From contig CAIXIJ010000069.1 of the NCBI GenBank assembly GCA_903919455.1, positions 1-53,546 of the forward strand: DNA of 53,546 nt, written 5' to 3'. Every line of letters begins with the position of its first letter. Position 1 is the first letter of the stretch. The DNA comes from an uncultured Acidimicrobiaceae bacterium. Its GTDB lineage: Bacteria > Actinomycetota > Acidimicrobiia > Acidimicrobiales > Ilumatobacteraceae. A program made the translations under genes and the position numbers. Below, piece after piece: positions 1 through 53,546 of the stretch. A model generated the notes under the pieces. The model was not told the origin of the DNA. It was given only the letters and a program-made list of their open reading frames with translations, and made no database searches.

Positions 1-90
1 TACGCCGATGAACGGCTGGGCAACTGCGAGCGACTGGCCTCACTGCCGTCGTTCGAGCAGTGGCTCGCCGACGCCGCACACCCGGTCTGA
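1..90 (+). CDS. 3' end of an unidentified protein (5' end outside window)
   Basis: Frame 1 is open from the first base to a TGA and encodes the last 29 residues of a protein (ending EQWLADAAHPV). It is taken as real because it stops seven bases before a strong terminator hairpin and has the codon character of the neighbouring genes. Too little is present to name a family. Its upstream part lies outside the window, so its relation to the polyamine/GABA-type cluster that follows cannot be judged. Confidence 0.55.
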   Translation, partial: YADERLGNCERLASLPSFEQWLADAAHPV

Positions 91-96
91 ACGCGA

Positions 97-128
97 ACGA
101 GCCGACCCGGTTGCCCGGGTCGGCTCGT
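97..128. terminator. Bidirectional hairpin terminator
   Basis: A perfect 14-base-pair stem (97-110 with 115-128, left arm ACGAGCCGACCCGG) closes a 4-base loop. It sits between two convergent genes, the partial + strand gene and the minus-strand permease. There is no clear U-tract on either side, so it may be an intrinsic terminator of the GC-rich actinobacterial type or an RNA 3'-end stabiliser. Confidence 0.75.
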
Positions 129-153
129 CGATACGTGCAAGTTGGTCAGATGG

Positions 154-1818
154 TCAGTCGACCGCGCGACCGTGCTCGACGGCGTCGAGTTCGCGCTCGA
201 TGGCACGCAACTCTTCAGGCGTACCCTGCACCTTCGGGCCGGTGAACCACTTGCGGCCGCTGAAGTGCCAGTACGCCCAGATGACGATGGCCGAGAGGAG
301 GATCAGTGGACCGGTGAAGTTGAAGTTGTTGATCTTGTAGAACGTGTTCCCTGCGCCATCGTCGAGGAACTGGTTGTCGGCACCCCATGGCTTCCAGAAC
401 GGCCAGAACACCGGTGCGAAGAACAACACCGTGATGAAGCCGATCCATGCGAGCGCGGTCCAGCCCACAAGCTTGTGGCGGCCCTTCAGGTTCCACGGGC
501 CCACCTGGAAGTCGGGGTTAGTGAGACGCAGGTAGATGGGGATCGCGTAGGAGATGTAGAGCCCGATCACGCAGATGCCCGTCATGGCGAAGAACGCCGT
601 GGAGTAGCGGCCGGCGCCCGTGCCCTTCACGATCAGAGAGGTGGAGCCCACCAGTGCCGACAGTACAACGCCGAGCCAGACCGAGTTCGTTGGCGTACGA
701 GTCTTCGGGTTGATCTTGTGCCAGATCTTCGAACCCGGCAGTGCTCCGTCGCGGGAGAAGGCGTAGATCATTCGGCTGTTCGCGGTGACTGATGCGAGGC
801 CGCAGAAGAACTGTCCGATGATGGCGATGAAGATGATGAGCTTCGCGGCGTTGGTGCCGACTGCAGCAGAGATCACACGGGGGGCGGCGTTCACGAGGAA
901 CGGGTCGTTCGCATCGCCGAAGATGAGCGCACCGTAGGAGTCGTCACCCTTCTTGGGCAGCGCGGCAATCATCGCCACGTTCATCACCAATGCGGCGATC
1001 GCGGAGATGTAGATCGACCTCACGATCGCCTTCGGTGCCTCCGTGCGTGCGCCGACGGTCTCCTCGCTCACGTGCGCCGAGGCATCGAACCCGGTGATGG
1101 TGTACTGCGCCAGCAGCAGACCGAGCGCAAAGAGATACACCGTGACGAACACACCACCGGTCCAACCCGTGAGCCCGGCGGGCGCTTCGTCGAACACACC
1201 GCCGAGACCACGGCGGTTGTCGGGAGCGATGAAGAGGATGCCGGCGATGATGACCACGCCCACGACGTGCCACCACACGCTGACGTCACCGAAGATCTTC
1301 ACCAGGCTGATGCTGAACGTGTTGAGCAGGCCATGAATGACCAACACCACGAGGAAGATGATGAAGATGTTCCCGACGTTGAGGTGGAAGTCGTCGGTGA
1401 ACATTCGGATGAAGTAACCGATGAAGATGGCCAAGGCGTAGTCGACGCTGGCAATCACACCGATCTGGCCGAGCAGGTTGAAGTAACCCGTGAACCACGC
1501 CCAGCGCGCCTGGTTCTTTCGGGCGAGCTTCGCCGACCAGTAGTAGAGACCGCCTGCAGTCGGGTATGCCGAGCAGATCTCGCCCATCGCCATGCCCACC
1601 AAGAGCGCGAACAGGCCGACGATGAGCCACCCCAGGGTGATGACCCGCGGGCCACCGGTGACCATGCCGAGCCAGAAGCTCGTCATGCCGCCAGCCAGGA
1701 TCGAGATGATCGAGAAGCTGATGGCGAAGTTGCTGAACGTACTCATGCCGCGGTGCAACTCCTGGGCGTAGCCCATGGAGTGGAGATGCTCGCGGTCTTC
1801 GTCCACGGTGTCGGCCAT
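154..1818 (-). CDS. APC superfamily amino-acid/GABA-type permease
   Basis: A 554-residue integral membrane transporter with about 12 hydrophobic segments. The N-terminal stretch SFSIISILAGG and the following GEICSAYPTAGG segment are typical of the APC amino-acid permease family, closest in feel to the GABA/choline permease group. The start is the ATG at 1818, preceded by an AAGGGGG ribosome binding site; the frame is open 22 codons further upstream but without a better start. It is the last gene of a minus-strand group with an aldehyde dehydrogenase and a glutamine amidotransferase, which suggests import of an amine or amino acid such as GABA, putrescine or a gamma-glutamyl derivative. The substrate is inferred from context only. 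Confidence 0.85.
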   Translation of the reverse strand: MADTVDEDREHLHSMGYAQELHRGMSTFSNFAISFSIISILAGGMTSFWLGMVTGGPRVITLGWLIVGLFALLVGMAMGEICSAYPTAGGLYYWSAKLARKNQARWAWFTGYFNLLGQIGVIASVDYALAIFIGYFIRMFTDDFHLNVGNIFIIFLVVLVIHGLLNTFSISLVKIFGDVSVWWHVVGVVIIAGILFIAPDNRRGLGGVFDEAPAGLTGWTGGVFVTVYLFALGLLLAQYTITGFDASAHVSEETVGARTEAPKAIVRSIYISAIAALVMNVAMIAALPKKGDDSYGALIFGDANDPFLVNAAPRVISAAVGTNAAKLIIFIAIIGQFFCGLASVTANSRMIYAFSRDGALPGSKIWHKINPKTRTPTNSVWLGVVLSALVGSTSLIVKGTGAGRYSTAFFAMTGICVIGLYISYAIPIYLRLTNPDFQVGPWNLKGRHKLVGWTALAWIGFITVLFFAPVFWPFWKPWGADNQFLDDGAGNTFYKINNFNFTGPLILLSAIVIWAYWHFSGRKWFTGPKVQGTPEELRAIERELDAVEHGRAVD

Positions 1819-1887
1819 GGATACCCCCTTGTGGTTCAGGAATGTGAAGGCGCCTGCCTCCCCCAAAGCCCCTCGGGGTGGCACGCG

Positions 1888-2589
1888 TTACTGTGTGCTT
1901 AGCACATCCACAAATCCGCTCGGAGCGATCGTTTCGCAGAACCAGTCGACCAGACGGTCGGCGTTCGGGCGGCTGTGCACCACCGCGGCCTGCGTGGCGG
2001 CGATGAGCTCAGCAGGGCTGGAACCGATGCGAAGCAGTTCCTCCTCACCGAAACCGGTGGCCCAGCGACGGATCATGCCTTCGTGCACCTCGGGATGAAA
2101 CTGTGTGCTGAACATGCGACCCAGCTGCCAGGCCTGCGGGCCTGATGCCGTGCGAGCCAGTTCGGTGGCATGCGGCGGCAGGGTGACCACGTCGTAGTGC
2201 CACTCCATCCACGGACCTGCGGCGACCACATCGGGCACGTCGGTCTCCACGTCCTGCCAGCCGATCTCCACGATCTCGGCCTTGTGGGCGTCGCCCCCAA
2301 ACGCGTGCGCCATCACCTGGCTGCCGAAACAGATGCCGAACACGGGAATGCCGCGACGCGCAGCCTCGTGCAGCACCGCCACCTCCGCCTGCACCTTGTC
2401 GGCCACGTCGGGCCAGTAGACGCTCCACTCGCTGCCCAGCATCAGCACCAGTTCGTGGCTGTCGAGGGCCGGCCAGTCGCCGGGTGTCTCGCGATGACAC
2501 TCGTCGAACGAGTATCCGTGTTCACGGAATCGGTCCCCGATGAAGCCCGGGTCGGCATCAGTGCCGTTGGCGATGAGCAGTGCACGCAT
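1888..2589 (-). CDS. Class I glutamine amidotransferase (GMP synthase-like)
   Basis: A 233-residue stand-alone class I glutamine amidotransferase domain. The nucleophile elbow GICFGSQ places the catalytic cysteine at residue 87, and the His-Glu pair lies in QFHPEVH (H165, E167). There is no synthetase domain, so it is not GMP synthase itself. It lies 20 bases after the aldehyde dehydrogenase stop and 69 bases before the permease start. With two gamma-glutamyl-GABA hydrolase-like proteins across the divergent promoter, it probably cleaves or transfers a gamma-glutamyl amide in amine catabolism, but the substrate cannot be read from the sequence. Confidence 0.85.
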   Translation of the reverse strand: MRALLIANGTDADPGFIGDRFREHGYSFDECHRETPGDWPALDSHELVLMLGSEWSVYWPDVADKVQAEVAVLHEAARRGIPVFGICFGSQVMAHAFGGDAHKAEIVEIGWQDVETDVPDVVAAGPWMEWHYDVVTLPPHATELARTASGPQAWQLGRMFSTQFHPEVHEGMIRRWATGFGEEELLRIGSSPAELIAATQAAVVHSRPNADRLVDWFCETIAPSGFVDVLSTQ

Positions 2590-2609
2590 TGGGAAGACGG
2601 TACCAAGGC

Positions 2610-3965
2610 TCAGGTGGCGAAGAAGACGTTCTTCAGCTCGGTGTAGTGATCCAGCACGTGCATGCTGTGCTCACGGCCAAGGCCGCTCTGCTTGAAACCA
2701 CCGAACGGCGTGCTGTAGCGCACCGACGAGTTCGAGTTCACGCTGAGCGTGCCGGCCTCCATCGCGCGCACGACGCGGATGGCCTTGGACCCGTCCTGTG
2801 TCCAGACCGAGCCCGACAGGCCGTAGTCGCTGTCGTTGCAGATGCGGATGGCATCGGCTTCGTCGTCGAACGGGATGACCACCACGACTGGGCCGAAGAC
2901 CTCTTCGTGACAGATCGGGTCGGCGTAATCGGGTGCCGCGATCATCACCGGGTGCCAGTAGCCGGGGCCACTGGGCACCTCACCCGTGAACACGGTGTCG
3001 AGGCCATCGGTGTACTTCTTCACCCGAGCAAGATGATCTGCCGTGACCAGTGGCCCCATCGCCGTGGCGGGGTCCATCGGGTCGCCCACGGTGAAGGCCT
3101 TCGCCGCATCGATGAACAGTTCCATGAAACGGTCGTACGCGCTGCGCTGCACCAGCACCCGACTGCGAGCACAGCAGTCCTGACCCGAGTTGTCGAAGAC
3201 CGCGCCGGGAGCAGCCGCTGCTGCCTTCTCGAGGTCGGCGTCGGCGAAGACGATGTTGGCGCTCTTGCCGCCGAGTTCCAGAGTGAGCCGCTTCACCTGG
3301 TCGGCGCACCCCTGCATGAGGCGCTTGCCCACCGCGGTGGATCCGGTGAAGGCCACCTTGCGCACATCGGGGTGTTCCACGAGGCGCCAGCCCACGGTGG
3401 AGCCAGGGCCGACCACCACGTTCAGTACGCCATCGGGGATGCCGGCCTCCAGCGCCAGTTCGCCGATACGCACGGTGCTGAGTGGCGTGATCTCCGCGGG
3501 CTTCAGCACCGCAGTGTTACCAGCTGCGAGCGCAGGCCCGATCTTCCACGACGCCATCAGCATCGGGAAGTTCCACGGGGTGATGAGACCCACCACACCG
3601 AGCGGCTCGTGGAACGTCACGTCGATCCCGCCAGCAACCGGAATGCTCGACCCTGTGTGCTTCTCCACTGCACCGGCGAAGTAGTGCAACACGTCGGACA
3701 CCGCATTCGCGCACCACCGTGCGCTGCCGATGGGCATACCCATGTTCTGGGTCTCCAGCAGCGCCAACTCATCGACGTGCTCTGCCACCTTGTCGGCGAA
3801 TCGCCGCATCAGCCGGGCGCGATCGGCAGGCGCCATCGCCCGCCACGCCGGCCCCGCTGCCTTCGCCTTCGCCACGGCTGTATCGACATCGTCGACGGTG
3901 GCGTGGCGGAACTCGTGGATCACTTCTTCGGTCGCCGGGTTGCGCAGGATCATGATGTCGGACAC
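2610..3965 (-). CDS. NAD(P)-dependent aldehyde dehydrogenase
   Basis: A 451-residue aldehyde dehydrogenase oxidising an aldehyde to the acid. Motifs in order are TPWNFP (129-134), the cofactor-binding loop FTGSTAVGK (206-214), the general-base glutamate in LELGGKS (E230), the catalytic cysteine in GQDCCARSR (C264 by alignment, followed by an unusual second cysteine) and EEVFGPV near the C-terminus. The GTG at 3965 is chosen because the family N-terminus (RNPATEE) begins a few codons later and because TACCCT lies exactly 7 bases upstream with no ribosome binding site, which fits a leaderless mRNA. Neighbours suggest oxidation of a 4-aminobutanal-like or gamma-glutamyl-aminoaldehyde intermediate (PuuC-like role), which is inference. 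Confidence 0.9.
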   Translation of the reverse strand: MSDIMILRNPATEEVIHEFRHATVDDVDTAVAKAKAAGPAWRAMAPADRARLMRRFADKVAEHVDELALLETQNMGMPIGSARWCANAVSDVLHYFAGAVEKHTGSSIPVAGGIDVTFHEPLGVVGLITPWNFPMLMASWKIGPALAAGNTAVLKPAEITPLSTVRIGELALEAGIPDGVLNVVVGPGSTVGWRLVEHPDVRKVAFTGSTAVGKRLMQGCADQVKRLTLELGGKSANIVFADADLEKAAAAAPGAVFDNSGQDCCARSRVLVQRSAYDRFMELFIDAAKAFTVGDPMDPATAMGPLVTADHLARVKKYTDGLDTVFTGEVPSGPGYWHPVMIAAPDYADPICHEEVFGPVVVVIPFDDEADAIRICNDSDYGLSGSVWTQDGSKAIRVVRAMEAGTLSVNSNSSVRYSTPFGGFKQSGLGREHSMHVLDHYTELKNVFFAT

Positions 3966-3972
3966 AGGTTGG

Positions 3973-3978
3973 AGGGTA
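3973..3978 (-). promoter_or_regulatory. -10 box of the aldehyde dehydrogenase operon (leaderless)
   Basis: TACCCT read on the minus strand fits TANNNT. Seven bases separate it from the GTG start, so transcription would begin at or next to the start codon. Confidence 0.5.
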
Positions 3979-3994
3979 GCGGGCCGCCGTGGGT

Positions 3995-4000
3995 CAGAAT
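3995..4000 (+). promoter_or_regulatory. Possible -10 box of the tandem hydrolase genes
   Basis: CAGAAT lies 8 bases before the ATG at 4009 and there is no ribosome binding site in the 43-base divergent gap. The match to TANNNT is imperfect at the first base. It lies 16 bases from the opposing -10 box, so the two promoters share this gap and could be regulated together. Confidence 0.4.
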
Positions 4001-4008
4001 GGTGGCCG

Positions 4009-4731
4009 ATGAGCACGCCGCCGCCCCTGATTGCCCTGTGCGCACGAACCCTCACCTTCTCCGACGAAGGCAAGCGCGACGCGTTCAGCAGCAGCCAGCC
4101 ATATAGCCGTGCGGTGGCACGCGCCGGTGGGGTGCCGGTGCTCGTGCCACCGATCAAGGAACTGGCGCAGAACGCCCTCACCGTGCTGCAGCACTTCGAT
4201 GGGGTGCTGTTGCCGGGTGGCGGCGACGTCGACCCGCGTCGTTACGGCCAGGAACCCGACGACGACACGCTGTACGGCATCGTGCCCGTGCACGACGACC
4301 TCGACATCGCCATCTGTCTGGCGGCCATCGAACTCGACCTTCCCATGCTGGCGCTGTGCCGGGGCATGCAGGTGCTGAACGTGGCGTTGGGCGGCACGCT
4401 GGTGCAGGACATCGGCAACAGCGATCACTGGATGCGCGAGCACACCGTGCAACTCCTCGAAGGCAGCAAGTTGGCCCTGGCCACCGGCACCACGGATCTG
4501 GAGCACTGTCACTCGGTGCACCACCAGGGTGTGGGCGATCTCGCAGAGCCGCTCGTACCGGTTGGATGGGCGCCCGATGGTCAACTCGAAGCCGTGGAAC
4601 TCCCGACGGCCAGTTGGGTGGTTGGTGCACAGTGGCACCCGGAAGACACCGCCACACACAAGCCGCAACAGCAGGCCATCTACGACGAACTCGTCCGACG
4701 CGCCGCAGCCCGCGCCGCAGCGACTGCCTAG
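4009..4731 (+). CDS. Gamma-glutamyl-GABA hydrolase-like protein (PuuD family, peptidase C26), copy 1
   Basis: A 240-residue class I glutamine amidotransferase-fold hydrolase. Family marks are GVLLPGGGDVDP (65-76), the nucleophile LALCRGMQVLN (C117) and the catalytic QWHPED near the C-terminus. PuuD enzymes release glutamate from gamma-glutamyl-GABA in the glutamylated putrescine pathway. The frame is open to 3730, but that part overlaps the divergent dehydrogenase; the ATG at 4009 gives the family N-terminus. It is followed nine bases later by a paralogue of the same family, so one copy may have a different gamma-glutamyl substrate. Confidence 0.88.
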   Translation: MSTPPPLIALCARTLTFSDEGKRDAFSSSQPYSRAVARAGGVPVLVPPIKELAQNALTVLQHFDGVLLPGGGDVDPRRYGQEPDDDTLYGIVPVHDDLDIAICLAAIELDLPMLALCRGMQVLNVALGGTLVQDIGNSDHWMREHTVQLLEGSKLALATGTTDLEHCHSVHHQGVGDLAEPLVPVGWAPDGQLEAVELPTASWVVGAQWHPEDTATHKPQQQAIYDELVRRAAARAAATA

Positions 4732-4734
4732 GCT
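4729..4734 (+). promoter_or_regulatory. -10 box of hydrolase copy 2, overlapping the stop of copy 1
   Basis: TAGGCT fits TANNNT and ends 6 bases before the GTG at 4741. The TAG stop codon of the first hydrolase forms its first three bases. This suggests a separate leaderless transcript for the second copy inside the tandem pair. Confidence 0.45.
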
Positions 4735-4740
4735 GCTCAC

Positions 4741-5430
4741 GTGAATCCGCTCGTGCTCATCGTTGGCCGCGTCTCGCCGGAAGCGAAGAACGTTCGCGGC
4801 GAGCCCTTCGCCGCCGGACGCCGCTACTTCCACGCTGCTGCCCGTGCAGGCGGCGTGCCGCTGATGCTGCCCCCGATTCTCGATCTGGTCGACGACATCC
4901 CCGACCTCATGCGCCGAGTCGATGCCGTCGTCTTACACGGTGGCGGCGACGTCGACCCGCGCCACTATGGGCAGGAACCCACCGCCGATCAGCTGTACGG
5001 CATCGTGGAAGAACACGATGAGGTGGAACTGGCCGTGGTGCGCACCGCACTAGAACTCGACGTACCCACCCTGGCCATCTGCCGCGGCATGCAGGTACTG
5101 AACGTGGCGATGGGCGGCACGCTGCAACAGCACATCGGCAGCGAAGACCACTGGTTCGAGTACACCCACGTGGAACTCGAACCTGGTTCACGCATCGCCA
5201 CGGCCATCGGGAACGCCAATGTGGCGTCGTGTCACTGCGTGCACCATCAGGCCCTCGACGTGATCGCCGATGGCCTCCACGTCACCGGCCACACACACGA
5301 CGGCATCGTGCACGCGGCCGAAGTGTCGGCCGCCACCTGGATCGTCGCCACGCAGTGGCACCCCGAGGATTCGGCCGACAACGACCCGCAGCAGCAAGCC
5401 CTCTTCAACGCCCTGCTCCGCCACACCTGA
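4741..5430 (+). CDS. Gamma-glutamyl-GABA hydrolase-like protein (PuuD family, peptidase C26), copy 2
   Basis: A 229-residue paralogue of the upstream hydrolase. The two share the block VDPRxYGQEP, the nucleophile motif CRGMQVLNVA (C114 here) and QWHPED. The start is a GTG with no ribosome binding site and a TANNNT box six bases upstream, so it is probably leaderless. Tandem duplication within a catabolic cluster suggests either dosage or split substrate range. Its own gene ends without an obvious terminator; the 260 bases that follow hold GC-rich sequence with only weak hairpins. Confidence 0.87.
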   Translation: MNPLVLIVGRVSPEAKNVRGEPFAAGRRYFHAAARAGGVPLMLPPILDLVDDIPDLMRRVDAVVLHGGGDVDPRHYGQEPTADQLYGIVEEHDEVELAVVRTALELDVPTLAICRGMQVLNVAMGGTLQQHIGSEDHWFEYTHVELEPGSRIATAIGNANVASCHCVHHQALDVIADGLHVTGHTHDGIVHAAEVSAATWIVATQWHPEDSADNDPQQQALFNALLRHT

Positions 5431-5679
5431 CCCCTCCCCGGTTCCCTGGTTCCCGGCAGCCGCCGCCAGCTGCCGCCACCGCTGGTTGGGCGCGCAACCT
5501 CCCGCATTCGGGTCACAACGCACCCACGGGAGCGAACACTCCCAAGGGCAGGAGGAAGCGCGCCCGTGGACGCGACATGTCCCACGGTTCGAGTCGGTGA
5601 CCCGCCTGCCCGCGAGCTCCAAGTGGATCCCGGGTCGATAGGTTGCCGGCAGCTTCCCCCTCCAGCATCCACCTCACTC

Positions 5680-5686
5680 GGAGGGA
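5680..5686 (+). promoter_or_regulatory. Ribosome binding site fixing the AbiEi-like start
   Basis: GGAGGGA lies four bases before the ATG at 5691. It selects this start over the in-frame ATG at 5643 and makes this one of the few clearly leadered + strand genes of the window. Confidence 0.6.
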
Positions 5687-5690
5687 AGCC

Positions 5691-6620
5691 ATGGCCCATT
5701 GGCAAAGAGCCGTCGACGACTGGTTCGCCAGCCATCACGGCATCGTGTCCGCCCATACGCTCGAACGGTTGGGCATGCCGTCGAGCACCATCTATCGACT
5801 TGCCCAGGAACAACGGCTCGTTCGAATGATGCCCGGCGTGTTCCGCAGCGCGCAGTGGCCATCGACCAACGCACAGCAACTCGCTGCCGCCTGCGCCAGA
5901 AATGAGCACGCCTACATCGCTTTCACCACCGCGTGTCGCGAGTGGGGGTTCCGGGGTGTCAGTGACCCAACGCTGCATGTGATCACCGAGCACGGCGCCT
6001 CCCCCGAGATGCCACACATCGTGGTGCACCGGACTCGCCGACTGGACCCGGTCGATGTGGTCAAGCGCCCCGATGGCATTCGCCTCACCAGTCCCCCACG
6101 GTCGCTCTTTGACTCGGCTGACATGCTCGGGTTCCGCTCCAGCCGATCCATCCTCGAACAGATGCTGAACGAGAACATGTGCACGATGGGCACCGTGATC
6201 GACACCGTCACTCGGCTCTACCACCCGAATCGACCTGGCTCGCTGACAATGCGACGGGTGATCGCATCCAAACCGCGCTGGGAACGCGCCCTCCAATCCG
6301 ACCTTGAACTACGGGTGCTGTTGGCTATCGAGCGACACGGCCTACCGCGTCCGGTGCCGCAGTACCCGGTCGTCCTGCCCGATGGGCAGTTGATTCACCT
6401 CGACTTCGCATGGCCTGAATGGAAGGTGGGCCTGGAAGTGGACGATCCGGCATGGCACGCCGGGGCAGATGCCTCGCACCGCGACTCCCGCCGAGATCGC
6501 AAAGCCACCTCGATGGGCTGGGCCGTCGTGCGCGTCTCTCGTCTCGACGTGACCGACGACCTTGATGGAGCGGTGGCTGATGTCGCTGCCACTATCGCGC
6601 TTCGCCGCGCACCCAGGTGA
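5691..6620 (+). CDS. AbiEi-like winged-helix protein with C-terminal DUF559/Vsr-type nuclease-fold domain
   Basis: A 309-residue protein of a type common in actinobacteria. The N-terminal part (about 1-60: HGIVSAHTLERLGMPSSTIY, then RLVRMMPGVFR) looks like the AbiEi antitoxin winged helix. The middle region matches the usual AbiEi continuation. The C-terminal 90 residues contain LDFAWPEWKVGLEVDD followed by a basic RDSRRDRK helix and WAVVRVS, resembling the DUF559 restriction-endonuclease-like fold. No AbiEii nucleotidyltransferase toxin lies next to it, so a role as a toxin-antitoxin partner is doubtful. It may be a solitary DNA-binding or nuclease protein. Confidence 0.75.
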   Translation: MAHWQRAVDDWFASHHGIVSAHTLERLGMPSSTIYRLAQEQRLVRMMPGVFRSAQWPSTNAQQLAAACARNEHAYIAFTTACREWGFRGVSDPTLHVITEHGASPEMPHIVVHRTRRLDPVDVVKRPDGIRLTSPPRSLFDSADMLGFRSSRSILEQMLNENMCTMGTVIDTVTRLYHPNRPGSLTMRRVIASKPRWERALQSDLELRVLLAIERHGLPRPVPQYPVVLPDGQLIHLDFAWPEWKVGLEVDDPAWHAGADASHRDSRRDRKATSMGWAVVRVSRLDVTDDLDGAVADVAATIALRRAPR

Positions 6621-6622
6621 TG

Positions 6623-6640
6623 TCGCACCCACGGGTGCGA
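6623..6640 (+). terminator. Short hairpin after the AbiEi-like gene
   Basis: TCGCACCC and GGGTGCGA form an 8-base-pair stem around two bases, starting 3 bases after the stop codon. A second palindrome (GCGCCCGCGGGCGC, 6665-6678) follows a T-run. The pair could end transcription of the gene. Confidence 0.45.
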
Positions 6641-6700
6641 TTCATACCGATAGTGGGACTTTTTGCGCCCGCGGGCGCGGAGTGGCCCGGATTTGGAAGG

Positions 6701-6748
6701 TTTCGCGCCCAACCCGAATCGCGCCCAACCCGTTTCGCGCCCAACCCG
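6701..6748. repeat. Three tandem 16-base repeats
   Basis: Three head-to-tail copies of a 16-base unit ending TCGCGCCCAACCCG; copies 1 and 3 are identical and copy 2 differs only in its first two bases (AA for TT). They lie in the spacer between two convergent genes, just beyond the hairpins, so they are unlikely to be a promoter. Function unknown. Confidence 0.8.
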
Positions 6749-6758
6749 AGCCAAACCG

Positions 6759-6778
6759 GCTCGCGGCGCGGCGCGAGC
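6759..6778 (-). terminator. Possible terminator of the bc-nuo operon
   Basis: GCTCGCG and CGCGAGC form a 7-base-pair stem with a six-base loop, 27 bases after the nuoN stop on the minus strand. It lies in very GC-rich sequence without a U-tract, so it is a modest candidate. Confidence 0.35.
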
Positions 6779-6804
6779 GCGGCCCGGACCCTGGGGGAGG
6801 CGGA

Positions 6805-8310
6805 TTAGGGGGCGAGGTCGATGAGCCAGCCGGGGAAGAAGCCGACGAACAGCGTGAACGCCACCGAGAGGGAGATGGCCACGGTGAGGTACACCGGCAG
6901 GCGCACTTCCTCACGCTGATCGTCGCCGGCCTCGGGCTCGGCGATCCACATCGAGATCATGATCCGCAGATACAAGAACGCAGCGATCACTGCAGCCACC
7001 ATCGCCACCACGGCGACGGAGTAACTCTTCGCCTCCACGGCTGCACGGATGACACCAAACTTGGCGACGAAACCACTCGTGAGCGGAACACCTGCCTGAG
7101 CCAGCAGCAGGATGGTCATGCCGAAGGCGAGCACCGGACGGCTGCGTCCGAGACCGCGGAAGGCAGCCAGGTCGGTGGCGTTGTCGCCAGTTCGGCTGAC
7201 CGCGGTGACGATGCCGAAGGTACCCATGACGAGCACCGTGTAGATGAGCGTGTACAGCAGCACCGACGAACGGCCATCGTTGCCGGGGCCGCCAGCGGCA
7301 TGCGCCGCAGCCTCTACGCCCACCAACATGAAACCGGCATGGCTGATGCTGGAGAACGCCAACATGCGCTTCACGTTCGTCTGCACGACGGCCATAATCG
7401 AACCGCCGAAGACGGTGAGGATGGCGAGCACCCAGAGCACCGGACGGTAGTCGCGGCTGAAGTTGGGCAGACCCTGGAGCAGCACTCGCAGCATCGCTGC
7501 AAACGCTGCGGCCTTCGCGGCCGACGCCATGAACGCCGTTACCGGGGTGGGCGAGCCTTCGTACACATCGGGAGTCCAGAAGTGGAACGGCACGGCCGCC
7601 ACCTTGAACGCGAGACCCACCACCAGCAGGGCCACGCCGGCCAAGAGGATTGCGTCGTCGCGCCCCTTCGTGGGCACGGTGTTGGCGAGGGCCCGGAGCA
7701 TCGCGTCGAAGTTCGTGCTGCCGGTGCCGCCGTAGACGAGGGCGATGCCGTAGAGGAAGATGGCCGACGAGAAACCGCCGAGCACGAAGTACTTCAGACC
7801 GGCTTCCTGGCTGCGCAGTCGCTTGCGGTGGCTTGCCGCGAGCACGTAGAGCGTGATCGAGAGGATCTCGAGGCCGAGGAACAACACCACGAGATCATTC
7901 GACGCCGCCATCACGATGCCGCCGATTGCCGCCAGCATGAACAGTGCGTAGACCTCGGGCCCCTCCAGGCCTTCACGGCGGAGGTAGTCGTCGCTCAGCA
8001 GCGACGCCAGGAAGACTGCGAGACCGATGGTGAGCGTGACCCAGATGGTCATCTTGTCGAAGTGGACCGCGCCACCCACGAGGGTGGAAGGCCCATCCAC
8101 ATCGATGCGATGCCACAACGGGAAGCACAGACCGATGGTGACGAGCGCGATGACAGCGGAGAACGACGAGTAGCAACGCTTGGGCCACTGCGGGGTGAGC
8201 GCAGCAACGACCAGCAGCACCATGGCACCGCTCAGCAGCACCAACAGTGGGCTGAGGTCGAACCAGGCGATGCTGGGTCCTTTCAGCGTCTCGGCGGCGA
8301 GCACGCCCAT
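6805..8310 (-). CDS. nuoN: NADH-quinone oxidoreductase subunit N
   Basis: A 501-residue antiporter-like membrane subunit of complex I, one of the three proton-pumping modules with NuoL and NuoM. About 14 hydrophobic helices are visible. The conserved core includes KYFVLGGFSSA, the helix with FKVAAVPFHFWTPDVYEGSP and the KRMLAFSSISHAG segment. It is the last gene of the operon, and its ATG shares one base with the nuoM stop (TGATG). Length is usual for the family. Confidence 0.97.
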   Translation of the reverse strand: MGVLAAETLKGPSIAWFDLSPLLVLLSGAMVLLVVAALTPQWPKRCYSSFSAVIALVTIGLCFPLWHRIDVDGPSTLVGGAVHFDKMTIWVTLTIGLAVFLASLLSDDYLRREGLEGPEVYALFMLAAIGGIVMAASNDLVVLFLGLEILSITLYVLAASHRKRLRSQEAGLKYFVLGGFSSAIFLYGIALVYGGTGSTNFDAMLRALANTVPTKGRDDAILLAGVALLVVGLAFKVAAVPFHFWTPDVYEGSPTPVTAFMASAAKAAAFAAMLRVLLQGLPNFSRDYRPVLWVLAILTVFGGSIMAVVQTNVKRMLAFSSISHAGFMLVGVEAAAHAAGGPGNDGRSSVLLYTLIYTVLVMGTFGIVTAVSRTGDNATDLAAFRGLGRSRPVLAFGMTILLLAQAGVPLTSGFVAKFGVIRAAVEAKSYSVAVVAMVAAVIAAFLYLRIMISMWIAEPEAGDDQREEVRLPVYLTVAISLSVAFTLFVGFFPGWLIDLAP

Positions 8311-9826
8311 CAGCCTTCTCCCTTTTCAACAACCGGCACCTGCCAGGACGAGTGCTGCGAGACGTGCTCAAGCAACTTGTCGACCGACGGCTCGATGCGA
8401 TCGAGCATCGGCTTGGGGTACACGCCGGCGAACACGATGATGGCGATGAAGGGCAGCAGCAGCATGCCCTCCTTCCAGCGAAGCTCGCGGAAGCTCTTGT
8501 TGTCGTCGTCGGGCTCGCCGTGGAAGACACGCTGGTAGGCCCACAGCAGATACAGCGCAGCGAGAATCACGCCAACAGCCGCCACGACCACCCACCAGCG
8601 GGCGGTGGCGAACGAACCGATCAGCACGAGGAACTCGCCCACGAAACCGTTGAGGCCGGGCACGCCGATGCTCGAGAGCATCACGATCATGAAGGCAGCA
8701 GCGAACACCGGCGCCACCTTCTGCAGGCCCTTGAGCTTGGCAATCTCGCGGGTATGGCGCCGCTCGTAGATCATGCCGACGAGAAGGAACAAGGCGCCGG
8801 TGCTGATGCCGTGGTTGATGTTCTGCAGCACGCCACCGGTGATGGCTTGCGAGGTGAGGGCAAACGTGCCGAGCACGATGAACCCGAGGTGCGCCACCGA
8901 GGAGTACGCCACCAAGCGCTTGAGGTCGGTCTGCATCGTCGCCGCAATGGCACCCCAGAGGATGCCGATGGTGGCGAGCGTGAGGAACACCGGCCGGGCC
9001 CACACTGCGGCCTCGGGGAACAGGTACACGCCGAAGCGGAGCAGACCGTAGGTGCCGAGCTTCAGCAGCACACCGGCGAGGATGACCGAGCCGCCGGTGG
9101 GTGCCTGGGTGTGCGCATCGGGCAACCAAGTGTGCAGCGGGAACAAGGGCACCTTCACGGCGAAGGCGATGGCGAAGGCAAAGAACAACCACCGACCTGT
9201 GCCGGCAGCGAATGAACCGTTTTCGGCGATCTTGATGAGGTCGAACGTGACCGCACCGTTGTCGGCCTTGGCGATGACCGCCGTGGCGATGATGCCTACG
9301 AGCATGAACGCGGAGCCGACCATCGTGAAGAGGAAGAACTTCGTTGCCGCGTAGACGCGATCGTCGTAGCCCCAGCCGCCGATGAGGAAGTACATCGGCA
9401 CGAGGACGATCTCGAAGAACACGAAGAACAGGAACAGGTCGAGGCTGATGAAGCTGCCCATCACGCCTGCCTCGAGCAAGAGCATCCACGACAGGTAGCG
9501 CTTGTGATCGTGGTGCGGGTCGACGCCCGCGATGACCAGAGGGAACAGGATGCCCGTGAGCACCACGAGGAAGATGGAGATGCCATCCACACCGAGGTGC
9601 CATGAGATACCCCACTCCTTGATCCAGGAGTGCTGGCTGACGAATTGGAACCCGCTGTCGGCCTTCTTGAAGGCGAACAACGTCCAGAGCGCCATGCCAC
9701 CGGTGAGCACGCTGGTGAGCAGCGCGACGACTTTCACCAGGTCGGGCTGCCGGTTGGAGATGAACGCAACCACCAGCGAACCGATGGCCGGTACCAAGAC
9801 CAGCAGCGTGAGAATGGGGAAGTCGA

Positions 9827-9830
<4 letters not shown>
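8310..9830 (-). CDS. nuoM: NADH-quinone oxidoreductase subunit M
   Basis: A 506-residue antiporter-like proton-pumping subunit. Diagnostic segments are KVPLFPLHTWLPDAHTQAPT, the KRLVAYSSVAHLGF helix and GVPGLNGFVGEF. The start is the GTG at 9830, which overlaps the nuoL stop by four bases (GTGA) and gives the family N-terminus VIDFPILTLLV; the open frame runs 134 codons further upstream inside nuoL but has no family similarity. It is translationally coupled to both neighbours. Confidence 0.96.
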
Positions 9831-11731
<1,901 letters not shown>

Positions 11732-11735
11732 CACA

Positions 11736-12053
11736 TCAACCCTTCAACTCGGCGAGATCGTCGGTGGTGGCGTTGGGCCGGCGACGCAGGATGGCCACGA
11801 TGATGCCAAGGCCAACCACCACTTCGGCGGCCGCCACGACCATGACGAAGAACACGGTGGTCTGCCCACCGATGTCGCCCAGCTTGCGGGCCATGGCTAC
11901 GAACGTGAGGTTCACAGCGTTGAGCATCAGCTCCACACACATGAACAGCACCAGAGGGTTGCGGCGCACCATCACACCCACCATGCCGATGGAGAAAAGG
12001 GCAGCAGCGAGGATGAGATACCACGTGGTGGTGGGGTGGATGGAAGCGATCAT
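11736..12053 (-). CDS. nuoK: NADH-quinone oxidoreductase subunit K
   Basis: A 105-residue, three-helix subunit of the complex I membrane arm. The conserved helix [14 protein letters not shown] carries the glutamate of the proton path, and a second one is in [15 protein letters not shown]. The ATG shares a base with the nuoJ stop (TGATG). The C-terminal tail ([16 protein letters not shown]) is hydrophilic and typical. Confidence 0.96.
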
Positions 12054-12616
12054 CAGGCTTCGCTCTCCTGCATCTCGCCCTTGCGCGGCTTGCGCGCCAG
12101 CATGACGGTGCCGACGACAGCGATCACCAACAGCACCGACGTGAGTTCGAACGCCAGAACATGCGAGCTGAACAGATCGCGAGCGAGCGCCTTGATGTTG
12201 CCGTCGTGCAATTGACCACCACCGGGTGCCGGAACTTCGAGGCCCGTGCCCGTAACCGCAGTGCGGGCCTCACGCGACACCACTACAGCAGCCACCACAA
12301 GACCGAACACACCAACGCCGACTGCAGCGGCGATGGGCCGCTGCACCTTGAACGGCTCGACGCGCAGGTTCTCCGCGCGATCGACACCGAGCAGCATGAT
12401 GACGAACAGGAAGAGCACCACGATGGCACCGGCGTACACGATTACCTGCACGGCCGCCAAGAAGTTCGCCTGTTGTGCAACGAAGAGCACGGCCACACCG
12501 AACAGGGTGAGGATGAGGCTGAGTGCCGCATGCACCGGGTGATTGCGGACGATCACGCCGACGGCACCGCCGAGCACCATGGCTGCGGCAACGACGAAGA
12601 CGAAGAGTTCCATCAT
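12053..12616 (-). CDS. nuoJ: NADH-quinone oxidoreductase subunit J
   Basis: A 187-residue five-helix membrane subunit. The conserved third helix region [20 protein letters not shown] contains the pi-bulge segment that couples quinone reduction to pumping in known complex I structures. The start is the first of two adjacent ATGs (12616), overlapping the nuoI stop by four bases. The frame is open upstream into nuoI but that part is not NuoJ-like. Confidence 0.95.
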
Positions 12617-13305
12617 CGCGTCACCGACTTCACGGTCTTCTCCACCTTGTCGGCCTTCGGGGTGTCGGCTTCGGTCTGCGTTGCCTCGGCGGCGCGCACG
12701 CCGTAACCGAGCTCGCTGCTCCAACCCACGGCGCCGACGAAGTCGGCATCGCCAGCCGCAGCCGTCGCACGCATCCAGCCACTGGTGAATACGTCTTCGC
12801 CTTCGCGCCAGTCTTCCCACGGGAGTTGCTTGGGCTTGCCGTCGTCACCAACGAGCAGTTCGGCCTTGCTGTACACCGCGTCGCGTCGGTTGGTGAAGCT
12901 GAACTCGAAGAGCTTGCTCTCCGTGATGGCTTCAGTGGGGCAGGCCTCCACGCACAGGTCGCAGTGGATGCAGCGCAGGTAGTTGATCTCGTAGACGAAG
13001 CCGAAGCGCTCGCCGGGCGAGGTGGGTTCCTGCGGATCGTTGTCGGCGCCGCGCACATAGATGCACTTGGCGGGGCACACACCGGCGCAGAGCTCGCAGC
13101 CGATGCACTTCTCCATGCCGTCCTCATAACGGTTGAGAACGTGACGGCCATGCATACGTTCGGGCTTGGCGATCTTCTCGTCGCGCCCTTCGGTCTTCTT
13201 GCCCCTCTTGGCAACGCGTCCGCCGCTGTACGGCGTGGTGACACGTTCACCACCGAAGATGCGGTGCTGTTTCAGCGTGACGAGGAATCCGTCGAGGTAT
13301 CCCAT
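12613..13305 (-). CDS. nuoI: NADH-quinone oxidoreductase subunit I (2x[4Fe-4S])
   Basis: A 230-residue ferredoxin-like subunit carrying clusters N6a and N6b. Two complete motifs are visible, [12 protein letters not shown] and [12 protein letters not shown], each with the fourth cysteine donated to the other cluster. It starts at the ATG at 13305, which shares one base with the nuoH stop; the long upstream open frame is a shadow of nuoH. It has a C-terminal tail of some 40 residues rich in Ala, Lys, Glu and Thr that is not needed for the fold and looks poorly conserved. Confidence 0.96.
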
Positions 13306-14522
13306 CAGAACATCGCCCCCTCTCGGTCGCGGTTGCGGGCACTCACCTTGGTGGCATACGACAGCAGCCAGGCTGCAGCGCCAAGTACCACCAGGCAGAT
13401 GACACCGACGAGTGCTCGGTTCCAGTTGTTGTCCTGCCCGACGCGGAACGCGGCAAGCAGCATGAACCAACCCAGCGCAAGCGGGATCAGCAGCTTCCAG
13501 CCCAGGTTCATGAGTTGGTCGTAGCGCATACGAGGCAGCGTGGCACGGAACCACACGTACATGTACAGGAACACGAGCACCTTCAGAAGGAAGAGCACGG
13601 TGCCGGCAAAGGGCCCCAGGAACCCGAGCGTGATGTTGACGCCGCTGAACCGGATGGGCTGCGGCCCACCGAAGAACAGCGTCACGATGACGCCGCTCAT
13701 GGTGATGGTGTTCATGAACTCGGCGAGATAGAAGAGCGCGAAGCGGATGCTGGAGTACTCGGTGTTGAAGCCACCCACCAGTTCCTGCTCGGCCTCCACT
13801 AGGTCGAATGGCGGTCGGTTCAGTTCGGCCGTGGCGGCGATGAGGAAGATCACGAAGGGCACCACACCGGTGGCGATCACGTGCCAGCGGCTGAGGCTGC
13901 TCTGTGCGACGACGATGCCGTTGGTGCTCAGCGTGCCAGCCACGAGGATGACGGTGGCGAGGGCGAGACCGAGGGCCGCCTCGTAACTCACCATCTGCGC
14001 CGAAGCGCGAACCGAACCCAGCAGCGGGTACTTCGAACCCGAGCTCCAACCGGCGAGCATGATGCCGTAGATGGCGATGCTGCTGAGCGCGAGCAGCAAC
14101 AACACACCGATGGGCGGATCGGCCAGCTGCAGCTTCGTGGCATGACCGAGGATGATCACCGTGCCGTCCTTGCCATTACTGAAGTCGCCACCCAACGGGA
14201 TGACGCTCCAGACCAGGAAGGCGGGCACGAAGGCCAGGTATGGAGCCAGGATGAACACGAACCGGTCACTGCGATCCGGGATGAGGTCTTCCTTGAAGAA
14301 CAGCTTGATGCCATCGGCGAGTGTCTGCAGCAAACCCTTCGGCCCGGCCTTGTCGGGACCGATGCGGTTCTGCATGTACGAGATGACCTTGCGTTCGAAC
14401 CACACCATGAGCATCGTGCCCACGAGGCCGACGACGAAGACCACGAGAACCTTGATCAGGACGATCAGGAACTCCGTGCTCCAGAGCTTGATGTGATCGA
14501 GGAGTTGGTCGAGCGCGAGCAT
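13305..14522 (-). CDS. nuoH: NADH-quinone oxidoreductase subunit H
   Basis: A 405-residue subunit forming the heel of complex I and much of the quinone channel. Marks are the loop [23 protein letters not shown] (in part), [10 protein letters not shown] and the acidic [19 protein letters not shown] region facing the quinone chamber. The frame, length and junctions are clean (TGATG with nuoG). Confidence 0.97.
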
Positions 14523-16921
14523 CAGATGGTCTCGATTCGCACGTCGTTCACCGGCGCAAAGCAGTCGATGAGTTCACCCACGTTGGGGCCGGGCTGGTTG
14601 AAGGGCACCCATGCGGTGCCACGCAACACGGTGTCGTCGGCAACTGCTCGGAACACCACGCTGGTGCGAGTGCCCGACACCTTCACCTCGCTGCCATCGC
14701 TGGTACCGACACGCTCGAGATCGAGCGGGTGGAGGTGCACGGTGGCACCCGGTGCCAGATGGGCCAGCGACGGCGACTGAACGGTGGAGATGGCCTTGTC
14801 GTACAACACGCGGCTCACCACAAGGCGGTACTCGTAGGCGTTGCGCTCGGGCACTGCCGGCAGCGGAATCTCCACCGCGTCGAGGTCGGTGGGCACCCCG
14901 GCGAGCACGCCATCGCCAGCCACCGATGCAACCGTGACGTCTTCGTAGCCCGACACGTTCTCGGCGATGGAGGCGGTGATGTCGGCGACCGATGAGTAAC
15001 CGAGATCGGTTCCCAACTCCAGCGCCAACTCTGCAGCAATCATCCAGTCGGCTCGGGTGGAACCTGCAGGCGTGACTTCGCGGGCGAGCGCCGTGACGCG
15101 ACCTTCCAGGTTCGTGTGCGTGCCGGCCTTCTCGGCATAGGCGCTGGCGGCCAGCACCACGTTGGCCTGCTGCGAGGAACCGGTGAGGAAGGTGTCGACT
15201 GCGATGATCCGCGGCACTGCCTTCAGCGCACGGCGCGCAAGGTTGGTGTCGGGGAAGTCGGCCAACGGGTCGGCGCCCACCAGCACCAGGCACTCGATCT
15301 TGCCGTCGGCTGCTGCCTGCAGCATGCCGCGAGTGTCGAGGCCGCCAGCGCCAGCACGCATGCCCACGCGGAGTGCGCCCACCACGTTGCCACGACGGAA
15401 CGCCGTGAGCACCTTGGCGCCGGGCACCGCAGCGCGAACTTCGTTCAACGCTGCGATGGTGGCCGCCGAGGACTCGGCGAGGTTTGCACGACCCACCACG
15501 ATGACAACGTTGCCCTTGGCGAGCTGAACAGCGACATCGGCGTCGGACAAGGTTGCGGCGACTGCAGCCGCTTGCGTGCCCGGCTCGTAGGCCACATGAC
15601 GCCATGCGTACGACGTGAGACCGGTCTGCTTCGGAGCGAACTCGATGATGCGGCTGCGACGCTTGGCGGCTGCATCGCGCAGACGCAGGTACAGCACCGG
15701 CAACTCTTCCTTGAGATCCGGTGCGAGCAGGACGATGGTGGCAGCGTTCGCAGCCTCGTCGATGGTGGCAGGCGACTCGGCCAGCAGACCATTCGGCAGG
15801 CCATCACCCATCTGGGCATACACGTTCGGCGTGCCAATGACATCGTGACCGAGACGAGCCCATGCGTGAGCGTCTTCGTTCGTGCCACGCGCACCACCGA
15901 TGATGCCGATGCTGTTCGCCCCACCTGCGGCCAGCGCCTCGGAGATGAGGGCAGCGGCTTCCGCCATGGCGGCGTTCCAGGTAACCGGCTGGAACCCGTC
16001 GCCGGAGCGGACGAGAGGCTGCAGCACGCGCTGATCGCTCTTCACGCTCTCGAAGTTGAAGCGACCGCGGTCGCACAGCCAACCATGGTTCACGGGATCG
16101 CTGTCCACGCCCATGTAGCGCAGCAGTTCGTCGCGGCTGCTCTGCACCACGGTGCGACAACCAACGGAGCATGACGTGCAGGTGCTCTCCTGCTGCGACA
16201 GGTCCCAGGGGCGGGCCTTGAAGCGGTACGGCTGCGCCGTGAGCGCACCCACCGGGCAGATCTGCACAGTGTTGCCGCTGAAGTAACTGGCGAACGGCTC
16301 GTCGGGGAACGTGGTGATGTGCGTGTTGTTGCCGCGGCTGTTGAAGTGGATCAGCGCATCGCCGGCGACTTCGTCGGCGAAGCGGGTGCAGCGATCGCAC
16401 AGGATGCAACGCTCGCGGTCGAGCAGCACGAGGTCGCTGATGGGGATCGGCTTCTCGTAGTGACGCTTCTCCTCCAGCATCCGGCTCTCGCCAGGGCCGT
16501 GGCTGAAGGCCTGATCTTGCAACGGGCACTCGCCGCCCTTGTCGCAGACCGGGCAGTCGAGCGGGTGGTTGGCGAGCAGCAGTTCGAGGATGCCCTCTTG
16601 CATGCGCTTGGTGGTGGGCGACTCGGTGTCCACCTTCATGTCGGGCGACACGGGCACCATGCAGCTCACGGTGACGGCGGGGCCGCGGCCGGAGTCGGCT
16701 TCGACGAGGCACATACGGCACTTGCCAACCGGGGTCATGCGTTCGTGGTAGCAGAAGCGCGGGATGTACTCGCCGGCGTCGGCAGCTGCATCGATGAGCA
16801 ACTGACCCTTGCGCGCGGTGTGCGGACGGCCGTTGATGGTGATCTGCACCGCGTTGGGGTCGGGCGGCGGTGCCTCCGCCTCGGTGTCCGGATTCGCGGC
16901 CGAGGGCTCAGTGGTGGTCAT
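14522..16921 (-). CDS. nuoG: NADH-quinone oxidoreductase subunit G
   Basis: A 799-residue iron-sulfur subunit of the peripheral arm. In order it has a [2Fe-2S] ferredoxin domain (FCYHERMTPVGKCRMC), the His-Cys motif region (HPLDCPVCDKGGECP), the CILCDRCTRF cluster, and a molybdopterin oxidoreductase-like domain opened by CTSCSVGCRTVV. That last motif corresponds to the additional N7-type cluster region. The start at 16921 overlaps the end of nuoF by 14 bases; the open frame continues upstream in nuoF without similarity. The N-terminal ~22 residues are acidic and proline-rich. Confidence 0.95.
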   Translation of the reverse strand: MTTTEPSAANPDTEAEAPPPDPNAVQITINGRPHTARKGQLLIDAAADAGEYIPRFCYHERMTPVGKCRMCLVEADSGRGPAVTVSCMVPVSPDMKVDTESPTTKRMQEGILELLLANHPLDCPVCDKGGECPLQDQAFSHGPGESRMLEEKRHYEKPIPISDLVLLDRERCILCDRCTRFADEVAGDALIHFNSRGNNTHITTFPDEPFASYFSGNTVQICPVGALTAQPYRFKARPWDLSQQESTCTSCSVGCRTVVQSSRDELLRYMGVDSDPVNHGWLCDRGRFNFESVKSDQRVLQPLVRSGDGFQPVTWNAAMAEAAALISEALAAGGANSIGIIGGARGTNEDAHAWARLGHDVIGTPNVYAQMGDGLPNGLLAESPATIDEAANAATIVLLAPDLKEELPVLYLRLRDAAAKRRSRIIEFAPKQTGLTSYAWRHVAYEPGTQAAAVAATLSDADVAVQLAKGNVVIVVGRANLAESSAATIAALNEVRAAVPGAKVLTAFRRGNVVGALRVGMRAGAGGLDTRGMLQAAADGKIECLVLVGADPLADFPDTNLARRALKAVPRIIAVDTFLTGSSQQANVVLAASAYAEKAGTHTNLEGRVTALAREVTPAGSTRADWMIAAELALELGTDLGYSSVADITASIAENVSGYEDVTVASVAGDGVLAGVPTDLDAVEIPLPAVPERNAYEYRLVVSRVLYDKAISTVQSPSLAHLAPGATVHLHPLDLERVGTSDGSEVKVSGTRTSVVFRAVADDTVLRGTAWVPFNQPGPNVGELIDCFAPVNDVRIETI

Positions 16922-18314
16922 CGACAACTCCGACGCTGACAGGGATGTGCTTGCGTTCCACGATCTTGGCTTCGAACTCGTCACGGAACAGCGTGAGCGC
17001 GGAATGGACCGGGGCATAGGCCGACGGACCGACGAAGCAGATGGTGGTCATCTTGTAGGGGAAGGGCGCAGCTTCGAGGCCGAGCTTGGAGCTGGCAGCG
17101 TGCGGGAAGTTGCCCGGGCAGATGGATTCGCCGATCTCGAACATCTGGTCGAGGTCCGCTCGTGTTCCACGGCCATCCACCACTCGCTGCAGCACACGCT
17201 CGAGCCAGGTGCCGCCCTCGCGGCACGGCGTGCACTGGCCGCAACTCTCAGCGGCGTAGAAGTGCGTCAGCGTGAGGGCAGCCTTCGGGATGTCGGTGGT
17301 GTGGTCCATCACCATGATGGCGCCGGAGCCCAGCATCGAGCCGGCTGCACCGACAAGGCGACCTTCGAAAGGAAGGTCGAGTTGCTCGGGCGTGAACCAC
17401 GGGGCCGAACCGCCGCCGGGAACAAACGCCTTCAGTTCGTTTCCGTTACGGATGCCCTGGCAGAACTCCTCGCCGTAGAGCAGATCGCGGAACGTCGTGG
17501 TGCCGTTGATGATCTCGTACACGCCGGGGCGATTCACGTGGCCGCTCACGGCCACCATGCGAGTGCCGGGCGACGTGGCGGTGCCGATGGCGGTGTATGC
17601 GGCGGTGCCGTTGATGGCCAACCACGGCAGGTTCGACAGCGTCTCGACGTTGTTCACGATGGTGGGCTGGCCGTAGAGGCCGACGGCAGCCGGGAAGAAC
17701 GGAGGCTTCAGACGCGGCTCGCCACGCTTGCCCTCGAGGCTCTCGATCAGCGCCGTCTCTTCGCCCACCACGTAGGCGCCGGCACCCCAGTGCAGCACGA
17801 TGTCGACGCTGAACTTGGTGCCGAGAATGTTCTTGCCGACATAACCCGCCGCGTAGGCCTCGTTGAGTGCGTTGGCGACTCGTTCGTGCGCCAACGGCAT
17901 CTCGCCACGGATGTACAGGAACACCTGCGACAGGCCCGCCGCGTATGCAGCAATGAGGCAACCCTCCACCAACTGGTGCGGGTCGCGCTCCATCAGCAGA
18001 CGATCCTTGTAGGTGCCTGGTTCGCTCTCGTCGCCGTTCACCACGAGATAGCGCGGGAACTTGCCAGCGGGCATGAGGCCCCACTTGGTGCCAGCGGGGA
18101 AACCAGCGCCGCCGCGACCGAGCACGGTGGCTGTCTTCACCTCGTCATGCACCTCGGTGGGCGACTTCTTCAATACGGCCTTCAGGCCGTCGTAACCGCC
18201 GGTGGCGTGATAGCGCTCGAGCATGTAACCGTCCTCGAGATGGAACCGCGAGGTGACCACCTTCGGACGATCGCCGTCGTCGATGTAACCGGCTGCCCAG
18301 GGATAGGTGCTCAT
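16908..18314 (-). CDS. nuoF: NADH-quinone oxidoreductase subunit F (NADH/FMN, [4Fe-4S])
   Basis: A 468-residue flavoprotein that takes the hydride from NADH. GRGGAGFPAGTKWG is the glycine-rich nucleotide/FMN-binding loop; SCGQCTPCREG with a later cysteine in ESICPG binds cluster N3. It shares a 4-base ATGA overlap with nuoE and a 14-base overlap with nuoG, so E, F and G are translationally coupled. Length is usual. Confidence 0.97.
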   Translation of the reverse strand: MSTYPWAAGYIDDGDRPKVVTSRFHLEDGYMLERYHATGGYDGLKAVLKKSPTEVHDEVKTATVLGRGGAGFPAGTKWGLMPAGKFPRYLVVNGDESEPGTYKDRLLMERDPHQLVEGCLIAAYAAGLSQVFLYIRGEMPLAHERVANALNEAYAAGYVGKNILGTKFSVDIVLHWGAGAYVVGEETALIESLEGKRGEPRLKPPFFPAAVGLYGQPTIVNNVETLSNLPWLAINGTAAYTAIGTATSPGTRMVAVSGHVNRPGVYEIINGTTTFRDLLYGEEFCQGIRNGNELKAFVPGGGSAPWFTPEQLDLPFEGRLVGAAGSMLGSGAIMVMDHTTDIPKAALTLTHFYAAESCGQCTPCREGGTWLERVLQRVVDGRGTRADLDQMFEIGESICPGNFPHAASSKLGLEAAPFPYKMTTICFVGPSAYAPVHSALTLFRDEFEAKIVERKHIPVSVGVVDDHH

Positions 18315-18919
18315 TGGGCTGCCTCCGGCATCCAGGCCGGAACCACAGGAGCATCAGGCGACGCCACACCTGCGGCCTTGTCGGCAGGAATCTGCTGACG
18401 AACGCGGGCCAGAGTTCCGTGCACGGGAATCTCGCCCTCGAGGCGACCGGCGCGCAGGTCGTCGATCAACTTGTCGAAGTTGGTGGTGGTCATGCGATGG
18501 CAGTGGCGGTAATTCACCTGCATGTTCGGCGCCTCGGTGCACGCCGCCTGACACTCGGCGTGCTCCAGGGTGAACAAGCCATCGGAGGTGGTGCCGCCGG
18601 CCTTCACGCCGAGCGTCTGCTCTGCGTGGTGCATCAGTTCATCGGCGCCCAGCAACTGGCAGCTCATCGTGCCGCAGATGTTGACGAGGTACTTGCCCAC
18701 CGGCACCATCTTGAACATCTCGTAGAACGTGCACGTGCCCAGTACCTCGGCCGAGGTGGCACCCACGAGCTCGGCGATGTGGGCGATGGCATCGTCGGTG
18801 ATGTAACCGTTCTGTTGCTGCGACAGGTGCAGCAACGGAATGGTGGCCGAGCGAGCCTTCGGATAGCGGCCGATGATCTCCTTGGCCAACATAACGTTGG
18901 CTTCGTTGAGCCGACTCAC
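18311..18919 (-). CDS. nuoE: NADH-quinone oxidoreductase subunit E ([2Fe-2S])
   Basis: A 202-residue thioredoxin-fold subunit binding cluster N1a through CGTMSC (C-x4-C) and CQAAC (C-x3-C). The family block AKEIIGRYPKARSATIPLLHL sits close to the N-terminus, so the GTG at 18919 is chosen as start; the open frame reaches 19051 but would overlap nuoD and adds non-family residues. The C-terminal 35 residues (VRQQIPADKAAG and beyond) are a proline-rich tail. The 76-base gap to nuoD is the only sizeable one within nuo. Confidence 0.92.
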   Translation of the reverse strand: MSRLNEANVMLAKEIIGRYPKARSATIPLLHLSQQQNGYITDDAIAHIAELVGATSAEVLGTCTFYEMFKMVPVGKYLVNICGTMSCQLLGADELMHHAEQTLGVKAGGTTSDGLFTLEHAECQAACTEAPNMQVNYRHCHRMTTTNFDKLIDDLRAGRLEGEIPVHGTLARVRQQIPADKAAGVASPDAPVVPAWMPEAAQ

Positions 18920-18995
18920 CTGTCCACCGTCCTCGTGGTGCCCAACGGCATCTCCGCTTCGCTGTGATGCCTGCGTACGACAGAGTCGAATCGGT

Positions 18996-20330
18996 TCATC
19001 GGTCCACCTCTCCCAATACGGGGTCGACCGATGAGATGACGGCCACGGCATCGGCCACGAGACCGCCGCGCATCATGTGCGGCAGACACTGGATGTTCAC
19101 GAACGATGGGGCCCGCACGTGCATGCGGTACGGGGTGGAGGAACCGTCGCTGGCGATGTAGCAGCCGATCTCACCGCGCGGACTCTCGATGGCCACGTAC
19201 ACCTCACCCTCGGGCACCTTGAAGCCCTCGGTGAAGATCTTGAAGTGGTGGATGAGGGCTTCCATGCTCTCGTCGATGCGAGCACGCGGCGGCGGCGTGA
19301 CCTTCTTGTTCTGAATGCGGTAGTCGCCCGACGGCATGCGATCCAGGATCTGGTGCACGATGCGGATGCTCTCGCGAATCTCGTTGAGGCGGATGGCGTA
19401 GCGGTCGAAGGCGTCGCCGTAGCTGCCCACCACCACGTCGAACTCAACTTCCGGATAGCGCAGGTACGGCATGTCGCGACGGAGATCCCACGGCACGCCG
19501 GTGCTGCGCAGGATGGGGCCGGTAGCGCCGAGCGCCGTGGCCTCCTGAGCCGTGATGACACCCACCCCCTGCAGACGGTCGCGCCAGATGGGCTGACCGG
19601 TCATGAGGATGTCGTACTCCTCTAGCCGCGGCGGAATCATGTCGAGGAGGTGCAGCACGTCGTCGCGCCAGCCATCGGGCAGGTCGGCAGCCACACCGCC
19701 GGGACGGATGAAGTTGTGGTTCATCCGCAGGCCCGTGACCTTCTGGAAGAAACGCAACACTTCCTCGCGCTCACGCCACCCGTAGATCATCATGCTGACT
19801 GCGCCGATGTCCATGCCGTTCGTGGCGAGGAAGAGCAGGTGGCTGCTCATGCGGTTCAGTTCGCTAAGCAACATGCGCATCCAGACGGCGCGCTCGGGAA
19901 TGTCGTTCTCGATGCCGAGCAACTGCTCCACCGCAAGGCTGAACACGAGCTCGTTGTTCAACGGGCTGAGGTAGTCCATGCGGGTGACGTTCGTGCCGCC
20001 CTGCATGTAGGTGAGTTGCTCGCCGGTCTTCTCCATGCCGGTGTGCAGGTACCCGATAATCGGCTTGCAGCGCAGCACGGTCTCGCCCTGGAGCTCCAGC
20101 ATCAGGCGCAGCACACCGTGGGTGCTCGGGTGCTGCGGACCCATGTTGATGACCATCGTCTGATCCTCGGAAGGGTCGACGGGAAGATCGCCGAGCTTGG
20201 CAACTTCAGCCTCACTCATGCGCAGCACAGCCCCCACCTCGCGCAGCAGCTCGCGGGCGGTGATCTCGCTGCGCGGCTTCAGACCCTGCTGGGGCTCGTT
20301 GCCGCCGCGGATGACGTCGACAATGCTCAT
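18996..20330 (-). CDS. nuoD: NADH-quinone oxidoreductase subunit D (49 kDa)
   Basis: A 444-residue subunit forming the quinone headgroup site. MGPQHPSTHGVLR near residue 62 holds the conserved histidine-rich loop, and the C-terminal PRGEIGCYI and YRMHVRAPSF blocks are typical. NuoC and NuoD are separate here, with a 4-base ATGA overlap. The first 45 residues precede the core and are variable. Confidence 0.97.
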   Translation of the reverse strand: MSIVDVIRGGNEPQQGLKPRSEITARELLREVGAVLRMSEAEVAKLGDLPVDPSEDQTMVINMGPQHPSTHGVLRLMLELQGETVLRCKPIIGYLHTGMEKTGEQLTYMQGGTNVTRMDYLSPLNNELVFSLAVEQLLGIENDIPERAVWMRMLLSELNRMSSHLLFLATNGMDIGAVSMMIYGWREREEVLRFFQKVTGLRMNHNFIRPGGVAADLPDGWRDDVLHLLDMIPPRLEEYDILMTGQPIWRDRLQGVGVITAQEATALGATGPILRSTGVPWDLRRDMPYLRYPEVEFDVVVGSYGDAFDRYAIRLNEIRESIRIVHQILDRMPSGDYRIQNKKVTPPPRARIDESMEALIHHFKIFTEGFKVPEGEVYVAIESPRGEIGCYIASDGSSTPYRMHVRAPSFVNIQCLPHMMRGGLVADAVAVISSVDPVLGEVDR

Positions 20331-20854
20331 GACGAAGCTCGCTTCGAGAAGTCGGCGGTGAACTGCACCGGGATACGGCTGGGGTCGTCGTCCTTACGGA
20401 GCGGGTGGCCTTCCCAGTCCTCGGGCATGAGGATGCGCGTGAGGTCGGGGTGGTCGGTGAACGCGATGCCAAACATGTCGAACACCTCGCGCTCCATGGC
20501 CTCGGCTCCGGGGTACAGGTCGAAGGCGCTGGCGATGCTGGCATCGGACTCCGGCACCTGCACCCGCAGACGGATGCGCTCGCGCCGCTCGATGCTGAGC
20601 AGATTCACCACCACTTCGAACCGCTCGGCAGCGATGCCCTCAGGCAGGGCGCGGCCCATGTGCAGCAGGTAATCCACCGCGGTGAGGTCGGCGCACATCG
20701 TGAAGGTTTCGTCGAGCAACGTGCGCAGCAACGCGATGTAACCATCACGCGTGGGGTGCAGCACTCGCTGGCCGCGGCTGTCGCTGAGCGGCACGCCGTA
20801 GAGCACTGACGGCTCGGGCGCGGTGCCGGGCTCGGGGCTGGTGACCTCGCTCAT
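20327..20854 (-). CDS. nuoC: NADH-quinone oxidoreductase subunit C (30 kDa)
   Basis: A 175-residue subunit that packs against NuoD. The C-terminal block HPDLTRILMPEDWEGHPLRKD is the family signature, and REVFDMFGIAF precedes it. It starts four bases after the nuoB stop and is coupled to nuoD by an ATGA overlap. Confidence 0.96.
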   Translation of the reverse strand: MSEVTSPEPGTAPEPSVLYGVPLSDSRGQRVLHPTRDGYIALLRTLLDETFTMCADLTAVDYLLHMGRALPEGIAAERFEVVVNLLSIERRERIRLRVQVPESDASIASAFDLYPGAEAMEREVFDMFGIAFTDHPDLTRILMPEDWEGHPLRKDDDPSRIPVQFTADFSKRASS

Positions 20855-20857
20855 GGC

Positions 20858-21511
20858 CTACCGGGTTCCCAGAATGACGGGCACCGGATTGTCGCCAGCA
20901 GCAATCTCTGTGACGTGCACGTTGGCACCTGCACCGGTCTCCTGACGACGGCGCAGCAACTGACCGTCTTCGATCAGTTGGTGCAGCGTCTCGATGGCGT
21001 GGATGAGGGTCTCCGGGGTTGGAGGGCAACCCGGCGCGTACACGTCGACCGGCACCACTTGGTCTACGCCCTGCACGATGGCGTAGTTGTTGAACATGCC
21101 GCCACTGCTGGCGCACACGCCCATGCTGATGACCCACTTGGGCTCCATCATCTGGTCGTACACCTGGCGCAGCACCGGGGCCATCTTCTGGCTGACCCGG
21201 CCGGCCACGATCATGATGTCGGCTTGACGCGGCGATGCGCGAAAGACCTCCATGCCGAAGCGACTGAGGTCGTAGTGCGCCGCACCCGTAGCCATCATTT
21301 CGATAGCGCAGCAAGCAAGGCCGAACGAGGCAGGCCATGAACTGCGGCTGCGAGCCCAGTTCACCAGATCTTCCAGCTTGGCGGTGATGGCGTTGTGATC
21401 GATGCCACCCATGCCATCGTCGAGGATTCCCTGCACGAAGCTCCTGCCGCTGGCCGGTACTCCCTCGCTGGCCACAGCCTCGTTCGTCATGTCGTCGCTC
21501 ATCCCACTCAC
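20858..21511 (-). CDS. nuoB: NADH-quinone oxidoreductase subunit B (cluster N2)
   Basis: A 217-residue subunit carrying the terminal [4Fe-4S] cluster N2 through the tandem cysteines of [18 protein letters not shown] and [10 protein letters not shown]. The GTG at 21511 overlaps the nuoA stop by four bases (GTGA) with an AGGAAA ribosome binding site upstream; an ATG three codons later (21502) is a good alternative. The N-terminal 30 residues before the core are acidic and variable. Confidence 0.95.
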
Positions 21512-21969
21512 GCTGCCGTTTCCTGGGGGCGACCTTCGAGACCCACACGACGGATGGTGGAGGTGGAGGTGCGCTCGGGCGAGAGTGCAGCGTCGACTCG
21601 GCGCTGCACGTTCACCGGACCCCACTCCAGCGCACCGCGCGCCACCACGTACACGAAGGCTGCAAAGAACACCACGCTGAACGCGACCATCTCCCAGAGC
21701 GCGTAGGCACCGAGGAATGCTCGGTCGACGGCGAAGGGGTAGATGAAGATGATTTCGATGTCGAACATGATGAACAGCATCGCGACGACGTAGAAGGTGA
21801 CCGGGAAGCGTTCCGGTGGTTCGCGGCTGGGCACGATGCCGCACTCGTAGGGCGCCGACTTGGCAGCCGACGGACGACGCGGCGCGAGAAGGCGCGATGC
21901 ACCGAAGCTCAGGGCTCCGAACAACGTCGCCAGTACGAGGAGTGCGATGACCGGCAGGTACTGGCCCAT
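21508..21969 (-). CDS. nuoA: NADH-quinone oxidoreductase subunit A
   Basis: A 153-residue three-helix membrane subunit. The loop with [15 protein letters not shown] contains the conserved ECG motif near the quinone site, followed by the [18 protein letters not shown] helix. The C-terminal ~30 residues ([15 protein letters not shown] and beyond) extend past the usual end. It begins the nuo part of the operon only three bases after the preceding unknown membrane protein, so nuo has no promoter gap of its own. Confidence 0.96.
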
Positions 21970-21972
21970 GAA

Positions 21973-22788
21973 TCAGACCTTCTGTGGAAGTGCCTTGGCG
22001 TCCAGGTTGGCGCGGACGTAGCGGTCGCGTCGGTGGAGCAGCCAGCACAGGATGAGGAAGATGATGAGCGACGAGATGCAGATGATGGCCGCCGGCTTAC
22101 GCTTCGAGCCGAGGTCGCGGATCATGTACACGTAGTCGTGGGCGCGCGTGGTGTCGAAGACGGGACGGGCTGGAGCACGGCCAGGCTCGGTTCTCTGGGG
22201 CACCAACGGTGCCGTCTCAACCAGCGCGTAATGCGGGTCGTGGAAGAACGCCAGGAAGTCGATGCGGTCATCCCAGAACGTGGGGTGCCGCTCGCCGCCC
22301 TTCTCGAACACGTTCACCACAGCGAATTCACCCGCCGCAAGTGCACCGGATTCCTCGAGGATCACCGCGCCGGCTGAACCGGCCTGCTGGAACGACGGAA
22401 GGGCCGGATCGAGCTTGGACCACCCATCGGTGATGAGCTGCTGGCTGACCGCAGCGGCATCGGCGGGCGCGTCGCCGGTGGGCGCGAATGGCACCCGAAT
22501 GACGCCCACTTCCTGCAACAACGCACTGTCGCGAATAACGGTTTCACCCGCCACCGGCTTCCAAGAGGAATCCGGCCCGAGCAAGCCCTTGCCGTACGAC
22601 CACCAGATGGCGCCCATGAGGAACATCCAGCCAGCCAGCGCAGCAAACGCCACGAGGAAGCCAAGACGGGCTCCCATGTTGGTGCCGAGGATCAGATAGA
22701 TGCTGCCGCAGAGCACAGCCACCGAGATGATGACGATGAGGGTGCCGCGAAGCTCCCATTCCCAGTTGACGGCCAGAAGTGCACTCAT
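21973..22788 (-). CDS. Unknown membrane protein between the cytochrome bc genes and nuoA
   Basis: A 271-residue protein with two N-terminal membrane segments (about 14-34 and 45-65), a long extracytoplasmic-looking part (70-220) rich in Ala, Pro and Glu, and one C-terminal segment (230-250) followed by a basic tail. No known family is recognised and there are no haem, iron-sulfur or copper motifs. Its place between the dihaem cytochrome c and nuoA, with a one-base overlap on one side and three bases on the other, marks it as a likely accessory subunit or assembly factor of the bc complex. The ATG at 22788 fits a GAGG ribosome binding site; a GTG just upstream (22791) is possible. Confidence 0.85.
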
Positions 22789-23870
22789 CACAGACCTCGC
22801 ACGTATTCGACGACAGCCTTGATCTGCTCATCGGTGAGCAGATGGCCGAAACCAGGCATACGGCCAGAACCTTGGCTCTGCATGCCGTACTTCTTGCCGT
22901 ATGAGGAACCCGCCTTGATGAAGTTGATCATGTCGGACTCGTTCGGGAAGTGGGTGTTGGTGGCTCCTCCGGTGAGGTTCCAGCCGAAGGCACCCTGACC
23001 GGTTGCTACCGGGTTGCCGTAGCTCCAGCCCTGCGTGTGGCAGCGTGCGCAACTGTAGGCACCGCTGTTCAGGTCCAGGTTGAAGAGCGCCTCGCCCTCG
23101 CTGGCGTCGGGGTTCGCCTTCAGGTAGCTGTCGACGGCCTTCTGGATCTCGTCCTTGGTGGGCTGCGGCAGCGTGCCGCCGTCGCACACCGAGGGATCCG
23201 CGGTATCGGAGAACGGCAGCCCCGCCGGGTTCAGGCAGCTGTCGGGCTCGATCTGGATGGTCTCGAGATACACCAGCAGCGTTTCGATGTTCTGCTCGGT
23301 CATCGGGCCGCCACCCGGAGCACCCCATGCCGACATCGGCGAGAAGGGGCGGCCGTAGTTCAGGATGAACCGAACCTCTTCCTTGCTGAATCGGTAGAAC
23401 ACCGTGTTCAGTGCCGGTGCGTACCAGCTGACCGCGCGCACCTCTCCGGTCTTGGGGTCGGTGACGGCGTAGGGCGCCTGGCCACCGGTGCCCTTCAGAC
23501 CACCGTGGCAGCCGGCGCAGTTGAAGCCGCCGTTCGCCGTGGTCTGGAACAATTCCTCGCCCCAGCCAACGAACTCCTCATGCTTCCTATCGACAGCGCC
23601 GGCCTGACGGCCAGGCTCGAGAATCCAGTACACGGGAAGGCCGATGACCACGGTGACCAGCAGCAGCACGCCGAACAGCTGGAAACGCTCGAGGCGCGAA
23701 CCTTCCATCTGTTCGTCGTCGTAGTACTGCTTCCGGTTCGGTGCCATCTCGATCTCGGAACCGAGTTCCTTGCGAGCCGACGAGTTGTTGAGGAAGTAGT
23801 AGGTGATCCAGCCCAGCAGAATGACCACGAAGATCACCCATGCAACAGCAGTGGTATTGAGTGCAACCAT
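22788..23870 (-). CDS. Membrane-bound dihaem cytochrome c of the bc complex
   Basis: A 360-residue protein with two N-terminal membrane segments (about 8-28 and 65-85) and a periplasmic part with two CxxCH haem c sites, CAGCH (118-122) and CARCH (274-278). SGRMPGFGHLL near the C-terminus can supply a methionine ligand. In actinobacterial quinol oxidase supercomplexes a dihaem cytochrome c (QcrC) passes electrons from the Rieske protein to cytochrome aa3; this protein probably has that role. It differs from mycobacterial-type QcrC in having two N-terminal helices and a roughly 150-residue spacer between haems. Its ATG shares one base with the Rieske stop. Confidence 0.9.
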   Translation of the reverse strand: MVALNTTAVAWVIFVVILLGWITYYFLNNSSARKELGSEIEMAPNRKQYYDDEQMEGSRLERFQLFGVLLLVTVVIGLPVYWILEPGRQAGAVDRKHEEFVGWGEELFQTTANGGFNCAGCHGGLKGTGGQAPYAVTDPKTGEVRAVSWYAPALNTVFYRFSKEEVRFILNYGRPFSPMSAWGAPGGGPMTEQNIETLLVYLETIQIEPDSCLNPAGLPFSDTADPSVCDGGTLPQPTKDEIQKAVDSYLKANPDASEGEALFNLDLNSGAYSCARCHTQGWSYGNPVATGQGAFGWNLTGGATNTHFPNESDMINFIKAGSSYGKKYGMQSQGSGRMPGFGHLLTDEQIKAVVEYVRGL

Positions 23871-24730
23871 CAGTGCGAGCCTCCGCCGCCGGTGATGCAG
23901 TGCGGACCCTCGGCCTCTTGGCCGGAGGTGTTGATGCCGATCGGGGCACCGGTGATGACGGTTGACGTGTCGATAACGACGTCGCCCGCCGCGCTGACGG
24001 TGACAGCGAAGTGATCCATACCACGGGGGGCGGGACCGGCCTTCTTCTCACCGACGCGGTTGTACTGAGAACCGTGGCACGGGCACTCGAACCACTGGCT
24101 GCTGGCGCACTGCGGCACGCGGCAACCGAGGTGCGGGCACTTCTGATACATCGCCACAACGCCTTCGGACATACCGCCGAGCAGCGGCGCGTACTGGGGA
24201 ACACCCTTCGCCTTCGGCAGCGCCTCCGGCGGGTACTGCGTGAGATACGAACGAGCGCTCGACGAATAGAAGAAGCCGGCGTTGCTGCGGATGCTGGCAA
24301 TGATGTCGTCGATCTTGCCGACGTTCACCTTGCCGCCGAACACGGGCGCAGCAGTGGGCCACAGGAATGCCACGAAGGCACCAGCGGCGAACGTGCCGAG
24401 GCCGGCGCTCATCAGCGTGACAGTGGCCCGGTTGAGGAACTGGCGGCGGTTCACACCGATCTGCTCCGCATCGGGAGCAACCCAGGTGACCGGGGCAGTG
24501 GACTCGGGCTTCACGAGGCTGGCCTCGCGAGCTTCGGTGGCGGCGCGCTCGACCTGGCGGCCCGTGGGTGCGGGACCGTCGATCTCGGCGTCCTTGTCGC
24601 GACGGCGCGTCTCGCGGCTGAGGGCACCGGCTCCGCGCACGTCGCTCTTGCGAGCGGCAGTGAGCAGGGCCACGGCGAACAGCGCGACGAGCACGACGGC
24701 GGCGATAGCGATAATGGCGGCGGGACTCAT
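23870..24730 (-). CDS. Rieske [2Fe-2S] protein of the cytochrome bc complex
   Basis: A 286-residue protein. A first hydrophobic helix (about 4-24) is followed by a charged linker, a twin-arginine-like NRRQFLNRA motif, a second helix (about 105-128) and the Rieske domain. The cluster motifs are CPHLGC (198-203) and CPCHGS (216-221), both complete, so the [2Fe-2S] centre should assemble. Extra cysteines near CASSQWFEC may form the usual disulfide. The ATG at 24730 lies 13 bases after the preceding stop; an upstream in-frame ATG at 24769 would overlap that gene. It transfers electrons from quinol at the Qo site to cytochrome c. Confidence 0.94.
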   Translation of the reverse strand: MSPAAIIAIAAVVLVALFAVALLTAARKSDVRGAGALSRETRRRDKDAEIDGPAPTGRQVERAATEAREASLVKPESTAPVTWVAPDAEQIGVNRRQFLNRATVTLMSAGLGTFAAGAFVAFLWPTAAPVFGGKVNVGKIDDIIASIRSNAGFFYSSSARSYLTQYPPEALPKAKGVPQYAPLLGGMSEGVVAMYQKCPHLGCRVPQCASSQWFECPCHGSQYNRVGEKKAGPAPRGMDHFAVTVSAAGDVVIDTSTVITGAPIGINTSGQEAEGPHCITGGGGSH

Positions 24731-24743
24731 GACTGCAGATGCC

Positions 24744-25514
24744 TCACAGTTCGAAGAAGATGCCGTCACGCCACGGGAGCGTGAAGTTGAAGCCGGGGCC
24801 GCGGAAGAACGAACCGATGATGACGAGCACGGCCCAGAACATGAGGTGCACGGTCATCAACGAGGTCGCGAACTTGCGATCTTCGGGCTTGTTGGAAGGG
24901 TTCTTGTCGATGAAGGGAGCCAGGATCAGCACGATCATGCCCACACCGGGAATGGTCACACCGGCAACCATCGGGTGGAACATGGTGAGCAGTTCCTGAA
25001 GACCGAGGAAGTACCACGGAGCCTTCGATGGGTTCGGCGTCTTGTTGATGTTCGCCTGCTGCAGCAGCGGAGCGTTCACGAAGATGCTGAAGAAGAAGGT
25101 GAACGACAGGCAGGCCAAGGCAGCGACGAACTCAGCGGCGAGCAGGTGCGGCCACGTGTGCACCTTGTCGACCGGCGAGGCCTTCACATCCTGAATAGAG
25201 CCGCTCTTCACCACGGTGAGCAGACGCTGGGTGTGGCCACCGGGGCCAGCGCCCATCGGCACGCCACCACCGGCAGGAGCTGCGGCCACCACACTGGCGA
25301 CCTTCTCCTGCACGGCCACGCCACCGCCAGCACCATCAGCCTGAGCCTTACGGGACTTGCTGCGCTCGAGGAGGTGGGCCGGGATACGCGGATCCGCGGC
25401 GGGTTCGCTGCTCGCTGCAGCGCCGGCGGCATCGGCCGCGGCACCGCTCTCTTCGGCAGCCTTGTCGCGAGCAGCTTGTGCTCGCTTGAGGAGGTGTTCG
25501 GGAATCTCAGTCAT
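24744..25514 (-). CDS. Cytochrome b subunit-IV-like protein (PetD-type C-terminal half)
   Basis: A 256-residue protein whose last 140 residues hold three membrane helices (about 121-147, 179-203, 217-237) like PetD of b6f complexes or QcrC of Bacillus. The Qo-site PEWY motif is replaced by APWY (165-168, in SKAPWYFLGLQELL), so the usual quinol-site glutamate is missing. The first 100 residues are hydrophilic, rich in Ala and Gly, and carry two related motifs, IPEHLLKRAQ (4-13) and IPAHLLERSK (44-53). The same motif begins the divergent monohaem cytochrome c at 27472. A function in assembly or protein contact is inferred. Confidence 0.92.
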   Translation of the reverse strand: MTEIPEHLLKRAQAARDKAAEESGAAADAAGAAASSEPAADPRIPAHLLERSKSRKAQADGAGGGVAVQEKVASVVAAAPAGGGVPMGAGPGGHTQRLLTVVKSGSIQDVKASPVDKVHTWPHLLAAEFVAALACLSFTFFFSIFVNAPLLQQANINKTPNPSKAPWYFLGLQELLTMFHPMVAGVTIPGVGMIVLILAPFIDKNPSNKPEDRKFATSLMTVHLMFWAVLVIIGSFFRGPGFNFTLPWRDGIFFEL

Positions 25515-25531
25515 CGATCGTCTCCGTCAGC

Positions 25532-26317
25532 TCACAGGGGACCCGAGATGCCGCCGTCTTTGCGGACTCTCCAGAAGTGGATCGCCATGAAGATGACGAT
25601 CACGAACGGGAACATCAGCACGTGCAGCACATACCATCGCAGCAGCGTGTCGCCGCCGATTTCCTTGCCACCGAGCAGCACGAACCGCACCTGGGTACCG
25701 ATGACCGGCGAGTAGCCCATCATGTTGGTACCCACGGTCACTGCCCAGAGAGCCAGCTGGTCCCACGGCAGCAGATAGCCGGTGAACGACAGCAGCAGGG
25801 TGAGCATCAGCAGCACCACACCGATGACCCAGTTGAACTCACGCGGCGGCTTGTAGGCGCCGTGATAGAAGACGCGGGCCATGTGCAGGAACACGCTGAG
25901 CACCATCAGGTGGGCACCCCATCGGTGCATGTTGCGCACAAGTAACCCGAAGGTGACCGAGGTTTGCAGGTTCGAGATGTCGTTCCAGGCCTGCACGTCG
26001 GTGGGGCGGTAGAAGAACATCAAGAAGATGCCGGTGACCGTCAGCAGGATGAAGAGGAAGAAGCTGAGGCCGCCGAGGCAGAGCGTGTAGCTCACCTTCA
26101 CGGCATGTCGCTTCACCTTCACCGGGTGCAGGTGGTACAGCACCGAGTTCATGATGACGTAGCTGCGGTTACGCGGGCTGTCGGTGTAGCCCTTACGGAA
26201 GATGGAACCGGGCCGGAAGATGGAACTCCAGGCCTGGCTGCCCTGCACCGAATCGACCGTCTTGTTCAGACGGTCTTTCACTGTGGGCTTGGGAGTGTCG
26301 TCGAGGATCTTTGCCAT
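25532..26317 (-). CDS. Cytochrome b6-like protein (N-terminal half of split cytochrome b)
   Basis: A 261-residue four-helix cytochrome b. The bis-histidine ligands are H131 and H145 in helix B and H232 and H247 in helix D; the 15-residue step in helix D is the b6f type, whereas bc1 cytochromes have 14. A cysteine (C80, in TLCLGG) sits exactly where plastid b6 Cys35 (YCLGG) covalently holds haem c-n. FYRPT, YLLPWDQ and the C-terminal GGISGPL also match b6. It passes electrons across the membrane from the Qo to the Qi site. The haem attachment is inferred from the alignment by eye, not shown. Confidence 0.94.
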   Translation of the reverse strand: MAKILDDTPKPTVKDRLNKTVDSVQGSQAWSSIFRPGSIFRKGYTDSPRNRSYVIMNSVLYHLHPVKVKRHAVKVSYTLCLGGLSFFLFILLTVTGIFLMFFYRPTDVQAWNDISNLQTSVTFGLLVRNMHRWGAHLMVLSVFLHMARVFYHGAYKPPREFNWVIGVVLLMLTLLLSFTGYLLPWDQLALWAVTVGTNMMGYSPVIGTQVRFVLLGGKEIGGDTLLRWYVLHVLMFPFVIVIFMAIHFWRVRKDGGISGPL

Positions 26318-26326
26318 TTCTCTTCC

Positions 26327-26740
26327 TCAGAGCCGCATGCCGTAGGCGTAGCCGTGGTTGTTGGTACGGGTGTGTGAATCGCCGGTCGTGCCCGGAGCGC
26401 CCACCTTGCCGAGGATGATGACCCCGGTCGGGCAGCGGTCCACGCAGAGCTGGCAGCGTGTGCAGATGTCGTCGTCGATGATGAACAGGACGTTGTCGCT
26501 GGGGTCGAGCCCCGGCTTCTCCGTGCCGTTGGATTCCGAGATGGCGTCGGTTGACACCATGTGGATGCACTTCCACGGACAGATGTCGACGCAGCCTTCA
26601 CACATGATGCACTCGGTCTGGTCGATGTGAATGAACTGCTTCGGCTTGACGGCCTTCGATAGGTAGTCGGCGTCGACCTCCACCAGGAGGTAGTCGTCGG
26701 TATACGGCATCATCGCCGGGTTGGCGTCGGTCTTCGCCAT
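26327..26740 (-). CDS. 2x[4Fe-4S] ferredoxin-like protein of the bc operon
   Basis: A 137-residue soluble protein with two complete cluster motifs, CIMCEGCVDICP (C44, C47, C50, C54) and CTRCQLCVDRCP (C93, C96, C99, C103), separated by an unusually long 38-residue acidic loop. The C-terminal 25 residues are polar and histidine-containing. It has no membrane segment. It lies 9 bases before the cytochrome b6-like gene, so it is co-transcribed and probably touches the cytoplasmic face of the complex. It may pass electrons to or from the Qi site or be an extra subunit; it is not NuoI, which is present separately. Confidence 0.9.
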   Translation of the reverse strand: MAKTDANPAMMPYTDDYLLVEVDADYLSKAVKPKQFIHIDQTECIMCEGCVDICPWKCIHMVSTDAISESNGTEKPGLDPSDNVLFIIDDDICTRCQLCVDRCPTGVIILGKVGAPGTTGDSHTRTNNHGYAYGMRL

Positions 26741-26743
26741 ACG

Positions 26744-27232
26744 TCAGCCCTTCTTCACCAGTGGGCGACCGAAGGTGCTGGTGGCGACTTCGGTGCCGGC
26801 GACCACATCGCCGCGCTTTTGCCACTTGCTCCACAGGTAGATCAACAGACCGAAGAACCACAGGTGGATGACGACCACCACGATGTCGCGGACGGCCTCG
26901 TACGACATGATGATGGGCCAATTGCCACCGAGCGCCTGCGGCTTGAAGATGTCGCCGGGGCCGTAGATGATGTTGCTCTTCGACCAGTCCAGTTCCTTGT
27001 CGGCGTGGTCGATGAACTGGTGGGGGCACACACCGAAGGCAATGAACATCACGCCGAAGGCGTACACCGAAGCCAGCATGGCCTCACCCCAACTGGTGGG
27101 GGTGCCCTTGGGGCGGCGCTTCGAATAGGGGATCACGATGAGCGCGCCAGCGGTGGCCAGGAAGAACGAAAACAGGAACGCCACGTTCATGCCGGGCCAA
27201 TGCAATGGGTTCGTTTCGAATGCGATCAGCAC
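26744..27232 (-). CDS. Unknown small membrane protein, first gene of the bc-nuo operon
   Basis: A 162-residue protein with three hydrophobic segments (about 15-36, 50-70 and 112-135). A conserved-looking loop GVCPHQFIDHADKELDW lies between the second and third, with one cysteine and two histidines that could bind a metal or haem, but no classical motif is present. No family is recognised. The GTG at 27232 is selected by a strong GGAGAGGG ribosome binding site seven bases upstream; the open frame continues to 27400 without support. Only three bases separate it from the ferredoxin gene, so the two products may act together, for example as a membrane anchor for the ferredoxin. Confidence 0.82.
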   Translation of the reverse strand: MLIAFETNPLHWPGMNVAFLFSFFLATAGALIVIPYSKRRPKGTPTSWGEAMLASVYAFGVMFIAFGVCPHQFIDHADKELDWSKSNIIYGPGDIFKPQALGGNWPIIMSYEAVRDIVVVVIHLWFFGLLIYLWSKWQKRGDVVAGTEVATSTFGRPLVKKG

Positions 27233-27265
27233 TTCGCTGCCCTCTCCATGTGAACTGCTGCACGA

Positions 27266-27271
27266 ACTGTA
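27266..27271 (-). promoter_or_regulatory. Candidate -10 box of the bc-nuo operon
   Basis: TACAGT on the minus strand lies 33 bases before the GTG at 27232, leaving a leader of about 25 bases that contains the strong ribosome binding site. No convincing -35 element is visible. Another promoter further upstream in the 239-base divergent gap cannot be excluded. Confidence 0.35.
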
Positions 27272-27458
27272 GCCACGCAACCCGGGGTCAGTACCAGTTC
27301 GTCCCCGAGAACGAACCGTGACGTAGCTAGGACAGGTGTCACAAGCGACAGGTTTACCACGCCGACGCGCCGGCCACCGTGCCGTTGTGAACTCGTGCAC
27401 GCGTCGATGTCGAACGACATTGCGACCGTGGATTTCCCGCTCGCGACCCTTCTCCGTC

Positions 27459-27464
27459 TATCGT
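27459..27464 (+). promoter_or_regulatory. -10 box of the monohaem cytochrome c gene (leaderless)
   Basis: TATCGT fits TANNNT and ends seven bases before the GTG start; no ribosome binding site is present. Confidence 0.5.
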
Positions 27465-27471
27465 TCTCCTC

Positions 27472-28287
27472 GTGACCGAGATTCCCGAGCACCTGCTGAA
27501 GCGGAGCAAAGACGCCAAGGCCAAGGCCGATGGCGCCGAGGCGCCTGCCGACGCACCCGCTGCCCCCTCCTCTGCGCCAGCCACCACCGACGCTGCCGCC
27601 CCCGCTGTGGCGGCCAAGGCCGCTGCGCCCGCGGTGCCAGCCGCACCGGTGGTCAAGCCCGATACTCCGGTGGTGGCTGCCTACAAGGCCCGTCGCAAGA
27701 TCCCGGTGTGGGCCATGCTCACGCTGAGCATCCTCCCCGTGTGGGCGTTCATGTACGTGTTGGCGATGCAGCCCGTCACGGCGAAGGCCACCGGCCCACT
27801 CGGCGATGGCGCCGTGGTGTACTCCGGCAACTGCTCCGGCTGCCATGGTGGCGGCGGCGAAGGCGTCGGCTCCGCCTATGGCTTCGTGAACGGTTCCGTC
27901 ATGAAGACGTTCCCGCATATCGAAGATCAGGTCCGCTGGGTGGTGCTCGGCACCAAGGCATATCTCGATGCCGGCGTCAGCGTGTACGGCGACCCGAACC
28001 GCGAAGGCGGCGCGCACATCACCGGCGCCAGCGGTGGCCAGATGCCCGGCTGGAAGGGCAACCTCACCGATGCCGAGATCCTGGCTGCTGTCTGCGACGA
28101 GCGGTACGGCCTCGGCGGCGGCGACGAGGAGAGCGATGAATTCGCCCTGTGGTGCGCCACCGACAGTGCGGTGTACGCGGCACTCGAGTCAGGCGAGGCC
28201 ACCTTCGACAACCTGCACACCGTCATCGCCGATAAAGGCATCATGGAGATCGGCAGCACGCCGATCGCTGGTACCACCGCCGGCTGA
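27472..28287 (+). CDS. Membrane-anchored monohaem cytochrome c
   Basis: A 271-residue protein. Residues 1-75 are a cytoplasmic, Ala/Pro-rich stretch that begins with the motif IPEHLLKRSK also found at the start of the subunit-IV-like protein. One membrane helix (about 80-100) leads to a periplasmic domain with haem site CSGCH (121-125) and the likely axial methionine in GGQMPGWKG. It is transcribed away from the bc-nuo operon and probably carries electrons from it to a terminal oxidase that is not in this window. The start is a GTG without ribosome binding site; TATCGT seven bases upstream suggests a leaderless mRNA. Confidence 0.9.
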   Translation: MTEIPEHLLKRSKDAKAKADGAEAPADAPAAPSSAPATTDAAAPAVAAKAAAPAVPAAPVVKPDTPVVAAYKARRKIPVWAMLTLSILPVWAFMYVLAMQPVTAKATGPLGDGAVVYSGNCSGCHGGGGEGVGSAYGFVNGSVMKTFPHIEDQVRWVVLGTKAYLDAGVSVYGDPNREGGAHITGASGGQMPGWKGNLTDAEILAAVCDERYGLGGGDEESDEFALWCATDSAVYAALESGEATFDNLHTVIADKGIMEIGSTPIAGTTAG

Positions 28288-28320
28288 CCTGCGGTCCCAA
28301 CAACCGATTCGTCCTTCAGA

Positions 28321-28350
28321 TGTGGCCGCTTCCCTCGGGAAGCGGCCACA
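28321..28350 (+). terminator. Strong hairpin terminator after the cytochrome c gene
   Basis: A perfect 14-base-pair stem (left arm TGTGGCCGCTTCCC) closes a two-base loop and is followed by CTCTTA. It ends only ten bases before the start of the next + strand gene, so it would separate the two transcripts or act as an attenuator of the second. Confidence 0.75.
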
Positions 28351-28360
28351 CTCTTATGTC

Positions 28361-29617
28361 GTGAGCGACCGCGCGACCACCCTCACCGAGGTGCTCGTCA
28401 TCGGCGGCGGCCCCGCGGGGGCGGCGGCCGGCTACTGGCTCGCGCGCCACGGCCACGACGTCACCGTCGTGGAACGCAAGACCTTCCCTCGCGACAAGAC
28501 CTGCGGCGACGGCCTCACACCGCGCGCCGTGCACCAGCTCGACGAGATGGGCCTCACCGACCAACTCTCGAAGTACCACCGCTATCACGGGTTACGCGCC
28601 ACCGGCATGGGCCGCGAACTCGAACTGCAATGGCCGTCCCACTCGGTGTATCCCAGCCACGGTTACGTGGTTCGACGCCGCGAGCTCGACGAGATGGTCG
28701 CGACGAACGCAGTCGCAGCGGGCGCCACGTTGTTCACCGGGCACGAAGCCACCGGTCCGATCATCGACCGCGGATTCGTTCGAGGCGCCACGGTGCAGAC
28801 CGACGACGGCTCGACCAAGGAACTTCGCGCCAAATACATCGTGGTGGCCGATGGGGCCAACAGTCGCTTCGGGCGTTCGCTCGGCACGTTCCGCACGCGT
28901 GACTGGCCCTACGGCACAGCAATCCGCAGCTACTGGTCCACCCCTCGCCACGCCGAGCCCTGGATCGAATCGGCGCTCGACCTCAAGGACCGCAACGGCA
29001 ACCCACTACCCGGCTACGGATGGGTCTTCCCGCTTGGCGACGGCACCGTGAACATCGGCGTGGGCCTGCTCAGCACGTTGCGCGACTTCAAGAGCGTGAA
29101 CACCACGCACCTGCTCGAGGCATACGCACAACAGGTTGCCGAGCGGTGGGAGATCGACCCGGAGAATCCGGAAGCGAAGGCGAAGAGCGGCCGCATCCCC
29201 ATGGGCGGTTCGGTGGGTCCGAAGGCAGGACCGAACTATCTCGTCATCGGCGACGCGGCGGGCAGCGTGAATCCGTTCAACGGCGACGGCATCGATTACG
29301 CGTACGAGACCGGCCGCATGGCCGCATCGGTGTTGCACGAGGCACTCGTGGCCGCCGACCCCACCACCCTGCAGCAGTACCCGCGTCTGCTCGATGATGC
29401 CTATGGCGACTACTTCAAGGTGGCCCGTCTGTTCGCCCGCGTCATCGGTCGGCCGACGCTGATGCGCGAACTCACCCGCGTGGGCATGCACAACCGCACG
29501 CTGATGGAGTGGGTGCTCCGGATCATGTCGAACATGTTGCGCGACGACGAACTCGGCCCTGCCGAAGCCGCGTACAAGGCCGCCACCCAACTCGTGAAGC
29601 TCGCCCCCAACGCCTAA
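28361..29617 (+). CDS. Geranylgeranyl reductase family flavoprotein (MenJ-like)
   Basis: A 418-residue FAD-dependent reductase of the geranylgeranyl reductase family. VLVIGGGPAGAAAG (12-25) is the dinucleotide-binding motif, followed by ERKTFPRDKTCGDGLTPR, the family mark, and the second FAD motif YLVIGDAAGSVNPFNGDGID. In mycobacteria the homologue MenJ saturates one isoprene unit of menaquinone, and its gene lies beside a polyprenyl diphosphate synthase, as here. The respiratory operon next door fits the same role; geranylgeranyl lipid reduction remains possible. The GTG at 28361 is the first start after the terminator and gives the family N-terminus; the longer open frame covers the cytochrome gene. 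Confidence 0.88.
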   Translation: MSDRATTLTEVLVIGGGPAGAAAGYWLARHGHDVTVVERKTFPRDKTCGDGLTPRAVHQLDEMGLTDQLSKYHRYHGLRATGMGRELELQWPSHSVYPSHGYVVRRRELDEMVATNAVAAGATLFTGHEATGPIIDRGFVRGATVQTDDGSTKELRAKYIVVADGANSRFGRSLGTFRTRDWPYGTAIRSYWSTPRHAEPWIESALDLKDRNGNPLPGYGWVFPLGDGTVNIGVGLLSTLRDFKSVNTTHLLEAYAQQVAERWEIDPENPEAKAKSGRIPMGGSVGPKAGPNYLVIGDAAGSVNPFNGDGIDYAYETGRMAASVLHEALVAADPTTLQQYPRLLDDAYGDYFKVARLFARVIGRPTLMRELTRVGMHNRTLMEWVLRIMSNMLRDDELGPAEAAYKAATQLVKLAPNA

Positions 29618-29619
29618 CC

Positions 29620-29636
29620 CCCGACGCGCAGTCGGG
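29620..29636. terminator. Small hairpin between convergent isoprenoid genes
   Basis: CCCGAC and GTCGGG form a six-base-pair stem with a five-base loop within the 36-base gap between the reductase and the polyprenyl diphosphate synthase. It is a plausible shared terminator. Confidence 0.45.
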
Positions 29637-29653
29637 TCTGAAGGCTGTTGCGA

Positions 29654-30634
29654 TCAGAGGCTGGCGAGAAGGGCCGACGGCGCGGCGTGCAGCGCGTCGG
29701 TAGCGGCGCTGGGCGGCAACAGTTCACAGGAGGCCTCGGCGCGGGCCACCCATTCTTGCGCCGTGAGCATCGCGGCAGCCGGACCATCGTTGGAGCGCAC
29801 AATGGACAATGCCTTGTCGCGCTCGGCCTGATCCAGCGGCTTGCCGAGCAACGCCAGCAACTCCACCGCTGCCACACCACCGGCCTGCAGCGTGCGCAAG
29901 ACGGGAAGCGTGTAGACGCCCTCCACCATGTCGTGGCCTGCAGGCTTGCCGAGTTGCTCGTCGGTGGCGGTGATGTCGAGCAGATCGTCGACGATCTGGA
30001 ACACCATGCCGAATGCCTCGCCGTACTCGGTGAGCGCATCGATGGCGGGGCGGGGCAGACCGGCCACGATGCCGCCGATGCGAGCCGAGGTGGAATACAG
30101 CGAGGCGGTCTTGCCGCTGATGCTGCTGAGGTAACTGGCCTCGGGTCGGGCCGAGTTGTAGGTGTGGCGCAGTTCTTCGATCTGGCCTTCGCACAACCGG
30201 CCGATGGTGCGAGCCAACAAACCGGCCACCTCGGTGCCCAGCGACGCCGCGATCTCCGAGGCGCGAGCCAGCAGAAAGTCGCCGGCGAGAATGGCCTGCA
30301 GGTTCCCCCACTTGGCGTTCACCGTGTCGACGCCTCGCCGCGTGTCGGCTTCGTCCATCACATCGTCGTGGTACAGCGAACCAGTCTGCACGAGCTCGCA
30401 CGAGATGCCACCCTGGATGGCTCGCTCGCGCAATTCGTCGTCGGCCGGGCCAGCCACCTGGGCCGCCACCACGGTGAGCACCGGGCGCAATCGCTTGCCA
30501 CCAGCCACGATGAGGTGCGAAGCGATCTCACTGAGATATGCGTCGGGGGTACGCACCGAAGCCTTCAGCGCGTCTTCGATGCGCTCGAGGAGCGCAGCAT
30601 GCGACGGCAGGGCGAACAGGGGTGCGGATGACAC
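29654..30634 (-). CDS. All-trans polyprenyl diphosphate synthase
   Basis: A 326-residue prenyltransferase that extends allylic diphosphates with isopentenyl diphosphate. It has GGKRLRP (45-51), the first aspartate-rich motif HDDVMD (D90, D91, D94) and the second DDLLD (D216, D217, D220). Position next to a MenJ-like reductase suggests it makes the menaquinone side chain (GrcC/HepT-like); chain length cannot be read with certainty. The start is a GTG with TAGCCT seven bases upstream and no ribosome binding site, so it is probably leaderless. Confidence 0.93.
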   Translation of the reverse strand: MSSAPLFALPSHAALLERIEDALKASVRTPDAYLSEIASHLIVAGGKRLRPVLTVVAAQVAGPADDELRERAIQGGISCELVQTGSLYHDDVMDEADTRRGVDTVNAKWGNLQAILAGDFLLARASEIAASLGTEVAGLLARTIGRLCEGQIEELRHTYNSARPEASYLSSISGKTASLYSTSARIGGIVAGLPRPAIDALTEYGEAFGMVFQIVDDLLDITATDEQLGKPAGHDMVEGVYTLPVLRTLQAGGVAAVELLALLGKPLDQAERDKALSIVRSNDGPAAAMLTAQEWVARAEASCELLPPSAATDALHAAPSALLASL

Positions 30635-30641
30635 GCTCGCA

Positions 30642-30647
30642 AGGCTA
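30642..30647 (-). promoter_or_regulatory. -10 box of the polyprenyl diphosphate synthase gene (leaderless)
   Basis: TAGCCT on the minus strand fits TANNNT and is separated by seven bases from the GTG start. Confidence 0.5.
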
Positions 30648-30756
30648 CGCCCTCTAGCGGAGGCTGACCAACGGTGCTGTCAAGTCACCCCGGATCCCTG
30701 CCACGACAGGTCGCGCGAACCACCTCCTCCGGCACGTTGGTTTCTCCGGCCACCGA

Positions 30757-30762
30757 TACACT
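30757..30762 (+). promoter_or_regulatory. -10 box of clpC (leaderless)
   Basis: TACACT ends six bases before the clpC ATG, and the sequence between them is pyrimidine-rich with no ribosome binding site. A TTGG stretch further upstream is at best a weak -35 element. Confidence 0.5.
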
Positions 30763-30768
30763 CCCCCT

Positions 30769-33333
<2,565 letters not shown>

Positions 33334-33357
33334 GCACGGCGCGTTAGCGCTGACAGA

Positions 33358-34155
33358 ATGATCATCGTGCGTCGCGTCCTGTTTGTCGTTCTCGCCATGC
33401 TCGCTCTTGCGGCGTGCAAGGTGGACACGAGGGTCGATGTCGCAGTGCAGCCCGATGGCACCGGCACCATCACGCTCACGGCCGTGGCCGACGCGGAACT
33501 GGTGCAGAAAACGCCCGGGTTGGCCGAGGACCTTCGCTTCGACGACGTCACCGCCGCAGGGTGGGCCGTGGATGGTCCCACCCCCACTGCCGACGGTGGG
33601 TTGACGGTCTCCGTGGCGCATCCGTTCGCCACGGTGGAGGAAGCCACCGCGTTGCTGCAGTCGTTGAACGGCCCCGATGGCCCACTGCACGGGGTGGCCA
33701 TCGGTCGCACCGTCACTGCCGACGACATCACCACCACGCTGTCGGGCACCATCAGCGTGTCGAACGGTCTCGACGCATTCGCCGACCCCGATGTGCTGGC
33801 CGCGATCGGCGGCAGTCCCTACGCTGCAGATCTCGCGTCGTCGAACCTGCGGCCGGCAGATGCGGTCACCTTCACGTTCGCCGCCGACCTGCCCGGCACC
33901 GTGACGAACAGCTCCGTTGCCACCGGCACCGTCACCAGTGGCGAGACCGGCTCGGTGTGGAGCGTGCCGCTTGATGGCACCACCGCGGATCTGGCTACCA
34001 CCAGCGTGCTCGTACAGGGCTCGGGCGGCGGCGTGTGGGGCATCGTGGCCAAGGTGGCCCTCGTGGCGTTGGTGCTGTGGGTGCTGCTCGCTGCAGCGTT
34101 CATCGCCTTCGTGGCGAGAGCCCGCCGGGCAAAGGCGCAACGCAGCCCTCGCTGA
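33358..34155 (+). CDS. Predicted lipoprotein with C-terminal membrane anchor
   Basis: A 265-residue secreted protein of unknown function. A signal peptide ends in the lipobox LALAAC, so the cysteine near residue 20 is the likely lipidated N-terminus. The domain that follows (VDVAVQPDGTGTITLTAVAD) is beta-rich and resembles the LppM-like group of actinobacterial lipoproteins. A membrane helix (about 228-250) and a short basic tail end the protein. The start is uncertain: the ATG at 33358 is listed, but a GTG at 33367 lies seven bases after CAGAAT and would give a more regular signal peptide. Confidence 0.8.
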   Translation: MIIVRRVLFVVLAMLALAACKVDTRVDVAVQPDGTGTITLTAVADAELVQKTPGLAEDLRFDDVTAAGWAVDGPTPTADGGLTVSVAHPFATVEEATALLQSLNGPDGPLHGVAIGRTVTADDITTTLSGTISVSNGLDAFADPDVLAAIGGSPYAADLASSNLRPADAVTFTFAADLPGTVTNSSVATGTVTSGETGSVWSVPLDGTTADLATTSVLVQGSGGGVWGIVAKVALVALVLWVLLAAAFIAFVARARRAKAQRSPR

Positions 34156-34167
34156 CAGCGCCCGCCG

Positions 34168-35949
34168 CTATGGAGCTGGCTGCGGGGTCACCGTGCCTAC
34201 CGTCAACCCAGTGAGGCACATCGGGGCCGTGCCACCGATGAGACCGAGATCGATGTGGTCCAACTCGCCGGTCACCTCAAGGAACAGCTGGTGATCTGCG
34301 GACCTCACCACCGCTTCCTGCCGCACACCCGCTGCCGTGACGGAGAGCGCCGCATCGGCCCCGATGAAGTAGTCGAGGCGGATGACCCACCGCCAGTTGA
34401 AGAGCGCCTTGTTCAAGTCCACGCGAACGCGCGCACCGTTGTCGACAAGGGTGCCACACGCGCCCGGATCCAGCCTTCCGGTCGTTACAGCACCTACAAG
34501 GGACGGGCGAAGATGACCATCCATGTCGAGCGTGTACAACTGGCTGGTCGGCGTGTCGAACCGAACCGGCAATTCCATCGATTGCAGCACCTGACGCGAG
34601 GAACCGAGCGCGGTCACCCAAGGTGGAGTCGCTGCGTCGTACACCGCCACCTCTCCCAGCTCGGCAAGGTCCCGGCGTGCAGTTGCAACGAATGCTCGGA
34701 TCTTCGCGCCCGACATCCCCTTCACTGCGTAGGACGACGTGATGAAGGCCAACCCCACATACATGAGGGCGAACACGACATATCCCCACTCCCAACCTGA
34801 AGGAGCGGGCACTGTGTCGTGAGGACGACCGGCTTCCAGACGGGAAGCTGCGTCCACCATCGAGTCGGTAGACCTCACGGGCAGCAAGGCGAGCGTCAGC
34901 GCGATCGCTGCAATCAAGGTGAGGTCGGCCAGGTAGCGCGGTGCCAGTCCAACCAGCGAACCGAAGTACCCGCCGCGCACGAAGGTAGTCACCGTCACCT
35001 CGGCGACGAGATAGATCCCCAGCAACAACCAGGCCCGCCATGCGCTCCGTCGCCGCACCACGGTGAGTACAGCGAAGACCACGAACCCCACCAGGTAGGC
35101 CCAACCGTGGGTCACCAGGGGCGTGCTGTCGACTGCCCGCTCGGCATCGGCAAAGGGGCCCCCGAGCAGGTAGGGAATCGCCCCACCGGTGAGGGCCCGC
35201 CAGATCGCCAAGGGGTACGTTCCGACGGAGGGCCGCGGCGACTCGATCTGCGTCGTCACGGCGAGATAGAGCGGCAGGTACAGGGCCACGATGCCCAGAT
35301 ACGCCGCCCACGCCCGACGATCGCGCCGGAGTGACCTCAGGGCACCACGGACACCTCGGCCAGCGGGAAACCACAGCACCGTGACACAGGCGAGCACCAA
35401 CAGCGCAATGAGTGCCTTCTCCAGGAAGAAGACTCCCACGACGAAGAACGCACATGCAGCAACTATCTCGCGTGTGCGTCGGGTGCGGATGAAGCGCACG
35501 TGGTGCAGCAACGTGCCTGCGACCGCAAGTTGCAATGGAATGGTCGTGATGGCGGCCGCGTACCAAATGACTGACACGGTGGCGAGCGGGGCAAAGAGAA
35601 ACACGACCAACCCGGCAATTGCTGGCCACGAAGCGCCCACCAGTTCGCACAAGAGCCTCCACACAATGGCGCCAGCGCAGGATTGGAGTGCCACCAGAAC
35701 AAGGACCACCACAGAGAAGTTGAGGGGTGAGATCAGCTGTGGCGCGGCAAACAACAGTAGTTGCCCCGACAGAAGATGCCCGCTAAAGGGTTCAAAGACG
35801 TAGGAGAAAAACGGCTTCTGCGCGAAGTTCGCGAGGATCGCATAGTCGTCCTCACGGAAGTAACTCTGGCGAAGAATGACGAACAACATCACGGCCTGCG
35901 CAGCAATCAAGGCCACAGCAAACGTGCGCCATCGAGTCAATTCCCGCAT
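34168..35949 (-). CDS. GT-C-like multi-membrane protein, putative glycosyltransferase
   Basis: A 593-residue protein with about ten membrane helices in the first 400 residues and a soluble C-terminal domain of about 190 residues. The first extracytoplasmic loop carries REDDY (32-36), in the position where GT-C glycosyltransferases keep their catalytic acidic residues. The C-terminal part looks like a beta-rich extracytoplasmic domain. Together with the glycan genes that follow it probably transfers a sugar from a polyprenyl-phosphate donor. The exact family and substrate are not recognised. Confidence 0.7.
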   Translation of the reverse strand: MRELTRWRTFAVALIAAQAVMLFVILRQSYFREDDYAILANFAQKPFFSYVFEPFSGHLLSGQLLLFAAPQLISPLNFSVVVLVLVALQSCAGAIVWRLLCELVGASWPAIAGLVVFLFAPLATVSVIWYAAAITTIPLQLAVAGTLLHHVRFIRTRRTREIVAACAFFVVGVFFLEKALIALLVLACVTVLWFPAGRGVRGALRSLRRDRRAWAAYLGIVALYLPLYLAVTTQIESPRPSVGTYPLAIWRALTGGAIPYLLGGPFADAERAVDSTPLVTHGWAYLVGFVVFAVLTVVRRRSAWRAWLLLGIYLVAEVTVTTFVRGGYFGSLVGLAPRYLADLTLIAAIALTLALLPVRSTDSMVDAASRLEAGRPHDTVPAPSGWEWGYVVFALMYVGLAFITSSYAVKGMSGAKIRAFVATARRDLAELGEVAVYDAATPPWVTALGSSRQVLQSMELPVRFDTPTSQLYTLDMDGHLRPSLVGAVTTGRLDPGACGTLVDNGARVRVDLNKALFNWRWVIRLDYFIGADAALSVTAAGVRQEAVVRSADHQLFLEVTGELDHIDLGLIGGTAPMCLTGLTVGTVTPQPAP

Positions 35950-35988
35950 CGGCGCACCCTACGACATGACGTGGTCTCCGACAAACGA

Positions 35989-36021
35989 CAACGGCCCCAC
36001 GCCGATGGCGTGGGGCCGTTG
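35989..36021 (-). terminator. Intrinsic terminator of the small LPxTG gene
   Basis: A perfect 15-base-pair stem (35989-36003 with 36007-36021) around a three-base loop, starting 17 bases after the stop codon on the minus strand. It is followed on that strand by the T-containing stretch TCGTTTGTC. This is the strongest terminator of the window and isolates the gene from the glycosyltransferase downstream. Confidence 0.85.
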
Positions 36022-36038
36022 CAGAGACTGAGGTTGAA

Positions 36039-36347
36039 TCAGGCGAAGGTGCTGCGACGCTTCTTGGCGACGATCACTGCGGCAAGACCGAGGACCACGA
36101 GGCCGAGGGCGATCGCTGCGACCTGGAACGAGCTCGAACCCGTGGAGGGAAGCGAGCCGCCCTGGCCAGCGAGGCAGGCGAGGTAACCGTCGGTGTCGAA
36201 GACGCCGTTGGTCGTGAAGTCGGAAGCGCTGCAGGTGGCGGCGGCGCTTGCCGACGAGAACAGGTTGGTGGCAAGCACGGTGAGCAGACCGACGAGACCG
36301 AGAGCGGCCGCACCAAACTTCACCGGGTACTTCATGATCTTGTCCAT
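36039..36347 (-). CDS. Very small LPxTG cell-wall-anchored protein
   Basis: A 102-residue precursor. A signal peptide (about 1-36, cleavage near SASAA) precedes a short segment with two cysteines (C39, C58), then LPSTG (66-70), a hydrophobic helix (75-94) and the tail KKRRSTFA. These are the parts of a sortase substrate. After both cleavages only about 33 residues would stay on the wall, too few for an enzyme; the two cysteines could close a loop. It has its own promoter and strong terminator, which suggests high expression as a single-gene transcript. No sortase gene lies in the window. Confidence 0.85.
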   Translation of the reverse strand: MDKIMKYPVKFGAAALGLVGLLTVLATNLFSSASAAATCSASDFTTNGVFDTDGYLACLAGQGGSLPSTGSSSFQVAAIALGLVVLGLAAVIVAKKRRSTFA

Positions 36348-36385
36348 GTGTGGAGTTCCCCTTCCGCCGCAGCGGCAACGAACAT

Positions 36386-36401
36386 GGTGACCCTCGTCAC
36401 C
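36386..36401 (-). promoter_or_regulatory. Inverted repeat in the leader of the LPxTG gene
   Basis: GGTGAC and GTCACC flank four bases, just downstream of the predicted transcription start. It could be an operator or a leader hairpin. Confidence 0.35.
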
Positions 36402-36410
36402 TCGTCGGAC

Positions 36411-36416
36411 AGTATA
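36411..36416 (-). promoter_or_regulatory. -10 box of the LPxTG gene
   Basis: TATACT is the closest match to the consensus TATAAT noticed in the window. It lies 63 bases before the start codon, giving a leader of about 57 bases that contains an AAGGGGAA ribosome binding site. The -35 region is weak. Confidence 0.55.
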
Positions 36417-36447
36417 GACACGCTTCAACACGCTTCGCAATACCTGC

Positions 36448-38376
36448 TCACGACATCCATTCAGGTGCCGATTCGCTGCCCGCCACGCCCACACGCCGAG
36501 TGCGCCGCAGCCGGCGTACACCGCAGCCCACTGCCGCAAGCATCAGTCCCTGCGCCAGCAACGACGGCAAGGTGGCCAGGTTCCACACGGGTCCGCCACC
36601 CCCAGCGAACTGCAGTCGCCCATCGGCGGTCGCCGTGGCCGCCGATGAACCCCGGTGCCAACCACCACTCGCCGGGTGGTTCCAGACCACGGCATGGTCG
36701 CCCTCGACACGAACCCATGCCGGGCCGACGCTGTCCACCACCACCGGCGCCCCGGTGGCGACCTCGGTGGCCTGGCCGAGCCACCCGTTCACCCGGTACA
36801 ACGCGATCGCCTCGTCGTCGATGACCAACGACAGGTCGGGATCCTTGACCAACACTGCGTAGTCGGCGGCGTGCACCGTTTTCTGCAGAACCACCCAGCG
36901 AACCCCTAGCGATGCCAACGCGCTGCCCGGGGGCGACTGCTGCTCCACCATCGCACGTACCAACACTGCTGCGGTGGGCTCGCGAGGGTCGCTGCGTTCG
37001 CGCACTCCTACTTCCAGGCCATTGTCGCTGGCAGCCAGCACGTCGCCACCCAGGAACAGTGGCATCGGGTTCAGCACCCGCCGCACGGGGCCTCCTGGCA
37101 ACTGCTGGTTGAAGTACTGATACCAGGGAAGTGCGAGCACCGTGCCCGGTTCCTCACGCACGAACGAGCGGGCCTGATTCCAACTCGACGGCACCCGCTC
37201 AGCACGAAGTTGGCCGCCGATGCCCCACAACCCCGGCGCCACCAGCACCACAGCGATCACGCCCGGTAGCAACACCACTGCGCCCGCCGACCAGAGCCAC
37301 TTGGGCGATGCCAGCGCCGCGTCGTACGCCCGCTGCGCGCCCAGCACGGCAGCCGGTGCCAGCCACGCGAGGTACAGCACCAGGATGCGCTGCGGCTCGC
37401 GCCACACCGCGCCGACGGTGGTGCCGGTGAACCATTCGAGCACCGATGAGAACCCGACCATGGTCGAAGCGGCGGACACCAGCCATCCCACCACGGCGAG
37501 TACGACCATCGGCCGTCGCGCCCACGGCACGATGGCTCGAGTGCCAATGACGGCGAGCGCCACGAGCACCGCGCCACAGATCGCTTGCACCAGGCTGTTG
37601 GCACCCACCTGGAAGTAGCTGTTCCAGAACCCGCCACCGGCGCTCAGACGGAGCAGACCGAGTGGGCCACGCGCGTCGGTGCCGAACACAGCGCCCGTTG
37701 CGAGGTTTGCTTCGCCGGCAGCAGCGACTGCAAGGGCCGGTACAAGCCAGGCGCTCTGCGCCATAAAGGTGACGACCAACGCTTGCCACCACCGACGACG
37801 CTCGCCGCACAGCATCGCGATCACCACCACAACGACAGCGACCGAGCCACCGAAGTGGCCACCGAGGCCGAGCGCGGTGGCTCCAAGGAACGTGCGCGTG
37901 AGTGAACGACCCGGCCGCAGCAGAGTGGGCAGCACCCAGGGCAACAAGGCGAGCGGCACGGTGACCATGAAGTGACCAACTGCCGTACGGGTGAGCACGA
38001 ACGGAGAGAGGGCGTAGAGCGCTCCGGCGACGAAGCCCCATCGCGAGCCGAACGATGTGGCGAGTCGCGCCATACCCACCCAGGCCAGGACGAACACCAG
38101 CACCATCAACGCCTTGCCCGAGAGCGTGGCGGGTATGAGCGGCGACAGCCAGGAGATCGGCACCCACAGCGGCAACCGGCGCGGCAGTTCTGGGCCCAGA
38201 CCCCAGAAGCCGTTGGGGAGATCGAGGTGCGGCACCAGCACGAGATCGAGGTTGAACAGCGAACCCGGAGCCAGCGCCGGCCCCAACACCAGCAGCGCCG
38301 TCAGTAACGGCAGACCCCACGACAACAGGCTGCGGGAACGACGCACTTGCGGGCGGTCGTTCGCGCTGTCGTACAC
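36448..38376 (-). CDS. Large multi-membrane protein, putative GT-C glycosyltransferase
   Basis: A 642-residue protein with about twelve membrane helices in the first 420 residues, an extracytoplasmic domain (about 430-600) and a final helix with a basic tail. The arrangement resembles bacterial GT-C or YfhO-type envelope proteins; no catalytic motif can be named with confidence. It lies in the envelope locus and shares its start region with the divergent methyltransferase-sulfotransferase gene. The GTG at 38376 is chosen since TAAAGT is exactly seven bases upstream; another GTG at 38385 is possible. Confidence 0.72.
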   Translation of the reverse strand: MYDSANDRPQVRRSRSLLSWGLPLLTALLVLGPALAPGSLFNLDLVLVPHLDLPNGFWGLGPELPRRLPLWVPISWLSPLIPATLSGKALMVLVFVLAWVGMARLATSFGSRWGFVAGALYALSPFVLTRTAVGHFMVTVPLALLPWVLPTLLRPGRSLTRTFLGATALGLGGHFGGSVAVVVVVIAMLCGERRRWWQALVVTFMAQSAWLVPALAVAAAGEANLATGAVFGTDARGPLGLLRLSAGGGFWNSYFQVGANSLVQAICGAVLVALAVIGTRAIVPWARRPMVVLAVVGWLVSAASTMVGFSSVLEWFTGTTVGAVWREPQRILVLYLAWLAPAAVLGAQRAYDAALASPKWLWSAGAVVLLPGVIAVVLVAPGLWGIGGQLRAERVPSSWNQARSFVREEPGTVLALPWYQYFNQQLPGGPVRRVLNPMPLFLGGDVLAASDNGLEVGVRERSDPREPTAAVLVRAMVEQQSPPGSALASLGVRWVVLQKTVHAADYAVLVKDPDLSLVIDDEAIALYRVNGWLGQATEVATGAPVVVDSVGPAWVRVEGDHAVVWNHPASGGWHRGSSAATATADGRLQFAGGGGPVWNLATLPSLLAQGLMLAAVGCGVRRLRRTRRVGVAGSESAPEWMS

Positions 38377-38383
38377 TTCAGTC

Positions 38384-38389
38384 ACTTTA
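38384..38389 (-). promoter_or_regulatory. -10 box of the putative glycosyltransferase (leaderless)
   Basis: TAAAGT on the minus strand fits TANNNT and lies seven bases before the GTG. The divergent gene on the other strand starts 24 bases away, so regulators could affect both. Confidence 0.5.
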
Positions 38390-38412
38390 CGGTCATCTGG
38401 GGGACCCAATCG

Positions 38413-39915
38413 ATGCAGCACGCTGCCGAGCCAGCAACGACCGACGAGGCAAAGGTCACCCATGTAGCGACGCGTTGGGAACTCTTTCGGTTGTTCCGCA
38501 GTGAGCAACTCGACCCCGACACCTTCTACGCCAAGCTCGCCGACCGCACTCTCTCGAAGTTCGACCTTCCGTTGCGGGGCAAGCTGGTGCTCGACCTCGG
38601 TTCAGGGCCGGGCCACTACACCGCTGCCCTCGAGCGCGCCGGGGCACACGTGGTTGCCCTCGACCTCGATGTCGACGACATCGCCAGGGTGGTCGGTCGC
38701 GGGCTGAACGGCATCCACGGCGACGCTGCAAACCTTCCATTCCCCGACGGCAGTATCGATGCGGTGTTCAGTTCCAATCTCATGGAGCACGTGCCCGACA
38801 CGAAGCCCGTGTTCGACGAGATCGAACGGGTACTCAAGCCAGGTGGATGGGCGTGGGTGAGCTGGACCAACTGGTACTCGCCGTGGGGTGGCCACCTCAT
38901 CACCCCGTTCCACTACCTCGGCCCGAAGTGGGGCTCGAAGCTGCACGACGCCATCAAGGGGCCCCCCGAACGCAACCAGGTGTACGCCGGGCTGTGGCCA
39001 GCCCACATCGGACCCGTGCTCCGCGACGTGCACCAACGTCGCACCCTCCATCTCCGTTCCGCTGTGCCGCGCTACTACCCCGCTCTGCGGTTGGTGCTGA
39101 AGGTACCCGGGCTGCGCGAACTCGTCACGTGGAACTGTCTCCTGGTGCTCGACAAGAACGGGCCGGACGCGGCGGATGCCATGGCCGACCATCGCAGTCC
39201 ATTCGCCCGCACCACGCGCCGATTCCTGCGGTGGGTGAGGGTGAAACTGTCCGACCAACCGGTGTTCCTGCCCATCGTGCTGCGCCTCACGCCGCGGGGC
39301 ACGAGTCGCAAGATCACGGCCTCGACCGACTTGGTGATCGAGGGGTATCCACGGTCGTCGAACACATTCGCCGCCGCTGCCATGGCCGTGGCGTCAGCAG
39401 GAACAGTGTCCGTGGCCAGCCACGTGCACACACCGAGCCAGGTCATCCACGCGGCCGATCGGAAGACACCAACGCTGGTGGTGGTGCGGGAGCCAAAAGC
39501 CACCGTGCGGTCGCTCATCATGGCTGCCCCACACGTTCCGGTACACACCGCAATCGCCGAATGGATACATCACCACCGCACCATCTGGCCGTACCGCGAC
39601 GCATTCGTGGTGGGCACCTTCGATCAGATCACCACCGATCTTCCATCGGTGCTGCAGCGGGTGAACCGACGCTTCGGCACCGACCTACCGATGTTCGAAC
39701 ACACCGCTGAGAACGTCGCTGCAGTCGAGCAGCGCATGCGCGACGACCACGAGCGATTCCACCCCGGCGACCAACTCAGCGCCCCATGGCCCGTGGAGCA
39801 ACGCAAGACTGCATCGGCCCGGCTCGACGCTGAGTTCGCCGATGCCACTCACGTCGCTGCCTGGGCTGAGGCCGACGAATGGTGGGCGAAGTTTCAGCGA
39901 CTCGCCGGTGCCTGA
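38413..39915 (+). CDS. Methyltransferase-sulfotransferase fusion protein
   Basis: A 500-residue two-domain protein. Residues about 40-190 form a class I SAM-dependent methyltransferase: VLDLGSGPGHY (about 59-69), GDAANLPFPDGSIDAVFSS and RVLKPGGWAWVSW. Residues about 305-500 look like a sulfotransferase: EGYPRSSNTF (about 310-319) is the PAPS 5'-phosphosulfate loop and VVVREPKATVRSL (about 357-369) the 3'-phosphate motif. The product may methylate and sulfate the same glycan or lipid. The ATG at 38413 has a GGGGGA ribosome binding site eight bases upstream. Its 3' end overlaps the convergent AftD-like gene by 22 bases. Confidence 0.8.
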   Translation: MQHAAEPATTDEAKVTHVATRWELFRLFRSEQLDPDTFYAKLADRTLSKFDLPLRGKLVLDLGSGPGHYTAALERAGAHVVALDLDVDDIARVVGRGLNGIHGDAANLPFPDGSIDAVFSSNLMEHVPDTKPVFDEIERVLKPGGWAWVSWTNWYSPWGGHLITPFHYLGPKWGSKLHDAIKGPPERNQVYAGLWPAHIGPVLRDVHQRRTLHLRSAVPRYYPALRLVLKVPGLRELVTWNCLLVLDKNGPDAADAMADHRSPFARTTRRFLRWVRVKLSDQPVFLPIVLRLTPRGTSRKITASTDLVIEGYPRSSNTFAAAAMAVASAGTVSVASHVHTPSQVIHAADRKTPTLVVVREPKATVRSLIMAAPHVPVHTAIAEWIHHHRTIWPYRDAFVVGTFDQITTDLPSVLQRVNRRFGTDLPMFEHTAENVAAVEQRMRDDHERFHPGDQLSAPWPVEQRKTASARLDAEFADATHVAAWAEADEWWAKFQRLAGA

Positions 39916-42900
39916 GCCCTGCGACGCGCCGCCACCGTGACGACCAAGAGTGTCGCAGCGAGGCTCCACCACCACGGCAACCAGTGCGCCACCCCGGTAA
40001 CGGAACCATCGAGCACCATCGCCGATGCGGAGCTCGCCATCCACGGAGCCGTACCCGCCGACCAGCAGAAGGTCAGCCACGGCGACGCGGTCATCACCAA
40101 GCCCAACAACATCCAGGCCGTGGGCGCCCGACCGTAGCGAACAGCAACGATCACGAGACTCACCACACCCAACAACACGGCGTCAGGCCGTGCGAGTGTT
40201 GCGACACCGAGCAACACACCAACGGTGACCAGACTGCCCGGCCGTCGATGACCCGCCTCGAACAGCAGCGCGGCGCTCAGCACAGCGAGCACTGCGATCT
40301 GCCCACCAAGGGCAACACCCCACGACAATGGCGACACTGCCACTGCGACGACCAACCACCAACTCGGCACCAACGGTGCCTTCCGCCGAGCCCACTGCAC
40401 CACCACCGCACAGATCGCTGCCAGCACCAGCCCGCCGAGCACCCAACGAGGTAGCCGCGTCATTGCCCGCACCACGAGCGCGAACGGTGCGAAGTCCACG
40501 GCAGGTTCCCCAGCCAGAGCATCAACGCTGTACTTCGAACCCATTCGGATGTTTCGAAGGAGCCCATCGACGCCCGATGCATCCGGCGACAACGAGATGG
40601 CCGCGATGTGCACGGTCACAGCCAGCGCACCGGCGGCCACCAGTTGCCACGAGGTCGCCAGCCACATGCGCATCGAACCCCACGGCCTGCCCAGCGGGCG
40701 TGGCAACGCCGACGACCGGGTGCGAGCCGCGACCGTGAGCAGCGCCACGGTCTGCACTGCGAAGACAATCGCAACCAGCGTCGCCTGGTGCGCCCAAGGC
40801 CTCTCCTTCGCGTAGCCAAGGCTCAGCTTTTGTGTCTGGATCAAGAGTGGGGCAACCGAGGCGAACGCAGCGATCAGTAGGAGCGCAGGGGCCGACGCGC
40901 CGGTCAGTTCCACCGGTTCCTCTGCGTAGCGGACCACCAAGGCCACAGCAAGGCCCACAACAAGCGCCAGCGGCCCCACCAGCAGCGATCCGACCAGCGT
41001 TCCAACTGCTACCGCAGCGTACGACGCTCGGCGCGAGGGGCGGTGGAAGTCCCATCCGGAGAGGTCCACCAACGTCGCTCTTCGACTCGGGGCGAAGATG
41101 AGCAGTCCGCAGAGCGCAATCGCCGCCAGCGTGACGCTGATTCCGATGATGAGGAGGCGCTCGGGCTGGTAGCCGATGACGAGGTGGTGCACGCCAGCGG
41201 GCATGCGCCACGCGTTCAGCCCATTCATGGGAACAACAGCCCCAGCCGGAGCGCCGTCGATTGAGAGCTTCCACAGCGGGTCGAATGATTGACCGAACAC
41301 CACCAGTCCGCCGGAATCGAGCGACACATCAGCCACCGCTCTGTCGCTCGTCACGAACGCCGCTACCTCCGGCCGGTCGGGTGTCGGCTCGGCGGGCCAG
41401 TCGGAGGTGCGCAACACCACCGACTCCACTAGTCCGCGGCTACCCGACTCCAATGTGGCCGATGACGAGCGAAGCTGTACCGGCGAACACGCCGAGTACG
41501 CCAAGCCTGCCCCGTCGAGCAACTCACCCACGGTCGAATGGAACGACACCGGCACGGCGGCATCTGCCACCCGGAGTCCGACGTCGACGCAATCGCCACC
41601 CACCTTCGCCGTTCGGTCGACCTTGTTGTCGGCCGCATCGCGATCGGGGCCAGAGATGTTCACCTCGTTCACGAACCACTTGATACCGAACCGGTTGACG
41701 CGTTTGTCGTAGGCGCTCAGTTCCAGCTTCACGGTGTCGGTGCTCACTGGATCAACGAAGTTGAAGACGGCACGGCGGTAGCACGGCACGGTGCTCGGCT
41801 GCGTACCTGCTTCAGCCTGTTCCTTGATATCCGAGAGCAGAAACGGCGGGCACGATGCGTCGGCCACGGCGGAGACCGACACGGAGGAACCCTCAATCGT
41901 CGCTGTCATCAACGAGGCTCCGACAGCCTGGCCGTTCAACTGCATGACCACCTCGACACGCTGCACCCGTTGTTGGGGCACATGAAGAGTCAGCGCTTCA
42001 CCAAGGGGGCGAGTAGCGATCCACGGACTGGTCAACGACCCATCGATCGCGTCAGCAGGAAGCCCCACCAGACCGGCCGGGTCGCTGGCCGTCGCTGTTG
42101 CGGTAACAGCGGCGGGCAGCAAGGACGTCAGGTTCTCGGCCGATAGGGCCGGGGAGCGACGGAGCACCCCATCGAGGTGATACGCATCCGGGCGAGCGAT
42201 GTCGAAGCGGCGCCGAATGGTTTGGTCTTCGTCGAGCCGCCCCGACGCGATCCCACCTGCTGCGAGGTACGTGGTTCGCGTCGATCGGCTGAATGCGTAC
42301 GCGGTGGGCAACGACTTCATGACCTGGTCGAGACGGTCGCCGCCATCGCGTGTGCCGAATAGATCGGTCGGGCTTTGGATGAACTCGCGCAGATCCAGAC
42401 CAGCGACAGCCACCTCACGAAGGCCCACCAACCCTTGCTCGCGGACAACACCCTCGAGCCGAATCACGAACGACGTGGTGGACGTCGGTGGGAACCGAAC
42501 CATCGCGCGACCCACATCGTCGGTGAAGGCTTGACGCTGTGTTCCATCCGCCAACGTCACTGAAACCCTGCGAACAGAGGGCAGACCCTCACTGGAGAGC
42601 AGTGCAGCGATGTCGAAATCGGCGACCACATGTGGCGACCGCAGCTTCACTTCGACTCCGGGCACCTCATTGGTGAGCACCCACTTCACGCCCCACTGAG
42701 TCTCGAGGTCGCCATCGAAGGCATTGGAAGGACGCAGCGAAACCGGAATCTGGCTGAACGTGAACCCAACTGTCGAAATGGATTCGGCGTCGGGAATCCA
42801 TACGGTGCTCTGCGCCGTCACGTTGTCGGGGAACTCCTCGCGCACTACCCGCCCCGCCTCCTGCTGCAGGCCGAGCGTGGCGGAATAGGCCGGCTCGTAA

Positions 42901-44963
42901 TCCAACAACGTACGCAAGCGTCGGCGGGCCGTATCGGTGATCACCACTCCACTGGCAGATCGGAGTTCATCGCCAATGGCGGCGTCGGTCACCGCGCCAC
43001 TCGTCTCCAACGGTGTGGATGGGGCGACCAATCCGGATGTCTGCAACAGCGGCCACGAATTCGCGTCGCCCGCAACGACGACGCCTGAACCGCTAACGGA
43101 CCGGACGAGGCTGCCCGGGTCGCGAACTCGATACACCTCAACGGGAGTCAAGCGACGTTCGCGGATAGCAGGGTTCGCCCTGTCGCGGAACCCCACCACC
43201 CCCACGCCCACTTCACCGAACGTGGCCGCGAGTTCGAAGTCGGGATCGTTACGCAGCCCATCGAATGAACTCGGCCGAGGCAGACCGAGGCTCTCCCACG
43301 TGAGATCGTTTCGAACGACGATCTCGGTGATACCCAATCGTCGAGCCAGAGCTCCGACTTCCCCAGGTCGATATGGCACCGACTGGGCAGCGAGCGTGAA
43401 GGCTTCCAATGCATTTGCACCCAGCGGGTTCGACAGCGGCACACCGGTGGAGATCGCATGCGGCCGCGCCAACAACGCGTCGAAGATATCGTCGCCCACC
43501 CAGCCCCAGCGATAGCTCGCTCTGGTGATCGCAGGGACGACGGCAGTGAGACCGGGGTCAGGTAAATGGTCGAGATAATCAAACGCTTCGGACCAGTACG
43601 TCGGCACCGCAGCGACCCGCTGGAACGGGTGGTAGAGATTCCCCGTCCAGAACGGGAACGACACCGTCAGCAGCACCGCAGCCGTCGCCAGTGCCGGGGC
43701 ACGACGAATCCACCGACCGCGGTGCTGAACCGCTCGGGACGCTGCCACCACACCGACCCCTGCGAGAACACCAATCCCGATTGCGAGGCCGCCGCCCGCC
43801 TTGTACGTGTTGCGGAATGAACTGATCACGGTGATGTTCTCCATCACCCAGAGAATTCCTGCCCCCAGCGGTGACGCACCGGGGCTGGCGAAGCCACCGA
43901 CGATCACGGCTGCCGACACGAGGGCCATTGCGGCAAAGAGCACCTTTGCGCGCCACCGCACCCTCCAGAGCGCGACCAACGCGACCAACGGCACGATGAA
44001 GTCGGCCAGCACCACCCACCAACGCAGGAAGTGCGCCTGCCCCTGGGGCTTTACGAGCCCGTTCGAAATCGTGAAGTACGAGAGCCAGTTGCCGAGTCCT
44101 CGGATGCTCTCCGACCACGACGACGTAAGCGCCGACACCGAGGGCAACTCGGTGTCGACCAAACGAGCGTTCAACATGTCGCGCGCGAAGTACGTCTTCA
44201 GCAGCGCCCACGCACTGCAGGCAAGAGCCAACGCGCCCATCGCTGCAGCCCATTTCGCCACGTCGCGCCAACGCACGGCGCGTTCCACGTGCACGAGATA
44301 CAGCGCCGTCACGATCAGGATGATGGCGTTGTAGATGAGACCAGGCGGGTCGGGGTTCCCGGCCCAGGCCACCATCAGGGCGAACATTGCTGCCCAACGC
44401 CAAGGACGGTCCTCGGTGAGACCGCGCACCATGGCAACGACCAACCAAGGCCCGAGAGCCATCATGTAGTACAGGTTCGTCGGCACCAGGAAAGCCGCCG
44501 AGTAAGGACCGAACGCCGCGTAGAGACCGGCGATGAGATGCTCGGCACCGATGCGCGGACGAAACAGTTTCAGCAGCGCGGTCACCCCGAGCGCCATCGT
44601 CACGAGGCACAAAGCATGGAAGAGACGCTCGCCCACCCATGGTGCTAGGCCCAGTCCGCGGAAGACGGCACCAGGGATGGTGGTGCCGAACCACACATCC
44701 TCTCGAGGTGCGCCTAAACCCCTCGTTGGGTCCCAGACGCCGAACGACTTCGCAAGGCGACGAGCAGGGTTGACGTACTGCTCGTAGCGGTTGTCGCCGA
44801 TGTAGCTACCCCAGGCCGACGACATAGTCGCAGCGACCGCGAGCACCGAGTACAGCAACCCGATCGGCCATAGCTGCGTGCGGCAACGTTCACGAATTCT
44901 CGAGCGCTGTGATGCCTCATCGAAGGACGCCGATTCAACAGCCTCGGAACTTGCCACGTTCAT
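39894..44963 (-). CDS. AftD-like alpha-(1->3)-arabinofuranosyltransferase family protein
   Basis: A 1689-residue membrane protein, the largest in the window. The N-terminal 430 residues contain a GT-C core with many helices; the first loop has GDNRYEQYVNPARRL (56-70), with D57 at the expected catalytic place, as in mycobacterial AftD (DUF3367). A long extracytoplasmic region with several beta-rich, carbohydrate-binding-like modules follows (about 430-1290), then a second block of helices to the C-terminus. AftD adds arabinofuranose branches in arabinogalactan and lipoarabinomannan; this homologue is longer than the ~1400-residue mycobacterial protein, and a related but different glycan is likely. 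It is coupled to the acyltransferase gene by an ATGA overlap. Confidence 0.82.
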   Translation of the reverse strand: MNVASSEAVESASFDEASQRSRIRERCRTQLWPIGLLYSVLAVAATMSSAWGSYIGDNRYEQYVNPARRLAKSFGVWDPTRGLGAPREDVWFGTTIPGAVFRGLGLAPWVGERLFHALCLVTMALGVTALLKLFRPRIGAEHLIAGLYAAFGPYSAAFLVPTNLYYMMALGPWLVVAMVRGLTEDRPWRWAAMFALMVAWAGNPDPPGLIYNAIILIVTALYLVHVERAVRWRDVAKWAAAMGALALACSAWALLKTYFARDMLNARLVDTELPSVSALTSSWSESIRGLGNWLSYFTISNGLVKPQGQAHFLRWWVVLADFIVPLVALVALWRVRWRAKVLFAAMALVSAAVIVGGFASPGASPLGAGILWVMENITVISSFRNTYKAGGGLAIGIGVLAGVGVVAASRAVQHRGRWIRRAPALATAAVLLTVSFPFWTGNLYHPFQRVAAVPTYWSEAFDYLDHLPDPGLTAVVPAITRASYRWGWVGDDIFDALLARPHAISTGVPLSNPLGANALEAFTLAAQSVPYRPGEVGALARRLGITEIVVRNDLTWESLGLPRPSSFDGLRNDPDFELAATFGEVGVGVVGFRDRANPAIRERRLTPVEVYRVRDPGSLVRSVSGSGVVVAGDANSWPLLQTSGLVAPSTPLETSGAVTDAAIGDELRSASGVVITDTARRRLRTLLDYEPAYSATLGLQQEAGRVVREEFPDNVTAQSTVWIPDAESISTVGFTFSQIPVSLRPSNAFDGDLETQWGVKWVLTNEVPGVEVKLRSPHVVADFDIAALLSSEGLPSVRRVSVTLADGTQRQAFTDDVGRAMVRFPPTSTTSFVIRLEGVVREQGLVGLREVAVAGLDLREFIQSPTDLFGTRDGGDRLDQVMKSLPTAYAFSRSTRTTYLAAGGIASGRLDEDQTIRRRFDIARPDAYHLDGVLRRSPALSAENLTSLLPAAVTATATASDPAGLVGLPADAIDGSLTSPWIATRPLGEALTLHVPQQRVQRVEVVMQLNGQAVGASLMTATIEGSSVSVSAVADASCPPFLLSDIKEQAEAGTQPSTVPCYRRAVFNFVDPVSTDTVKLELSAYDKRVNRFGIKWFVNEVNISGPDRDAADNKVDRTAKVGGDCVDVGLRVADAAVPVSFHSTVGELLDGAGLAYSACSPVQLRSSSATLESGSRGLVESVVLRTSDWPAEPTPDRPEVAAFVTSDRAVADVSLDSGGLVVFGQSFDPLWKLSIDGAPAGAVVPMNGLNAWRMPAGVHHLVIGYQPERLLIIGISVTLAAIALCGLLIFAPSRRATLVDLSGWDFHRPSRRASYAAVAVGTLVGSLLVGPLALVVGLAVALVVRYAEEPVELTGASAPALLLIAAFASVAPLLIQTQKLSLGYAKERPWAHQATLVAIVFAVQTVALLTVAARTRSSALPRPLGRPWGSMRMWLATSWQLVAAGALAVTVHIAAISLSPDASGVDGLLRNIRMGSKYSVDALAGEPAVDFAPFALVVRAMTRLPRWVLGGLVLAAICAVVVQWARRKAPLVPSWWLVVAVAVSPLSWGVALGGQIAVLAVLSAALLFEAGHRRPGSLVTVGVLLGVATLARPDAVLLGVVSLVIVAVRYGRAPTAWMLLGLVMTASPWLTFCWSAGTAPWMASSASAMVLDGSVTGVAHWLPWWWSLAATLLVVTVAARRRAQAPASR

Positions 44964-46189
44964 CGAGGTGCCGTCTCACCCACGCGACGAGCGAGTTGTC
45001 CGCTGGGCTCCGGTCGCGCCAAGCGTTCGAATGCCGACGGGACCATCAGCAGCGCCGGCCGCTCGACCAAGCGATAGCTGAGTGTTGCCAACACGAATGA
45101 CACGGCCACGACGACGAGCAGGTTGACGATCATCCACCAGGCTCCACCCGATCCAATCGGATTCCGTTCCACTACGCCGAGAACGGAGATGTGCCAGAGG
45201 TAGAGGCCATACGAAACAGTCCCAAACGCAGCGATCAGCGGTCGACGTAACGCACGCTGCAGCACGTGTTGCGGTCTGCCGAGCGTGGCAGGCAGCAGCA
45301 GGAGGAACGCAGCGATCGGCTGCATAGTGAACCTGAACAGCGTCGCAACGCGGGTCTCGGAAAAGGTGAGGCTCGGCGGAACTCTTACCACCCACATGAC
45401 CATCGCGTAGCACAGGGCTCCCAGCGCCACGCATACCCAACCATGGTCGGCCAGACCCTTCAGCGCCTTCGGAAGGGTGCCTCCGTGTTCGATCCACGCC
45501 ACGAGCACGGCCATCAACATGCCCCAGGCGAACCAATCGAGGAACGACGGAAGCCAGTTCACGTATCGGACGAGATCAATCGCGTTACCCGTCACCGAGA
45601 TTCGCCAGCACTGGGCCACCAGAGCCATCACCAGGAGCATGATCAACTGCGCGCGCCCCACCGACGAAACGGTTCGACACCGCCGCAACACACGCGGCAG
45701 CACCAGTGCCAACGCAGCGATGAGAAAGTAGAACCACAATTCGATCACCAAGGTCCAGGAGACACCCAGAAACCTCAGACCGCCATCGAAGAGCAAGAAC
45801 ACTTTCCAAGGCGTAACGGACTGACGATGGATCGATGGGGCCGTGAGCGCGAACCCGATGATCGCCAGCCAGTACGCGGGAAAGATTCGGACGAAGCGCC
45901 GTAGCAAGAACTGAGCCGTCGGCGGCTGTGATGCGCGAGCAAACAACCGTCGGCTCACGGGCAGATACAGGAGAAAGCCCGACAAGAGGAAGAACATCGC
46001 CACGCCGAAGTTGCCCAAGTTGTCGATGACATCCATCTGCCCCGTGTCGGTATCGACGAGCAGACGCCCACGCACATGGAACACCACCACACTCAATGCC
46101 GCTACCGCCCGATACCCCTCCAGCGAGGCGAACCGGCCGGCATGCGGTTCGCCGACGACGCTGGCGATGCTCCAGTGGGCTTTACTCAT
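44960..46189 (-). CDS. Acyltransferase 3 family membrane protein (OafA-like)
   Basis: A 409-residue membrane acyltransferase with about ten helices. The N-terminal block LEGYRAVAALSVVVFHVRG holds the catalytic histidine (H38), followed by the FFLLSGFLLY helix and an RRFVRIFPAYW segment; all are marks of the acyl_transf_3 family that O-acetylates or succinylates glycans. The ATG at 46189 overlaps the preceding stop by four bases; an ATG twelve codons upstream is less likely. The gene order flippase, jelly-roll protein, acyltransferase, AftD-like protein suggests it decorates the same polymer. Confidence 0.9.
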   Translation of the reverse strand: MSKAHWSIASVVGEPHAGRFASLEGYRAVAALSVVVFHVRGRLLVDTDTGQMDVIDNLGNFGVAMFFLLSGFLLYLPVSRRLFARASQPPTAQFLLRRFVRIFPAYWLAIIGFALTAPSIHRQSVTPWKVFLLFDGGLRFLGVSWTLVIELWFYFLIAALALVLPRVLRRCRTVSSVGRAQLIMLLVMALVAQCWRISVTGNAIDLVRYVNWLPSFLDWFAWGMLMAVLVAWIEHGGTLPKALKGLADHGWVCVALGALCYAMVMWVVRVPPSLTFSETRVATLFRFTMQPIAAFLLLLPATLGRPQHVLQRALRRPLIAAFGTVSYGLYLWHISVLGVVERNPIGSGGAWWMIVNLLVVVAVSFVLATLSYRLVERPALLMVPSAFERLARPEPSGQLARRVGETAPR

Positions 46190-46872
46190 CGACCGGAGAA
46201 CGCCCAGAGGTCGGCAAAGACACATTGTGCGGCGGCGTCCTCGTACCCGATGAGTCCTACGGCACCCACGAGGGAGTCCGACGGGGCCGCGACGCTGATC
46301 GTCGAGAGGCCCACGTACGCGTTGATCACTCGTTGACCCGTCTCGATCTTCACCGTGACCGTGGACTCGACGACGTCGGGCAGTTTGCCCAACACCGTTT
46401 CCTTGCCGTCACGAACCTCAACGAGGTTCCACACTCCGTAGGCCGGAACCCTGACCAACCCAATGAAGTTCTTCGGGTCGGCATATCGCGCCACCACACC
46501 GCAGCGCTGCTTGCCCGAGACCCTCGCCATGATCGCCGGCTTCGACAAATTACCGATCACAGCAAGACTGCGGTCCTTGGCCGGAAAGGCGATGGAGGCC
46601 CGCCCGGCATCGACGTTCCAAAGTCCCGACGCAATGGTCCATGCCGGACCATTGTGTGCTGTTCCGAGTCCGCCGGTGTTGGCCCGACGATCAAAGTCGT
46701 CGGTGAAGCTGAGCTCGAAAGCTTTCTGGGGTTCGGCGGAGAACGAATCGCGCATCGCGAACGAGAACGCCGCAACAATTCCCACCACGAACGCGATGAA
46801 CAGCGCGAGCACCAACCACGAACGGTCGCGGCGGGCAGGCTGCTGGGCGGGATCGGTGGGCTGGTCGCTCAT
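46186..46872 (-). CDS. Membrane-anchored extracytoplasmic protein with jelly-roll-like domain
   Basis: A 228-residue protein with a short cytoplasmic, Gln/Arg-rich N-terminus, one membrane helix (about 18-40) and an extracytoplasmic domain. That domain (SFTDDFDRRANTGGLGTAHN onward) has the pattern of concanavalin A/LamG-like or DUF1080-like beta-sandwiches, which often bind carbohydrate. No catalytic motif is seen. It overlaps both neighbours by four bases (ATGA), so it is translated together with the flippase and acyltransferase and probably helps in recognition or attachment of the glycan. Confidence 0.78.
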   Translation of the reverse strand: MSDQPTDPAQQPARRDRSWLVLALFIAFVVGIVAAFSFAMRDSFSAEPQKAFELSFTDDFDRRANTGGLGTAHNGPAWTIASGLWNVDAGRASIAFPAKDRSLAVIGNLSKPAIMARVSGKQRCGVVARYADPKNFIGLVRVPAYGVWNLVEVRDGKETVLGKLPDVVESTVTVKIETGQRVINAYVGLSTISVAAPSDSLVGAVGLIGYEDAAAQCVFADLWAFSGR

Positions 46873-48158
46873 GACGCCAGCGAGTGTAGGAGAGCGACGC
46901 GACGCAGCGTGCTCGCACCGAGCGCCACCGCCGCGGCGAGCACGTTGGCGACCAACCATGCATTGGCGCTCCGCATCGGATCGTTGCGAGTGAAAAGTGC
47001 CGCGATCGTCAACACGATGACGCCGTAGATCGATGTGATCAGCACGGTGGCGACCCCGTCGCCATCGGCCCGAGCTCGCGACAGCAGCAGCGACGTCACG
47101 CACCAGGGCACCGCGGCGGCGAGCACGATCGGCAGCACCTCGGCGGTGCTGGAGTACTTCGACCCGAACACCAGCCGGGTGACCGGTTCGGCCAGTACGA
47201 ACGACGCCGCGGCGGCAACACCCGTGATGCCGCCGGACAGGATCAGCCCCTTCATGAAGGGTGCCCTCGAGCCACGTTCGGGATGCCGCGATGCCTCGGC
47301 GACCACCACGTGCCCCACGGTCACCGGCACCACGAACACCATCGCCATCACCTGCCAAGCCAGGTAGAACGCTGCGTTCTGCGCGGGGGTGATATCAGCG
47401 ATGACCGGAAAGCCGAACTGCGCTCCAAGCAACGCGATCGTGCCCAACCAGTTCACGGTGGCAAACCGCAGCTCGGGGCCAAGATCATTCGGCAGTGGCA
47501 TCAGCGGACCATGAGGCTCACGCCGCGACCACCTTGCCAGCACTGCGGCCCCGACCACACCCGACACTGCATTGATACCGGCGTTCAGGACCAGCAACAT
47601 CAATGGCTCGCGACGAAGGCTGGGCACCATCAGAAGGCCGCAGCGAGCCAGGTTCACCACGACAGAACGCACCACCACCCATTTGCCGAGCCCGATGGCC
47701 ATGAGACGGATCTCAACCAGCAAGGCCAGCGAGAATCCGACCACCGTGCCAGCAATCACCAAGAAGGCTGCCGTTCCACCCCACACCCCGAGCGCATCGC
47801 GCACCTCCGGCCGAAGTCGTTCACCCGCCAATGCGAAGAACAGCGCCGTGCCAGCGACCGATGATGCGGTCGTGTACAGGAACGCCCAGATCAACAGTGG
47901 GCGCTCCGATGGCGTGTGTGAGTAACGCGACAACCTCGACACCGCTACGGGTAAGCCCATCGAAGTGAGTTGGTTCACCAACGTCACCCAAAAGAACAGC
48001 GATGCCTGAACTCCGAGGTCTTCGGCATTCACCAGGTGCGCAGCGATGGCGTTGAATGCCAATCCTCCGGCGCCCATCACCGCAACGGACAACAGGAGTG
48101 CGGAAGAGCGCTGTGCGACGGCCTCACCGGGCGTAGAGAGGTGGGGACCGCCGGTCAT
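46869..48158 (-). CDS. Polysaccharide flippase-like membrane protein (MOP superfamily)
   Basis: A 429-residue protein with 12 to 14 hydrophobic helices and the look of the Wzx/RfbX branch of the MOP exporter superfamily. Typical segments are LGVQASLFFWVTLVNQLTS and SMGLPVAVSRL near the N-terminus. It would flip a lipid-linked glycan to the outer face, first in an apparent four-gene operon with the jelly-roll protein, acyltransferase and AftD-like enzyme. The ATG at 48158 is chosen because TACGAT lies eight bases upstream; the open frame reaches 48233 across the radA promoter. Confidence 0.82.
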   Translation of the reverse strand: MTGGPHLSTPGEAVAQRSSALLLSVAVMGAGGLAFNAIAAHLVNAEDLGVQASLFFWVTLVNQLTSMGLPVAVSRLSRYSHTPSERPLLIWAFLYTTASSVAGTALFFALAGERLRPEVRDALGVWGGTAAFLVIAGTVVGFSLALLVEIRLMAIGLGKWVVVRSVVVNLARCGLLMVPSLRREPLMLLVLNAGINAVSGVVGAAVLARWSRREPHGPLMPLPNDLGPELRFATVNWLGTIALLGAQFGFPVIADITPAQNAAFYLAWQVMAMVFVVPVTVGHVVVAEASRHPERGSRAPFMKGLILSGGITGVAAAASFVLAEPVTRLVFGSKYSSTAEVLPIVLAAAVPWCVTSLLLSRARADGDGVATVLITSIYGVIVLTIAALFTRNDPMRSANAWLVANVLAAAVALGASTLRRVALLHSLAS

Positions 48159-48166
48159 CGGTCCAC

Positions 48167-48172
48167 ATCGTA
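48167..48172 (-). promoter_or_regulatory. -10 box of the envelope glycan operon
   Basis: TACGAT on the minus strand lies eight bases before the flippase ATG without a ribosome binding site. It is back to back with the radA promoter. Confidence 0.45.
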
Positions 48173-48212
48173 GGCGTGACCCCCCACCACGAACCCTGTC
48201 ACACCCCTTCCG

Positions 48213-48218
48213 TACGGT
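48213..48218 (+). promoter_or_regulatory. -10 box of radA (leaderless)
   Basis: TACGGT fits TANNNT and ends seven bases before the radA ATG; there is no ribosome binding site. Confidence 0.5.
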
Positions 48219-48225
48219 GCGGCGC

Positions 48226-49587
<1,362 letters not shown>

Positions 49588-49633
49588 CGACGCGGCGGCA
49601 GCATCCGTCCGTTCTCCTACACTGGAAGGCCTC

Positions 49634-50623
49634 ATGCCCGCTCAGTCCCCTCCGAACGACTCGCTGCACGCTGCATTGGCCCAGGTTGCCCCTGGCACGC
49701 CGCTGCGCGACGGCATCGATCGCATCGTGCGCGCCAAAATGGGTGCGCTCGTGCTGGTGGGCGACGGGCCCGACGTGCTGTCCATCTGCTCCGGTGGCTT
49801 CTTGCTCGACGCCGACTTCACCCCCCAGCGTCTCAGCGAATTGGCGAAGATGGACGGCGCCATCATCCTCAGCAGCGACGCCTCGCGCATTGCGAGGGCG
49901 AATGTGCATCTCGTGCCCGACCCCACGGTGCCCACTTCGGAGACCGGCACCCGACACCGCACGGCCGAGCGCGTCGCCGTGTCACTCGGGGTGCCCGTCA
50001 TCAGTGTGAGCGAAGAGATGAGCGTCATCAACGTCTACGCAGGTGGCATGAAGCGCCAGTTGCAAGAGATCGGCCGGCTACTCGACCGCGCCAACCAGGC
50101 GCTGCAGACGCTCGAGCGGTACAAGGCCAAGCTCGACGACGCCACAAGTGCGCTCACCGCGCTGGAGATCGAAGATGTGGTCACCGTCCGCGATGTGGCC
50201 GCCGTGGTGCAACGTGGCGACATGGTCCGACAGCTCGCTGCCGAGATCGAGACGATGATCGTCGAGTTGGGCGTCGACGCCCGACTGCTGCGCCTGCAAC
50301 TCGATGAAGTCTTCACCTCCCTCGACGACGAACTCGACCTCGTGATGGCCGACTACCCGCACCTCACCGGCCACCAGGTCAGCCACGCCGACGGCGACGC
50401 GCCTGCCTCGCCGAAGGGCTTGCGCCTCCTGGCGCGCGTGCCCCGACTCGGCGAACACGAGGCGCTGGCCATCACCGAGCACTTCGGCGAACTCGCAAAG
50501 GTGCTGCGGGCAACCGCTGCCGACATCGCCGGCGTTCCGGGCATCAGCGCAAAGACCGCATCTGCGGTGAAGGACACCCTCGATCGGCTCACCGAGAGCA
50601 CCATCCTGGATCAATACATCTAG
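49634..50623 (+). CDS. disA: DNA integrity scanning diadenylate cyclase DisA
   Basis: A 329-residue enzyme that makes cyclic di-AMP from two ATP and monitors DNA branches. The N-terminal DAC domain has DGA (74-76) and RHRTAER (107-113), both needed for catalysis, so the enzyme looks active. A helical linker and a C-terminal helix-hairpin-helix domain (IAGVPGISAKTA) follow. GGAAGG lies four bases before the ATG, and TACACT is found ten bases before it, so it may be made from the radA transcript and its own. RadA is known to restrain DisA in Bacillus and mycobacteria, which fits the gene order. Confidence 0.95.
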   Translation: MPAQSPPNDSLHAALAQVAPGTPLRDGIDRIVRAKMGALVLVGDGPDVLSICSGGFLLDADFTPQRLSELAKMDGAIILSSDASRIARANVHLVPDPTVPTSETGTRHRTAERVAVSLGVPVISVSEEMSVINVYAGGMKRQLQEIGRLLDRANQALQTLERYKAKLDDATSALTALEIEDVVTVRDVAAVVQRGDMVRQLAAEIETMIVELGVDARLLRLQLDEVFTSLDDELDLVMADYPHLTGHQVSHADGDAPASPKGLRLLARVPRLGEHEALAITEHFGELAKVLRATAADIAGVPGISAKTASAVKDTLDRLTESTILDQYI

Positions 50624-50632
50624 GCCCTGCGC

Positions 50633-51595
50633 TCAGGCGGGCCGATACGGCGTGGTGACGCCCGGCCGCGTTCCCTCGCACACCACGTCGCCATCGGCGA
50701 CCAGCTTGATGAGGTGCGCGAGCACGCTGCGACCCGCTGCCTTGTACAGCTTCTCGTTCACCCCGGCATACAGCCGTTTCACCATGTCGGGCACCAGCGC
50801 CACACCGTCGCGAACCGCACCCAGCACCTGGGCCTCGCGCTCGAGACGATGCGCCACGAAGGCCTCGAGGAACGGCGCCACTTCGGTGACCGGCGATCCG
50901 TGGGTAGGCCACAACACGGCGGGGGCCATTGCACGAACCAACTCCAGCGATGCGAAGTAGTCGCGCATGTCGCCATCGGGCGGGGTGATCACCGTGGTGC
51001 TCCAGCCCATGATGTGGTCGCCCGAGAACAGCGCCTGCTGCTCGGGCATCCAGAAGCAAGTGTGGTTGCTCGTATGTCCGGGTGTGTGCACCGCAGTCAA
51101 TGTCCAGCCGTCACCCGACGCAGCGACATCACCGGTGCGCACGCTCCGGTCGGGGCGGAACGCAAGATCAAGCGTCTCCTCCACCTTGGCCTCGCCAGCA
51201 GCCTGAGCGGCGAGTTCCTCTGCGTCAGGTTCCTCCGGCGTGTCGTCATCAACCCATGCCTCGTCCACCACGTGTGGGCCAAAAGCGACCGTCGGCGCAC
51301 CCGTCGTCTCGCGCAACCACGCAGCGAGCGGCGAATGATCCGAATGACAGTGAGTGACGAGAATCGCTGTCACCCTGCGCCCTTTCAGCGCTGCCTCCAG
51401 CGCCTCCCGGTGCCCCGGCAGCGCCGGCCCCGGGTCGATCACCGCAACGTCGCTCTCGCCGATGATGTAGGTGCCGGTGCCGTGATACGTGAACTTCGAT
51501 GGGTTGTTCGCAATGACGCGCTGGATGTACGGAGCCACCTGCACGGCCTCGCCGTATCGAGGGTCGTCGAGCGTGACGAAAGGAATCGCGCTCAC
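50633..51595 (-). CDS. MBL-fold metallo-hydrolase (LACTB2/glyoxalase II-like)
   Basis: A 320-residue metallo-beta-lactamase fold protein. The metal-binding motif THCHSDH (81-87) is complete, and further ligands lie in HTPGHTSNH, SGDHIMG and WPTHGSP. The C-terminal 80 residues (VLGAVRDGVALVPDMVKRLYAG onward) form a winged-helix-like part as in LACTB2-type enzymes. The substrate is unknown. The GTG start overlaps the asparaginase stop by four bases, and it converges with disA across only nine bases. Confidence 0.87.
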   Translation of the reverse strand: MSAIPFVTLDDPRYGEAVQVAPYIQRVIANNPSKFTYHGTGTYIIGESDVAVIDPGPALPGHREALEAALKGRRVTAILVTHCHSDHSPLAAWLRETTGAPTVAFGPHVVDEAWVDDDTPEEPDAEELAAQAAGEAKVEETLDLAFRPDRSVRTGDVAASGDGWTLTAVHTPGHTSNHTCFWMPEQQALFSGDHIMGWSTTVITPPDGDMRDYFASLELVRAMAPAVLWPTHGSPVTEVAPFLEAFVAHRLEREAQVLGAVRDGVALVPDMVKRLYAGVNEKLYKAAGRSVLAHLIKLVADGDVVCEGTRPGVTTPYRPA

Positions 51596-52551
51596 AGGTT
51601 CAGCGCACGCACGGTGCCCACTTGCCGACCGTGTCCCATGATCTTCTCTTCCAGCATCGGCGTCACTGCGCTCACGTCAACGCCGATGTCGGCCAACGCG
51701 GCCAGCATCACCGGAGGACGGGCACGGTCGCCACCATCGGCGATCTTCAACGCAACTGCACGGCCATCGGGCAGCGCTGCGGCGTACACGCCGTCGGCCC
51801 CATCCTTGGCCACCAAGCCCGGAACGTGCTGCATCAGGACCGTGACATCGCGGGTGGTGCCACCCACCATCTCCGGATGCTGTGTCATCGCCGCATACAC
51901 CTGGTCGCCCGCTGCACCCGCTGCGCCGGTGGCGATAGCGCGGAACGCTCGGGCCAGACCCACCAACGACATCGCGTGAGCCGGCGCCCCGCAGCCATCC
52001 ACACCAATGTGGGCGTGTGGCTCGGCGCAGAGCTCGTCGATCGTGTCGGTGATGACGCGCTGCAATGGATGGTCAACCTGCAGGTACGACGCATCGTGCG
52101 CCCATCCGTTGTGGACGCACGTGGCCACCATGCCGCTGTGCTTACCGCTGCAGTTCATCTGCAACGCGGTGCGGCTGCCGCCCGCAGCGATGATGTCCCA
52201 CGCCGACGCTTCATCGAGCGGCATCGACGCCGTGTTGGCAAGGGCATCTGCCGTGAGGCCTGCCGAGGCGAGGATGCGCTCGGCCGCCTGGAGGTGCATC
52301 GGGGTGCCGTCGTGGCTGGCGCACACCAACGCAAGGAGCTCGGGCGGCAGTGAGAGCCCCGACCGAACCATAGCTACCGCCTGCATCGGCTTGTTCGACG
52401 ACCGCGGGTACACCAGCACCCCAGGGTCGCCGACGGTGAGTTCCACGTTGCCGTCGGGACCCAACGCCACGACGGCGCCGAAGTGCACGGACTCTTGAAA
52501 GTCGTTGCGGGTGGTGATCGCCACAGGTGCGAATGCGTCAGGGGTAGCCAT
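51592..52551 (-). CDS. Asparaginase II family protein
   Basis: A 319-residue protein of the asparaginase_II family (type of Rhizobium etli AnsA). Characteristic blocks are YPRSSNKPMQAVAMV, LVCASHDGTP, LQMNCSGKHSGMVATC and VDGCGAPAHAMSL, containing the conserved Ser-Lys and Cys residues. It would release aspartate and ammonia from asparagine, though many members are untested. It lies between a truncated AI-2E family transporter and the MBL hydrolase with short overlaps on both sides, so the three are probably co-transcribed. Confidence 0.9.
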   Translation of the reverse strand: MATPDAFAPVAITTRNDFQESVHFGAVVALGPDGNVELTVGDPGVLVYPRSSNKPMQAVAMVRSGLSLPPELLALVCASHDGTPMHLQAAERILASAGLTADALANTASMPLDEASAWDIIAAGGSRTALQMNCSGKHSGMVATCVHNGWAHDASYLQVDHPLQRVITDTIDELCAEPHAHIGVDGCGAPAHAMSLVGLARAFRAIATGAAGAAGDQVYAAMTQHPEMVGGTTRDVTVLMQHVPGLVAKDGADGVYAAALPDGRAVALKIADGGDRARPPVMLAALADIGVDVSAVTPMLEEKIMGHGRQVGTVRALNL

Positions 52552-53546
52552 CAGGTTCCGGAGTTCGTTGGGTCGTCGTTGCGTTTGTCTCGTCGTCGAC
52601 GCCGCGGCGCGACATCGACCAAATCGTTGTCGATCACGTCATGTCGTTCACCCACGTCGTACAGCAAGGCCTGCACCATCGCGGCACCTGGGATCGCCAA
52701 CACCGCACCCACAGGGCCCAGCAGGGCCGCGCCACCCAGCGCAGCTCCGAATGCCACAGCCGGATGGATGTCCATCGTGCGAGCCGTGATGCGAGGGACG
52801 AAGAGGTAGTTCTCGATTTGCTGGTACACGATCACGAAGATCAGCACTGCGAGACCCTTTCCGGGCGACTCGATGAGTGCGATGAGCACCGGCAGGGCGC
52901 CAGCCAGATAGGTGCCCACCACGGGCAGGAACTGGCTGACGATGCCCACCCACAACGCCAACGCGACCGGGGCCTTGATACCGAGGGCCTGGAGCATCAC
53001 CCAGTGGAAGAACGACGAGAGGCCTGCCAAGAGCGCCCTCGAATAGAGGTAGCCCCCGGTCTTCTCGATCGCGATTTCCCACGTGTCGAGCACGCGCCTC
53101 TGGCGCTCGGGCCTCAGACGGCTGCACATCACTCGGCGCAGCTTCGGCCCGTCGGCCACCAGGTAGAAGGTGAACAGCGCGATCGACAGCGTCTGGATCA
53201 CAACACCAAGCGCCGTGACGGAGATGTCGAGCACCCGACTGCTCTGACCGCGGATGAACCGCTGCACCGCGCCGTTCGGGTTTTGGATCTCGGCGATCAC
53301 CGACGTGGCATCGATGTGCGTACCGAAATGATCATTGGCGAACGTCACGAACCTCGTGACGTAGTCCTCGGAGTTCTGCAGCAGGTCGGCGATCTGTTGG
53401 CCCACCAGCGCTGCAACGGTCACCACGAACACCAGGAAACCCACCAGCACGCCGAAGAGAATCAAGGCCGTCGCCGTGCCGCGACGCCACCCGCGGCGAG
53501 CCAGTCGGTTCACACCAGGTTCGATGGCCAGAGACAAGAACACCGA
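52551..53546 (-). CDS. AI-2E family transporter (5' end outside window)
   Basis: The C-terminal 331 residues of a membrane protein of the AI-2E/PerM/TqsA family. The first visible residues (VFLSLAIEPGVNRLARRGWRRG) match the family just after the first helix pair, so only a short N-terminal part is missing. Later blocks include FYLVADGP, a helix with FLPVVGTYLAGALPVLIAL and the YQQIENYLFVPRI segment. Family members export signalling molecules or exchange ions; the substrate here cannot be told. The tail is basic (PRRRRRDKR). Its stop shares a base with the asparaginase start. Confidence 0.88.
   Translation of the reverse strand, partial: SVFLSLAIEPGVNRLARRGWRRGTATALILFGVLVGFLVFVVTVAALVGQQIADLLQNSEDYVTRFVTFANDHFGTHIDATSVIAEIQNPNGAVQRFIRGQSSRVLDISVTALGVVIQTLSIALFTFYLVADGPKLRRVMCSRLRPERQRRVLDTWEIAIEKTGGYLYSRALLAGLSSFFHWVMLQALGIKAPVALALWVGIVSQFLPVVGTYLAGALPVLIALIESPGKGLAVLIFVIVYQQIENYLFVPRITARTMDIHPAVAFGAALGGAALLGPVGAVLAIPGAAMVQALLYDVGERHDVIDNDLVDVAPRRRRRDKRNDDPTNSGT

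Follow-up and report, generated by a model that had tools for sequence, protein, structure and literature searches.

A b6-type cytochrome bc operon of Actinomycetota with a closely linked gene for a two-cluster ferredoxin

The window, that is, the whole stretch of 53,546 nucleotides of contig CAIXIJ010000069.1 from an uncultured Acidimicrobiaceae bacterium, contains an operon for a b6-type respiratory cytochrome bc complex, which includes a gene for a ferredoxin with two iron-sulphur clusters (Table 1). We see about an even chance that this operon specifies a housekeeping menaquinol:cytochrome c reductase of the b6 type in which the ferredoxin is an inner-side subunit feeding the haems; the contact between the two and the direction of electron flow are what we infer here. 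The gene calls and Pfam matches agree with the earlier note in placing respiratory cytochrome bc genes of b6 type at 22788-26317. The genome of the window has a single PF00033 gene and possesses a COX1-family oxidase, and the operon is therefore its complex III. Nor is the complex an oddity of one actinobacterium: of the 296 genomes of the phylum that were sampled, 96 carry cytochrome b of the window type, and the complex is the ordinary one in Acidimicrobiia as well as in families beyond that class. The main complex III of a large and poorly studied actinobacterial group thereby looks nearer to the photosynthetic b6f complex than to the usual actinobacterial type, which widens a picture of actinobacterial respiration that owes most to the fused QcrB studied in Mycobacterium and Corynebacterium.

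Table 1. Genes of the operon and its surroundings, in positions of the window
Feature	Positions	Strand	Evidence
TM3, membrane protein with 3 helices, first gene of the operon; no known family	26744..27232	-	
Ferredoxin-like protein, 137 aa, two [4Fe-4S] motifs	26327..26740	-	Pfam Fer4 families
Cytochrome b6-type subunit, 261 aa	25532..26317	-	PF00033, 156.6 bits; ExtP NF040969, 307.5 bits; PDB alignments
Subunit IV (PetD/ExtQ-like), 256 aa, long N-terminal tail	24744..25514	-	PF00032, 34.6 bits
Rieske iron-sulphur protein	23870..24769	-	PF00355, 36.6 bits
Dihaem cytochrome c, membrane-anchored	22788..23870	-	CBB3-type cytochrome c, 50.9 bits; two c-type domain stretches (Pfam)
TM2, membrane protein with two N-terminal helices, a small alpha/beta domain and one C-terminal helix; no known family	21973..22791	-	
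nuo genes (complex I), directly downstream of TM2; neighbour rather than part of the operon	6805..21969	-	NuoA family match; other nuo names read from translations
Monohaem cytochrome c, divergent, one hydrophobic stretch	27472..28287	+	PF00034, 21.9 bits (cut-off 21.3)

Cytochrome b is indeed split in two proteins, matching PF00033 and PF00032 respectively; their description as a four-helix and a three-helix protein rests on these family assignments, and a crude hydropathy scan, which missed helix B of cytochrome b, gave three peaks in each. In alignments with the b6f structures 2zt9_A, 6rqf_I, 1vf5_A and 7r0w_I, C80 of the window protein falls on the Cys of the YCLGG motif and R252 on the Arg of the IRK motif, positions which we take to be Cys35 and Arg207 of b6, and the protein ends on ISGPL, so that both the placement of C80 and the b6-like C-terminus proposed in the earlier note are upheld. 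Arg207 of b6 is named in PMC9162462. A Cys occupies the C80 column in all 98 distinct cytochromes b of the window type versus 13 of the 40 of other types, as sorted by a profile built from the window type, and its presence is therefore not a matter of chance. The histidines of helix B (131 and 145) are 14 apart and those of helix D (232 and 247) 15 apart; the latter spacing is real, but cannot serve as the b6f mark for which it had been taken because it is common across other cytochromes b, namely all 40 other distinct ones fetched from the phylum as well as the fused QcrB of Rhodococcus and haloarchaeal, Deinococcus and Sulfurovum rows. Among the outgroup rows listed, a spacing of 14 was seen only in an alphaproteobacterial bc1 complex (Azospirillum). 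A covalent haem c-n on the window cytochrome b is, judged from its sequence, a sound prediction. In subunit IV a Glu of the first helix lies at the place of PetD Phe40 or one column away in all 110 aligned rows of the window type (the window being counted twice and some loci repeated), the column being one residue off PetD Phe40 when compared with 1q90_D; a Glu ligand is described for a low-potential haem c-n in PMC12954380. The Qo motif of this subunit is APWY rather than PEWY, as in 107 of 109 rows.

The ferredoxin gene stops 9 bases ahead of the cytochrome b start, and its product carries the motifs CIMCEGCVDICPW and CTRCQLCVDRCPT, two CxxCxxCxxxC stretches that are invariant in 27/27 rows. 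These same rows, which by kinship label all come from the window's own class where this is known, have a mean column identity of 73% and net charges of -8 to -17. Of the 97 window-type cytochromes b in the 296 genomes, 91 have this gene as their direct upstream neighbour, as do 103 of the 105 in the fetched loci (98 by script and five by inspection); with repeats removed this becomes 92/94 loci, versus 78/92 with nuoA and nuoB downstream. Conversely, no dedicated ferredoxin gene was found away from a window-type cytochrome b among 96 such genes, 93 of which adjoin one (two of them broken or cut) while 3 stop at contig ends; at the profile cut of 284 bits used, G242 and G013, each matched only partially at a contig start, drop out, and the ferredoxin of G117 is counted with a weak score of 60.7 bits, the other 95 scoring at least 85. 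In these non-photosynthetic respirers the genes for a two-cluster ferredoxin and for a cytochrome b bearing the Cys of haem c-n are thus hardly ever parted; at least one of the organisms, Aquihabitans sp. G128 (locus L124), has both in a complete genome. Among the titles and abstract openings listed in searches of one open-licence library, none described a ferredoxin beside a b6-type complex of actinobacteria.

Under the reading that we favour, menaquinol would be oxidised at the outer site. One of its electrons would pass through the Rieske protein and the dihaem cytochrome c to a haem-copper oxidase; the other would run by way of the b haems to the inner site and there reduce menaquinone at a low-potential haem c-n, predicted to be covalently bound and to have the Glu as ligand. 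The ferredoxin might dock on the inner side, close to the basic N-terminal part of cytochrome b, and pass low-potential electrons from a cytosolic donor via haem c-n/b-n to menaquinone. This would give respiration a counterpart to a proposed route of photosynthetic cyclic electron flow, in which haem c-n of b6f is the point of entry from ferredoxin/FNR (PMC9342900), the docking there being itself still a proposal. Residues 1-75 of cytochrome b carry a charge of +8.8, including the motif HPVKVKRH at 64-71 ahead of the first helix, which together with the acidic nature of the ferredoxin counts for docking. Against it, the basic motif is also retained in loci that have no ferredoxin gene. An H[LVI][HY]P motif, 18 residues ahead of the Cys column, is common to the window type and its Cys-less paralogues, which speaks for a shared dock; L059 and a Bacteroidota protein have it too, however, and neither shows an iron-sulphur neighbour. 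Counting against contact, tight linkage can arise from one operon inherited within a phylum. If the ferredoxin is a subunit, its input via haem c-n becomes directly testable.

It is also conceivable, though in our estimate unlikely, that the complex is simply a menaquinol:cytochrome c reductase that has haem c-n and that the ferredoxin gene is a passenger, its product acting as an assembly factor or serving other enzymes as a co-expressed free ferredoxin, and in neither case exchanging electrons with the complex. The parts of complex III are complete without the ferredoxin, and in 5-6 genomes (L052/G382, G058, G118, G129, G151 and G172) it is missing beside an otherwise kept operon, two of which (G382 and G118) were searched and have no such ferredoxin elsewhere; it is therefore not strictly needed. 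Such a passenger would nevertheless have to account for an adjacency that extends over many families of the phylum and is tighter than that of the nuo genes, for the lack of dedicated ferredoxin genes off the operon, and for the paralogous operons, where an enzyme with a related two-cluster domain fused to it takes up this position.

In the 12 paralogous operons the related two-cluster domain occupies the place of the ferredoxin gene, and in at least 10, by Pfam, an FAD/NAD(P) enzyme carries it at its C-terminus. The parts comprise an FAD/NAD(P) protein with this C-terminal domain and Fer4_20, together with cytochrome b, subunit IV, a Rieske protein and cytochrome c. Both cytochrome b halves lie in one frame in L035 (Pfam), while L056 and nine other loci have a separate subunit IV frame, so that the tree label 'Afus' given to the Cys-less relatives is only partly apt. 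At the Cys column the paralogues have Arg (11) or Tyr (1), and a partner on the inner side therefore does not need haem c-n; given the different partners and the different residues at this column, the two forms may run their inner side differently. A broader proposal, which we put forward tentatively and at rather less than even likelihood, is that these proteins define a new Rieske/cytochrome b class spread across Actinomycetota, in which an eight-iron ferredoxin would be stably bound as a subunit on the inner side, in electronic contact with a haem c-n that has the Glu as ligand. In the paralogues, the FAD/NAD(P) enzyme with its ferredoxin tail would use this docking site instead, with Arg or, in one case, Tyr for Cys. 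If true, ferredoxin would have direct access to the respiratory menaquinone pool through complex III.

The part list of the paralogous operons also resembles that expected of an electron-bifurcating exit, in which the high-potential Rieske branch would drive low-potential electrons of menaquinol out of the inner haems to ferredoxin and on to NADP+; this is the proposal made for anammox Kuste4569-4574 (PMC12954380). For the window complex this analogy appears improbable: with haem c-n at about -50 mV, its reduction of ferredoxin should be strongly uphill, no flavoprotein is attached, and a complex I gene set lies next door. The anammox complexes Kustd1480-1485 and Kuste4569-4574, for which the same source describes proposed cytoplasmic FeS/NAD(P) modules on the inner side, share with the window a b6-like split cytochrome b, a Glu near haem c-n and the proposal of an iron-sulphur module beside it in the cytoplasm. 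They differ in having an NAD(P) oxidoreductase and hexa-/octahaem cytochromes, whereas the window encodes a lone two-cluster ferredoxin, no NAD(P) oxidoreductase with the complex, and a dihaem cytochrome c; in parts, the Cys-less paralogues (e.g. L035 and L191) are nearer to them. That the ferredoxin is instead a specific drain for ferredoxin reduced by 2-oxoacid:ferredoxin oxidoreductases seems very doubtful; POR/KOR genes do occur in the window's genome, but co-occurrence shows no link, 7 of 33 ferredoxin-bearing genomes being without a POR domain match and both of the ferredoxin-less genomes searched having one.

The phylogenetic position of the window cytochrome b was studied in trees whose deeper branches are weak, with long branches meeting, and which hold no firmicute or Geobacter rows. 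A scan of genome contigs returned, in 80 of its 591 matches, close relatives and therefore no outgroups; some outgroups came from a plasmid search; contigs of metagenome-assembled genomes titled Phycisphaeraceae, Acidobacteria and Bifidobacterium breve have content that mismatches their titles and were excluded as evidence of wider spread. The LG+F+R4 and LG+C20 trees agree in uniting the window type with its Cys-less relatives, and identity is 51-62% to the four of these in the tree as against 39-43% to b6; by sequence, the closest kin of the window cytochrome b are Cys-less paralogues. AU tests rejected a clade of all Cys-bearing rows (p = 1.5e-5, with row L085, which has Asn at the Cys column, left out of the Cys group) and a clade of cyanobacterial/plastid b6 with the window type minus its Cys-less relatives (p = 0.0098), while a grouping with b6 that includes these relatives and one Bacteroidota row gave p = 0.326 in a tree without firmicute rows. 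Membership in a single b6f branch, which the earlier note had proposed, is not supported by these tests. One clade of all actinobacterial cytochromes b was likewise rejected (p = 8e-6), and some transfer or deep paralogy must therefore have occurred. The specific claim that the complex belongs to the b6f/firmicute branch or was gained from it is unsupported as stated, and acquisition of a b6f- or firmicute-type complex by horizontal transfer is most improbable, since the b6-like marks, the split cytochrome b and the lack of a single actinobacterial clade that speak for it are countered by the spread of the type over the phylum, the failure of the Cys rows to form a clade in this sampling and the greater identity to Cys-less kin.

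With b6f (PetBDAC) of cyanobacteria and plastids the window complex shares the split cytochrome b, the Cys for haem c-n, the Arg207 equivalent and the ISGPL end. In place of cytochrome f and PEWY it has the dihaem cytochrome c and APWY; it also differs in the N-terminus before the first helix and in its ferredoxin and two unknown membrane proteins. No match to the cytochrome f family was obtained by Pfam among ten locus proteins scanned, the c-type subunit belonging to CBB3/Cytochrom_C with two CxxCH motifs. Among profiles, cytochrome b scored 307.5 bits against ExtP (NF040969, cut-off 290, exceeded in 86/296 genomes), 214.3 against PRK03735, a 'cytochrome b6' subfamily model which is presumably that of Bacillus, and 122.4 against actinobacterial QcrB (cut-off 500). 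ExtP is the cytochrome b of the Geobacter Ext selenite/tellurite cluster, along with the Rieske protein ExtO and ExtQ, to which subunit IV scored 50.2 bits, below the cut-off of 150; the porin, rhodanese and multihaem ExtKLMN of that operon are missing at the window locus, where the neighbours are TM3, ferredoxin, Rieske, dihaem cytochrome c, TM2 and nuo genes. A ferredoxin is not among the components given for the Ext cluster in the passages of PMC5877670 that describe it. The QcrABC bcc complex of Mycobacterium and Corynebacterium resembles the window complex in its Rieske protein, cytochrome b and dihaem cytochrome c, but has a fused QcrB; that of Rhodococcus is 35.6% identical to the split window protein and has Leu at the Cys column.

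The C-x-H ... C-x2-H motifs of the Rieske protein are present in the window and in 104/107 rows, its best NCBIfam match being PetC-like (59.4 bits, under the cut-off of 250), and the dihaem cytochrome c, which has two CxxCH motifs in 99/102 rows, is likely to be the outside electron outlet. TM3, which likely starts at the GTG at 27232 (homology searches used 26747-27226), lies 300-2000 bases upstream of cytochrome b in 100/105 loci, and TM2 lies downstream in 91/92; neither has a match above cut-off in Pfam or NCBIfam. AF2 models of TM3 (mean pLDDT 89.3, three long helices) and TM2 (90.4) found nothing convincing in the PDB, the best Foldseek E and VIA-align 2 Z being 1.7 and 9.1 for the former and 0.2 and 6.4 for the latter; the top VIA-align 2 match of TM3 is a designed channel, with a Z within the range of common helix packings. 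The divergent monohaem cytochrome c scores 24.2 bits against CBB3, under the cut-off of 27, and its N-terminus, MTEIPEHLLKR, is identical to that of subunit IV, in which the peptides IPEHLLKR and IPAHLLER were noted. The shared peptide is present in 80/93 rows of this cytochrome c, in 99/111 rows of subunit IV and in none of seven other gene families of the locus, and the monohaem protein is possibly a partner or subunit of the complex.

In the window the cytochrome b gene is preceded, with a spacer of 9 bases, by a gene for a two-[4Fe-4S] ferredoxin, which in turn lies 3 bases from the gene for TM3, a membrane protein of no known family (see table). Genes for a divergent monohaem cytochrome c and for a geranylgeranyl-reductase/MenJ-like protein flank the operon on its other side. 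Over about 20 kb (6805-27232; the nuo names are mostly our reading of translations) the genes of complex III and complex I run in one direction as a single cluster, and nuoA and nuoB are found downstream of the complex III genes in 78 of 92 loci. The genome (3.5 Mb; the window is its contig C69) contains a single PF00033 gene and two COX1 matches, of 527.6 and 94.8 bits. The best named relatives, among the best 80 of 591, are mostly Ilumatobacteraceae and other Acidimicrobiia.

Features of the complex III operon of the window and of related operons
Feature	Position	Strand	Remark
TM3	26744-27232	-	first in order
Ferredoxin	26327-26740	-	between TM3 and cytochrome b
Cytochrome b	25532-26317	-	after ferredoxin
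Subunit IV	24744-25514	-	after cytochrome b
Rieske	23870-24769	-	after subunit IV
Dihaem cytochrome c	22788-23870	-	after Rieske
TM2 (membrane protein of no known family)	21973-22791	-	after dihaem cytochrome c; then nuoA onwards
IPxHLLxR	25483-25505, 25363-25385	-	subunit IV N-terminus, two copies
IPxHLLxR	27481-27503	+	divergent cytochrome c N-terminus
Paralogous operons	L035:6642-10943; L056:6112-10678; L191-L199		FAD/NAD(P) protein, cytochrome b, Rieske, cytochrome c

The association with the ferredoxin is strongly conserved. Among 105 fetched loci chosen by the [LY]CLGG motif and at least 2 kb of upstream sequence, a set that contains the window and repeats, a script placed the ferredoxin directly upstream of cytochrome b in 98; inspection of the seven misses revealed five odd reading-frame starts and two real absences (L052 and L073), and by distinct cytochrome b the count is 92 of 94. 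Two whole-genome searches combined recovered an adjoining ferredoxin for 91 of 97 cytochromes b. In one of the remaining six genomes, G025, a contig end breaks the locus and a ferredoxin lies at the end of another contig; in G058, G118, G129, G151 and G172, four of which belong to one family (f52), the upstream sequence is present and the ferredoxin is not there. Conversely, 5 of 96 ferredoxin rows have no listed cytochrome b adjoining, namely those of G064 and G170, where it does adjoin a broken or cut cytochrome b, and those of G025, G189 and G234, which run into contig ends. The loci L052 (G382), L073 (G118), L200 (G058), L203 (G129), L204 (G151) and L205 (G172) constitute natural ferredoxin absences with cytochrome b kept, and in G382 and G118 such a ferredoxin was not found elsewhere in the genome either. 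Across 27 rows the two four-Cys motifs and a VDICPWKC motif are invariant, and the net charge of the ferredoxin is -8 to -17, as against +8.8 for residues 1-75 of cytochrome b.

The b6-like character of this cytochrome b, proposed in the earlier note, is borne out by C80, which aligns with the Cys of YCLGG in b6f structures, and by the C-terminus, which ends in ISGPL; R252 is aligned to R207 of these structures. The spacing of 15 between the helix D histidines, also adduced there, is correct but loses its value as a b6f mark, since the 40 further distinct cytochromes b that were fetched from this phylum all have it, as do the fused Rhodococcus QcrB and further outgroup rows; among the outgroup rows shown, a spacing of 14 is confined to the alphaproteobacterial bc1 row. 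In 107 of the 109 rows belonging to this type (split, b6-type, with the Cys) subunit IV has APWY as its outer-site motif, not PEWY, and lacks the PEWY Glu, usually regarded as the proton acceptor. Subunit IV of this type further possesses a Glu at, or one column off, the position of PetD Phe40 in 110 of 110 rows (the window counted twice, some loci repeated), while 23 other rows show Asp (15), Glu (5, one of which, L135, is really of this type and was missed by the filter), His, Ser and Phe (1 each). According to PMC12954380, Glu as second ligand is associated with a low potential of haem c-n.

When 296 genomes of the phylum were screened against the NCBIfam profile ExtP, 86 came out above the cut-off, and the score level of this type (at least 284 bits) was reached by 97 loci in 96 genomes. 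Besides this type, the fetched loci comprise Thr-bearing split proteins, short Cys-bearing proteins and this type's Cys-less relatives; loci of the Thr-bearing and of the short Cys-bearing kind open with the Rieske gene. The topology uniting all Cys rows was rejected (AU p = 1.5e-5) with tree rows that comprise neither firmicute nor Geobacter sequences; from this and the several kinds of loci it follows that within the phylum the Cys is no rarity, nor is it confined to one clade. A topology uniting all actinobacterial rows was likewise rejected (AU p = 8e-6). This type forms a clade (support 96/94), and a group with its Cys-less relatives and one Bacteroidota row (100/99). Its union with cyanobacterial/plastid b6 was rejected when the Cys-less relatives were left out (AU p = 0.0098) and not rejected when they were included (AU p = 0.326). 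Contigs L100, L125, L134, L142, L166 and L170 are titled Phycisphaeraceae, Acidobacteria or Bifidobacterium breve, with a cytochrome b that is Acidimicrobiia-like among the matches listed; they are probably mislabelled or misbinned MAG records.

A second operon is present in G091, a genome of the same genus as the window, and in others. In 12 such paralogous operons, selected by profile score and neighbour so that their count is no rate, a two-cluster domain ends, by profile ends, 133-205 bases upstream of cytochrome b; Rieske and cytochrome c genes come next in most. In ten of them (L035, L056, L191-L193 and L195-L199) Pfam identified Pyr_redox_2 and Fer4_20 together with the two-cluster domain at the C-terminus, L194 being cut at a contig start and that of G042 lying outside the Pfam scan. 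In gene content these actinobacterial operons resemble the Rieske/cytochrome b-NAD(P) complexes of anammox bacteria. Against the ferredoxin profile their domains score 42 to 63 bits, and other listed short iron-sulphur frames, NuoI-like by place or length, mostly 33 to 45 bits; for the three lowest-scoring domains the profile score alone gives no separation from these putative NuoI-like frames. Their cytochromes b have Arg (11) or Tyr (1) at the Cys column; L059, a relative from the same class with no four-Cys frame among the frames listed, has Gly. An H[LVI][HY]P motif 18 residues ahead of this column is common to the cytochromes b of both types and absent from the other types shown; it also occurs in L059 and in a protein from Bacteroidota whose gene has no iron-sulphur gene beside it.

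We propose, with about an even chance of being right, that the complex is a menaquinol:cytochrome c reductase whose inner-side ferredoxin would be able to feed the predicted haem c-n/b-n. In b6f, haem c-n is the proposed conduit from ferredoxin-FNR, according to PMC9342900, and PMC12954380 proposes an inner-side iron-sulphur/NAD(P) module on the b6-like cytochrome b of anammox complexes, with opposite flow. Given that haem c-n, which is expected to be high-spin, Glu-ligated and at around -50 mV, would lie near the potential of menaquinone, entry would be downhill and exit strongly uphill, from which we infer entry as the default direction. A domain of 2-oxoacid:ferredoxin oxidoreductase (POR) occurs in 26 of 33 ferredoxin-bearing genomes, is absent from 7 and is present in both ferredoxin-less genomes tested; as a candidate donor it does not follow the distribution of the ferredoxin. 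As the flavoprotein-bearing paralogues have no Cys, haem c-n would be no general need of an inner-side partner. This and the POR distribution count against the simple form of the mechanism; the paralogues strengthen the putative link to an inner-side partner and weaken the part assigned to haem c-n, which leaves the odds of the proposal as a whole unchanged.

The peptide IPxHLLxR occurs four times in the genome of the window, the fourth within what reads as an MFS transporter. Among relatives, 99 of 111 rows of subunit IV and 80 of 93 rows of the divergent cytochrome c have it, and every row of the Rieske, dihaem cytochrome, TM2, TM3, cytochrome b, ferredoxin and reductase families lacks it (rows include repeats). 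Its sharing by subunit IV and the divergent cytochrome c suggests that the latter is part of the same assembly, and the peptide itself is possibly a common docking or assembly tag.
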